Of a stretch of 36,985 bases of DNA, positions 1 through 36,985 are shown in pieces; position 1 is the stretch's first letter, and each line of letters starts with the position of its first letter. The stretch comes from a virus. The DNA is taken from positions 1 through 36,985 of IMG/VR virus record IMGVR_UViG_3300031576_000188. One strand, given 5' to 3'. Below the pieces are notes generated by a model, which was not told the origin of the DNA, did not search any database, and saw only the letters and a list, made by a program, of their open reading frames with translations. A program made the translations under genes and the position numbers.

Positions 1-336
1 GAACACCCATGCGTCGCCGTACACCCGTGCGGTGCCGTACACCTGTGCGGTGCCGAACACCTGTGCAGTGCCGGACACCCATGCGTCGCCGGACACCCGT
101 GCGTCACCGAACACCCGTGCGGTGTCGAACACCTGTGCGGTGCCGTACACCTGTGCGGTGTCGAACACCCGTGCGTCGCCGGACACCTGTGCGGTGCCGA
201 ACACGCGTGCGTCGCATCCGACGAAAACTGATGGATCCACGCCGGCGGTGTCCGCAATCCAGCCGCGACCATTCGGATGGCGGTGTGCAGGGACGGGACC
301 GTATCCAAAGTCGAAAGTTACGGTTAGCTGGTTCAT
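1..336 (-). CDS. Hexapeptide-repeat beta-helix protein, copy B, N-terminal part (runs off the window start)
   Basis: This is the first part of a gene read leftwards, whose remainder lies at 36985-36338 if the molecule closes into a circle. The ATG at 336 follows a GGGAGAG ribosome site. The first ~45 residues (MNQLTVTFDFGYGPVPAH and onward) are a non-repeated cap. Then come six-residue repeats of the type G-[DT]-A-[RQ]-V-[YFS], encoded by an 18-bp DNA period. Such hexads form left-handed parallel beta-helices, as in the YdcK and bacterial transferase hexapeptide families. No catalytic site is visible, so a structural or binding role is an inference. The first 199 bp of gene plus promoter (208-406) are identical to copy A. 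The whole gene would be about 329 aa, or slightly more if bases are missing at the junction. Confidence 0.75.
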   Translation of the reverse strand, partial: MNQLTVTFDFGYGPVPAHRHPNGRGWIADTAGVDPSVFVGCDARVFGTAQVSGDARVFDTAQVYGTAQVFDTARVFGDARVSGDAWVSGTAQVFGTAQVYGTARVYGDAWVF

Positions 337-406
337 GAGCACTCTCCCATTAGGTCCGGTATCGCACGAGTAGATAGTACGTCACGATGACGATTCTGTC
401 AACGGC
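208..406. repeat. 199-bp perfect direct repeat (copy 1; partner 36124-36322)
   Basis: Positions 208-406 are identical to 36124-36322 by direct reading. The repeat holds the promoter, operator, ribosome site and N-terminal cap of the two hexapeptide-repeat genes. The left limit is where the first repeat codons begin to differ. The right limit is the duplication breakpoint. Confidence 0.9.
374..402 (-). promoter_or_regulatory. Sigma70-type promoter with repressor operator, upstream of hexapeptide-repeat copy B
   Basis: On the minus strand TTGACA (402-397), a 17-base spacer and TACTAT (379-374) make a near-consensus promoter. A dyad TGAC-N6-GTCA lies at 388-401, half in the -35 box and half in the spacer, as at five other promoters here. 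A leader of about 30 bases with a GGGAGAG ribosome site precedes the ATG at 336. Confidence 0.7.
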
Positions 407-436
407 AGAGTTAGTCAGATCACGCGCACTAAACCG

Positions 437-465
437 TTGACGGAATCGCCACGTAGTCGTATCCT
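437..465 (+). promoter_or_regulatory. Promoter with degenerate operator before the lysis-side genes; leaderless start
   Basis: TTGACG (437-442), a 17-base spacer and TATCCT (460-465). The operator-like dyad at 438-451 reads TGAC-N6-GCCA, with one mismatch to the GTCA half seen at the other sites. The ATG of the next gene (473) lies 7 bases after the -10 box, so transcription would start at or beside the start codon. No Shine-Dalgarno sequence is present. It is divergent from the promoter at 374-402. Confidence 0.6.
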
Positions 466-472
466 CTAGCGC

Positions 473-1183
473 ATGCGACAGTTACTAGTAGCAGTCTGTT
501 TCGTGGTTGCTAGTTGTTCCTGGAATTTGCCTCCAATGCCAGGGCCGACCCCATCGCCGGCGCCAACCCCAACCCCAACCCCAACCCCAACCCCAACCCC
601 GCCACCGCCGATCGTTACCTTCCCCGTACGCTTTCCGGTCGTCGGCGTGCGTCTGTACATGACTAACCACAGGTACGGGAACGGCCTGGACGGTTCTCCA
701 CGCATCTCCGGTGATCGCGAACTGTGCGAGGCCCTGCACCACGTGCCTGTGCCTTCTGGCGACTGCCATTTCGACTCGGACGTGTGGACCTATGACGAGC
801 AGCGCGCGGACTACGAGGGCTGGGTCTTGGCTGGTGCTCGAGCAGTCTCCGTCCTGCCGGCAGCCAGGCTCGGCCCTGTGTGGCAGTACAAGGCTGGTGG
901 TGAACAGGGCCGGTGTCATGATCGGCGGGAAGGTGTCAATACGTCGTGTGATCACTTCGGAAGCGCGGCGAGTGGCTGGCGCGACGACCCGCAGACGGCA
1001 GCGTTCGAAGGCCGACCCGCATGGCTCGCGGCACAGTCTGACGTGTATGGTCCTTATGCCGGATGGTTTATGGTGCCGCAGACTTCTGGCCCGACCTTCG
1101 GCACGCAGATCCGCGCATGTCCACCGCTCGAGGAGGGCAATGACGCCTCGTGCGGACCTTGGACACTCGTTGATTGGAAGTAG
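473..1183 (+). CDS. Predicted lipoprotein with Pro-Thr linker, unknown function
   Basis: This 236-aa protein starts with a short signal peptide whose hydrophobic core ends in VVAS-C, a lipobox with Cys at about residue 15. It is therefore probably lipid-anchored outside the inner membrane. A P-T/P-rich linker (about residues 20-45, six TP units from an AACCCC repeat) leads to a globular region with several Cys residues, likely disulphide-bonded outside the cytoplasm. Its place before the holin-like gene and lysozyme suggests a role in lysis, for example an outer-membrane-side spanin-like function. It is much longer than ordinary Rz1-type proteins, and a surface or exclusion lipoprotein is just as possible. 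I do not recognise the globular domain. Translation probably starts leaderless. Confidence 0.7.
   Translation: MRQLLVAVCFVVASCSWNLPPMPGPTPSPAPTPTPTPTPTPTPPPPIVTFPVRFPVVGVRLYMTNHRYGNGLDGSPRISGDRELCEALHHVPVPSGDCHFDSDVWTYDEQRADYEGWVLAGARAVSVLPAARLGPVWQYKAGGEQGRCHDRREGVNTSCDHFGSAASGWRDDPQTAAFEGRPAWLAAQSDVYGPYAGWFMVPQTSGPTFGTQIRACPPLEEGNDASCGPWTLVDWK
565..600 (+). repeat. (AACCCC)6 microsatellite, TTGGGG on the minus strand
   Basis: Six perfect AACCCC hexamers at 565-600 encode the Pro-Thr linker of the lipoprotein. The minus strand reads (TTGGGG)6, a G-quadruplex-capable motif of the ciliate telomere type. The repeat is in frame, so changes in copy number would change linker length without a frameshift. 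Confidence 0.9.
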
Positions 1184-1192
1184 GAGGCCAAA

Positions 1193-1459
1193 ATGGATTG
1201 GGCGACGGTCGTTAACGGCGTAGTCGTTGCGGTGATTCCAGTGCTTGTAGAGGGTTTCAGGAGGGTCCTACCCGGTATCCCGCGTGTCGTGGTGTGGACG
1301 TTGCCGATGGTGTTCGGTGGTGTTCTTGTGTCGATCGGGAACTTCCTGGCCGCGTTTCCGGCTGGCATGAGCACCTGGGAGGGGATAGCGCTTGGCGCGG
1401 CGGCGATGGTTCTCCGTGAACTCGTGTCTACCGTCAAAGATCACGGGATCGGCAGATAG
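1193..1459 (+). CDS. Holin-like small membrane protein
   Basis: This 88-aa protein has hydrophobic segments at about residues 5-20, 32-54 and 64-80, with a charged C-terminal tail (residues after RELVSTVKDH). Start ATG 1193 follows a good TAGGAGG site. Size, membrane segments and position two genes before the lysozyme fit a phage holin, which would permeabilise the inner membrane to release the endolysin. The assignment rests on topology and context, not on a family motif I can name. Confidence 0.6.
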   Translation: MDWATVVNGVVVAVIPVLVEGFRRVLPGIPRVVVWTLPMVFGGVLVSIGNFLAAFPAGMSTWEGIALGAAAMVLRELVSTVKDHGIGR

Positions 1460-1786
1460 GTGGCCTCACCAGTTCCGACGGTATCCCAGTACGCTTCTCC
1501 GTATAATCCACTCGCGAAGTGGGAGGATTCGAACGGCGTCAGGCGATTCAGCAACGCGAGGTTGCAGAGCGCGATCGACGACGCCATCGCAGCAATACCG
1601 GCGGACAAGCACGCGGCCTTCATCGCACATCACGTCTATCGCCAAGACGGGACGCGGGTGGAGAGCATCGCGAAGGTATCGGCGTTCGTTCGTGGTCCTG
1701 CCGGGTTCACTCTTGCGGTCGGAGCCTACAAAGACTGGTCCCGTGGTGATCTTGGCGTCGAAGCCAAGCTAGCCAAAGTGTTCTAA
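1460..1786 (+). CDS. Unknown lysis-cassette protein, 108 aa
   Basis: A soluble 108-aa protein of unknown family. The GTG start (1460) directly follows the TAG stop of the holin-like gene. Its stop shares bases with the lysozyme ATG (TAATGA), so the three are translationally linked. The sequence has a Pro/Ser-rich beginning and a mixed alpha/beta region (…AFIAHHVYRQDG…). No membrane segment or catalytic motif is seen. It could be a lysis accessory or an unrelated small phage protein. Confidence 0.6.
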   Translation: MASPVPTVSQYASPYNPLAKWEDSNGVRRFSNARLQSAIDDAIAAIPADKHAAFIAHHVYRQDGTRVESIAKVSAFVRGPAGFTLAVGAYKDWSRGDLGVEAKLAKVF

Positions 1787-2250
1787 TGAGTGATCTCCTT
1801 CGGCGCTTGCTCCAGCGCGACGAGGACTGCCGTCTGGAACCCTACAAAGACCATCTCGGCTATTGGACGATTGCCTACGGGCATCTGATCGATAAGCGCC
1901 GCGGTGGCAAGTTACCCGACTGGATCAAGGCATTTCCGATCGAGCAGGACGAAGCCGAGCATTTGCTGGATTCGGACATCATCGAGAAGCAGGCGAAGTT
2001 TGAGCAGGCCTGGCCGCAGCTGAGCAAGCAGTCCGCACTTGTTCAGGCTGTGCTGGTGTCCATGGCATTCCAACTCGGTATCGGCGGTGTGCTGTCGTTC
2101 CAGCGCACGCTTCAGGCCATGGAAGATGGACGCTGGAACGACGCAGCGAAGGCCATGCGGGCGAGCAAATGGCACCAGCAGACACACGCTCGTGCCGAAC
2201 GGCTTGTCAAGACGATCGAGATGCAGGACGCGAAGTTCTTAGAATTATGA
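1786..2250 (+). CDS. Endolysin, T4-type lysozyme (GH24)
   Basis: This 154-aa muramidase cleaves peptidoglycan between MurNAc and GlcNAc at lysis. It aligns throughout with T4 lysozyme. The catalytic triad Glu13, Asp22 and Thr28 has the usual spacing (E…Y-K-D…T-I-A-Y-G-H). The C-terminal half shows the family pattern VLVSMAFQLG … GRWNDAA … KWHQQTHARAERL. Length is normal for the family. There is no signal peptide or SAR segment, so release would depend on a holin, presumably the gene at 1193-1459. Start ATG 1786 overlaps the preceding stop. Confidence 0.93.
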   Translation: MSDLLRRLLQRDEDCRLEPYKDHLGYWTIAYGHLIDKRRGGKLPDWIKAFPIEQDEAEHLLDSDIIEKQAKFEQAWPQLSKQSALVQAVLVSMAFQLGIGGVLSFQRTLQAMEDGRWNDAAKAMRASKWHQQTHARAERLVKTIEMQDAKFLEL

Positions 2251-2283
2251 GGGGTCTGCTTAGGCGACTAGGACGGAGGAAAG

Positions 2284-2625
2284 ATGTCCAGCTTCACGTT
2301 TCCAGCGCAATCTGAGCTGATTTGCGAGTCCAAGGCGTTAGGTGCGGGCGCGAGCACCTTGACGTTGATTGGGGCGGTTCCTGGCGGCGGTATCAAGCTT
2401 TACCGGCTGTGGTATTACTCGCAGACGTCGGCAGCCCAGGTGATCACGATTGCGGCTGGTTCGCAAACGATCTTGACGCTCGCGGCGTCCGTGACGGCCC
2501 ACGCCGTGATAGACACAGGCTGGCTAGACAATGGTGTTCTGCTGACGGCCGCGACCGCGCTCATTGCGACTCCGGCGGCTGCCGGGCCAGCGGGGACGTT
2601 CTTCGTCACCTACACCAGGCCTTAA
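2284..2625 (+). CDS. Small virion-like protein, unknown function
   Basis: A 113-aa protein starting at ATG 2284 after a strong GGAGGAAAG ribosome site. It is rich in Ala, Thr, Gly and Ser, with alternating hydrophobic and polar residues typical of beta-rich phage structural proteins. No cysteine cluster or enzyme motif is visible. It lies three bases before the LamG protein, so it may form part of the same surface structure. That is inferred from context. Confidence 0.6.
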   Translation: MSSFTFPAQSELICESKALGAGASTLTLIGAVPGGGIKLYRLWYYSQTSAAQVITIAAGSQTILTLAASVTAHAVIDTGWLDNGVLLTAATALIATPAAAGPAGTFFVTYTRP

Positions 2626-2627
2626 GG

Positions 2628-4112
2628 ATGGATCGTAGGCGCGTTCGTCGGGTGTTGTCACGGCCCTATGGGCATTGGTCGGGATCGAGCGGGACAAGTT
2701 ACTCGTCTGGCGTTGACTTTTCCAATGGTCTTGTGGCTTACTTGCCGTTTGCTGAAGCATCAGGTAACCGTGTAGACTTGATTGGTCCATACACATTCGT
2801 TCTGTCTGGGACAGAGCCGGGTCGATCGGCGGGATGGCCTGAAACATTCTCGCTTGGTCTGATCGCCGCAAACGACACTACTCGGTTAACGCTTGGTACT
2901 CCACCCAGCACCTTCGACTTCAATACGCAGATGACCGTTGCCGTATGGATGAATGTCTACTCGAACTACAACTACAATGAGCCGATCAATCATTACACCG
3001 GAACGGCAGCAACGAGTGCTTGGGCGCTGAGTGGTGGACAAAACGGTGAGCTGATTGGGACTGTTTACGGCAATAATGGAAACAGCTCTCTGGTGACCGG
3101 AGCCAACGGTACAATCAGAAGGAATCGTTGGCAGTTGCATTTTCTGTGGACCGATAATGTGGGAACTGGAACGGCCTACGTCCAGACATGGGACCTACAG
3201 CAGAATCCCGGGACGATCGCTTCCGATGAGGGTTTCTTGCTGGCGGATACCAAGATCAACTTTCCGGCGTCAACGTCGATCATCGTAGCGAATGTTCGTG
3301 TTGCTATCGCGAATCATACGGTGCATGGATTGATGGGTTCGGTTGCCGTTTGGAACCGGGCCTTGACAGTCTCGGAGCGTGCCGCCTACTTTGCTAGCGG
3401 ACACGGGCGCGCATATCCGTTGACGGCGGCTAATGGTCAAGTCTTGGAATCTCTGGACCCCGACGATGACATGGTTGGCGCATGGAAACTCGGCGAGGCA
3501 ACTGGAACAACCAGAGTCGATTCCGTAGGCACTAACGACTTTACGGATAATGGATCGGTACCGAAAGTCGCCGGCAAAATCGGCGACGCTGCAAGCTTCA
3601 ACGGTACAAGCCAGTATCTAAGCAAAGCTAGCCCAACAGGGATTCCGTCCGGCGACGTAGATTACTCAATCTCGTTCTGGATCAATCCGACGAACGTTAC
3701 GCAAAATACCGTGATGCCGCTGTCGTTCGGTCAAAGCGGCGTGTCCTTTAACTGGGATTTTGCCCAATTGACAACCGATCTACAGTTTCGGGTGTGGGCG
3801 GGAGGAAGTTCTGTTGGGCAAGTGACGATGAATGGCTTGGTTGCCGGTTCTTGGCAACACGTGTTCGTCCAGCATGATTCGGCCAGGAATTTACTGTTCG
3901 CGCGACTGGGGAACGGAGTTACTGTTCAAGCTGCTTCTGGAGCGCCGACGACGTCTGCGGCGCAGACATTGGTAATCGGAGGTAGTTCTGGGGGATCGAA
4001 TTTGTGGAACGGTTCGGTAGACGCCCTCATGATATTCGATGCCATTTTGAATGGCTACCAGTTTGACGCTTTATGGAACAGCGGTAACGGGGCAGAGCCG
4101 CCATTTGCTTGA
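2628..4112 (+). CDS. Double LamG (concanavalin-like) domain protein, candidate receptor-binding or surface protein
   Basis: This 494-aa protein begins at ATG 2628 (AAGG just upstream); the longer open frame reaching back to 2322 overlaps the preceding gene and is rejected. It has two LamG-type jelly-roll domains. The first runs from about residue 33 (LVAYLPF) to 240. The second runs from about 265 (VGAWKLGE … AASFNGTSQYLS) to 490. LamG_3 domains bind glycans or other cell-surface ligands and are common in phage tail adhesins. The DNA is visibly richer in A and T than its surroundings and uses different codons, which suggests acquisition from elsewhere. It lies beside the lysis genes rather than the tail fibre, as expected if the genome is circularly permuted. 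Confidence 0.75.
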   Translation: MDRRRVRRVLSRPYGHWSGSSGTSYSSGVDFSNGLVAYLPFAEASGNRVDLIGPYTFVLSGTEPGRSAGWPETFSLGLIAANDTTRLTLGTPPSTFDFNTQMTVAVWMNVYSNYNYNEPINHYTGTAATSAWALSGGQNGELIGTVYGNNGNSSLVTGANGTIRRNRWQLHFLWTDNVGTGTAYVQTWDLQQNPGTIASDEGFLLADTKINFPASTSIIVANVRVAIANHTVHGLMGSVAVWNRALTVSERAAYFASGHGRAYPLTAANGQVLESLDPDDDMVGAWKLGEATGTTRVDSVGTNDFTDNGSVPKVAGKIGDAASFNGTSQYLSKASPTGIPSGDVDYSISFWINPTNVTQNTVMPLSFGQSGVSFNWDFAQLTTDLQFRVWAGGSSVGQVTMNGLVAGSWQHVFVQHDSARNLLFARLGNGVTVQAASGAPTTSAAQTLVIGGSSGGSNLWNGSVDALMIFDAILNGYQFDALWNSGNGAEPPFA

Positions 4113-4293
4113 TACGCGGGGGACCGAGTTGTGCCCCGTGTGTGGGCAGGAGTACCTTGTCTCGAATCCTGGTTTGACCAGGGCGAAAGACGGCTCCATG
4201 TACGAGCATCAGCACCCGGTAGGTTCCGGTAACAGCCGACGGAGGCCGAGCGGTGTTGGCAAGGCCCGGGTACAGGAGCAGAGAGGTGCATGA
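4105..4293 (+). CDS. Small zinc-motif protein, start uncertain
   Basis: The open frame ends at 4293 and contains CPVCG followed by YEHQHPVG, a C-x2-C … H-x-H arrangement compatible with one zinc ion. A TTG at 4105 or 4129 could start a 50-60 aa protein. An ATG at 4051 would require a 62-base overlap with the LamG gene. Its stop overlaps the next ATG (ATGA), which supports real translation. Function unknown. Confidence 0.4.
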   Translation: MLDTRGTELCPVCGQEYLVSNPGLTRAKDGSMYEHQHPVGSGNSRRRPSGVGKARVQEQRGA

Positions 4294-4388
4294 TCCGAAA
4301 GTTCTTCCGATGGAGATGGCTTTTCCAGCTTCGGATGTGGTGGCGTCGCCACTTCGGCGCTTGGTCCCCGAAAAGGGCCCGGCTATGA
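4290..4388 (+). CDS. Tiny basic, Trp-rich ORF
   Basis: A 32-aa ORF starts at ATG 4290 with an AGAGAGG site upstream and a 4-base ATGA overlap with the previous frame. The product is very basic and aromatic (MIRKFFRWRWLFQLRMWWRR…), amphipathic if helical, and might touch membrane or nucleic acid. It is short, so coding is uncertain. Confidence 0.35.
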   Translation: MIRKFFRWRWLFQLRMWWRRHFGAWSPKRARL

Positions 4389-4393
4389 GGATG

Positions 4394-4459
4394 CTGAGAG
4401 GGGGCAGTTATCCAGGCCGGGAACCCGGACCTGCCCCGCCCCCCGAGGCCTCCTCTCAG
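4394..4459 (+). other. Three-tier hairpin upstream of the terminase genes
   Basis: Three nested perfect stems can form: CTGAGAGG (4394-4401) with CCTCTCAG (4452-4459), GGGGCAG (4401-4407) with CTGCCCC (4431-4437), and CCGGG (4417-4421) with CCCGG (4424-4428). A GAGGCCTC palindrome lies at 4445-4452. No run of T follows, so it is not a standard intrinsic terminator. It may be a structured mRNA leader, a processing site or a packaging-related DNA element. The stretch 4460-4526 has no other signal that I can see. Confidence 0.5.
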
Positions 4460-4526
4460 CGAGTAGAATGGTAGCACATGAGTGACGGCGACTCAAGGCT
4501 GCTCTGAATCTCTGAGCTAGAATTCA

Positions 4527-4991
4527 ATGCCACGCGGTGGGGCACGGCCAGGTAGTGGGCCAAAGAAAGGCTCGAAAAAGCCACAGACGCTACAGAAGGA
4601 AATGGCTCGTGAGCAGCTCAGGCAGCGCGTGTATGCTGAGATGGCCCCGCTCGTAGAAGCCCAGATTAAGCACGCCAAGGGGATCAGCTATCTTGTCTAC
4701 CGCCAGAAGCGCGGCGGCAAGTTTACCAAGGTCACAGCCGAGAACGCATCGTCCCTGTTCAAGCTGGCCAAGAAGCCGGGCGAGGACGGAGGGCTCGTTA
4801 TCGAGGTGTGGGAGAAGGAGCCGAGTGTACAGGCGTTCACCGACCTGATGAATCGAGCGATCGACAAGCCTGCAGAGACGCTGACTGCAACTGTGGGCGG
4901 GACTTTGACCGTGGAGTTGGAGAGTCGGATCAAAGCGGCTAGGGACAGACTTGCGCAGGTGAAGCATGGGCACGGCCAGCATCGCGCCTGA
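4527..4991 (+). CDS. Terminase small subunit-like protein
   Basis: A 154-aa protein with the typical basic start MPRGGARPGSGPKKGS, an Arg/Gly/Lys-rich opening often seen in phage small terminases and related DNA-binding proteins. It is followed by a helical, highly charged body. It overlaps the large subunit start by 26 bases. The small subunit recognises phage DNA and regulates the large subunit during headful packaging. No clear helix-turn-helix is readable by eye, so the call leans on the N-terminal motif and position. The ribosome site is weak. Confidence 0.7.
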   Translation: MPRGGARPGSGPKKGSKKPQTLQKEMAREQLRQRVYAEMAPLVEAQIKHAKGISYLVYRQKRGGKFTKVTAENASSLFKLAKKPGEDGGLVIEVWEKEPSVQAFTDLMNRAIDKPAETLTATVGGTLTVELESRIKAARDRLAQVKHGHGQHRA

Positions 4992-6453
4992 TCTACAGCT
5001 CGCCGACATGATGTCGGACTGCTATGCGGACCCGCTCGGGTTCGTCATGGCCGCGTTCTCTTGGGGCGAGCCAGGTGGACCGCTAAAGGACTACGACGGG
5101 CCAGATGTCTGGCAGCGTGAGTTCCTCGAGCGGATCGGGCGTGAGGTTAAGGAGCACGGTTTCGACGGAAAGATGCCGGTGACTCCCATCCGCGGTTCTG
5201 TGAGCTCAGGTCATGGTGTTGGGAAGAGCGCCATGGCTGCGTGGATCGTCTGCTGGGTGATGAGTACCCGTCCGCATGCTCAAGGTACGGTGACGGCCAA
5301 CACCTATACGCAGCTCGAGACGAAGACATGGGCTGCAGTCAAGCGCTGGATGGGCATGTGCTTGACGCGTTCGTGGTTCGTCGTGGCAGACCACCGGCTC
5401 TATCACAAGGACCACAAGGACAGTTGGTTCTGTGCTCCGCAGTCGAGTAAGGAAGAGAACAGCGAGGCGTTCGCCGGTCAGCATGCAGCGGATAGCACGA
5501 GCTTCTACATCTTTGACGAGGACTCGGGCATCTCGGACACGGTTCACGAGGTGGCCGAGGGCGGTTTGACTGACGGGGAGCCGATGATCTTCTTGTTTGG
5601 GAACTGCACCAGGAGTACCGGACACTTCCATCGGGCATGTTTTGGAGCGCAGCGGAACCTCTGGAAGCCTGTCGTAGTGGACTCGAGACAGTCCAAGTTC
5701 ACGAACAAGGAGCAAATTGAGGAATGGATTGAGCTCTACGGGGAGGACTCGGACTTTGTTCGGGTCCGGGTGCGTGGGATTCCGCCCAGGGCTTCCGATG
5801 CTCAGTTCATAGACCAGGAGCGGGTGAACGAGGCTCAGAAGCGCAAGGTAGCCACCCTATCTGACGAGCCGCTCGTGGTGGGTGTGGACATGGCCTGGGG
5901 TGGTGAGGACGACAACGTGGTGCGGTTCCGTTGCGGCCTAGACGCCAGGGCCATCCCGGCGATTCGTGTCAAGGGCGAGTTCACCCGCGATCCACAGGTC
6001 ATGGTTACGAGGTTGGCTGATGTGCTACAGCAGGAGTGGCTAGGGCGCAAGGTGCACACGATGTTCCTAGATTCGGCTGGGATCGCTGGACCAGTTGGGG
6101 CCCGGCTGCGAGCGCTTGGACACCGGAACGTCCAGGAGATCAACTTCGGTGCCGACAGTCCGGACCCTAAAGCCCGCTACATGCGAGACTACATGTGGAT
6201 GAAGATGAAGGACTGGTTGCTACGTGGAGCCATCTCGTCGGAGTCGCAGCTTGAGTCCGACTTGGTGGCGCCCGGCGTACGGCCGGATCGGCAACAGCGG
6301 GTGTGGCTCGAAAGCAAGGAAGACATGAAGAGGCGCGGGGTCGATAGCCCTGATGATGGGGATGCGCTGGCGCTGACGTTTGCGGCCCCGATAGCGGTAC
6401 CGAAGCGAGACGGGAGGCGTACGCCGATGCCGCAGAACTGGGCTTGGAGCTGA
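4966..6453 (+). CDS. Terminase large subunit (packaging ATPase-nuclease)
   Basis: This 495-aa protein pumps DNA into the procapsid and cuts it. Walker A SGHGVGKS lies near residues 80-87, and Walker B FYIFDEDSG near 180-188 with the catalytic Glu after Asp. The RNase H-like nuclease domain shows acidic residues in VVGVDMAWGG (about 305), TMFLDSAG (about 364) and SPDDGDALAL (about 459). Length is normal. The ATG at 4966 lies inside the small subunit gene, a usual arrangement. The start of NeuB follows one base after the stop, so the sugar genes are joined to the packaging operon. Confidence 0.93.
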   Translation: MGTASIAPDLQLADMMSDCYADPLGFVMAAFSWGEPGGPLKDYDGPDVWQREFLERIGREVKEHGFDGKMPVTPIRGSVSSGHGVGKSAMAAWIVCWVMSTRPHAQGTVTANTYTQLETKTWAAVKRWMGMCLTRSWFVVADHRLYHKDHKDSWFCAPQSSKEENSEAFAGQHAADSTSFYIFDEDSGISDTVHEVAEGGLTDGEPMIFLFGNCTRSTGHFHRACFGAQRNLWKPVVVDSRQSKFTNKEQIEEWIELYGEDSDFVRVRVRGIPPRASDAQFIDQERVNEAQKRKVATLSDEPLVVGVDMAWGGEDDNVVRFRCGLDARAIPAIRVKGEFTRDPQVMVTRLADVLQQEWLGRKVHTMFLDSAGIAGPVGARLRALGHRNVQEINFGADSPDPKARYMRDYMWMKMKDWLLRGAISSESQLESDLVAPGVRPDRQQRVWLESKEDMKRRGVDSPDDGDALALTFAAPIAVPKRDGRRTPMPQNWAWS

Positions 6454-6454
6454 C

Positions 6455-7300
6455 ATGGAGATTCGTGGCCGCAAGATAGGCGACGGCCAACTGAGTTACA
6501 TCGTGGCCGAGGTAGGTCAGGCGCACGATGGCAGCTATGCACTGGCCCACGCCTATATTGACGCTGTGGCTGATGCCGGTGCTGACGCGGTGAAGTTTCA
6601 GGGCCACATCGCGTCAGCCGAGAGCACGCCAGACGAGTCTTGGCGGGTAGAGCCGCGATGGAAGCAGGACGCGAGCCGGTATGCGTACTGGCACCGGATG
6701 GAGTTTCAGCCGTGGCAGTGGAAGACATTACAGGAGCACGCTCACGGCTGCGAGCTAGGGTTCATTGTCAGCCCGTTCTCGGTCGAGGCGGTGCGGATGT
6801 TGGCGTCGCTTGTGGATGCCTGGAAGGTAGCGAGCGGTGAGGTACAGAACGAGCCACTTCTCGAGGCGATCAAGGCGGACGGGAAACCTGTGATCCAGTC
6901 TGCTGGGATGTTACATATGCGGCTTGATCCGAAATGGGCTCGCTTGGCTTGCGTCAGTATCTATCCTTCTCCACCTGAGTTCATCGAGCGCCCCGATGGT
7001 CTGAGTAGACGCGAAGGCATCAGCGACCACAGCGGCACCATCTGGCCGGCGATCGTCTACGCCTCGATGGGCTGGGGCGGAATCATCGAGGTCCACATTA
7101 CGCTGGCTCGCGGGACTGGTTTACTGGACGAGACTTCGAGTATCACGATCGCTGAGCTGCGGCACCTAGTCGAGGGGGTGCGGTTCGTAGAGCGGATGGG
7201 CAAGGCTACTCTGGCTGAGCGGGAGGAACGATTGAAGCCTATGCGGGAACTGTTCCTGGACCGCTGGAAGCGGAAGCTGGAAGCGGATGCGTGCGCATAA
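6455..7300 (+). CDS. neuB: NeuB-like N-acetylneuraminate (nonulosonate) synthase, lacking the SAF domain
   Basis: NeuB condenses phosphoenolpyruvate with ManNAc (or a related hexose) to give a nine-carbon sialic acid. Family motifs are in order: VAEVGQAHDG (about 17-26), GADAVKFQ (42-49), a beta-strand VSPFS, WKVASGE (about 122-128), GKPVIQSAGM, YPSP (about 169-172), GISDHSG (about 188-194) and IIEVHITL. At 281 aa it ends after the TIM barrel. The C-terminal SAF (antifreeze-like) domain of ordinary ~345-aa NeuB is missing. The family motif L-H-C before the YP motif is L-A-C here, so one of the two metal-binding His residues is absent. The His in SDH is kept. It may therefore have changed chemistry or need a partner. 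It is followed closely by NeuC. Confidence 0.8.
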   Translation: MEIRGRKIGDGQLSYIVAEVGQAHDGSYALAHAYIDAVADAGADAVKFQGHIASAESTPDESWRVEPRWKQDASRYAYWHRMEFQPWQWKTLQEHAHGCELGFIVSPFSVEAVRMLASLVDAWKVASGEVQNEPLLEAIKADGKPVIQSAGMLHMRLDPKWARLACVSIYPSPPEFIERPDGLSRREGISDHSGTIWPAIVYASMGWGGIIEVHITLARGTGLLDETSSITIAELRHLVEGVRFVERMGKATLAEREERLKPMRELFLDRWKRKLEADACA

Positions 7301-7454
7301 GTTAAATGCCGTACAGCGCTATCTGCGCGGTGAGAACGTGCCGGAGTTCGATCTAATGCTCGCATGTAGGCGTTTTGCGGCGCTTAATTCTTCCGGCATG
7401 CGGCAACGGAAACAGGCTGTCTGGAGGAAGACATGGCAACGGAGGACAGCTTGA
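7287..7454 (+). CDS. Small overlapping ORF, 55 aa
   Basis: ATG 7287 lies in the last codons of NeuB with GGAAGCGG just upstream. The 55-aa basic frame (MRAHKLNAVQRYLRGENV…) covers the otherwise empty 132 bases before the next gene and overlaps its start by 22 bases. The composition looks protein-like. No family recognised. Confidence 0.45.
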   Translation: MRAHKLNAVQRYLRGENVPEFDLMLACRRFAALNSSGMRQRKQAVWRKTWQRRTA

Positions 7455-7651
7455 GCGGTAGCGGGCCGTTTCGAGAGCAGACGCGGAACCGCAGGGTGGA
7501 CGCTGCGATCCAGAACGAATACGCGACTAGGCAGCGAGTGGATCTGATAGAGCGGGCTTTGGCTGATGTGCTGCTGGCCGTGGATCGACAAGACAGCGTG
7601 CTGTATCGCGGCTTGGGGGGGCGGCTCCGCTGGCTGGTGACAGGCAGATGA
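7433..7651 (+). CDS. Small helical protein, unknown, 72 aa
   Basis: It starts at ATG 7433 after a strong GGAGGAAG site and ends in an ATGA overlap with NeuC. The middle (about 20-55) is a charged amphipathic helix with possible coiled-coil character, and the end is basic. It lies within the sugar cluster, but nothing in it indicates a sugar enzyme. A head-associated or regulatory small protein is possible. Confidence 0.6.
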   Translation: MATEDSLSGSGPFREQTRNRRVDAAIQNEYATRQRVDLIERALADVLLAVDRQDSVLYRGLGGRLRWLVTGR

Positions 7652-8697
7652 GTGTAGTCGTCGTCATCACGGCCAGACCGAGCTACTCTAGGGTTAAGAC
7701 CGTCCTCGAGTTCCTGCGGCGCCGGGCTGTGGATCTGCGGATCATCACAGGTGCCTCAGCGCTTGCTGTACGTCATGGCCGGGTGGTGGACCAGATTCGA
7801 GAGGACGGGTTCAAGATCGAGGCTGAGTTACCGTGTCTCGTGGAGGGCGGCCGGGTCAGAGAGTCCGTGATGACCACGGGCCTGCTCGTGAGCCTGCTCG
7901 GAGAGCAGTTCGACAGGCTACAGCCTGATATCGTGGTTACGATAGCAGACAGGCACGAGACGCTGGCAACGGCGCTCGCGGCGAGCTATCAGCACATTCC
8001 GCTCTGTCATCTGCTCGGCGGCGAGGTATCGGGGTCGATAGACGACAAGGTGAGAAATGCGGTTACGCAATTGGCGGACATCCACTGCGTGGCAACTAGT
8101 CGAGCTCGGGATCGAGTTCTGGCGCTACGTCCGGACGCTGAGGTCTATGTCACCGGCTGCCCGTCGGTCGATCTTGCAGCAGAAGCGATCGCGCAAGGGC
8201 CACTCCGAAATTCAGACTGCGTTGTGCTCCAGCATCCGGTCACCGGGGAAGCGCATCAGGCTGCGGATCAGATGCGGGCCACCATCAGAGCACTAGAGGG
8301 GATGGACGCGATGTGGTTCTGGCCAGGCGAGGATGCGGGTGCCGAGGACATGTCCAAGGTTCTACGGCTGGCTGGGAAGAAGCCGATCAGGAACAAGCCG
8401 CCGCTCGAGTTCTTGCGGATGCTGCTCGGGGCGAAGGTGCTCGTTGGAAATAGCAGTGTTGGTATGCGGGAGTGCTCATTTCTCGGGGTTCCAGCCGTGA
8501 ACATCGGGAGCCGGCAGGAGGGGCGCGAGCGAGGATCGAACGTATTGGACGTAATACACGATGCCGGCGCTATCCGAGACGCGGTGTTCGTGGCCAGTCA
8601 GATGACTCCTGCACGAAGCCGGCTGTACGGTGATGGGTGTGCCGGTGAGAAAGTTGCAGCTAAACTGATGTTTGCAAGGGTTGGGGCTGTGGTATGA
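7648..8697 (+). CDS. neuC: NeuC-like hydrolysing UDP-GlcNAc 2-epimerase
   Basis: A 349-aa enzyme of the GT-B-fold UDP-GlcNAc 2-epimerase family. It would convert UDP-GlcNAc to ManNAc with release of UDP, the first committed step to sialic acid. Seen motifs: the N-terminal strand-loop VVVVITARPSYSRV, then DIVVTIADRHETL, the NeuC signature GGEVSGSIDDKVRNAVTQLADIHC (split: GGEVSGSIDD … KVRNAVTQLAD), HPVTGE, and a C-terminal nucleotide-binding stretch GNSSVGMRECSFLGVP. Length is near the family norm. The usual R-A-D-Y opening is replaced by R-P-S-Y. Both ends overlap neighbours by four bases, so expression is tightly coupled to the structural operon. Confidence 0.88.
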   Translation: MSVVVVITARPSYSRVKTVLEFLRRRAVDLRIITGASALAVRHGRVVDQIREDGFKIEAELPCLVEGGRVRESVMTTGLLVSLLGEQFDRLQPDIVVTIADRHETLATALAASYQHIPLCHLLGGEVSGSIDDKVRNAVTQLADIHCVATSRARDRVLALRPDAEVYVTGCPSVDLAAEAIAQGPLRNSDCVVLQHPVTGEAHQAADQMRATIRALEGMDAMWFWPGEDAGAEDMSKVLRLAGKKPIRNKPPLEFLRMLLGAKVLVGNSSVGMRECSFLGVPAVNIGSRQEGRERGSNVLDVIHDAGAIRDAVFVASQMTPARSRLYGDGCAGEKVAAKLMFARVGAVV

Positions 8698-9515
8698 GCG
8701 CCATCCTGGCGTTCGATTACGAAAGCGAGCCGAAGGAGACGGTCACGAGCTGTAATAACTGCGGCTGGCAGCGCTTCGAGCCGTTTGCGGAGCGTGATCG
8801 ATACGGGTTGCCGGTGAAGACGGCGCGCTGTACTGGCTGCGGTCTCGTGTTTATCAGTCCGCGCATGGTGGACGATGGATACCGACGTTTCTACGCGGAT
8901 GGGCACTACCGGACGCTGCTCACAAAGTTCTATGGCAAGCCGATCCAGCCCGGGACGATGGAAGCGAGCCAGCGAGCGTATGCCGAGGCGTTGGCGGTCT
9001 ATCTCGAGCCGTATTTGGCGAAGCGCACCATGAGCACTGTACTCGACGTGGGCGGGTCTACTGGAGTGGTAGCCGGGACGATGGCGAGACGCTTTGGGTT
9101 AAAAGCGACGGTCCTTGATCCGGCGGACGCCGAGCTCGTGGTGGCAAAGCAGGCGGGCCTGAACGCGCTTTGCGGGACGATCGAGGAATGGAGTCCGAAC
9201 GGGTACCGCTGGGACCTGGTGCTGTTGTGCCAGACGGTGGACCATCTGCTGGACATCCGAGTGGCGCTCGCCAAGCTACGACACGCTGTGTCGGGACGAG
9301 GGCTGTTCTACATGGACATCGCTTGCTTCGACATCTTACTAGATAGGCCGAAGCTGCCGGAGCAGGTTGTGAAGGTGGACCATCCGTACTACCTGAGCCG
9401 GGTCCATGCGGAGACGTACCTGGACCGGGCCGGATTTCAGGTGGTGGCTAGATGTAACGGGCCGCTCAGATACCAGGTGGGCTACTTGTGCAAGCCTAGG
9501 GAGCAGAAAGTATGA
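8694..9515 (+). CDS. SAM-dependent methyltransferase with N-terminal zinc ribbon
   Basis: A 273-aa class I methyltransferase. The N-terminus has CNNCG (about 20) and CTGCG (about 46), a four-Cys zinc ribbon. The Rossmann motif I reads VLDVGGSTG (about 116-124), followed by the acidic end of strand 2 (VLDPADAE) and motif IV-like DLVLLCQTVDHL. This domain pair is common in O-antigen and sugar-modification clusters, where the enzyme methylates sugar nucleotides or glycans. Lying in the Neu cassette with 4-base overlaps on both sides, it may methylate the sialic acid-like sugar. That is inferred; the substrate cannot be read from the sequence. Confidence 0.8.
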   Translation: MSAILAFDYESEPKETVTSCNNCGWQRFEPFAERDRYGLPVKTARCTGCGLVFISPRMVDDGYRRFYADGHYRTLLTKFYGKPIQPGTMEASQRAYAEALAVYLEPYLAKRTMSTVLDVGGSTGVVAGTMARRFGLKATVLDPADAELVVAKQAGLNALCGTIEEWSPNGYRWDLVLLCQTVDHLLDIRVALAKLRHAVSGRGLFYMDIACFDILLDRPKLPEQVVKVDHPYYLSRVHAETYLDRAGFQVVARCNGPLRYQVGYLCKPREQKV

Positions 9516-9787
9516 GCGCTTATGTTGCTCCGACACCACGGCTGCTAGGGGGCGGCATTGGTCAACCTGCGAGCCGGCTGTTTCTCATTACCCCAAGCGA
9601 TACGACCGTCTTCGGCTTTGCAACTCGGGCCATTCGCGTGGGTGGTGCGGGTAATCTGGCTGTGCGAACCGTGGAGGGAGATGTAGTTACGATTCCAAGC
9701 GTCCTGGCCGGTGAGGTGGTTTCCGTGGAGGCTGACAAAGTCTACTCGACGAACACCACGGCGACGCTAATCATGGGGATGGCCTGA
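9512..9787 (+). CDS. Spike base protein-like (RCAP_Rcc01079 family)
   Basis: A 91-aa protein with the pattern typical of the small 'spike base' proteins of gene transfer agents and related phages: ITPSDTTVFGFATRAIRVGG at the start of the core, then AGNLAVRTVEGD, IPSVLAGEVVSV and an ending with TNTTATLIMG. In the Rhodobacter agent the homologue sits at the head spike. This suggests the present virion also bears spikes or fibres on its head or tail, close to the sugar genes. Confidence 0.65.
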   Translation: MSAYVAPTPRLLGGGIGQPASRLFLITPSDTTVFGFATRAIRVGGAGNLAVRTVEGDVVTIPSVLAGEVVSVEADKVYSTNTTATLIMGMA

Positions 9788-9788
9788 C

Positions 9789-9971
9789 ATGGATGAAAAG
9801 CTTCGCAGTGAACTGGCCACGCTTGCAGCTCAGCGTGATTGGTTGAGTAGGCAGCGTCCTGAGCAGACACCACCTGAGCAGACACCACCTGAGCAGACAC
9901 CACCTGAGCAGACACCACCACAGCCTTCCTTCTGGAAACGTCTCAAGGCTAAGCTCACAAGGAAACGCTGA
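9789..9971 (+). CDS. Small protein with PEQTP tandem repeats
   Basis: A 60-aa protein: a short charged helix (MDEKLRSELATLAAQRDWL), four PEQTP units, and a very basic tail ending KLTRKR. It shares TGATG with the next start. The proline linker between a helix and a basic tip looks like a tether. The function is unknown. Confidence 0.6.
   Translation: MDEKLRSELATLAAQRDWLSRQRPEQTPPEQTPPEQTPPEQTPPQPSFWKRLKAKLTRKR
9858..9917 (+). repeat. Four tandem 15-bp repeats encoding PEQTP
   Basis: Four identical 15-bp units (CCTGAGCAGACACCA) at 9858-9872, 9873-9887, 9888-9902 and 9903-9917. They are in frame and perfect, so recently expanded. Confidence 0.95.
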
Positions 9972-10339
9972 TGGCAAAATCTGTCCACAATGACGTACTT
10001 GACGGTGCATTCGATATCCTCGACCAGGCCGACATCATGACCGCTTGCAACGCCGAGCCCACTACCAGGACTGAGGCTATTACGACGTTCAAGCTTGCGG
10101 ACGTGGCGATGATTCCGAACACCGACTACACAAAGTCAGACGGAGACGTCAACGGTCGTAAGGTGCGTGTGGCGACAAAGTTGGCTGTGACTATTGATAC
10201 TTCGGGCACTGCTACTCATGTCGCACTTTGCGATGCCACACGGCTGCTTTACGTGACTACCTGCACGTCGCAAGTACTCACTGCTGGTGGTACAGTCGAT
10301 TTCCCGGTCTGGGACGTAGAAATCGCCGATCCGACGTAA
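9971..10339 (+). CDS. Phage structural protein of a widespread family, 122 aa
   Basis: A 122-aa protein. The opening SVHNDVLDGAFDIL, the 'NGRKVRVATK' strand and the ending YVTTCTSQVLTAGGTVDFP…WDVEIADP recall a family often found in phage and gene-transfer-agent tail or spike clusters. It is predicted beta-rich with no enzymatic motif. It is directly coupled to the preceding gene and precedes a larger structural gene, so it is likely a virion component. Confidence 0.65.
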   Translation: MAKSVHNDVLDGAFDILDQADIMTACNAEPTTRTEAITTFKLADVAMIPNTDYTKSDGDVNGRKVRVATKLAVTIDTSGTATHVALCDATRLLYVTTCTSQVLTAGGTVDFPVWDVEIADPT

Positions 10340-10349
10340 GGGAGACGAA

Positions 10350-11474
10350 ATGCAGATCATCAGGCATAGGTCGATTCACGCCGGTCGGTTGGACCGCTGG
10401 TTGGGTGCTGACCAGACCGAGCACATCTCCCGGGCGATGCTCGATTGGTACGGACCGCCGATTGCCGTTGCTGGCCTTGGAGGTGCTCCGGTATTCGCGC
10501 ATAGGGGCGGCGACTTCCGAGGGACGTTCGAGGGCGGGCACTTCGGCAACCAGGTGGACTATTGGGCCGCCCGGCTCGATGGCTTTGTTCGGGGCGTAGC
10601 TCGTCGTCAGCGTGCCCAAGTGAACGCCGGGTTCACGTCCATCTCCGACATGGTGGCCGAGGCGAGTACTGGCAAGCGGCGTGATTGGCACTGGCAGAAG
10701 GCCGGTGCGACCGGCGTTGTAGGCGTGACGAATAGCCTATGGGGCCTTGGCAACCAGCCAGCGGCCGGAGCGAACGCTTCAGCCGCACCGGGCGGTGATG
10801 TACCTACGGACGCAACGACGGGCGCGATGCTCCTCGACAACGTGAGCGCTGACACGCGTCATGTTGTCTCTGGTTATGCCTCTGGTTCGGTCGCCGGCAA
10901 TACACTGCTCATGTACGACCGCATCTTCCAGGTCAACAAGACGATGAACTCGACGGCCACCGAGGCCGTGACTGGTTTGCCTACGCGCTACCAGAGCACC
11001 ACAACGACCGCTGATGACTACATCGGAGGCAATTTCCTGTTCGTGGAGGTAGGCGGTACGGCGCTCGCTGCTACGGCTCACAACTGGACGGTCTGCTTAT
11101 ATACCGACCAGGCGAATGCGGCGTCCACGCTGCCCTCCCTTACGGGCAACTCCGCGGCGATTGTCAGACGACTCGACCACCCGATCCAACAGTGGTTCGC
11201 GCCGCTAGAGACGGGCGACGTTGGCATAAAAGCGCTGACGCAGATGCAGGCTTCGGCATTAGTTGCGACGGGCGTGATCAATTTCGTGGTCGGACACCCG
11301 CTCGTCTGGATGCCGATTCCGATCGTCAACCTGCACATCATCTATGACTTCGTCCGTGGGGCGTTTTCGCTCGTCCGCGTGTTCGATGATGCCGCCCTAG
11401 CGTTGCTCGAAGTGATGAAGCCGGCTACGACCGCTACCACGTACAATGCCGGAATCACTGTCGTACACGGGTAG
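10350..11474 (+). CDS. Virion structural protein, probably tail or head spike related
   Basis: A 374-aa protein after a GGGAGACGAA ribosome site. It is rich in Gly, Ala, Thr and aromatic residues, with beta-strand character from about residue 140 on (…LLMYDRIFQVNKTMNSTATEAV… and FLFVEVGGTALAATAHNW), and hydrophobic C-terminal strands. Similar proteins accompany the 122-aa and 100-aa neighbours in other phages, as far as I recall. No catalytic motif. It is likely part of the spike assembly encoded at 9512-11783, between the sugar genes. Confidence 0.6.
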   Translation: MQIIRHRSIHAGRLDRWLGADQTEHISRAMLDWYGPPIAVAGLGGAPVFAHRGGDFRGTFEGGHFGNQVDYWAARLDGFVRGVARRQRAQVNAGFTSISDMVAEASTGKRRDWHWQKAGATGVVGVTNSLWGLGNQPAAGANASAAPGGDVPTDATTGAMLLDNVSADTRHVVSGYASGSVAGNTLLMYDRIFQVNKTMNSTATEAVTGLPTRYQSTTTTADDYIGGNFLFVEVGGTALAATAHNWTVCLYTDQANAASTLPSLTGNSAAIVRRLDHPIQQWFAPLETGDVGIKALTQMQASALVATGVINFVVGHPLVWMPIPIVNLHIIYDFVRGAFSLVRVFDDAALALLEVMKPATTATTYNAGITVVHG

Positions 11475-11480
11475 TTCAGC

Positions 11481-11783
11481 GTGCGTCTGCTGGACTGGAA
11501 TAGTCCGTTCGGATCGGCCGAGGAGCCGCTCAAACCTGACGGTTGGACCAGTAAGGCAGATGACGGCCAGATTCCCCGCGATGTGCTTGCGCTGGTTGTG
11601 CAGGACGCAGCTCACGCGCATGCAACCGATAATCTGGTGCTTGTGCAACACAACATCCTGGCGATTCAAGACGCAACGCATGCGCACGCGGCTGACAACC
11701 TAGTACTCACGGCGAGCGCTCCTGGTGGAGGTGTGGCCATCAAGTCTAGGACCCTGAACTTGAACACGAGAATGAGGCTCTAG
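11481..11783 (+). CDS. Small spike-cluster protein with duplicated HAHA-DNLVL motif
   Basis: A 100-aa protein starting at GTG 11481 six bases after the previous stop. It has two copies of an approximately 17-residue motif: QDAAHAHATDNLVLVQ and QDATHAHAADNLVLTA. The paired H-x-H may bind metal. Proteins with one or more such repeats are common in phage tail-spike clusters. Likely structural. Confidence 0.55.
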   Translation: MRLLDWNSPFGSAEEPLKPDGWTSKADDGQIPRDVLALVVQDAAHAHATDNLVLVQHNILAIQDATHAHAADNLVLTASAPGGGVAIKSRTLNLNTRMRL

Positions 11784-11785
11784 CT

Positions 11786-12475
11786 ATGAGTGGTAGCCTG
11801 AGTACTCTCGGGCTGATTCCTGCCCGTAGCGGCTCGAAGGGTGTGCCGGGGAAGAACACCCGATTGCTTGCCGGCAAGCCGCTTCTAGCCTGGGCTGTTG
11901 GGGTGTCACGTGAAACATGCGACTGGACCTATGTCAGCACCGACGACTCGAACATCGGTCTTCTCGCGGCGCAGTACGGTGCTGGGACGATTCTGCGGCC
12001 TGCGCATCTGGCGCAAGGTGAGTCCGGCTCCATGCTGCGTACGGTCCAGCATGCTATTCGAAGCCTGTGGGACTCGAATCGTCTGAAGCCAGATGTTGTC
12101 GTGCTGTTGCAGCCCACGCAGCCGCTACGGACCGTGAGACACGTCAGAAGTGGCTTGGCGCTCCTGACCGACGAATGGGACTCTGTGACCACAGTCATCG
12201 AGGTTCCGGAGCGGTGGAGACGGGCTGAGCGCGTAGTGGATGAGCGGCTCCATCCCGAGTATGCCGGGGTGAACCGCCAGGATTTGCAGCCGACCTATGT
12301 CCGGGATGGGACGTTTTACATTTCTCGCGTCGAGGCGATCGAAGGCGGTACACTCGACGGCGACTGTCGGGCGTACGTGGTGCCGGAGTCTGAAAGTTGT
12401 AACATCGATGCCGAGGAAGACTTCCTGCGAGCCGAGCGGATGATGAAGGCGAGGTTTGCTTGTGGCCTACGATGA
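11786..12475 (+). CDS. neuA: NeuA-like CMP-sialic acid synthetase (acylneuraminate cytidylyltransferase)
   Basis: A 229-aa enzyme that would activate a nonulosonic acid with CTP to the CMP-sugar donor used by sialyltransferases. The family signature IPARSGSKGVPGKN is at residues 11-24. It is followed by LLQPTQPLR (about 107-115), the substrate region YVRDGTFYISR and the metal-binding ending CNIDAEED (about 205-212). Length matches bacterial NeuA catalytic domains. Start ATG 11786 lies two bases after the previous stop, and the portal gene starts inside its 3' end. Together with NeuB and NeuC this completes a Neu-type pathway. Confidence 0.9.
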   Translation: MSGSLSTLGLIPARSGSKGVPGKNTRLLAGKPLLAWAVGVSRETCDWTYVSTDDSNIGLLAAQYGAGTILRPAHLAQGESGSMLRTVQHAIRSLWDSNRLKPDVVVLLQPTQPLRTVRHVRSGLALLTDEWDSVTTVIEVPERWRRAERVVDERLHPEYAGVNRQDLQPTYVRDGTFYISRVEAIEGGTLDGDCRAYVVPESESCNIDAEEDFLRAERMMKARFACGLR

Positions 12476-14678
12476 GTTGAGCGACAAGAAGCTACTTGAA
12501 CGGGTCAAGGCCTGTTTCAAGCTCGCGGTTGATTCCGAGGCCAAGCAGCGGGAGCGAGAGCGCGACGACCTGTCCTTCCAGGTGCCGGAGAACCAGTGGG
12601 ACGAGGAGGCAAAGAAGCAGCGTCAAGGCGAGATCGTCGGTGGCCAGGTGGTGCCTCCGAGGCCGATGCTGAGCATCTCGCTCCTGGCTCAACCAATTCA
12701 ACTGATCCTGAACCAAGCTGCTCAGGCGAAACTCGGCATTGACCTACAGCCGGTCAGCGAGGCTGCCGACTCGGATATTGCCGACGTCAAGCAGGGGCTG
12801 TATCGGCGCATCGAACGCGATAGCAATGCTCATCAGGCTCGGCTGTGGGCCTTGGACCGGGCGATTCAGTGCGGGCGTGGATGGTACCGGGTAAACACGC
12901 AATGGGACGAGGACGGAGACGACCCACTAGATCAGGAGATCGTTGTAGAGCGGATCTTCCGCCAGGACTGCGTGTACATAGACCCTGCCGCGGTCGAGCC
13001 GGACTTCTCGGATGCCCGCTGGGGGATGATCGTCGGCTGGGTTCCGCTCGAGACGTTCCAGGAGGAGTTTCCGGGCGTGAAGGTGCCGACAGGCGACACG
13101 GAGTTCCTTGCTTGGATGAAGGAAGAGCCCGAATGGGCTCGAATGGAGGGCACGGACAAGGACAAGGCCGTCCTTGTGGGCGAGTACTTTTACAAGATCC
13201 ACGACCGTGAAACGGTCGAAGCAGTGACGGGCAAGGGCAAGAACAAACAGACGATCAAGCGCACCATGGAGCGGGTGCGGGTGAAGTACTGCAAGGTAAC
13301 CGGCCGGGACGTATTCGACCGGCAGGATTGGGCGGGCCGGTACATTCCCCTCGTCCCGGTGATTGGCCGTGAGCTCCAGCCGTTCGACGGTGAGCGTCGC
13401 TGGGTTGGGCTCGTACGCGGCGCGCGGGACGGACAGCAGTTCGCCAATTACTCGGCATCGAACGTGGTCGAGGCGATGGCACTCGAGCCCAAGGCGCCGT
13501 GGATCATGGCCGAGGGCCAGGACGAAGGCTTCGAAGACGAGTGGGATCAGGCGAACAGGCGGAACTTCCAGCGCCTGCGGTACAAGCCGACGACGGTAGA
13601 CGGGCAGTTGGCGCCGCCGCCACAACGATCCCTAACGGACGGCTCGAAGCTGACGCTGGCGCTTCAGTCGTTCTCGATGGCGAGGGAGCTGGTTCAAACA
13701 GCAACGGCCTTTCATCAGCCCTCGTTAGGCCAGTTGCCGGCACAGAGGGACGCGCAGTCGGGTCGGGCACTCCTAGCGCTTCAGCAGCAGGCGGATGCTG
13801 GGACTGGAGATTTCCTCCAGCACCTCTCGCAGATCAGTATGCGGTACGAGGCCAAGGTAGTGCTGGATCTGATTCCTGTGATCTACGACCGGCCCGGTCG
13901 GGTGACTCAGATCCTCGGAGATGAGGACGTGGCGAAGACGGTCATGCTCGGCCGCCCGTTCGTCCCTGACGCCGAGGGGATGCCGCAGGAGTTGCCGCCC
14001 CGACTGCCTGGGATGCCGCCGATGCCGATGCCGTCGGAGGCCAAGGAATATGATCTCAGTAAGGGCAAGTACGCGATCAGCGTCAACGTCGGCAAGAGCT
14101 ATCAGACACGGTTACAGGAGGGGCAGTCGGAAATCGGTGAAGTCCTCCAAGCTCAGCCGAACCTGATGCCGGCGATCGGCGCCACGTATTTCCGGTTCCG
14201 TGACTTCCCGGGCTCCAAGGAGATTGCGGACATCTTGAAGAAGATGCGGGACCAGCAGTATCCGTTCCTGCGTGACGAGAACGACCAGTCGCTGGAGGCG
14301 GTGCAAGCGCAGTTGCAACAGGCTCAGGCTCAGCTCGAGCAGATGCAGCAGCAGCTTCAGCAGGCGATGCAGGCGCTTCAGACGGAACAGGCGAAGCAGC
14401 AGGCTACGGTGCGGAAAGCACAGATTGATGCCCAGGTCAACATGCAGAAGGCGCAGGTAGACGCTGCGAGCGCTGCTCAGATCGCCCAGATCAAGCAAGA
14501 GACGGAACTCCAGATCGCTCAGATCAAGGCCGAGCTCGAGGTCGTCAAGGAGCAGGTCAAGGGCGAGCAGGCGTTGAAACAGCAGGTCGTAGGCGAGGCG
14601 CACGCGGCCGGGATGGCTGCCGCCAAGCCGCCGGATCTGACGTTCAGGGGCGAAAATGAGCTACTCCTCGATCAGTGA
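12462..14678 (+). CDS. Portal protein, P22-like
   Basis: A ~738-aa protein forms the dodecameric portal through which DNA enters and leaves the head. Size, position before scaffold and coat, the opening 'LLERVKACFKLAVDSE … ENQWDEEAKK' and the internal 'RQDCVYIDPAA…SDARWG' region fit P22 gp1-type portals. From about residue 605 to 705 it has a Gln/Ala-rich coiled coil (QAQLQQAQAQLEQMQQQL), longer than in many relatives and possibly part of the barrel. Start: GTG 12462 is chosen because GCGAGG lies seven bases upstream; TTG 12456 is the alternative. Confidence 0.85.
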   Translation: MAYDELSDKKLLERVKACFKLAVDSEAKQRERERDDLSFQVPENQWDEEAKKQRQGEIVGGQVVPPRPMLSISLLAQPIQLILNQAAQAKLGIDLQPVSEAADSDIADVKQGLYRRIERDSNAHQARLWALDRAIQCGRGWYRVNTQWDEDGDDPLDQEIVVERIFRQDCVYIDPAAVEPDFSDARWGMIVGWVPLETFQEEFPGVKVPTGDTEFLAWMKEEPEWARMEGTDKDKAVLVGEYFYKIHDRETVEAVTGKGKNKQTIKRTMERVRVKYCKVTGRDVFDRQDWAGRYIPLVPVIGRELQPFDGERRWVGLVRGARDGQQFANYSASNVVEAMALEPKAPWIMAEGQDEGFEDEWDQANRRNFQRLRYKPTTVDGQLAPPPQRSLTDGSKLTLALQSFSMARELVQTATAFHQPSLGQLPAQRDAQSGRALLALQQQADAGTGDFLQHLSQISMRYEAKVVLDLIPVIYDRPGRVTQILGDEDVAKTVMLGRPFVPDAEGMPQELPPRLPGMPPMPMPSEAKEYDLSKGKYAISVNVGKSYQTRLQEGQSEIGEVLQAQPNLMPAIGATYFRFRDFPGSKEIADILKKMRDQQYPFLRDENDQSLEAVQAQLQQAQAQLEQMQQQLQQAMQALQTEQAKQQATVRKAQIDAQVNMQKAQVDAASAAQIAQIKQETELQIAQIKAELEVVKEQVKGEQALKQQVVGEAHAAGMAAAKPPDLTFRGENELLLDQ

Positions 14679-14720
14679 TCTTGACAAGAGAATGCTCAAC
14701 GAGAGAGGATTACGCGAGAA

Positions 14721-15821
14721 ATGTCTGACACGTCTACCATAGCGAGCGTCGAGGTCAGCAGCGACCGTGACACGTTTACGGTAGAGTCCAATAGCGGTGC
14801 CACGTCCGAAGCCATCAAAGAGAATCTCAGCAAGAAGGACGAACCCAAGAAACCCGAGAAGGGCTCTAGCGTGGATCCCTCGAAGGCTGCTTCCGAGCTC
14901 GGTAAGCTGGGCGGCAAGGCTGCTGCTGAGAAGCGTGCGGCCGAGGCCAAGGAAGTCAAGAAGCAGGAGAAGCAAGAAGCCAAGACCGGGGCCGAGAAAG
15001 AACCCGAAGGCGACGAGAAGCTGGAAGCTGGTGAGAAGCCGCTCGGGAAGCCGAAACACGATCCGCGGGCGAGGATGCTTGAGGCGACCCGCGACGCGGC
15101 GGAAGCCAAGCGCGCCCTAACTGCCGAACGAGCCGAGAAGGAGCGCGACCGGCAGGAGATGCAACGCCTACGGGCCGAGTTCGAGACCCTGAAGCGGGGC
15201 GAGACTCCGAAGGGGCAGGAAAAGCCGAAGTTTTTCGATCCATCGAAGCCGCGGGCGGAAGACTTCGACGACTACGAAGAGTATCTCGACGCCCGTGAGG
15301 AGTGGCAGGACCTAAAACGATCGGCCGCTGATCGCCAACGTCAGCAGTACGCCGGTCAAGAGCGTGTATTGGCTGAGGCCGTGAGCCGCTACGCGAAGAA
15401 GGTGACCGAGGCTGGGATCGGCGAGCGACTGTCCGCTGAGGTGCTCGAACTCAAGCCGGTGTTCGAGCTCGAGGCGTCTGAGCGTCCGACCGGCGCCAAC
15501 TTTCTAGCTTCAGCGATCCTTGCAAATCCCGACGCTGCTCCTGGGCTACTCGTGCATTTCTCCGAGAATCCCGAGGACCTGGGGCGCATCTCGGCCCTAA
15601 CAAGCGTTCATGCCGTGCTCCGTGAGGTGGGCCGCATCGAAGCCAAGCTGGAAGGTTCGGTGCCGCTGCTGGAGGAGCGCGAGCGCGAGGTATCGAAGGC
15701 CCCGCACCCGGTGAAGCCAATCCAAGGCGGGTCTCACGTCCCGGATGATGTGGAGTATACTCCGGGCATGAATTTTGATCGGTATGCGGCAGCGAGGATG
15801 AAGCAGATCCGGTCCAGATAG
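14721..15821 (+). CDS. Scaffolding protein
   Basis: A 366-aa, very charged Lys/Glu/Ala-rich protein with long helical stretches (about 25-190), located between portal and coat as P22 gp8 is. Scaffolding proteins guide procapsid assembly and then leave. The C-terminal part carries basic clusters and an ending RYAAARMKQIRSR, a basic helix of the kind that contacts coat protein in P22. ATG 14721 follows AGAGAGG. No protease motif is present. Confidence 0.75.
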   Translation: MSDTSTIASVEVSSDRDTFTVESNSGATSEAIKENLSKKDEPKKPEKGSSVDPSKAASELGKLGGKAAAEKRAAEAKEVKKQEKQEAKTGAEKEPEGDEKLEAGEKPLGKPKHDPRARMLEATRDAAEAKRALTAERAEKERDRQEMQRLRAEFETLKRGETPKGQEKPKFFDPSKPRAEDFDDYEEYLDAREEWQDLKRSAADRQRQQYAGQERVLAEAVSRYAKKVTEAGIGERLSAEVLELKPVFELEASERPTGANFLASAILANPDAAPGLLVHFSENPEDLGRISALTSVHAVLREVGRIEAKLEGSVPLLEEREREVSKAPHPVKPIQGGSHVPDDVEYTPGMNFDRYAAARMKQIRSR

Positions 15822-15878
15822 TTCGTAATTCAGTCGGCGGCGCCAAACCCGGCCGCTGTACTGCGTACCCAGGGTCGC

Positions 15879-15929
15879 GGCAGTCTGCCATCGCTGGCAA
15901 CAGGCTGCCCGTAACGCCAGCGCCGTTAC
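15879..15929 (+). other. Stem-loops in the coat-gene leader
   Basis: The 128 bases between scaffold and coat hold a nested hairpin: GGCAG (15879-15883) with CTGCC (15905-15909), and inside it TGCCA (15886-15890) with TGGCA (15895-15899). A second hairpin follows: GTAACG (15911-15916) with CGTTAC (15924-15929). No T-run follows. They may protect or tune the coat mRNA, or be a processing or weak termination site. Confidence 0.45.
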
Positions 15930-15949
15930 AACGACTCTAGGAGCACAGC

Positions 15950-17176
15950 ATGGCAAACACACTAATTACCCCAGAATGGGTTACGTTCGAAACGGCGCTG
16001 TACTTCGTGAACAGCCTGCGCGGCGTCGCGCAGTTCAATCGCGAGTACAACGACGAGTTCAAGGCGGACGGGGCCAAGGTCGGGGATACCGTAAAGATCC
16101 GACTACCCCAGCAGTTCGAAGCCTCGGATGGCGAGGCCCTGGTGATCCAGAATCTTCTGGACCGCACCGTGAACGTGATTCTCAACCGGCGTCGGCATGT
16201 CGGGTTCGGCTGGTCCAGCGCACAGGCGACCACCGACCTCGACGACATCCGGGCTCGTTACGTGATGCCAGCAGCGGAGACGCTGGCGAACGTGTACGAC
16301 CGGGTGAGCCTGGCCGATGTATACAAGAGCGTGTACAACGCGATCGGTACGCTAGGCACGACTCCGAGCGCCGCACTGACGTATCTCCAGGCGAGAGTCA
16401 AGATCCTTGACTTCGCCGGCCCCGACGAAGGGCTGGTAGGTGTCCTAGATCCTCTGGCCAACGCCACCATGGCCAACGCAACGGCGGCGCTGTTCCAGCC
16501 TCCGGCGAAGATCGCCGCCAACTGGAGCAAGGGACAGTTTGCAGACGAGCAGCTCGGCATCAGCAAGTGGTTCACTGACCAGAACATTCCGCGCTTCACG
16601 TCTGGCGCCTGTACTGCGGCTTCAACACCGCTCGTCAACGGAGCCGGTCAGACCGGCTCGAGCATCATCACGGACGGCTGGGGCGCTGCCTCGGCGCCGG
16701 TCCAGGGCGACATCGTGACGTTCGGTAGCGTCTACGCCGTCAACCCGCTGAGCAAGGAGAGCACTGGTCGGCTGCATCAGTTTGTGCTGACGGCTACTCC
16801 GACCCCCGGTACCAACATCACGCTCAGCATCTCGCCGTCGATCGTGACTTCTGGTGCGCTCCAGAACGTGACTGCAGGTCCGGCGGACAATGCGGTGGTG
16901 ACTTACTGGAGCATGGCTGCAGGCGGCACGCAGGCCGCTACGTGGAGCCCGCAGAACCTCGTGTTCCATCCCAAGGCGTTCGCTTCGGTCATGGCTGACC
17001 TAGTGATGCCGAACGGTGGCGCTCGCGGAACGCGGGTCAACTCGAAGCAGAGCAACATCGCCATGCGGTACGTAGAGCAGTTCCAGATCACTACGGATCA
17101 GAACCTCAACCGCCTGGATATCCTGTTCGGATCGGCACCGATTCAGGAACGTATGGCTTGCCGGGTGGTCGGGTAG
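15950..17176 (+). CDS. Major capsid protein, P22 coat-like
   Basis: A 408-aa coat protein. The start MANTLITPEWVTFETALYF and the order N-arm, HK97-fold core ('KVGDTVKIRLPQQF') and internal insertion domain ('TSGACTAASTPLVNGAG… NITLSISPS') match the P22 gp5 coat family. Length is close to P22 coat (about 430). Position after the scaffold and a strong TAGGAG ribosome site for high expression agree. As the most abundant surface protein it is the prime candidate target if the virion is glycosylated. Confidence 0.88.
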   Translation: MANTLITPEWVTFETALYFVNSLRGVAQFNREYNDEFKADGAKVGDTVKIRLPQQFEASDGEALVIQNLLDRTVNVILNRRRHVGFGWSSAQATTDLDDIRARYVMPAAETLANVYDRVSLADVYKSVYNAIGTLGTTPSAALTYLQARVKILDFAGPDEGLVGVLDPLANATMANATAALFQPPAKIAANWSKGQFADEQLGISKWFTDQNIPRFTSGACTAASTPLVNGAGQTGSSIITDGWGAASAPVQGDIVTFGSVYAVNPLSKESTGRLHQFVLTATPTPGTNITLSISPSIVTSGALQNVTAGPADNAVVTYWSMAAGGTQAATWSPQNLVFHPKAFASVMADLVMPNGGARGTRVNSKQSNIAMRYVEQFQITTDQNLNRLDILFGSAPIQERMACRVVG

Positions 17177-17186
17177 GAGGCCCATC

Positions 17187-18008
17187 ATGCCAGCCACAGC
17201 ATTCAACACCACCACGCTCTCCGAGGCGCTCATCAGCGAGACGAATAACTTCACGTTAGCCTCGACGACGAACATCACGGCGGGCGATCTGCTGGTTATC
17301 AGGAACGAAGTCGTCAAGGTCCAGGAGGTCCCCGTTGCCGGTCGCGTGAAGGTTATGCGCGGCGTCAGTGGCACGGAATCTCGGGCGCACGCGGCCGGAG
17401 AACGGCTGTTCATCATCGCTAACCCCGAGGATACCAAGCAGAACACCAAGGGCCAACTGGCCGTGGTCGGGGCGTCGGGTGTCTATCCCGACTACCTCTT
17501 CCCTGGTCAAGAGGCGACGGACGGTGCTGGGAACAAGTACGTCCTGTGCGAGTTCTCGGCGGTCGCTTTCAGCGGGACAACGGTGCTCATCTCGACGGAC
17601 GGTCTTTATGTGGCGGCCGTGCTGTCTTCGGGTGAGCAGGGCCCGGTCGGGATATTGGTCGAAGGCGTTTCCTCTGATCAGTACGCCTGGGTTCAGCGGT
17701 TCGGGTACAACACCTATGCTCAGGAATCTCAGGGTGACTCCGCGGTGAGTTCCTTGAGCCTGGCATGCGCGGCGTCCTCGAATAGCACGCCCGACGTCGG
17801 CCTTGCGGTCCTCGCGGCTTCGACGTTCACCTCGGCGGCGTTCACTCCTTCTCAGTTCCTCATCGAAGGGATGTTCGTCGTTGGTTCGGCGACGACGGCG
17901 ACGACGGCGGCGACTTCAGCTACTGGGGTCGCAGTGCCGGTTTTCCTGAACTACCCGTACGTCAAACGGGTGACGGTCCCGACGGTCGTCAACATCACGT
18001 CCGCCTAA
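17187..18008 (+). CDS. Structural protein after coat, possible head decoration protein
   Basis: A 273-aa Thr/Ser/Val/Gly-rich, beta-type protein. The N-terminal 75 residues (…ITAGDLLVIRNEVVKVQEVP … RGVSGTESRAHAAGERLF) resemble the small beta domain that recurs in phage tail and head accessory proteins. A low-complexity TATTAATSATG stretch lies near residue 240. It is ten bases downstream of the coat, where decoration proteins usually sit. Function inferred from position. Confidence 0.6.
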   Translation: MPATAFNTTTLSEALISETNNFTLASTTNITAGDLLVIRNEVVKVQEVPVAGRVKVMRGVSGTESRAHAAGERLFIIANPEDTKQNTKGQLAVVGASGVYPDYLFPGQEATDGAGNKYVLCEFSAVAFSGTTVLISTDGLYVAAVLSSGEQGPVGILVEGVSSDQYAWVQRFGYNTYAQESQGDSAVSSLSLACAASSNSTPDVGLAVLAASTFTSAAFTPSQFLIEGMFVVGSATTATTAATSATGVAVPVFLNYPYVKRVTVPTVVNITSA

Positions 18009-18812
18009 ATGGCTGTCAAGATGTATCAGCGGGTGGCGGTTGCGGCCAAGCCGCCATCCGCTGTCGTTCGCATCATACGCAAGGTCGCGATCTTCGGCTC
18101 TCACGGGACGTCGCTCGTGGATGCACCGTGGGATGATCCGAGTTGGGAGAAGTGGGGCCATGCGAGCGCTAAGTCTTACTACGCGAGAAACCTGGATCGC
18201 TACTTCGACCTGCATCCTCGAGCGACGTGGACGCGGAAGGGAAAGAACGGGCCGGCCTATCTCGAATGGCTGGCCAGGAACACGGTCCCGATCTACATGC
18301 AGAAGCGTCACCGGGACGTGCCGGCAAGCGTCGAGTTCCCCAGACGGCGTATCCTGGCCGAGTACGGGGAGCCGCGACCGTACTTCACGAACCAGGTGGC
18401 GTGGATGATCGCGCTAGCCTTGACCGAGGGCGTGTCCATGATCGGCTTGTGGGGGATCAACTACTCGGCAAGGTCCGAGTACGCGATGCAGCGCGGGTGT
18501 TGTGAGTACTGGCTAGGGCGGGCGGCTGCGTCCGGGGTCAGGATCGTGCTACCGGAGCAGTGCTCGTTGCTGGGGGAACCTGCGAAGCTCTATGGCTACG
18601 AGAGCCACGACGAGACGACTGGGAAGCTGGTCGAGGCGTACCGCGAGAAGCAGCGGCTGTTCCTGACCGGGGCCGTAGACGCTCCCGGGGCAGCCGTGCC
18701 GCCACCGGAGCTGCTGGCGAAGATCGCGGAAGAGGAAAAGAACCGGCCGGAATGGGCCAAGGATCCATTCGGCAGAACAGACGGTCAAGCGGTCGAAGGA
18801 GCCGAAGCATGA
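18009..18812 (+). CDS. Rossmann-like protein, candidate sialyltransferase (GT42/DUF115-like fold)
   Basis: A 267-aa protein that starts directly after the previous stop. An N-terminal strand-loop VAIFGSHGTSL (about 28-38) is followed by a WxxWG segment, DRYFDLHP, then FTNQVAWMIALALTEGVSMIGLWGINYSARSEYAMQ (split: FTNQVAWMIALA … IGLWGINYSARSEYAMQ) and a C-terminal strand GVRIVLPEQCSLL. The order 'G-x-G-x-S loop, T-[NS]-x-V-A-x-M-x-A-L-A-L, I-x-L-x-G-[IV]-[ND]-[YF]' resembles CstII-type sialyltransferases and MAF/DUF115 proteins. Relatives are common in phages as uncharacterised proteins. With NeuABC upstream, it may transfer the sugar. This is inference from motif order, not a proven homology. 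Confidence 0.45.
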   Translation: MAVKMYQRVAVAAKPPSAVVRIIRKVAIFGSHGTSLVDAPWDDPSWEKWGHASAKSYYARNLDRYFDLHPRATWTRKGKNGPAYLEWLARNTVPIYMQKRHRDVPASVEFPRRRILAEYGEPRPYFTNQVAWMIALALTEGVSMIGLWGINYSARSEYAMQRGCCEYWLGRAAASGVRIVLPEQCSLLGEPAKLYGYESHDETTGKLVEAYREKQRLFLTGAVDAPGAAVPPPELLAKIAEEEKNRPEWAKDPFGRTDGQAVEGAEA

Positions 18813-19396
18813 GCGACGAGACGACGTACAAGCCCAGCAACCAGGAGCGGGATTCGCTCTACAACAGGGAGCCTGGGATTGTGGTGATCCCCGGCAGCAA
18901 CTACGCGAATGAGATGCAGAGATTCGAACAGTTTTCGTCGAAGTACGGGAACGAGCCGGGGAATCCCTATGTCTACCGTCCCTTTCCGAAGATGGTCTAC
19001 AAGGCTGAGGAGTGGCGGGGGAAGGTGGCGTGTATGGCGGCGCCGCCGGATTCGGCCGAGTTCTCGAATCCGGCGGAGTTCCAGCGCACCGAGGAGCTGG
19101 CGCGCAAGTACACCGAGCGCTGCTGCCGGATCGTTCAGGACGAAGCTGAATACCTCCGGGCCAAGGCGGATGGCTGGCGGGACGATCCGATGGCGGCTGT
19201 AGAGGCCGGGCTCGAGCGCCGTCGGTCGCTAGCGAATGCCGCGGCTCAGCGTAACTACGACGACCGCAACATGGGCGAGCTAGCCAGGCGTGAGGCCGCG
19301 GCAACGATCGCAGCGGCGGGTGGAGAGCATCAGCCGGAGATCCACGCACAGGCGGTTCGCCGTCGTGGACGGCCGCGCAAGAATCCGCCTGTGTAG
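18809..19396 (+). CDS. Helical hypothetical protein, 195 aa
   Basis: ATG 18809 overlaps the previous stop (ATGA); the longer frame from 18560 is rejected because it would lie inside the neighbour. The middle is a charged helix-rich region (…RTEELARKYTERCCRIVQDEAEYL…) and the end is basic, RRRGRPRKN, resembling an AT-hook (GRP core). It might bind DNA in the head. No family recognised. Confidence 0.6.
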   Translation: MSDETTYKPSNQERDSLYNREPGIVVIPGSNYANEMQRFEQFSSKYGNEPGNPYVYRPFPKMVYKAEEWRGKVACMAAPPDSAEFSNPAEFQRTEELARKYTERCCRIVQDEAEYLRAKADGWRDDPMAAVEAGLERRRSLANAAAQRNYDDRNMGELARREAAATIAAAGGEHQPEIHAQAVRRRGRPRKNPPV

Positions 19397-19406
19397 GAGG
19401 TAACGC

Positions 19407-20129
19407 GTGCCGACTGCTGCGGACCTGATCCGGGCGTCGCTACGCGAGATCGGTGTACTCGCTGCCGGCGAGGCAGGGTCTGGGGACGACCTCACGGACG
19501 GGCTGGATACGTTCAACCGGATGCTAGATCAGTGGGCCGCCGAACGGCTCATGATCTACACCACGACGCGTACCACCTGGACTATCGTGGCGAACGACGG
19601 TCAGTACACGGTGGGAACCGGGGCCGATGTGAGTGTGGTTCGGCCTGCGTTCGTGAGCCAAGTCAACTTCATCGACACGAGCACGAATCCAGACACGGAG
19701 TACACGCTGCAGCGGCACACGGAGGACTCCTGGGCGGCGGTGCGGCTCAAGGCGCAGACGAGTAAGTTCCCGACGTCGTACTACTACAACCCGACGTTTG
19801 CGAACGGGACACTCGATCTATGGCCGGTGCCGACCGCGTCGGGGCTGACCGGGGCGCTCTATGCTCCGCAGCAGATAGCGCAACTCGCTGCACTCACGAC
19901 GAGTGTCAGCCTGCCGCCGGGGTACGGCGAAGCAATCGTCAAGAACCTGGCGCTGAAGATGCTGCCGTCATATGAGCGGCAGCCGAACCCCATCCTCGTG
20001 GAACAGGCCAAGCTGGCGATCGGGATCGTGAAGCGCGTCAACAAGCGGCTGTCAGATGCGAGCCTGGATGCGGCGGCGCTCATAGGCAATAGTCAGGGTC
20101 GGAACAGCTACTCGATCTACGAATCCTGA
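19407..20129 (+). CDS. Head-completion protein, P22 gp4 (tail accessory factor)-like
   Basis: A 240-aa protein starting at GTG 19407 after TAGGAGG. P22 gp4 binds under the portal and extends the neck after packaging. The N-terminal signature (LIRASLREIGVLAAGEAGSG… GLDTFNRMLDQWAAERL) is the usual mark of this family. It is followed by beta-rich sequence with TTTRTTWTI and WPVPTA. It is directly followed by a gp10-like gene, as in P22. Length exceeds P22 gp4 (about 166 aa), as often in relatives. Confidence 0.8.
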   Translation: MPTAADLIRASLREIGVLAAGEAGSGDDLTDGLDTFNRMLDQWAAERLMIYTTTRTTWTIVANDGQYTVGTGADVSVVRPAFVSQVNFIDTSTNPDTEYTLQRHTEDSWAAVRLKAQTSKFPTSYYYNPTFANGTLDLWPVPTASGLTGALYAPQQIAQLAALTTSVSLPPGYGEAIVKNLALKMLPSYERQPNPILVEQAKLAIGIVKRVNKRLSDASLDAAALIGNSQGRNSYSIYES

Positions 20130-20130
20130 G

Positions 20131-21591
20131 ATGAGAGTTCCTGGCTTCATCTACGGCAGCTACCAATCGCAGGCATTCACGGCCGATCAGGAGCGGACAG
20201 TCAACATGTACTTCGAGAACATCGAATCGCCCGGCCCTTCGAAGCGTGCCGCGCTCTATCCGACGCCGGGCGTGGAGACGCTCAGCACTGCGGCTGTGAC
20301 GCCAGGGCGAGCGCACTTCTACGAGGACAACCGGGAGTTTGCTGTTATCGGGATTACGTTCTACGAAATCGACAGTTTCGGGGCGCTCACGAGCCGTGGA
20401 ACAGTGGCGCTTGATTCGAACCCAGCGACCATCTCGAGCAACGGCGACGGCGGCGGACAGTTGTTCATTACGAGTGGCGGAAACGGGTACATCTTCATGC
20501 TTTCGACCAACACGCTGACCCAGATTGCGGCCCTGAATGGCAAGGCCACGATGGGAGATCACCTGGACGGCTACTTTTTGGCTTTGGATGCGACCACGAG
20601 CACATTCTACATTTCGAATCTACTCAACGGACTCACATGGGTGACCGGGATCAACTTTGCTCAGCGCAGCATCGCATCGGATCCATGGAAGGCGCTCATG
20701 GTGGTTGGCCGTTACATCTGGCTTCTGGGTGAGGTGACGAGTGAGGTTTGGTACAACGTTGGGACGACGTTCCCGTTTGCGCCGTATCCGTCCGGGCTCG
20801 TACAGTTCGGGATCGCGGCGCAGTTCTCTGCCGCGATTGCCGATGCTCAGATCATGTGGCTCGGGAATACCCGCTTCGGTGGTGGGTATGTGCTCAAGGC
20901 GGCTGGCTTTCAGCCGGAGATCGTTTCGAACTTCGCGACACAGAAGGCGTTCGACGAGTACGACAAGGTGAGCGACGCTCAGGCGTTCGCGTACAGCGAC
21001 CTCGGACATACGCATTACATCCTCAGTTTCCCAACCGAGGACACGACGTGGAGCTACGATCTACAGACTAGGCTTTGGACGGAGCGTGGGACTTGGTCGG
21101 CGCCGGCGAACAAGTACCTCGCGTGGCGTCCGCGCTGGCATGTCCGGGCGTTCAACGAGCACCGGCTGCTCGATGCTTCCGGTAATGCGGTCTATCGAAT
21201 GCGCTCGGACCTGCTGACCGACGTGGACGGATTGGTGATCAGGCGTTTGCGTCGAGCCCCGGCGATGGAGACGGAGAACGAGGAAATCTACTACACCGCG
21301 TTCGAGCTCGACCTGGATCCGGGTCAGGGGACCGTCACGGGGCAGGGATCGAACCCGCAGGTCATGATGCGGATGAGCGACGACGGCGGAAAGACGTGGG
21401 GAATAGAGCGCTGGCGTTCGGCAGGGAAGATCGGTGAATACCAGACGCGAGTCCGCTGGGATCGGCTTGGACGGGCACGGCGCCGCGTGTTCGAAGTGGT
21501 AATGACTGATCCGGCGCCGTGGCGGTTGACCGGCGCCTACGTCGAGCTCGCGCAGCGGCCGGTCACGCTGCGCGGTGGTGGTGGACAGTAG
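20131..21591 (+). CDS. Packaged-DNA stabilisation protein, P22 gp10-like tail hub
   Basis: A 486-aa beta-propeller-like protein. The start MRVPGFIYGSYQSQAFTADQ … ERTVNMYFENIE is characteristic of gp10-type proteins, which form a hexamer that plugs the neck and connects to the tail needle and spikes. Repeated aromatic-Gly strands continue to the C-terminus. It begins one base after the gp4-like stop and ends directly at the next ATG. Confidence 0.82.
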   Translation: MRVPGFIYGSYQSQAFTADQERTVNMYFENIESPGPSKRAALYPTPGVETLSTAAVTPGRAHFYEDNREFAVIGITFYEIDSFGALTSRGTVALDSNPATISSNGDGGGQLFITSGGNGYIFMLSTNTLTQIAALNGKATMGDHLDGYFLALDATTSTFYISNLLNGLTWVTGINFAQRSIASDPWKALMVVGRYIWLLGEVTSEVWYNVGTTFPFAPYPSGLVQFGIAAQFSAAIADAQIMWLGNTRFGGGYVLKAAGFQPEIVSNFATQKAFDEYDKVSDAQAFAYSDLGHTHYILSFPTEDTTWSYDLQTRLWTERGTWSAPANKYLAWRPRWHVRAFNEHRLLDASGNAVYRMRSDLLTDVDGLVIRRLRRAPAMETENEEIYYTAFELDLDPGQGTVTGQGSNPQVMMRMSDDGGKTWGIERWRSAGKIGEYQTRVRWDRLGRARRRVFEVVMTDPAPWRLTGAYVELAQRPVTLRGGGGQ

Positions 21592-22101
21592 ATGGCCTTT
21601 TTTCCGCCCCCGGTGCGTGACCCGATCGCTCGCCAAGCGCGGTCTGAGTTTAAGGGCAGGGCCGATCCACTGGCTGGCCTCGTGGGCGACGTATGGGTGG
21701 AGTGGTTCACGCAGTTGACGGACGACGTTGACGAGACGACGCTGCGGCTCAACAGCGTGCATCTGACCAGCCAAGCCGCGAGCATCGGCGCTACGGATCT
21801 GAGCGGTGGGACCATCTCTGGTGGACTCTACAAGCTCACGTATTACGCCAGGATCACGCGGGCGGCCTCGACTTCGAGCAGCCTGACAGTGACGTTCAGC
21901 TTTACGGACGGGAGCGTGTCTCCGACCTACAGTGGTGCCGCGATCACGGGGAACACTACGACGACGTTCCAGAGCGGAACCATCATGATCCGATCGGATG
22001 CAAACAGTCCGATCACCTACTCGACTACCTACGCATCGGTAGGAGCCACGTCGATGCAGTACAGACTAGACGTGACGCTCGAGGTGGTGCCGGCGGCATG
22101 A
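21592..22101 (+). CDS. Hypothetical virion protein, 169 aa
   Basis: It starts at ATG 21592 directly after the gp10-like stop. The N-terminus (MAFFPPPVRDPIARQARSEF) leads to a helix and a Ser/Thr-rich beta region (…RITRAASTSSSLTVTFSF…). Similar small proteins follow gp10 homologues in other podoviruses, as far as I recall, and may belong to the tail. It overlaps the next start by four bases. Confidence 0.55.
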   Translation: MAFFPPPVRDPIARQARSEFKGRADPLAGLVGDVWVEWFTQLTDDVDETTLRLNSVHLTSQAASIGATDLSGGTISGGLYKLTYYARITRAASTSSSLTVTFSFTDGSVSPTYSGAAITGNTTTTFQSGTIMIRSDANSPITYSTTYASVGATSMQYRLDVTLEVVPAA

Positions 22102-22460
22102 AGACTCGCATGCTGACACCCGAGGAGTGGTCTAAGCTGGATGCTACATGCATGCCACAAGTGGCGCCGCTGCTACCTCCGGGCGATGTCCAAGTGGTCG
22201 GCGTCGAGATAGACGGACAGCTCGCTGGTTGCGTGACGCTCTACCGGGCGACGCATTGGGAGGGGACGTGGATCTCTCCCAAGCATCGCAACGCCGGCGT
22301 GACGCGAGCGCTCTTGCGTGGGGCCCGGGAAGCGGCGCAAAATCTAGGCAGCGCATGGGCTTTCGTGGATACAACAGACCGCGAGGCGGCTATGTTGGCT
22401 GAGCGCCTCGGGGCTGTGTTGACCAAGGTCGATACGTACCTCTTGCCATTGGGAGATTGA
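22098..22460 (+). CDS. GNAT-like acetyltransferase
   Basis: A 120-aa protein. The central strand-helix GTWISPKHRNAGVTRALLRGAR corresponds to GNAT motif A: a strand, then R/N-x-G-V/I binding acetyl-CoA pyrophosphate, then a helix. It is followed by AWAFVDTTDREAAMLAERLGAV, the usual motif B region. Such proteins sit at this place in many P22-like phages; the substrate is unknown. Given the Neu cassette, acetylation of a nonulosonic sugar (as PseH does) is a thinkable but weak alternative. Confidence 0.65.
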   Translation: MKTRMLTPEEWSKLDATCMPQVAPLLPPGDVQVVGVEIDGQLAGCVTLYRATHWEGTWISPKHRNAGVTRALLRGAREAAQNLGSAWAFVDTTDREAAMLAERLGAVLTKVDTYLLPLGD

Positions 22461-22461
22461 C

Positions 22462-23031
22462 ATGGGACTTGCGGCACCGATCGCCGGCGTTGTTTCTGGC
22501 GGACTTTCCCTCTTGGGTCAGCGCGGAGCCAACAAGGCCCAGGAGCGGGCGAACCGGGACGCAATCGCCGAAGAGCGTCGCCGAGAGATGGCCGGTGAAG
22601 CACGACGCAAGGAAGCGCTGGACATCTACCGAAACAATTGGCAAGCATGGTTCCAGCGCCACGGCAGGAAGGGCATCGACCGCTACGGCATGCCATCCGG
22701 CATTGACGTGACGAGGCTCCGGGCCCCTGAGAGTTCTGACGCAGTCGGTGTTGCTGGTCCGGGCCTGGGCCTGGGTCCGGGTCCGGGCGCGGGAGGTCCG
22801 CGCATAGCCAGAATGATGCAAGCAGCGGCGGCTCGAAGGGGAGAGAGCTCTCAACAGATGGATCAGACTCTTGGTGGAATGCTCCAGGCTGCCGGACAGG
22901 GTGTTGGAGCTTACTTCAAGGAGCGTAATCGGCCGAGCGGTCTTGAGGGCATGGAAGTCTCGCGAGTGCCGCGTCCAGCTCCGGCAGGTTTGGCGGTGAC
23001 GGGCCTGAAACGTCGGTCCTGGGGAGGATAG
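22462..23031 (+). CDS. Probable ejection (internal virion) protein, 189 aa
   Basis: The start MGLAAPIAGVVSGGLSLLGQ, followed by a long charged helix (NKAQERANRDAIAEERRREM…), is typical of the first ejection protein gene in podoviruses. A Gly-Pro-rich hinge (near residues 95-110, G4-type repeat in DNA) joins this helix to a second helical part. It is the first of four genes where P22 encodes gp7, gp20 and gp16, which are expelled before DNA to form a conduit across the envelope. Confidence 0.6.
   Translation: MGLAAPIAGVVSGGLSLLGQRGANKAQERANRDAIAEERRREMAGEARRKEALDIYRNNWQAWFQRHGRKGIDRYGMPSGIDVTRLRAPESSDAVGVAGPGLGLGPGPGAGGPRIARMMQAAAARRGESSQQMDQTLGGMLQAAGQGVGAYFKERNRPSGLEGMEVSRVPRPAPAGLAVTGLKRRSWGG
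22761..22793 (+). repeat. (GGGNNN)6 G-quadruplex motif inside the ejection-protein gene
   Basis: Six GGG tracts at exact six-base spacing (22761, 22767, 22773, 22779, 22785, 22791) on the coding strand, with three-base loops. They encode alternating Gly and Leu/Pro/Ala residues. Confidence 0.85.
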
Positions 23032-23035
23032 GGCG

Positions 23036-23671
23036 ATGCGGTACATGGACGAGGATGCCTATAACACCGAGCTCCGCAACTACACCGAGGTCCCGCCCCC
23101 GGGGGGTGACCTTGCAGCCGGAGTAGCTCCGGTTGAAGCCCCCACTGGGCCATCTTGGTACGACCAAATACTCGGACAGGAAGAGGAAGGCGGTGGTGGC
23201 GGGGGAGGTGGCGGTCCAGCGCTCGACCCCTCGGCGCTGTTCCAGCTCCGTGGCGTGCCTGGCTTCAAGGCCCCGCGCTTCAAGGCGCCGACTGCTGAGG
23301 AGCTCCTGGCCGATCCAGGCTTTCAGTTCCGTCTCGGTGCCGGTCGTGAGGCGCTCGAGAGGAGCGCTGCAGCTCGAGGGGTGCTTCGAACGGGCGGCAC
23401 GTTTAGGGATCTACTAGAGTATGGCCAGAAGTTCGGCAGTCAGGAGTATGAGAACGCCCATAACCGAGCGCTCGGGGTGTATGACCGGGACTTCCAGGCA
23501 GCCAAGTCCGAGTACGATCCGCTGTTCTCGCAGTGGCAGGCGCAGTCCGGCGCGGACTTGACCAAGGGCCAGCTCGAGTACAGGCGCATGTTCGGTGGCG
23601 GCGGCGGTGGCGGCGGCGAGTACATTCCGCCGCCGCCGGGGATGTACACGGGCGACGAGAGCGGCTACTAG
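23036..23671 (+). CDS. Probable ejection or internal virion protein with poly-Gly linkers
   Basis: A 211-aa protein. A nine-Gly tract (about residues 53-61) and an eight-Gly tract (about 190-197) flank a helical core. The core (FKAPTAEELLADPGFQFRLG… ALERSAAARGVLRTGGTFRDLL … YGQKFGSQEYENAHNRAL) is a pattern widely seen in podovirus internal or DNA-transfer proteins. It lies between other ejection candidates. Confidence 0.6.
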   Translation: MRYMDEDAYNTELRNYTEVPPPGGDLAAGVAPVEAPTGPSWYDQILGQEEEGGGGGGGGGPALDPSALFQLRGVPGFKAPRFKAPTAEELLADPGFQFRLGAGREALERSAAARGVLRTGGTFRDLLEYGQKFGSQEYENAHNRALGVYDRDFQAAKSEYDPLFSQWQAQSGADLTKGQLEYRRMFGGGGGGGGEYIPPPPGMYTGDESGY

Positions 23672-23680
23672 GAGCGCGTA

Positions 23681-25123
23681 ATGCCTAGGAAAGGCTACGG
23701 CGGCTACGGCGGCTACTCGTCTCCGAGTGCCGTCTCTGAGTTGCTGATGGAGGGTGGGCGGCAGCGTGCCGAGGGTGCTGCTCGTATAGGGGACATCTTG
23801 GCCGGTACTGCCGGGCAGGTCGGCGAGCAGCTCGGCGGCTACTTCGAGAAGCGCAAGACCGAGCGCGAGACAAAGGCCCGGGAAGAGGCATTGTCGAAGC
23901 GTGACGCGGCGATATCGGCCGCGTTCGAGGAGTCGTTTGACGACCCCGAGACGCTTCGTAAGCGGCTGTTCAAGACGACCGATCCCAAGACGGCCATGGA
24001 TCTCTACAAGGGCGCAATTGGGATGCAGAATCTCTCGGCCGCGCCTGATCCGGTGACGGCGGCGAAGGAAACGGTCCCACTTGCGCGTGGATTCAAGGCC
24101 GCGTCGTTTGGTCTGAGGTCTCGGCTCTATCCGGGGCTCCGCGAGCTGCTCGTGCAGAAAGGCGTAGCCAAGCCGGAGGAGTTGCCGGATTCGTACGATC
24201 TCGATACCCAGCAGCAGGTGGACGAGTTGATGGGCTACGTGCTGGCGCAGCAGGAGCCCGAGAAAGGGGCTGTAGTCGGTAAGGCACTCGTGGACCCCAC
24301 GACGGGCGCGGTGCGGTATCAAGCCCCCGAGGACCGCAAGGCCCCCGAGACGCAGCACGAGACGTTCGGCGGAAAGGTCCACGAGCGTGCATTGGATCCA
24401 GTGACCGGGCAGTGGGGCGAGTGGAAGCCCCTAGGTGCGTCAGAGGGCGCGCTCGGACGTGCCGCGCAGGCGGCGAAGGCGGCCGGAGCGGGCGCAATCT
24501 CCGAGGCCATCATGGAGGACATCGGCCGCTTGCCTGACGATTGGCGTAATTGGGACGCATCGAGAGTGACGCGGGACTCGTTTTCGGTGCGGAAGAACGA
24601 ACAGGCGCAAGCGATCGCGAGAGCGAATGCGGGCGGGAAGATCCTCCCGACGAAGATCCAGGGAGCCGCAATCATCGCGGCGAAGTCCACGCTTTCGGAT
24701 ATCAACCAGGCGCGGCAGCTACTTGCCGATCCCGAGGTGCAAGCGGCTGTGGGCCGCTATGCCGGTAACGTCACGAATTTCTTGAGCAAGGGCTGGGCGG
24801 ATCCGTTCGGGGGCGAGAAGGCGGTTTCTCCGAAGGTGCGTCAGTTCCGGGCTGCGCTCAACCGGCTGGCGGCTGAGGAGCGCCATAGGATCTATGGTTC
24901 TGCGCTCACGAATATCGAGAGCAACTACGCCGAGGGATTCATCCCGGGTATCGAGCAGAGCGGTGCGACGGTTGGGGCATCGTTGGATGAGTTCGCAAGC
25001 GACATCGAGCGTGGCATGGACGCGATGTGGGGGGGCAGGGGGCGAGCCGAGGCTCCCGGTGGTGCTCAACCGAGGCGTTCACTCGGGACACGCGGCGGCT
25101 ATCAGATCGAAATTGAGGAGTAG
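23681..25123 (+). CDS. Probable ejection protein, 480 aa
   Basis: It begins with Gly/Tyr repeats (KGYGGYGGYSS) followed by long charged helices (…ARIGDILAGTAGQVGEQLGGYFEKRKTERETKAREEALSKR… region). From about residue 300 there is an Ala-rich helical domain (NEQAQAIARANAGGKILPTKIQ…). There is no signal peptide or catalytic motif. Size and place fit the second ejection protein of P22-like phages. The assignment relies on context and composition. Confidence 0.55.
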   Translation: MPRKGYGGYGGYSSPSAVSELLMEGGRQRAEGAARIGDILAGTAGQVGEQLGGYFEKRKTERETKAREEALSKRDAAISAAFEESFDDPETLRKRLFKTTDPKTAMDLYKGAIGMQNLSAAPDPVTAAKETVPLARGFKAASFGLRSRLYPGLRELLVQKGVAKPEELPDSYDLDTQQQVDELMGYVLAQQEPEKGAVVGKALVDPTTGAVRYQAPEDRKAPETQHETFGGKVHERALDPVTGQWGEWKPLGASEGALGRAAQAAKAAGAGAISEAIMEDIGRLPDDWRNWDASRVTRDSFSVRKNEQAQAIARANAGGKILPTKIQGAAIIAAKSTLSDINQARQLLADPEVQAAVGRYAGNVTNFLSKGWADPFGGEKAVSPKVRQFRAALNRLAAEERHRIYGSALTNIESNYAEGFIPGIEQSGATVGASLDEFASDIERGMDAMWGGRGRAEAPGGAQPRRSLGTRGGYQIEIEE

Positions 25124-25126
25124 CCG

Positions 25127-25927
25127 ATGCCCGTCTACAGGGTTACGTCTCCAGACGGTCGAGTGCTGCGGTTCACTGGCGATTCCCCCCCGGATGAAAA
25201 CGTGATGATCGAGGCGTTCGACATGGCGAAATACCGGGGCCGGACTCGCCTTGGTGGGAGTGAGGCCGTGCTCAGTCCAGGCGAGCCGGAGTCGCTGTTG
25301 GCGAAACTCTCGCGCAAGAAGAGCGAGTTTCTCCACGGCGAAGATTCTGCTGGGCGTGCTGGGGCGCGGGCCGCCGGAATCGGCCTACAACCGACACCGG
25401 CCGAGATGGCTCGGGTTGCACTGGCGGGGGCTGCGGCTGCTGGGGGGCCTGCGTCGCTCGCGGTCGGTCCTGCTGTGGTTGGTGCGTTGGGTCGTCCTGG
25501 CGGTGCCGTGCTGAAATTCGCCATGACTCCGGTAGGCAGTGCAGCGATCGGAGCGGCTGAGGGCGCGAGACGCGGTCCAATGGAAGCTATCACGGGGGCC
25601 GCAACCGGTGCAGGATATGGTCTTGCTGGTCGCGGACTGAACGTGTTGCGCTTGATGGCACGGTTCAAGGGTGCTCAGGGCGTAGCGGCCAAGGAAGCTC
25701 TTGCGGCAGCTCAGACAGCAAAAGCGGCGACGGCTGGTGTGCCTGCGGCGGTTGGGTCAAAGGCCGGCGGTGCTGTAGCCAGTGAAGGTCAGGACATGGC
25801 GGCGAACATCACGCGTTGGCGCAACGAGCACAAGTTCTCGAACGGACAGATCGTGAACGCGCTTCGTCAGGTGTACGGGATCGCGAGGCCGCAGGCGAAG
25901 GAAATCCTGAAGTTGTTGGGGGACTAG
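25127..25927 (+). CDS. Probable membrane-active ejection protein, 266 aa
   Basis: The first 35 residues (MPVYRVTSPDGRVLRFTGDS) form a small domain often seen at the start of phage internal proteins. Residues 85-175 are rich in Ala, Gly and Val, with hydrophobic helices able to enter membranes. The C-terminus (NITRWRNEHKFSNGQIVNAL … RQVYGIARPQAKEILKLLGD) is a compact helical tail. It fits a protein that builds a channel during DNA entry. Three bases separate it from the previous gene. Confidence 0.55.
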   Translation: MPVYRVTSPDGRVLRFTGDSPPDENVMIEAFDMAKYRGRTRLGGSEAVLSPGEPESLLAKLSRKKSEFLHGEDSAGRAGARAAGIGLQPTPAEMARVALAGAAAAGGPASLAVGPAVVGALGRPGGAVLKFAMTPVGSAAIGAAEGARRGPMEAITGAATGAGYGLAGRGLNVLRLMARFKGAQGVAAKEALAAAQTAKAATAGVPAAVGSKAGGAVASEGQDMAANITRWRNEHKFSNGQIVNALRQVYGIARPQAKEILKLLGD

Positions 25928-25930
25928 AGA

Positions 25931-26005
25931 ATGGCCTTCCTACGGCTTGACCCGGCGGCGAATCGGAGTACCAAGCGCACGTTCGATGCTAAAGGCGTGG
26001 TCTAG
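25931..26005 (+). CDS. 24-aa mini-ORF between ejection and tail-fibre genes
   Basis: ATG 25931 to TAG 26005 encodes a basic 24-aa peptide (MAFLRLDPAANRSTKRTFDA…). Its TAG overlaps the GTG start of the tail-fibre gene, so it may serve for translational coupling. There is a purine-rich site (GGGGACTAGAGA) upstream. Confidence 0.4.
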   Translation: MAFLRLDPAANRSTKRTFDAKGVV

Positions 26006-27207
26006 TGGCTCTGACTGTTAGTCCATTTCCCAAGCACGCCTTCTACGACAACAACGGCAACCCGGCTGCTTCGTTCCAGCTCTTCACCTATACGGCTGGA
26101 ACATCCACGAAGTTTGCGACTTACAGCGATTCGGCTGGGTTATCCGCCAACTCGAATCCGATAGTGCTCGACAGCGCCGGACGCTGCACGTTGTTCCTTC
26201 AGGCGGCGAGCTACAAGTTCGTGCTGGCGAATGCGACTGACACTGATCCGCCTACCTCCCCAATCTGGACGATCGATAACGTGTCGGCCACGCCGAGTTT
26301 CAATGTCAACGTGGACCTCACAGGTACGGCTGGCGAGACCCTGACGGCGAACAATTGCGTCTATATCTCGGCCGGCTCCGGCGGGCTCACGGCCGGGCGT
26401 TGGTACAGGGCCGACGCGGACAACACGTATTCGTCCACGATAGCGACTCAGATTGGTTTCGTGGTGGCCAATGCTTCGTCTGGCGCGGCCGTGAGCGTTC
26501 GCGTCGCCGGTCAGGTGACGGGGCTCGCTGGCCTTTCTGCCGGCTCCGTGTACTACGTGAGCGCCACGGCCGGGGATATCACGAACTCGGCTCCTGCGAA
26601 CAGGCGCGCGGTTGGCACGGCGGATTCGACAACCACGCTCGTCATTGCGCCTGTTCAGGGGGCGAACGAGATCGCTGGGCCGTTGCCGGCGAGCATCGGA
26701 GCCCTGCCGGCCGTCTCTGGCACTGCGCTCACGGGTATAGCCAAGCACTTGGCTGCATATTCGGCCACTGTCGGAAACGTAGGTGCCGGCGAGGATATCC
26801 TTGCTTCGTCTACGATCACAGCGGCGACGCTCACGACCACTGGCGACCGGGTATCCGGTGTTTACTGGGGCCAATCCGCGAACAACGCCAACGTGAAAAC
26901 GCTCCGTGTGCGAATCATCGAGGGGGCTAACAACACGGTGATGATCGCGGCCACGCTGACGGTGAGCCAAACTGGGCACTGGCTGCTCGGGTTCGCTGCG
27001 ATCAGGACGGGGGCTGCGACATTCAGGGGGTCGGCGCAGATGATCGTCGGGCCGACGAACGGCGTTGTTACCAAGTCCAGCACGAACGTGACATCCTCCT
27101 CGACCGTAACATGGGCAAATGCTGTAGAGGTTCGTCTGAGTGGTGAGGCCACGACTGATAACGACATCACCATGGAGGGCGGGTATTTAATGCTCTCGCT
27201 GGTGTAG
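26005..27207 (+). CDS. Tail fibre or tailspike head-binding protein
   Basis: A 400-aa protein, GTG start at 26005. The N-terminal ~95 residues (PFPKHAFYDNNGNPAASFQL … NSNPIVLDSAGRCTLFL … ASYKFVLANAT…IWTIDNVSA) are a common phage tail-fibre attachment module. The rest is Gly/Ala/Thr/Ser-rich beta structure with an ending (TMEGGYLMLSL) like a trimer-closing strand. No depolymerase motif is seen. It likely works with the LamG protein and the spike cluster in host recognition. Confidence 0.75.
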   Translation: MALTVSPFPKHAFYDNNGNPAASFQLFTYTAGTSTKFATYSDSAGLSANSNPIVLDSAGRCTLFLQAASYKFVLANATDTDPPTSPIWTIDNVSATPSFNVNVDLTGTAGETLTANNCVYISAGSGGLTAGRWYRADADNTYSSTIATQIGFVVANASSGAAVSVRVAGQVTGLAGLSAGSVYYVSATAGDITNSAPANRRAVGTADSTTTLVIAPVQGANEIAGPLPASIGALPAVSGTALTGIAKHLAAYSATVGNVGAGEDILASSTITAATLTTTGDRVSGVYWGQSANNANVKTLRVRIIEGANNTVMIAATLTVSQTGHWLLGFAAIRTGAATFRGSAQMIVGPTNGVVTKSSTNVTSSSTVTWANAVEVRLSGEATTDNDITMEGGYLMLSLV

Positions 27208-27210
27208 CAG

Positions 27211-27879
27211 ATGGCCGCCTTTACTATCCGTCCGACGTCGCAGGGCAATTACAACGCATGGATTCTAGGGGCAGGCGCATCAAAGCCGGTCGCCGAGTCG
27301 GATGCATCGGACGCGACGCACATCAACACCGACGGAACCACGATGACCGATTCTTACGTGTTGGATGACCTTCCTTCCGATGCTGGCTACATCGACGGGA
27401 GCGTCGTGTGGAACGCCAGGATCAACAAGGCCGCCGGTGGTTCGGCAGTCTCGGGTGCTCAGGCATTACTGCGGTATTCTGGTACGGACTCGCTCGGTGT
27501 GGCGGAATCTATCGACGGGACGATTACGACGTTCACCGAAACCTATGCGACTGCGCCAGGTGGTGGCGCGTGGGATGTCGCGACGGTCAACGCGACAGAG
27601 GGCGGGATCAAATCCGACTGGACGGTGATAGTCAACTGCTATGACATCTGGCTCACCGGAACCTACGAGGTGTCCGCCGGCGGCCTCGTATTTCTGCTGT
27701 CGCTCCTCGGTGGTGCTGTTGGGTCTGGCTTGAGTCTTCAGGACGTTCCTGGGCTGGCGGCGATGCTGGGTCGTCGGACAGGGCTCGTTCTGACCCTGGA
27801 CGAGTGTGCCAAAGCTGTCCGAGCGTGGTGCGAGCACAGGCATCCGCGTCGGTTCCTCATTGCTAGTCGTTCAGCTTAG
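27211..27879 (+). CDS. Tail-associated protein with C-terminal membrane-like segment
   Basis: A 222-aa protein. Residues 1-150 are beta-type and resemble the phage module that covers slender fibres (TIRPTSQGNYNAWILGAGAS … KPVAESDASDATHINTDG). Residues 152-180 (GLVFLLSLLGGAVGSGLSL) are hydrophobic and could be a membrane or coat-packing helix. The remainder is basic. ATG 27211 lies three bases after the fibre stop. Likely a tail component. Confidence 0.55.
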   Translation: MAAFTIRPTSQGNYNAWILGAGASKPVAESDASDATHINTDGTTMTDSYVLDDLPSDAGYIDGSVVWNARINKAAGGSAVSGAQALLRYSGTDSLGVAESIDGTITTFTETYATAPGGGAWDVATVNATEGGIKSDWTVIVNCYDIWLTGTYEVSAGGLVFLLSLLGGAVGSGLSLQDVPGLAAMLGRRTGLVLTLDECAKAVRAWCEHRHPRRFLIASRSA

Positions 27880-27884
27880 GAAGG

Positions 27885-28244
27885 GTGGCGCAAATAGTGG
27901 GGTCGACCAGACGATCGAGTGACGAAGACGGTTGCGACCATATCGCTGAGCGCACCTACAACGGCAAGCGGACGATTCTTATTGTAGCGTCGACAGTTCT
28001 GCCACTGGTGTTCGGAGCGTTTGTCTACTTTCTTGGGCAGGACCGCCACCGTGTCGTCCAAGACGTGGCGAGAGCGCAAGCGGCGGCCGTAGCTGCTGAG
28101 GCGAGAGCGTTGGCTCACGAAGCACCGCTAGCCGTGAACGCATCCAGGCTAGACATGATCGACAAGCGGCTAGAAACAATAGACGTCAGACTCGAAGAGC
28201 TGATGAAACAGCAACGGGAGATCTTGATCGAGCTGCGGCGGTAG
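27885..28244 (+). CDS. Membrane-anchored coiled-coil protein, spanin- or holin-like
   Basis: Up to 119 aa; start is GTG 27885 or GTG 27897 (AGGAAGG lies upstream, better spaced for the second). A charged N-terminus precedes one transmembrane helix (about 30-50, TILIVASTVLPLVFGAFVYF), then a 65-residue coiled coil (…VNASRLDMIDKRLETIDVRL EELMKQQREI… region). This N-in, one-pass, coiled-coil layout is that of inner-membrane spanins, which act with an outer-membrane lipoprotein in lysis. The lipoprotein at 473 could be the partner, but they are not adjacent unless regulation joins them. Confidence 0.5.
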   Translation: MAQIVGSTRRSSDEDGCDHIAERTYNGKRTILIVASTVLPLVFGAFVYFLGQDRHRVVQDVARAQAAAVAAEARALAHEAPLAVNASRLDMIDKRLETIDVRLEELMKQQREILIELRR

Positions 28245-28256
28245 GCACAGCCCTCG

Positions 28257-28478
28257 TCATCTTGTTCTGCACCCCGGAGCCGTAGGCGTTACGGCTTTGA
28301 GTAGTGCTTCTGGGTTGGTACCAAGCGTCTTGGCGATCTTGACGGCCCTAGCCAGCTTGAGCGGTCTACGGCCGGCCCCTACGTTCGACAGATAGGAACG
28401 GTCCAGGTTTAAGACCTTCCCTAGCGAGGTCAGGGTGTAGCCTGCCGAGTGGACGAGATCCAGAAAGTTCCGTGCCAT
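28257..28478 (-). CDS. Small XRE-type repressor
   Basis: A 73-aa DNA-binding protein starting at ATG 28478 (MARNFLDLVHSAGY). It has a helix-turn-helix (about 14-38, TLTSLGKVLNLDRSYLSNVG), then GRRPLKLARAVKIAKTLGTNPEALL, the usual helices 4-5 of this family. There is no C-terminal dimerisation/peptidase domain, so it is not a RecA-cleavable CI-type protein and resembles a minimal Cro/CI-like regulator. The promoter's -10 box ends seven bases before this ATG, so the longer frame from 28514 is rejected and translation is probably leaderless. The operator at 28500-28513 in its own promoter implies autoregulation; five other promoters carry the same dyad. Confidence 0.75.
   Translation of the reverse strand: MARNFLDLVHSAGYTLTSLGKVLNLDRSYLSNVGAGRRPLKLARAVKIAKTLGTNPEALLKAVTPTAPGCRTR
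28278..28298 (+). terminator. Possible terminator of the late operon
   Basis: AGCCGTA (28278-28284), a five-base loop and TACGGCT (28290-28296) followed by TT. The hairpin lies inside the 3' end of the convergent repressor gene. The T-run is short, so termination may be partial. Confidence 0.35.
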
Positions 28479-28485
28479 CGGATAC

Positions 28486-28514
28486 ATGTTACGCCCTCTT
28501 GACGGTTTCGTCAA
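28486..28514 (-). promoter_or_regulatory. Repressor promoter with operator
   Basis: On the minus strand TTGACG (28514-28509), a 17-base spacer and TAACAT (28491-28486). The dyad TGAC-N6-GTCA at 28500-28513 extends to a perfect TTGAC…GTCAA palindrome. Transcription would begin at or next to ATG 28478. Confidence 0.65.
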
Positions 28515-28523
28515 CGGCTCTCG

Positions 28524-28552
28524 TTGACAGATACGTCATATTGCCCTATGAT
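28524..28552 (+). promoter_or_regulatory. Early rightward promoter 1 with operator
   Basis: TTGACA (28524-28529), 17-base spacer, TATGAT (28547-28552): very close to consensus. Dyad TGAC-N6-GTCA at 28525-28538, centred 25 bp from the repressor-promoter operator. An ATG at 28560 lies seven bases after the -10 box but opens only a seven-codon frame. Confidence 0.7.
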
Positions 28553-28566
28553 TTGTCTGATGGCGC

Positions 28567-28622
28567 GGCCGGGTTCGTGTTGAGCTCGTCTGGAAGTGGG
28601 ACGACTCTGTACAGCCGGCGTA
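28567..28622 (+). repeat. 56-bp perfect repeat of an early gene fragment (copy 1; partner 29668-29723)
   Basis: Identical over 56 bases to the interior of the zinc-motif gene at 29635-29874. Here it lies between two operator-bearing promoters and is not in an open frame of useful length. The rest of the 28553-28662 stretch holds no gene that I can see. Confidence 0.95.
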
Positions 28623-28662
28623 GAAAACCTGAAGCTCATGCGGGAATCGCTGTAGTTCCATG

Positions 28663-28691
28663 TTGACAGAACCGTCATATAGTGTTAGATT
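28663..28691 (+). promoter_or_regulatory. Early rightward promoter 2 with operator; leaderless start
   Basis: TTGACA (28663-28668), 17-base spacer, TAGATT (28686-28691). Dyad TGAC-N6-GTCA at 28664-28677. The ATG of the first early gene (28698) is seven bases after the -10 box, and no usual ribosome site precedes it. Confidence 0.7.
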
Positions 28692-28697
28692 GTGGGC

Positions 28698-28895
28698 ATG
28701 GATAACCGGGTGACGGAGAGGCAGCTCAAGGAGTACCGGGCGGTGGAGCGGAGGACCTGGCAGGCGATCGCGGCCGAATTCCAGGCGATGGGATACAACG
28801 TCGAAGCGGATCAACTCCGGTGGGCTTCGGAGGAGTTCAGACGGCGTATGCTGCGCGCTAAGATCACGCGGACAGAAGCCGAGGCACACGAATGA
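28698..28895 (+). CDS. First early gene, small helical protein
   Basis: A 65-aa, highly charged, all-helical protein (MDNRVTERQLKEYRAVERRT…) starting at ATG 28698, where transcription from promoter 2 would also begin. The GTG at 28692 would lie in the promoter end and is rejected. It overlaps the next gene by four bases. The function is unknown; being first under the repressor suggests a regulatory or takeover role. Confidence 0.6.
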   Translation: MDNRVTERQLKEYRAVERRTWQAIAAEFQAMGYNVEADQLRWASEEFRRRMLRAKITRTEAEAHE

Positions 28896-29107
28896 CGAAT
28901 CCTGACATCAGCGCTCCGACCCTCCTGTCCTTGCTCGGAGTAGTCCAGCGGGCCGGGATCCAGGCTGAGTCTCTCCGACTCATCTACAACCAGCCTGGTG
29001 CCACGAGCGAACTGATAGATAACGTCTGCCGGGATCTCGAACACTGCTACGAGCGGCTTCATGACGAGCTTCAAATACTTGAACGTTTTGAGGAGCATGA
29101 GCAATGA
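28892..29107 (+). CDS. Early gene, unknown, 71 aa
   Basis: It starts at ATG 28892 in a 4-base overlap and ends in another (GCAATGA). Helical and acidic with a Leu-rich first third (APTLLSLLGVVQRAGIQAES). No motif recognised. Confidence 0.6.
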   Translation: MTNPDISAPTLLSLLGVVQRAGIQAESLRLIYNQPGATSELIDNVCRDLEHCYERLHDELQILERFEEHEQ

Positions 29108-29364
29108 GGAACATTTGCTGGCCTAAGCCGTGGTGGGCTGACGATAGCTACTCCGGCAAACTCGTCCCGTATTCGGAACTGCCAGATCAAGGTGCTGGCG
29201 CTATCGTGTCGGGTGCAATACGGGAGCAGTTGCGGGTTGGCGGCTACTCCGAGGATTTGACATTCATGCCCTTCACCGTGAGCGGGTCCGCTTGCATGAA
29301 CTGCGGCAGCCAGCGGCTCGAGGTATTGGAGAACGGCGGTTGGTGTGACAGGTGCTCACGATGA
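29104..29364 (+). CDS. Early gene, C-terminal zinc-ribbon protein, 86 aa
   Basis: Start ATG 29104 overlaps the preceding stop. The C-terminal 25 residues hold CMNCG … CDRCS, a four-Cys zinc ribbon able to bind DNA, RNA or protein. The N-terminal part is unassigned. Two Cys pairs spaced by about 15 residues support a real fold. Confidence 0.6.
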   Translation: MRNICWPKPWWADDSYSGKLVPYSELPDQGAGAIVSGAIREQLRVGGYSEDLTFMPFTVSGSACMNCGSQRLEVLENGGWCDRCSR

Positions 29365-29642
29365 GCAAGCACACGCCGGGGCCGTGGTCTGTGAAAACAC
29401 CGTTGAACGATCCTCGTGCCTTTGACGTTCATGCCGGGATGACCATCCTCACGCGCGGCTATTGGGCCTATAACGGAGAGGCTGATGCACGCCTGATCGC
29501 TGCGGCTCCGGACCTATTGGAGGCGTTAAAGGCGCTTGTGCGTCACGACAAAGCAGCGGATGAACGTGAAGGGTTAGAGGCCTGTCTAGAGCGTCAAGAG
29601 GCCGAAGCAGCTATCGCCAAAGCTGGTGGTCATGATGCCTGA
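29361..29642 (+). CDS. HTPGPW-family early phage protein
   Basis: A 93-aa protein starting at ATG 29361 (overlapping TGA). It opens with MSKHTPGPWSV and contains DARLIAAAPDLLEALKALV, the two hallmarks of a very common early phage and prophage protein family whose function is not established. Typical length. It lies in the early operon, where such genes usually occur. Confidence 0.75.
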   Translation: MSKHTPGPWSVKTPLNDPRAFDVHAGMTILTRGYWAYNGEADARLIAAAPDLLEALKALVRHDKAADEREGLEACLERQEAEAAIAKAGGHDA

Positions 29643-29874
29643 CCAGGTTCCTCAGTGCTCGGACTGTGGCCGGGTTCGTGTTGAGCTCGTCTGGAAGTGG
29701 GACGACTCTGTACAGCCGGCGTATGCGGGCTTCTGCCCGGCGTGCATCGCGGGGCGCGAGGCTCAGCATCGACTGACGTGGATACGCGAGGGACGGCTAC
29801 TGGTGGCACGGAGAAAGCGCGGGTACGGGTCAGCCAAGGGTGATCCGTTCAAGGGAATGAGGGGTGAAAGATGA
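29635..29874 (+). CDS. Early zinc-motif protein, 79 aa
   Basis: Start ATG 29635 overlaps the previous stop; GTG 29626 is an alternative. It has CSDCG and CPACI about 25 residues apart, a zinc-binding pair, then a basic tail (ARRKRGYGSAKGDPFKGMRG). Codons for GRVRVELVWKWDDSVQPAY lie in the 56-bp repeat that is also found upstream at 28567-28622. Confidence 0.6.
   Translation: MPDQVPQCSDCGRVRVELVWKWDDSVQPAYAGFCPACIAGREAQHRLTWIREGRLLVARRKRGYGSAKGDPFKGMRGER
29668..29723 (+). repeat. 56-bp perfect repeat (copy 2; partner 28567-28622)
   Basis: This is the in-gene copy. It keeps the reading frame of the zinc-motif protein and is therefore probably the source of the upstream copy. Confidence 0.95.
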
Positions 29875-30269
29875 AAATCCGGATGGCATTTCCAGGCAAC
29901 TACCTGAAGGCTGCGGACCTTCAGGGGAAGAGAGTCGAGGTAGTAATCGAGCAGGTGGACATGGAGGACATCGGCGGTGAGGAGAAGCCCGTGGTCCATT
30001 TCCGTGGCAAGGAGCACGGACTCGTGCTCAACAAGACGAATGCGAATGCGATCTGGGAGCTGACCGGAAGCGACGAGACGAACGATTGGGAAGACGTCAG
30101 CATCGTTCTTTTCCCGAGCAAGACCGACTTCCAGGGGAAGCAGGTGGACTGCATCCGGATTGATCCGCCCAACAAGAAGCCGAGTGGCAAGATAGGGCAT
30201 GCGACGAAGTCGAAGCCTGAGCCGCAGCCGCAGCCGAGCGAGGACGACGACTCAGAAGTCCCGTTCTAG
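29871..30269 (+). CDS. SSB-like OB-fold protein with acidic C-terminal tip
   Basis: A 132-aa protein. Residues 1-95 are beta-rich with a pattern found in a common phage family (NYLKAADLQGKRVEVVIEQV … HGLVLNKTNANAIWELTG … DWEDVSIVLF … GKQVDCIRI). A Pro/Lys linker leads to the final DDDSEVPF, close to the DDDIPF tip by which bacterial SSB recruits replication and repair proteins. This suggests a single-stranded-DNA-binding role in phage replication or recombination. It precedes a NinB-like gene, as recombination modules often do. Confidence 0.6.
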   Translation: MKIRMAFPGNYLKAADLQGKRVEVVIEQVDMEDIGGEEKPVVHFRGKEHGLVLNKTNANAIWELTGSDETNDWEDVSIVLFPSKTDFQGKQVDCIRIDPPNKKPSGKIGHATKSKPEPQPQPSEDDDSEVPF

Positions 30270-30271
30270 CC

Positions 30272-30685
30272 ATGGCCCGTTTTCTCTGCCGCATCACCGA
30301 AGACACGCACTTGATTCCGGTGTACGCTGGTGAGCGGCTGCGGCGCTGGCGCGGCAAGGAAGCTTGGGTTGAGATCCACCGCGACCCGGCACCGAGGATT
30401 CGGAGTTCGAACAGCAATCGCTTTCTCTGGTCCGGGATCTACGGGGCCATCGCCGCCGAGACTGGAAACGATCCCGAGACGATCCACTTGGCGCTGAAGC
30501 GCGAGGCTGTCCGGGTCGGGGTGCTTGAACCTCAGTATGTGCTGATGGGAGACAAGCTGTACGAGGATGAGCCCTCTACGGTGGTGGAACAGGAGCAGTT
30601 CAGCAAGTACATGGACTGGATCAACGAAGGCTGCGCGACCGGCAAGCTGTTGGGCATGGTGGTTGTGCTGCCGGAGCCAGCATGA
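30272..30685 (+). CDS. NinB-like recombination protein
   Basis: A 137-aa protein. The segment SNSNRFLWSGIYGAIAAETG corresponds to the 'S-x-x-Q-N-R-x-x-W' region of NinB-type and related ssDNA-binding recombination mediators. The C-terminal half (STVVEQEQFSKYMDWINEGC … LLGMVVVLPEP) matches the usual ending of this group. It would bind single-stranded DNA and load recombinase. It starts two bases after the SSB-like stop. Confidence 0.55.
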   Translation: MARFLCRITEDTHLIPVYAGERLRRWRGKEAWVEIHRDPAPRIRSSNSNRFLWSGIYGAIAAETGNDPETIHLALKREAVRVGVLEPQYVLMGDKLYEDEPSTVVEQEQFSKYMDWINEGCATGKLLGMVVVLPEPA

Positions 30686-30777
30686 GCGAGGTAACGTTGC
30701 TGTTCCTGAGGATGGTGGCCTTGGTGCTCGGGGTAGGGGCCACGGTGTTGCTGCTGTGGGAGGAGAGGCGACGATGA
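30682..30777 (+). CDS. 31-aa single-pass membrane peptide
   Basis: ATG 30682 overlaps the NinB-like stop and its own TGA overlaps the next ATG (ATGA at both ends). The peptide is one hydrophobic helix (VTLLFLRMVALVLGVGATVL) followed by WEERRR. A positively charged end would stay in the cytoplasm. Small membrane peptides of this kind can be toxins or exclusion factors; the role is unknown. Confidence 0.5.
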   Translation: MSEVTLLFLRMVALVLGVGATVLLLWEERRR

Positions 30778-30962
30778 TACCGGTCGAAGTCGGGGGGCGC
30801 GGCGGTATGAGGCCGACTGTCCACAGCCGAGGCGACTCGGTTCGTCCCCGATTTGGGCCGGCATCCGGTTTGGGAAGGGAGGTACTAGCGCCCGGTTGTC
30901 TGGGATGGATGCTGGCGACAGCAGGGCCGTTCGTCGCAGGGCGGGCGGTCCTGTCTCTGTGA
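30774..30962 (+). CDS. Possible 62-aa ORF beginning PVEVG-RGG
   Basis: It starts at ATG 30774 in an ATGA overlap. The first 13 residues (MIPVEVGGRGGMRPT) resemble a separate 13-aa ORF at 34684-34725. The remainder is Gly/Ala/Pro-rich with a hydrophobic end. Coding is uncertain. Confidence 0.35.
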   Translation: MIPVEVGGRGGMRPTVHSRGDSVRPRFGPASGLGREVLAPGCLGWMLATAGPFVAGRAVLSL

Positions 30963-31051
30963 ATTAAAGAGGGGTGGAAAGCAAGAAGGTGAAGACGAAA
31001 AAGCCGTTTGTGGTGAAACCTGTCCCGCTCGCGGTGGGGCGCATGAGGTCT

Positions 31052-31090
31052 GGGTCCGGGTCTGGGGACGGGGACGGGTCTGGGTACGGG
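31052..31090 (+). repeat. (GGGNNN)7 G-quadruplex motif
   Basis: Seven runs of three or four G at exact six-base spacing (31052 to 31088). It lies in the 170-base stretch 30963-31132, which holds no confident gene. It could be coding (Ser-Gly/Asp-Gly repeats) if the downstream gene starts at GTG 30974. Confidence 0.85.
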
Positions 31091-31132
31091 TGTGAGTTTA
31101 AGTACAAATCGCAAAGGAGGAGTACTTATACG

Positions 31133-31522
31133 ATGGGTCAAATTCACGCCACGTTGCCACAGGAGCCGTCGAAACGTATCTGTGCACTGTGCGGGTCGGC
31201 GATTAGTCAAAAGCGCCGAGATGCCGTCTACTGCTCAGATCACTGCCGGGTCCGAATTTGGGACTCCAAACATCCTCGTCTCGGCGTCCAGCCTCGTCTG
31301 GAATTTGGACCGACCGCATCGGCGCAGGAGCAGAAGCGCCTGGGGAAGCGGGAGCGCATCCTGGTCCGGCTGAAAACTGGACCGGCGCGGACGCATGAAA
31401 TCCTTGCGCTAGGCGGCTCGGGGATGAGCGGAAGGCTACACGAACTCCGGGTGGCTGGGTACGTGATCGAGTGCGAGCCGGACGAGGACGGAGCGGTGTA
31501 CAGACTCGAGGGGGAACCATGA
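31133..31522 (+). CDS. Zinc-ribbon plus winged-helix-like protein
   Basis: A 129-aa protein starting at ATG 31133 after AAAGGAGGAG (GTG 30974 would add 53 residues). Residues 17-38 hold C-x2-C … C-x3-C (CALCG … CSDHC), a short zinc finger of the kind seen in small phage DNA-binding proteins. Residues 65-125 (RERILVRLKTGPARTHEILA … GMSGRLHELRVAGYVIECE) look like a winged helix. It probably regulates phage or host transcription. The stop overlaps the next mini-ORF. Confidence 0.6.
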   Translation: MGQIHATLPQEPSKRICALCGSAISQKRRDAVYCSDHCRVRIWDSKHPRLGVQPRLEFGPTASAQEQKRLGKRERILVRLKTGPARTHEILALGGSGMSGRLHELRVAGYVIECEPDEDGAVYRLEGEP

Positions 31523-31566
31523 CCGAAACAGACTTCGACACGATCGTGCGTGCGCGGCAGCCATGA
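31519..31566 (+). CDS. 15-codon coupling mini-ORF
   Basis: MTETDFDTIVRARQP, with an ATGA overlap at both ends, links the zinc protein to the Dcm-like gene. It is more likely a translation-coupling leader than a working protein. Confidence 0.35.
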   Translation: MTETDFDTIVRARQP

Positions 31567-32474
31567 GACAACTGGTTCTCTCGCTCTTCCCAGGCATCGG
31601 GCTCCTCGATATGGCATTTGAGGAAGAGGGTTTCTGCGTGGTGCGCGGCCCGGATCTGCTGTGGGGTGGTGACATCCGTAAGTTCCATCCACCAGGCGGG
31701 CGCATCGAAGGTGTGATCGGTGGGCCGCCGTGCCAGACGTTCAGCACACTCGCGAATCTCGTGCGGGCGAAAGGCTATGAGCCGCGATTCGGCAATCTGA
31801 TCCCCGAGTTCGAACGTGTCATCGTAGAGGCTCAGCCGGACTGGGTCCTGATGGAGAACGTATCAGCCGCGCCGGTGCCAGAGGTCCCCGACTACCAGGT
31901 CACGAGCTTCATCCTCGACAACTGCCATCTCGACGCCGGGGATGGCTACGGCGAGCAGCAGGAGCGAAAGCGGCGCTTCAGTTTTGCACTGCACGGTCGG
32001 CCGGCGCCGAATCTCCTGCGCTGGATCACTCCGGCGGCACTCCTGTTGCCGCGCTCGGGCACCGTGACACAGACGCACATCGACAACAGCCAGGGAGCCA
32101 AGGTCCGGCGAGTGTGCACAGGCACGGTTCGTGGGACGCCGCGCATCCGCGAGCGCGCCATCCTCAGCGATCCACGCTCCGTGCCCGTTGCTCTCGGCGG
32201 TAGCGGCAAGCTCGAGCCCGGCGCGCGCGTCCCCTCGGTCACGAGCAGCGACGTGATCGTCTACCGGTGGGCACGGATGCTGGAGCTCCAGGGCCTCCCG
32301 CCCGACTTCCTCGCCGACGCCCCGTTCACGGTCGAGGGCAAGCGCAAGGCCGTTGCGAACGGCGTGCCGATACCGATGGGCCGCGCCATCGCACGGGCAG
32401 TCAAGGAGGCTCTCCGTTCAGAGACGAGCCTCGGCTCGCTCGAATGGAATCGCGGCAAGAACCCCTTGTTGTAG
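31563..32474 (+). CDS. C5-cytosine DNA methyltransferase (Dcm family)
   Basis: A 303-aa enzyme that methylates cytosine C5, probably to protect phage DNA from restriction. Motif I LSLFPGIGLLD (about 6-16), motif IV VIGGPPCQTFS with the catalytic Cys near 57, motif VI ENV (about 97), motif VIII QERKRRF (about 132) and motif X KRKAVANGVPIPMGRAIA near the C-terminus are all present in order. The region between motifs VIII and IX that recognises DNA is short to medium. No restriction enzyme gene is next to it, so it is an orphan methyltransferase. Confidence 0.9.
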   Translation: MRQLVLSLFPGIGLLDMAFEEEGFCVVRGPDLLWGGDIRKFHPPGGRIEGVIGGPPCQTFSTLANLVRAKGYEPRFGNLIPEFERVIVEAQPDWVLMENVSAAPVPEVPDYQVTSFILDNCHLDAGDGYGEQQERKRRFSFALHGRPAPNLLRWITPAALLLPRSGTVTQTHIDNSQGAKVRRVCTGTVRGTPRIRERAILSDPRSVPVALGGSGKLEPGARVPSVTSSDVIVYRWARMLELQGLPPDFLADAPFTVEGKRKAVANGVPIPMGRAIARAVKEALRSETSLGSLEWNRGKNPLL

Positions 32475-32554
32475 ACACCGATGCGCACCGGGTCGCGGTC
32501 CACCAGTCGATCTCGTGCGGCGGATGCTGGAGGCATGAAGTGGGGGTGAACTGA
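32444..32554 (+). CDS. Small Cys/His ORF, 36 aa
   Basis: It starts inside the end of the Dcm gene and stops in TGATGA, overlapping the next mini-ORF. It contains SCGGCWRHE, a possible metal site. It fills the 79-base gap after the methyltransferase. Weak evidence. Confidence 0.3.
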   Translation: MESRQEPLVVDTDAHRVAVHQSISCGGCWRHEVGVN

Positions 32555-32607
32555 TGACCCGTCCGCGTGCGCGGCAGCAGCGCCAGGTCCAGGTGAGCCG
32601 GCCGTGA
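32554..32607 (+). CDS. 17-codon coupling mini-ORF
   Basis: MTRPRARQQRQVQVSRP starts in TGATGA and ends in a GTGA overlap with the helicase fragment. It shares the core GTGCGCGGCAG with the mini-ORF at 31519-31566. It is probably a translation-coupling leader. Confidence 0.3.
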   Translation: MTRPRARQQRQVQVSRP

Positions 32608-32921
32608 ACTACGCTGCGTTTCTCGCAGGCAAAGTGCCAGCCATGCGTTCAGTCGGACGCAAGGCGGGATCACTCCATCCATCCCTCTATGGCTTCCAAG
32701 CCGACATTACGCGCTGGGCTGTGAAGAAGGGCTGTGCCGCGATCTTCGCAGACTGCGGGCTCGGAAAGACTCGGATGCAGCTTGAATGGGCGCGGCAACT
32801 CCGGCCGAAGGGCGGGCGTGTTCTGTTGGTGGCGCCGCTCGCTGTGACCGATCAGACGCAGGATGAAGCTCGCGTGCTTGGGATGGATGTCGGGCGCCCG
32901 GAGACAACGCCGAGCCGGTGA
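32604..32921 (+). CDS. N-terminal fragment of a SNF2/DEAD-type helicase
   Basis: Only 105 aa, starting at GTG 32604. It shows the start of a phage helicase of the SNF2/DEAD group: LYGFQADITRWAVKKGCAAI (Q-motif region), Walker A FADCGLGKTRMQLEWA (about 46-60) and the Ia strand GGRVLLVAPLAVTDQTQDEA. Such proteins normally have 400-500 residues; motifs II-VI are missing. After residue ~97 it runs into RPETTPSR and stops in a GTGA overlap with a methyltransferase end. An internal deletion probably removed the rest. Confidence 0.7.
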   Translation: MNYAAFLAGKVPAMRSVGRKAGSLHPSLYGFQADITRWAVKKGCAAIFADCGLGKTRMQLEWARQLRPKGGRVLLVAPLAVTDQTQDEARVLGMDVGRPETTPSR

Positions 32922-33280
32922 AGACAGATGTCAATAACGAAGAGTGGATCTTGTGGGCGCGTCCGATCTGGTACGGCATCCGCGAATCCGAGACGCTCAA
33001 TGTCGCAGTCGTCCGTGATGAGAAGGATGAGAGGCACTTGTGCGCTCTTCAGACAGAGACTATCGAGCGTTGCGTGAGATTGTGGAGCAACCGTGGGGAT
33101 TTGGTGCTCGACCCATTCGCGGGGATTGGCAGCACCGGCTACGTAGCGCTCCAGCACGAGCGGCAGTTCGTCGGGATCGAGTTGAAACCGGCCTATTGGC
33201 GACAGATGGTGAAGAACCTACGCTCAGCTCAGAAGCAGCTTGGACTTTTCGAGCCTTCTGCGGGAGAGGTCACCGCGTGA
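32918..33280 (+). CDS. C-terminal fragment of an adenine/N4-cytosine DNA methyltransferase
   Basis: 120 aa, GTG start at 32918. It begins inside the usual family sequence (IWYGIRESETLNVAVVRDEKDERHLCALQTETIERCVRLW…) and holds motif I as DPFAGIGSTG (about 64-73), then FVGIELKPAYWRQMVKNL. This is the end of a beta-class enzyme, in which the D/N-P-P-Y motif comes earlier; that part is absent here. In relatives a SNF2 helicase gene directly precedes a full ~300-aa methyltransferase. Here both have lost their facing halves. The residual protein might bind SAM but is unlikely to methylate. Confidence 0.7.
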   Translation: MKTDVNNEEWILWARPIWYGIRESETLNVAVVRDEKDERHLCALQTETIERCVRLWSNRGDLVLDPFAGIGSTGYVALQHERQFVGIELKPAYWRQMVKNLRSAQKQLGLFEPSAGEVTA

Positions 33281-33396
33281 TTCCGAGCACGGGCACCTGC
33301 TACACCATGTGCCAACTCGAGCCGGGGTTGTATGAGTATGTGATTGGGCCCTGCGAGGAGTTGGCCGACCGAGCGTCAGCAGCCATCATCCGCTGA
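33277..33396 (+). CDS. Small ORF, 39 aa
   Basis: GTG 33277 overlaps the preceding stop. The product (MIPSTGTCYTMCQLEPGLYE…) has three Cys residues and an amphipathic C-terminal helix. Unknown function; coupling to the preceding gene supports translation. Confidence 0.4.
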   Translation: MIPSTGTCYTMCQLEPGLYEYVIGPCEELADRASAAIIR

Positions 33397-33409
33397 CGGG
33401 CAGTGACAG

Positions 33410-33436
33410 GGATGCTTGGAGTATGGCCGAGCATCC
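33410..33436 (+). other. Hairpin after the methyltransferase remnant
   Basis: GGATGCT (33410-33416) pairs with AGCATCC (33430-33436) over a 13-base loop. There is no T-run. It could slow or stop upstream transcripts before the next promoter. Confidence 0.3.
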
Positions 33437-33448
33437 AGCAAGTATCGT

Positions 33449-33477
33449 TTGACGTTTCAATGCGTATCATGTAACAA
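33449..33477 (+). promoter_or_regulatory. Weak candidate promoter for the replication gene
   Basis: TTGACG (33449-33454), 17-base spacer, TAACAA (33472-33477). The -10 box is poor and the operator half GTCA is missing. It lies in the only sizeable gap of the early region. Confidence 0.3.
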
Positions 33478-33491
33478 CGGAGCGTGGCCTA

Positions 33492-34262
33492 ATGGCTCGC
33501 AAGCCATTCGTCGTAATTGATGCTGAGATCCTGAGCAGCTCCGTGTGGGCCGAAGCGGATCACGTTCGGCTCGTTTGGCTCACGCTGTTGATTCTGTGCG
33601 ACTTGGAAGGCTACGTCGGCGCGGCCGTTCCTGGAATAGCACGTGCTGCTGGGGTGACGCTGGAGAAGGCTAGGGATGCCCTCGCACGGCTTCAGGAGCC
33701 GGACCCAGACTCAAGAACTAAGGCCAATGACGGGCGGCGCGTAGAGCCGGCTGATCGTGGTTTCAAAATCCTCAATTTCCGTGAGCATTTAGACCGCCTC
33801 TCGGCAGAGAGGGCGAAGACGCGGGATCGGGTACGGAAGTTCCGCGCGAGGAAACGCCAGAATATGGATGGTAACGTCGGTAACGTTACTGTCCCTGCAG
33901 GGAATAGGGAGAAGGGAACAGGGAATAGGGATGTTGATCTATCCATCCATCCAAGCGCTGTTAGGGAGGGGGTGCAGGGGGAGGGCGTGCGAGCGAACCC
34001 GCTTGTTGGAAACCGTCGTGTCGATCTCGAGCGCGAGTTGTTCAGATTGGTGAGCCGCGAGGCTGAACTGACTGACCGCGATGGCGCCGAAGTTATGGCT
34101 GAGGTTACGACGTATGAAGGTGCCAAGCGATCAAAGCTGAACGCGGCTACGATGACGGACGACCGACTCTTGAACAGCGTGCTCGACGCACGAGCACGGG
34201 TCAAGCGACTGGAGGAAGAGCATGGGTGGAAGGCAACGCGAGCCGTTCAGCAGCGCTCCTGA
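33492..34262 (+). CDS. Phage replication initiator (replisome-organiser-like)
   Basis: A 256-aa protein. The N-terminal winged-helix region (FVVIDAEILSSSVWAEADHV RLVWLTLLILCD … GIARAAGVTLEKARDALARL) is followed by QEPDPDSRTKANDGRRVEPA. It has the pattern of phage replication proteins related to lambda O and DnaD-like organisers, which bind the origin and bring in helicase. A basic segment (RVRKFRARKRQ) follows, then a low-complexity part with GNVGNVT and GNREKGTGNRD that may lie over the replication origin, as in lambda O. Start ATG 33492 (GGAG upstream). Confidence 0.7.
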   Translation: MARKPFVVIDAEILSSSVWAEADHVRLVWLTLLILCDLEGYVGAAVPGIARAAGVTLEKARDALARLQEPDPDSRTKANDGRRVEPADRGFKILNFREHLDRLSAERAKTRDRVRKFRARKRQNMDGNVGNVTVPAGNREKGTGNRDVDLSIHPSAVREGVQGEGVRANPLVGNRRVDLERELFRLVSREAELTDRDGAEVMAEVTTYEGAKRSKLNAATMTDDRLLNSVLDARARVKRLEEEHGWKATRAVQQRS

Positions 34263-34500
34263 CACCGGCCGGATGGCGTTCCGCAACGAATGGGAACCAC
34301 GTGACGAGCGACCATGCATCGTCTATCCGCATCCGTTTTGGAAGGATGAAGACGAGCGGTTGCGGTATGAGCGGGCCGCGGCGCACTGCCCGGTGTCCGC
34401 ATCTGGGAAGCTGACGCTGGACGAGTACCTGGCCGAGGTTGCGAAGGTGGCGACGGGTCTGCGTCCGAGCGGTCATGGTGTTTTTCGATTACTGCGATGA
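34222..34500 (+). CDS. Hypothetical early protein, 92 aa
   Basis: ATG 34222 follows GGAGGAAG and overlaps the replication gene by 41 bases. Contains a Trp/Asp-rich start (RNEWEPRDERPC) and a helical C-terminus. No family is recognised. It could be a partner of the initiator, in the place of a helicase loader, but no ATPase motif is present. Confidence 0.5.
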   Translation: MGGRQREPFSSAPDTGRMAFRNEWEPRDERPCIVYPHPFWKDEDERLRYERAAAHCPVSASGKLTLDEYLAEVAKVATGLRPSGHGVFRLLR

Positions 34501-34678
34501 CTATAACCAGAGGACTGTCGCGGAAGTGTTGCGTAGGAAGATTCTACTAGACGAAGCGATGGCAATGCTTGAAGAACGGTGTGATGGGGTGGGGTTCTCA
34601 AGCATGGAGTTACAGGAACGAGAGAGGCTGTTGTCTGCTCGGTCGCCTGTTGGCGACGCCGCTACGACCAAGCAGTGA
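34475..34678 (+). CDS. Hypothetical early protein, 67 aa
   Basis: Start chosen at ATG 34475; an earlier ATG at 34439 would deepen the overlap with the previous gene. The product is helical and acidic (MVFFDYCDDYNQRTVAEVLR…). No motif is recognised. Confidence 0.5.
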   Translation: MVFFDYCDDYNQRTVAEVLRRKILLDEAMAMLEERCDGVGFSSMELQERERLLSARSPVGDAATTKQ

Positions 34679-34683
34679 ACGCG

Positions 34684-34725
34684 ATGCCGGTCGAAGTGGG
34701 GCAACGCGGCGGCTTGAGGCCATGA
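34684..34725 (+). CDS. 13-codon coupling mini-ORF (PVEVG-RGG)
   Basis: MPVEVGQRGGLRP ends in an ATGA overlap with the NinG-like gene. It closely resembles the start of the ORF at 30774, in both DNA and peptide. Confidence 0.4.
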   Translation: MPVEVGQRGGLRP

Positions 34726-35216
34726 GAACCTCTCACTTCTCGAATCCCGCGCGTCGAGGTCCTAAGCCTCTGCGCCCGATTCGTCGTGGTGCGCTGCCTC
34801 GAGCTAGGCTTCCGCTGCGTCAGGGCGACCGCCGACAGCGCTGGAGGTACGCGCTCGGCCTGTGGGCGCGGCTCGTGAAAGGGAAGGAGCTAAGCGGCCT
34901 CTGTCCCGTGTGCGGCAAGCGGCGCTGGTTCGACGCGATGCACTGCTGGGCTAAGGGCTCGTACCGCGCGCTGAGCCTGGAGCCATCGAACGGTGCTCCT
35001 GGGTGCAGGCCGTGCCACCGCAGGCTCGACAGCGACCACCACGCGAAGCGCGAGTTCTTTATCGGCTACATGGGTTCTGTCGAGTACGAGCGGCTACGTC
35101 TTATGGCGATGGGGCGGGCCAGGCTGGATGTGGACATGGCGATTATGGAGTTGGAAGCCGAGACCAGGAAGTGGCTCACTTCTGATATGTCATCAGACGC
35201 GGCAAATGCTCTGTAG
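34722..35216 (+). CDS. NinG/Rap-like HNH nuclease
   Basis: A 164-aa protein starting at ATG 34722 (ATGA overlap). After a basic Arg/Pro-rich N-terminus it has CPVCGKRRWFDAMHCWAKGS (about 61-80), then APGCRPCHRRLDSDHH (about 92-107) and IGYMGSVEYERLRLMA. This is the order seen in lambda NinG/Rap: a zinc CxxC, the H/W-containing catalytic loop, a second CxxC and a C-terminal helix. Rap cuts recombination intermediates. It would act with the NinB-like and SSB-like proteins. It is the last gene of the early operon. Confidence 0.7.
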   Translation: MRTSHFSNPARRGPKPLRPIRRGALPRARLPLRQGDRRQRWRYALGLWARLVKGKELSGLCPVCGKRRWFDAMHCWAKGSYRALSLEPSNGAPGCRPCHRRLDSDHHAKREFFIGYMGSVEYERLRLMAMGRARLDVDMAIMELEAETRKWLTSDMSSDAANAL

Positions 35217-35289
35217 AGCCCTGCAGGCAGCTCGGTAGGGCTGGGGGCCGCCTGGACGCCGCTCGTTGCTTCTGGCGGCTCGCCAGGCG
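35217..35289. terminator. Hairpins between convergent operons, possible bidirectional terminator
   Basis: AGCCCT (35217-35222) pairs with AGGGCT (35237-35242), and CGCCTGG (35249-35255) with CCAGGCG (35283-35289). The stems are GC-rich and lie in the 90-base gap between the rightward early genes and the leftward operon. No good T-run is present, so the mechanism is open. Confidence 0.4.
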
Positions 35290-35306
35290 CTGTAATAGCC
35301 CTCCTG

Positions 35307-35459
35307 CTAGTACGCTCGGAGGCCGATCGCTAAGGCGATGGCTAGCACCTTACGGAACCTGGAGATGAGCACCACGGAGCCGAACGCTATGGCCAGCATC
35401 GGCAGAACGAGTAGCAGTGCCCCCATGGCAAGGAACAGGCGGAAGAGCATATCGCTCAT
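35307..35459 (-). CDS. 50-aa membrane peptide at the end of the hexapeptide operon
   Basis: ATG 35459 overlaps the previous stop (ATGA). The sequence has one or two hydrophobic helices (MLFRLFLAMGALLLVLPMLA, AFGSVVLIS) separated from a final AIALAIGLRAY by a basic RFRK. It is likely an inner-membrane peptide. Its coupling to the hexapeptide-repeat gene suggests a shared task, perhaps anchoring it or altering the envelope. Confidence 0.55.
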   Translation of the reverse strand: MSDMLFRLFLAMGALLLVLPMLAIAFGSVVLISRFRKVLAIALAIGLRAY

Positions 35460-35533
35460 CGGTCCATGTCCTTTGTGAGCGCGGAGGCCCGGAGTAGCCA
35501 GTCATCCGCCTCGCTGCGCGTGAGGACGCTCAT
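35456..35533 (-). CDS. 25-aa ORF downstream of hexapeptide-repeat copy A
   Basis: MSVLTRSEADDWLLRASALT and five further residues; ATGA overlaps on both sides. A broken copy of its first eight codons follows copy B (36315-36341), which shows that this junction was part of the duplicated unit. Confidence 0.5.
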   Translation of the reverse strand: MSVLTRSEADDWLLRASALTKDMDR

Positions 35534-36252
35534 CGCTTGGACACCTGTGCGGTGCCGAACACCTGTGCGGTGCCGGACACCTGCGCGGTGCCGAACACCT
35601 GTGCGGTGTCGGACACCTGTGCGGTGCCGTACACCCGTGCGTCGCCGTACACCTGTGCGGTGTCGGACACCTGTGCGGTGCCGTACACCCGTGCGTCGCC
35701 GTACACCCGTGCGGTGCCGTACACCTGTGCGGTGTCGAACACCCGTGCGTCGCCGTACACCCGTGCGTCGCCGTACACCTGTGCGGTGCCGTACACCTGT
35801 GCGGTGTCGGACACCCGTGCGGTGTCGGACACCCGTGCGTCGCCGTACACCCGTGCGGTGCCGTACACCCGTGCGTCGCCGAACACCTGTGCGGTGTCGG
35901 ACACCCGTGCGTCGCCGAACACCCGTGCGTCGTCGTACACCCGTGCGGTGCCGAACACCTGCGCGGTGCCGAACACCCGTGCGTCGCCGGACACCCGTGC
36001 GGTGCCGAACACCCGTGCGGTGTCGTACACCCGTGCGTCGCCGGACACCCATGCGTCGCCGGACACCTGTGCGGTGCCGTACACCTGCGCGGTGTCGGAC
36101 ACCTGTGCGGTGCCGAACACCCATGCGTCGCATCCGACGAAAACTGATGGATCCACGCCGGCGGTGTCCGCAATCCAGCCGCGACCATTCGGATGGCGGT
36201 GTGCAGGGACGGGACCGTATCCAAAGTCGAAAGTTACGGTTAGCTGGTTCAT
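35530..36252 (-). CDS. Hexapeptide-repeat beta-helix protein, copy A (complete)
   Basis: A 240-aa protein starting at ATG 36252 after GGGAGAG (GTG 36258 is an alternative). A ~45-residue cap (MNQLTVTFDFGYGPVPAH … CDAWVF) precedes about 32 hexads G-[DT]-A-[RQW]-V-[YFS], ending VSKR. Val in the inward position every sixth residue and small Ala two residues before it are the pattern of left-handed beta-helices (YdcK/hexapeptide type). No catalytic His is apparent, so enzyme activity is doubtful. A cytoplasmic scaffold, surface filament or decoy is conceivable. It is under the repressor-type promoter at 36290-36318 and coupled to two small ORFs. Confidence 0.8.
   Translation of the reverse strand: MNQLTVTFDFGYGPVPAHRHPNGRGWIADTAGVDPSVFVGCDAWVFGTAQVSDTAQVYGTAQVSGDAWVSGDARVYDTARVFGTARVSGDARVFGTAQVFGTARVYDDARVFGDARVSDTAQVFGDARVYGTARVYGDARVSDTARVSDTAQVYGTAQVYGDARVYGDARVFDTAQVYGTARVYGDARVYGTAQVSDTAQVYGDARVYGTAQVSDTAQVFGTAQVSGTAQVFGTAQVSKR
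35542..36130. repeat. 18-bp tandem repeat array of copy A
   Basis: Degenerate tandem repeats of 18 bp (pattern [GT][AC]ACACC[TC]GTGCG-GTG/TCG-CC and relatives) encode the hexads. Units mix two or three alternatives at fixed positions, which suggests gene conversion and slippage within the array. The same array type fills 1-210 and 36345-36985. Confidence 0.9.
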
Positions 36253-36322
36253 GAGCACTCTCCCATTAGGTCCGGTATCGCACGAGTAGATAGTACGTCA
36301 CGATGACGATTCTGTCAACGGC
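36124..36322. repeat. 199-bp perfect direct repeat (copy 2; partner 208-406)
   Basis: This copy carries the cap codons, ribosome site, promoter and operator of copy A. At its right border (near 36322) the sequence switches abruptly to the 3' end of copy B, the scar of a tandem duplication. The same end sequence occurs at 35513, so the unit is 808 bp here. Confidence 0.9.
36290..36318 (-). promoter_or_regulatory. Promoter with operator for hexapeptide-repeat copy A
   Basis: Identical to the promoter at 374-402: TTGACA (36318-36313), 17-base spacer, TACTAT (36295-36290), dyad TGAC-N6-GTCA at 36304-36317. The -35 box overlaps the stop codon of the truncated ORF that follows copy B. Confidence 0.7.
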
Positions 36323-36341
36323 TGCGCGTGAGGACGCTCAT
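36315..36341 (-). pseudogene. Truncated copy of the 25-aa ORF after copy B
   Basis: It starts with the same seven codons (MSVLTRS) as the ORF at 35456-35533 but then runs into the promoter of copy A and stops after eight codons. It marks the breakpoint of the duplication. Confidence 0.7.
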
Positions 36342-36985
36342 CGCTTGGACACCTGCGCGGTGTCGGACACCTGTGCGGTGCCGGACACCTGCGCGGTGCC
36401 GTACACCTGCGCGGTGTCGGACACCCGTGCGGTGCCGGACACCTGCGCGGTGCCGTACACCTGTGCGGTGTCGGACACCTGTGCGGTGCCGTACACCCGT
36501 GCGTCGCCGTACACCTGTGCGGTGCCGAACACCTGTGCGGTGTCGGACACCCGTGCGGTGTCGGACACCCGTGCGGTGTCGGACACCCGTGCGTCGCCGA
36601 ACACCCGTGCGGTGCCGTACACCCGTGCGTCGCCGAACACCTGTGCGGTGTCGGACACCCGTGCGTCGCCGTACACCTGTGCGGTGTCGTACACCCGTGC
36701 GGTGCCGGACACCCGTGCGTCGTCGTACACCCGTGCGTCGCCGTACACCTGTGCGTCGTCGTACACCCGTGCGTCGCCGTACACCCGTGCGTCGTCGTAC
36801 ACCCGTGCGGTGCCGAACACCTGTGCGGTGCCGAACACCTGTGCGGTGCCGAACACCTGTGCGGTGTCGAACACCCGTGCGTCGCCGGACACCTGTGCGG
36901 TGTCGAACACCCATGCGTCGCCGAACACCCGTGCGGTGCCGGACAGCTGTGCGGTGCCGAACACCTGTGCGGTGTCGAACACCCG
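36338..36985 (-). CDS. Hexapeptide-repeat beta-helix protein, copy B, C-terminal part (runs off the window end)
   Basis: 215 codons of hexad repeats ending VSKR, read leftwards from the window end; the N-terminal part is at 336-1 if the ends join. The frames match across the junction, but the hexad register jumps by three residues (…GDAWVF then RVFDTAQVF), as if nine bases were missing. The repeat type equals copy A but the order of units differs, so the arrays have diverged while the 5' regions stayed identical. Confidence 0.75.
   Translation of the reverse strand, partial: RVFDTAQVFGTAQLSGTARVFGDAWVFDTAQVSGDARVFDTAQVFGTAQVFGTAQVFGTARVYDDARVYGDARVYDDAQVYGDARVYDDARVSGTARVYDTAQVYGDARVSDTAQVFGDARVYGTARVFGDARVSDTARVSDTARVSDTAQVFGTAQVYGDARVYGTAQVSDTAQVYGTAQVSGTARVSDTAQVYGTAQVSGTAQVSDTAQVSKR

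Follow-up and report, generated by a model that had tools for sequence, protein, structure and literature searches.

Nonulosonic acid synthesis genes in a phage structural block and a candidate GT42/Maf-like transferase beside the capsid genes

The window analyzed here is a whole stretch of virus DNA of 36,985 nucleotides (IMG/VR record IMGVR_UViG_3300031576_000188, positions 1-36,985). It carries genes for NeuB, NeuC, NeuA, and a SAM methyltransferase (MT), which PHROG profiles place among genes for the terminase large subunit (TerL), a P22-type portal, a scaffold, and a P22-type coat protein. The features are as follows.

4966 to 6453, plus strand: TerL (phrog_2, 4.5e-29), given for context
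6455 to 7300, plus strand: NeuB, nonulosonic acid (NulO) synthase, compact form without a SAF domain (Pfam NeuB, 2.7e-32)
7433 to 7651, plus strand: 72-aa ORF between NeuB and NeuC, overlapping the NeuC start by 4 bp
7648 to 8697, plus strand: NeuC, hydrolysing-type UDP-GlcNAc 2-epimerase (Pfam Epimerase_2, 4e-49; NCBIfam NeuC_NnaA)
8694 to 9515, plus strand: MT with N-terminal Cys pairs (Methyltransf_23, 2.2e-9)
9512 to 11783, plus strand: five-ORF insert (91, 60, 122, 374, and 100 aa), outside the conserved cassette
11786 to 12475, plus strand: NeuA, CMP-NulO synthetase (CTP_transf_3, 1.8e-14)
12456 to 14678 (exact start unsure), plus strand: P22-type portal (phrog_156, 4e-91), given for context
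15950 to 17176, plus strand: major capsid protein (MCP), P22 coat type (phrog_283, 7.4e-61)
17187 to 18008, plus strand: candidate capsid decoration protein and proposed acceptor, with a Ser/Thr-rich C-terminal domain (position after MCP; Foldseek)
18009 to 18812, plus strand: candidate NulO transferase of the GT42/Maf-like superfamily, 267 aa (family PDB profile; AF2/Foldseek)

NeuB, NeuC, and NeuA are genuine, intact genes carried by the phage. Their position, together with MT, between terminase and portal had been proposed in an earlier sequence-only reading, and the Pfam, NCBIfam, and PHROG matches agree with it. The same reading described start/stop overlaps along the block, which is correct in part. 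Overlaps of 4 bp join the 72-aa ORF to NeuC, NeuC to MT, and MT to the next ORF, and NeuA overlaps the portal gene by about 20 bp, the portal start being unsure. TerL and NeuB are separated by a 1-bp gap, and because a 132-bp gap lies 3' of NeuB, the block from NeuB to NeuA is not overlapped throughout.

The assignment of the three enzymes to the NeuB, NeuC, and NeuA families is near-certain from profile matches, which did not place them in unrelated families. NeuB aligned with SiaC/NeuB (1xuu) at 4e-20, and in the alignment Glu19, Lys47, Lys124, His192, and His213 are retained, with the PEP and metal residues of the TIM barrel present. The alignment stops with the barrel, and no C-terminal SAF/antifreeze domain was found in the 281-aa NeuB; the viral NeuB relatives examined likewise lack it. 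NeuC aligned with human GNE (4zht) at 1.2e-43 over residues 5-336, a region including the catalytic motifs DR, GGEVSG-DD, QHPVT, and GNSS, and its 250.3 bits for NeuC_NnaA exceed the equivalog cut-off of 235.9. NeuA aligned with the NeuA structure 9ftb at 1.4e-20. It retains the CTP-binding and metal motifs PARSGSKGVPGKN, LQPTQPLR, and the C-terminal ID..ED, with an Asn aligned to the first of two metal Asp residues. No family match was found for the 72-aa ORF in Pfam or PHROG.

The sequence-only reading expected the phage to make a CMP-sialic acid-like donor. The NeuC-NeuB-NeuA route to a CMP-NulO is complete, but "sialic acid" is too specific because NeuB and NeuA score below the NCBIfam equivalog cut-offs. 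NeuB reached 140.9 bits against 399.65 for the N-acetylneuraminate synthase equivalog, a cut-off that, if passed, would identify the sugar as Neu5Ac, and the best NCBIfam match of NeuA was PseF, below its cut-off. The pathway may yield Neu5Ac or a different NulO. MT, described earlier as a zinc-ribbon SAM methyltransferase, indeed has zinc-ribbon-like CxxC pairs upstream of its Methyltransf_23 domain. Its neighborhood with NeuC and NeuA in relatives suggests a probable role in sugar tailoring.

Four further viral contigs, L002-L005, show the order NeuB-NeuC-MT-NeuA-portal over the part that each of them covers, and a fifth (L006) has the cassette in rearranged order. The cassette genes of the relatives have open frames at 38-64% identity, with the order kept. 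A "spike base" between MT and NeuA had been included in the anticipated synteny, and this part was not recovered. MT has NeuA as its direct neighbor in L002, L004, and L005 and lies near it in L003, so the insert is special to this phage. Within it, the 91-aa ORF matches the tail-fibre family phrog_12296 (2.6e-14) and the 60-aa ORF has PEQTP repeats; the four ORFs other than the 91-aa one had no family match in Pfam or PHROG. The "spike" label of the 374-aa protein thus found no family match behind it. A record filed under phages, Moritella viscosa FPLJ01000048, proved to be a bacterial surface-polysaccharide locus and was set aside.

The gene at 18009-18812 lies directly 3' of MCP and one small protein. 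The sequence-only reading had passed over this gene, the decisive part of the system. Single-sequence searches with the protein gave no match in Pfam, PHROG, or PDB, and only the family profile (74 sequences) gave matches. In the PDB profile search, the first nine places were all GT42 (CstI/CstII-type) sialyltransferases (best E 0.028). The AF2 model (pLDDT 84) had GT42 enzymes as its top 12 Foldseek matches, with probability up to 1.00 and E of about 1e-3. Taken singly, the profile E-values (0.028-0.37) and the TM-scores (0.31-0.42) are marginal, and identity to CstI/CstII is about 12%. Weak Pfam matches among family members were equally frequent for CST-I (best 3.3e-4) and for MptE-like/Maf_flag10 (PF01973; 5 of 74 members, best E 2.6e-3), the latter not matching the window protein itself. 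Maf_flag10, the domain of pfam01973, resembles Cst-II (PMC11339370). A CST-I search in the phylum of G036 gave no bacterial GT42 sequences, the controls being silent too, so residues could be mapped onto GT42 only through the local PDB alignment. In that alignment, a counterpart of the CstII catalytic His188 is not evident; the matched stretch stops earlier and no conserved His lies further on. His69 is the only invariant His in the family. The fold class and the genomic setting suggest that the protein would transfer NulO.

The small protein between MCP and the candidate transferase is likely a capsid decoration protein. Its leading Foldseek matches are nearly all decoration or head-fibre proteins, which we weighed lightly because the AF2 model, built from 13 sequences, is poor (pLDDT 61). 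The C-terminal domain of this protein occurs only in transferase-bearing relatives, consistent with its being the NulO acceptor. We did not take Ser/Thr richness by itself to prove an acceptor, since relatives lacking the transferase are, overall, fairly rich as well.

The transferase and the synthesis genes occur together. The transferase was present in 13 of 16 usable records selected by NeuC, with L009 and L010 having NeuC and no transferase, and NeuB was present in 14 of 20 records selected by the transferase, the six others being fragments. Neither NeuB nor the transferase was found in any of 12 control relatives selected by TerL. In the MCP tree, the relatives carrying NulO genes cluster together. 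A single event could therefore account for the domain correlation seen within the lineage, whose count we did not treat as independent evidence. The triad of MCP, small protein, and transferase was seen in five MCP families, and in unrelated phages the transferase often lies 3' of the major head protein and one small Ser/Thr-rich protein. Recurrence in many unrelated uncultured phages suggests a widespread, undescribed sugar-coating of capsids.

We consider it fairly probable that the phage makes CMP-NulO and encodes a GT42/Maf-like enzyme that attaches NulO by O-linkage to the capsid decoration protein. NeuC would convert UDP-GlcNAc (or UDP-diNAc-bacillosamine, if host-supplied) to a free ManNAc-type sugar, which the SAF-less NeuB would condense with PEP to NulO. 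MT would probably tailor the sugar, and NeuA would produce the CMP-NulO donor. The single-domain enzyme would then transfer NulO to Ser/Thr of the 17187-18008 protein, placing an acidic sugar on progeny capsids. The broader proposal, a widespread virus-specific capsid nonulosonylation across at least five unrelated MCP families, with its own CMP-NulO, a new minimal GT42/Maf-like transferase, and a dedicated acceptor, we regard as evenly balanced.

Other destinations of the sugar were weighed. A phage or host enzyme could put NulO on an envelope glycan such as LPS or capsule, which would keep sibling phages from re-adsorbing or alter the infected cell; CstI and CstII themselves modify lipooligosaccharide (PMC4202792), and known prophage genes alter host NulO (PMC12053666). 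We find this unlikely, given that the transferase adjoins capsid genes in unrelated phages, is tracked by the C-terminal domain of its neighbor, and belongs with a cassette whose place in the structural block fits virion assembly better than an early surface change. Nothing found supports the immune mimicry or superinfection exclusion suggested earlier. Decoration of tail-fibre or spike proteins, the proposal of the sequence-only reading, draws on the tail-fibre-like and other ORFs between MT and NeuA. It is doubtful to a greater degree, as the recurrent neighbor of the transferase is the major capsid protein and the insert, missing from L002, L004, and L005, is not conserved; the spike acceptor was therefore dropped as the main reading.

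The 18009-18812 protein might instead be another MptE/SteA-like enzyme, such as a nucleotide or diphosphate transferase, with its link to NeuB/C/A otherwise caused. The superfamily to which the protein is assigned also includes the MptE pyrophosphokinases and SteA, the fold-match list contains HPPK and SteA, and, as noted above, MptE-like matches are as common as CST-I ones and the GT42 base His188 is unmatched. GT42 nevertheless came first in two independent searches (PDB profile and fold), and CMP-NulO synthesis is the strongest genomic association of the protein, making this rather improbable. That the genes are captured bacterial polysaccharide genes, a misassembly, or functionless passing cargo is very improbable. 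Isolated phages are almost without these genes (50,697-record set), but the conserved order and open frames in other contigs and the recurrence in unrelated phages contradict it, and cellular genomes almost never carry the transferase (a pattern-limited scan across 84,980 species gave 4 loci).

A literature search on phage NulO synthesis, phage sialyltransferases, and virion glycosylation, with most subscription journals and all preprints outside its scope, found no account of this system, in line with the earlier impression that a complete set in a P22-like morphogenesis operon is undescribed. Phage virions are usually regarded as bare protein. If the capsid reading is true, it would define a new class of virion modification, in which numerous lineages of uncultured phages link a NulO pathway to their capsid decoration proteins, and a viral protein family without a name would gain a function. 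The reason for sugar-coating phage capsids, and any benefit this may bring, would become directly testable. A compact Ser/Thr NulO transferase with a matching acceptor might be amenable to study in common laboratory strains of E. coli.

Bacterial NeuBCA systems (Neu5Ac/Leg/Pse) share the three enzyme families and the chemical route to CMP-NulO. The phage set differs in lying inside a virion operon, in its SAF-less NeuB, and in having a viral transferase and a capsid gene as partners, whereas the bacterial genes accompany capsule or LPS genes. In mycobacteriophages, phage-encoded glycosyltransferases reportedly modify virion proteins (Freeman et al. 2023, as cited in PMC11256854), which is the likeness to the system proposed here. 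Neither a pathway by which the phage makes a NulO donor nor an enzyme of the GT42/Maf-like kind is known to us there. GT42 CstI/CstII (Pfam CST-I), which use CMP-NulO donors, are the best PDB matches by profile and fold, although the phage protein is distant from them (identity, TM-scores, and His188 as given above) and lies outside a surface-glycan locus. Acinetobacter prophage genes, epaA-epaB and O-acetyltransferase genes, act on nonulosonic acids (PMC12053666, PMC6586298); they alter host-made NulO in the host capsule, without a complete pathway or a capsid link. The Maf (Maf_flag10/pfam01973) flagellin O-glycosyltransferases, whose superfamily fold is related to Cst-II, O-link Neu5Ac or Kdo onto Ser/Thr (PMC7591256). 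Maf enzymes have three domains and act on flagellin, whereas the phage protein consists of a single short domain and has a putative acceptor; for the phage we propose a mechanism of the Maf kind, in which NulO is O-linked in the cytoplasm to Ser/Thr of a surface protein that self-assembles.

The window is a single IMG/VR virus record, 36,985 bases long. On its + strand are genes for TerL, for portal, scaffold, and coat proteins of P22 type, and for head closure. Four nonulosonic acid (NulO) genes had been claimed between TerL and the portal, and profile and PDB searches place the expected families at these positions:

6455-7300, NeuB, between TerL and portal (profile and PDB searches)
7648-8697, NeuC, between TerL and portal (profile and PDB searches)
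8694-9515, methyltransferase, between TerL and portal (profile search)
11786-12475, NeuA, between TerL and portal (profile and PDB searches)

The claimed start/stop overlaps are present as short overlaps at most junctions, but a 132-bp gap follows NeuB. These searches make the pathway class firmly NulO, although not the exact sugar, because only NeuC passes the equivalog cut-off. Family scans, which covered the larger genes of the window and some of the small ORFs, revealed neither a dehydratase or aminotransferase nor a convincing NeuD gene, any of which would have indicated legionaminic or pseudaminic acid. The window NeuB has 281 aa and ends after the barrel, without the SAF domain. NeuB proteins of the viral relatives examined are also short (roughly 240-290 aa), and most of them retain the residues that align with catalytic and metal positions in meningococcal NeuB. 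The SAF-less NeuB looks like a compact viral form rather than a broken gene.

As judged from sequence comparison, the NulO cassette belongs to the phage. The order NeuB-NeuC-methyltransferase-NeuA recurs in four IMG/VR NeuC relatives (L002-L005), followed by the portal where the contig extends that far. In L006, methyltransferase-NeuA lies upstream of TerL, and NeuB-NeuC lies between portal and scaffold. The cassette frames stay open at 37-64% protein identity among IMG/VR relatives, indicating long-term selection. The synteny proposed by the sequence-only reading also included a five-ORF "spike cluster" (9512-11783) between methyltransferase and NeuA. This part did not hold up; the cluster is missing from L002, L004, and L005 and is thus a local insertion. 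Within this non-conserved insert, a perfect 15-bp tandem repeat (9858-9919, 4.1 copies) encodes a PEQTP-repeat linker in a 60-aa ORF (9789-9971).

The gene at 18009-18812 accompanies NulO genes even in unrelated phages in our locus comparison. As a single sequence, its protein has no match in Pfam, PHROG, or PDB. With a profile of its 74-sequence family, the first nine places in the PDB are all GT42 sialyltransferases (E 0.028-0.37), namely CstII, CstI, and one further enzyme named as a sialyltransferase. Individual members match Pfam CST-I (best 3.3e-4) and MptE-like (best 2.6e-3). The AlphaFold2 model (pLDDT 84) gives bacterial sialyltransferases of the GT42 kind as its first 12 PDB matches in Foldseek (probability 0.95-1.00), with E no better than about 1e-3 and TM 0.31-0.42. 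The Maf_flag10 domain (Pfam01973) is reported to be similar to Cst-II (PMC11339370), and Maf enzymes O-link Neu5Ac or Kdo onto Ser/Thr (PMC7591256). Because of these profile, model, and literature likenesses, we take the predicted protein to be a minimal NulO transferase from the GT42/Maf-like superfamily rather than an established member of GT42. G30, H69, G149, E157, and Y195 are invariant in the family, N128 and Y158 are nearly so, and no counterpart of His188, the catalytic residue of CstII (PMC4202792), is evident. Five viral contigs (L029, L049, L059, L086, and L095) carry a family member behind the capsid genes and a second one at another site.

The candidate transferase occurs in 13 of the 16 NeuC-selected records (L004-L019, >10 kb each), a set with two near-duplicate pairs, with L012 searched in part, and with L007 and L016 counted after whole-record search. 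It was not found in L009 and L010. Conversely, NeuB exceeds the Pfam cut-off in 14/20 transferase-selected records (each at least 20 kb), and neither gene occurs in any of 12 TerL-selected control relatives. The one-sided exact probability for 14/20 versus 0/12 is about 8e-5 by hand calculation, with relatedness ignored. Two records with the transferase and no NeuB (L123 and L125) stop within the portal gene or short of it and thus leave their cassette region uncovered. NulO-bearing relatives cluster together in the major capsid protein (MCP) tree, so one gain could explain the pattern within the lineage. In the TerL tree, the window is sister to L130 (99/97), a NulO-minus relative, indicating module exchange. 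Since the trees allow a single gain within the lineage, the independent evidence for co-occurrence comes from the unrelated phages.

The gene order in the window is MCP, a 273-aa protein, and the transferase. In unrelated phages, the gene directly upstream of the transferase is usually small and Ser/Thr-rich, and the second gene upstream encodes a major head protein in 10/10 cases tested (PHROGs 371, 10, 1328, and 1005) and also in L062. Five MCP families, including the P22 type of the window, show this layout. In a second layout, the transferase is within the Neu cassette (L008, L013, L017, L019, L053, and L074). The unrelated phage L008 also carries a D-2-hydroxyacid dehydrogenase gene (5746-6597; PF02826, 2.2e-23) between TerL and its methyltransferase-NeuB-transferase-NeuC-NeuA block. 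The 273-aa protein gave a poor model (pLDDT 61); most of its fold matches are proteins that decorate or attach to the capsid (Pam3 capsid, HFTV1, lambda gpD, SHP, E217, T1, and phi29 head fibre). Its N-terminal domain is common to NulO-plus and NulO-minus relatives. The C-terminal domain was found only in transferase-bearing records or in L124, which ends just before the transferase; NulO-minus relatives have an unrelated C-terminus. The Ser/Thr fraction of the last 80 residues is 0.24-0.40 in intact plus relatives versus 0.12-0.21 in minus relatives.

In the proposed mechanism, NeuC, NeuB, and NeuA would produce CMP-NulO, which the methyltransferase may tailor. The transferase would O-link NulO to the candidate decoration protein either prior to assembly or as it proceeds. 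A capsid NulO might benefit the phage through charge, shielding, stability, or adsorption; the findings do not speak to the immune mimicry that the sequence-only reading suggested.

The record begins (1-211) and ends (35541-36985) within one shared 18/72-bp tandem repeat, and it may represent a nearly complete genome that was cut there. Read on the - strand, the repeat codes for a beta-solenoid of the YdcK type (GDARVYGTAQV...; Pfam B_solenoid_ydck 4.5e-30, phrog_7964 7e-69); the array runs beyond 36258 in a different frame, which suggests a frame-shift in the gene or a misassembly. A Laminin-G/concanavalin-like lectin ORF (2322-4112, 6.3e-19), whose initial part looks like frame read ahead of the true start, adjoins a lysozyme gene (1786-2250). 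An HNH-like ORF (30974-31522) adjoins an ORF (31563-32474) in which a C-5 cytosine DNA methylase match spans only about 64 residues (4.7e-15).

NeuB relatives were found in 3 of 50,697 phage records with either query, one being a bacterial locus. The transferase was found in one, the isolated Microcystis phage Mvi-Yong1342-1 (PP496355.1), where tblastn detected no NeuB; this copy (9914-10717), which immediately precedes the gene for the terminase small subunit, carries the wrong annotation "type 11 methyltransferase". A pattern-limited scan of 84,980 prokaryote species gave four transferase loci, all in MAGs. This rarity explains why the system has escaped notice in isolates. One of the four loci lies on the Acidobacteria MAG contig CALBET010001043.1, which is plainly of phage origin and has the MCP-decoration-transferase order. 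The genes it has in common with the window are those for portal, MCP, decoration protein, transferase, and head closure, and its binning weakly hints at Acidobacteria as the host phylum.

The sequence-only reading regarded a complete NulO set in a phage structural block as undescribed. Consistently, we found no description of such a set, or of a phage-made NulO donor with a capsid-linked transferase, in a literature search that had preprints and most subscription papers outside its scope. Prophage genes can alter host NulO (PMC12053666), and mycobacteriophages are known to drive the glycosylation of their own virions (cited in PMC11256854). The mycobacteriophage system is likewise phage-encoded; the window system would add a phage-made NulO donor and a capsid-linked transferase.
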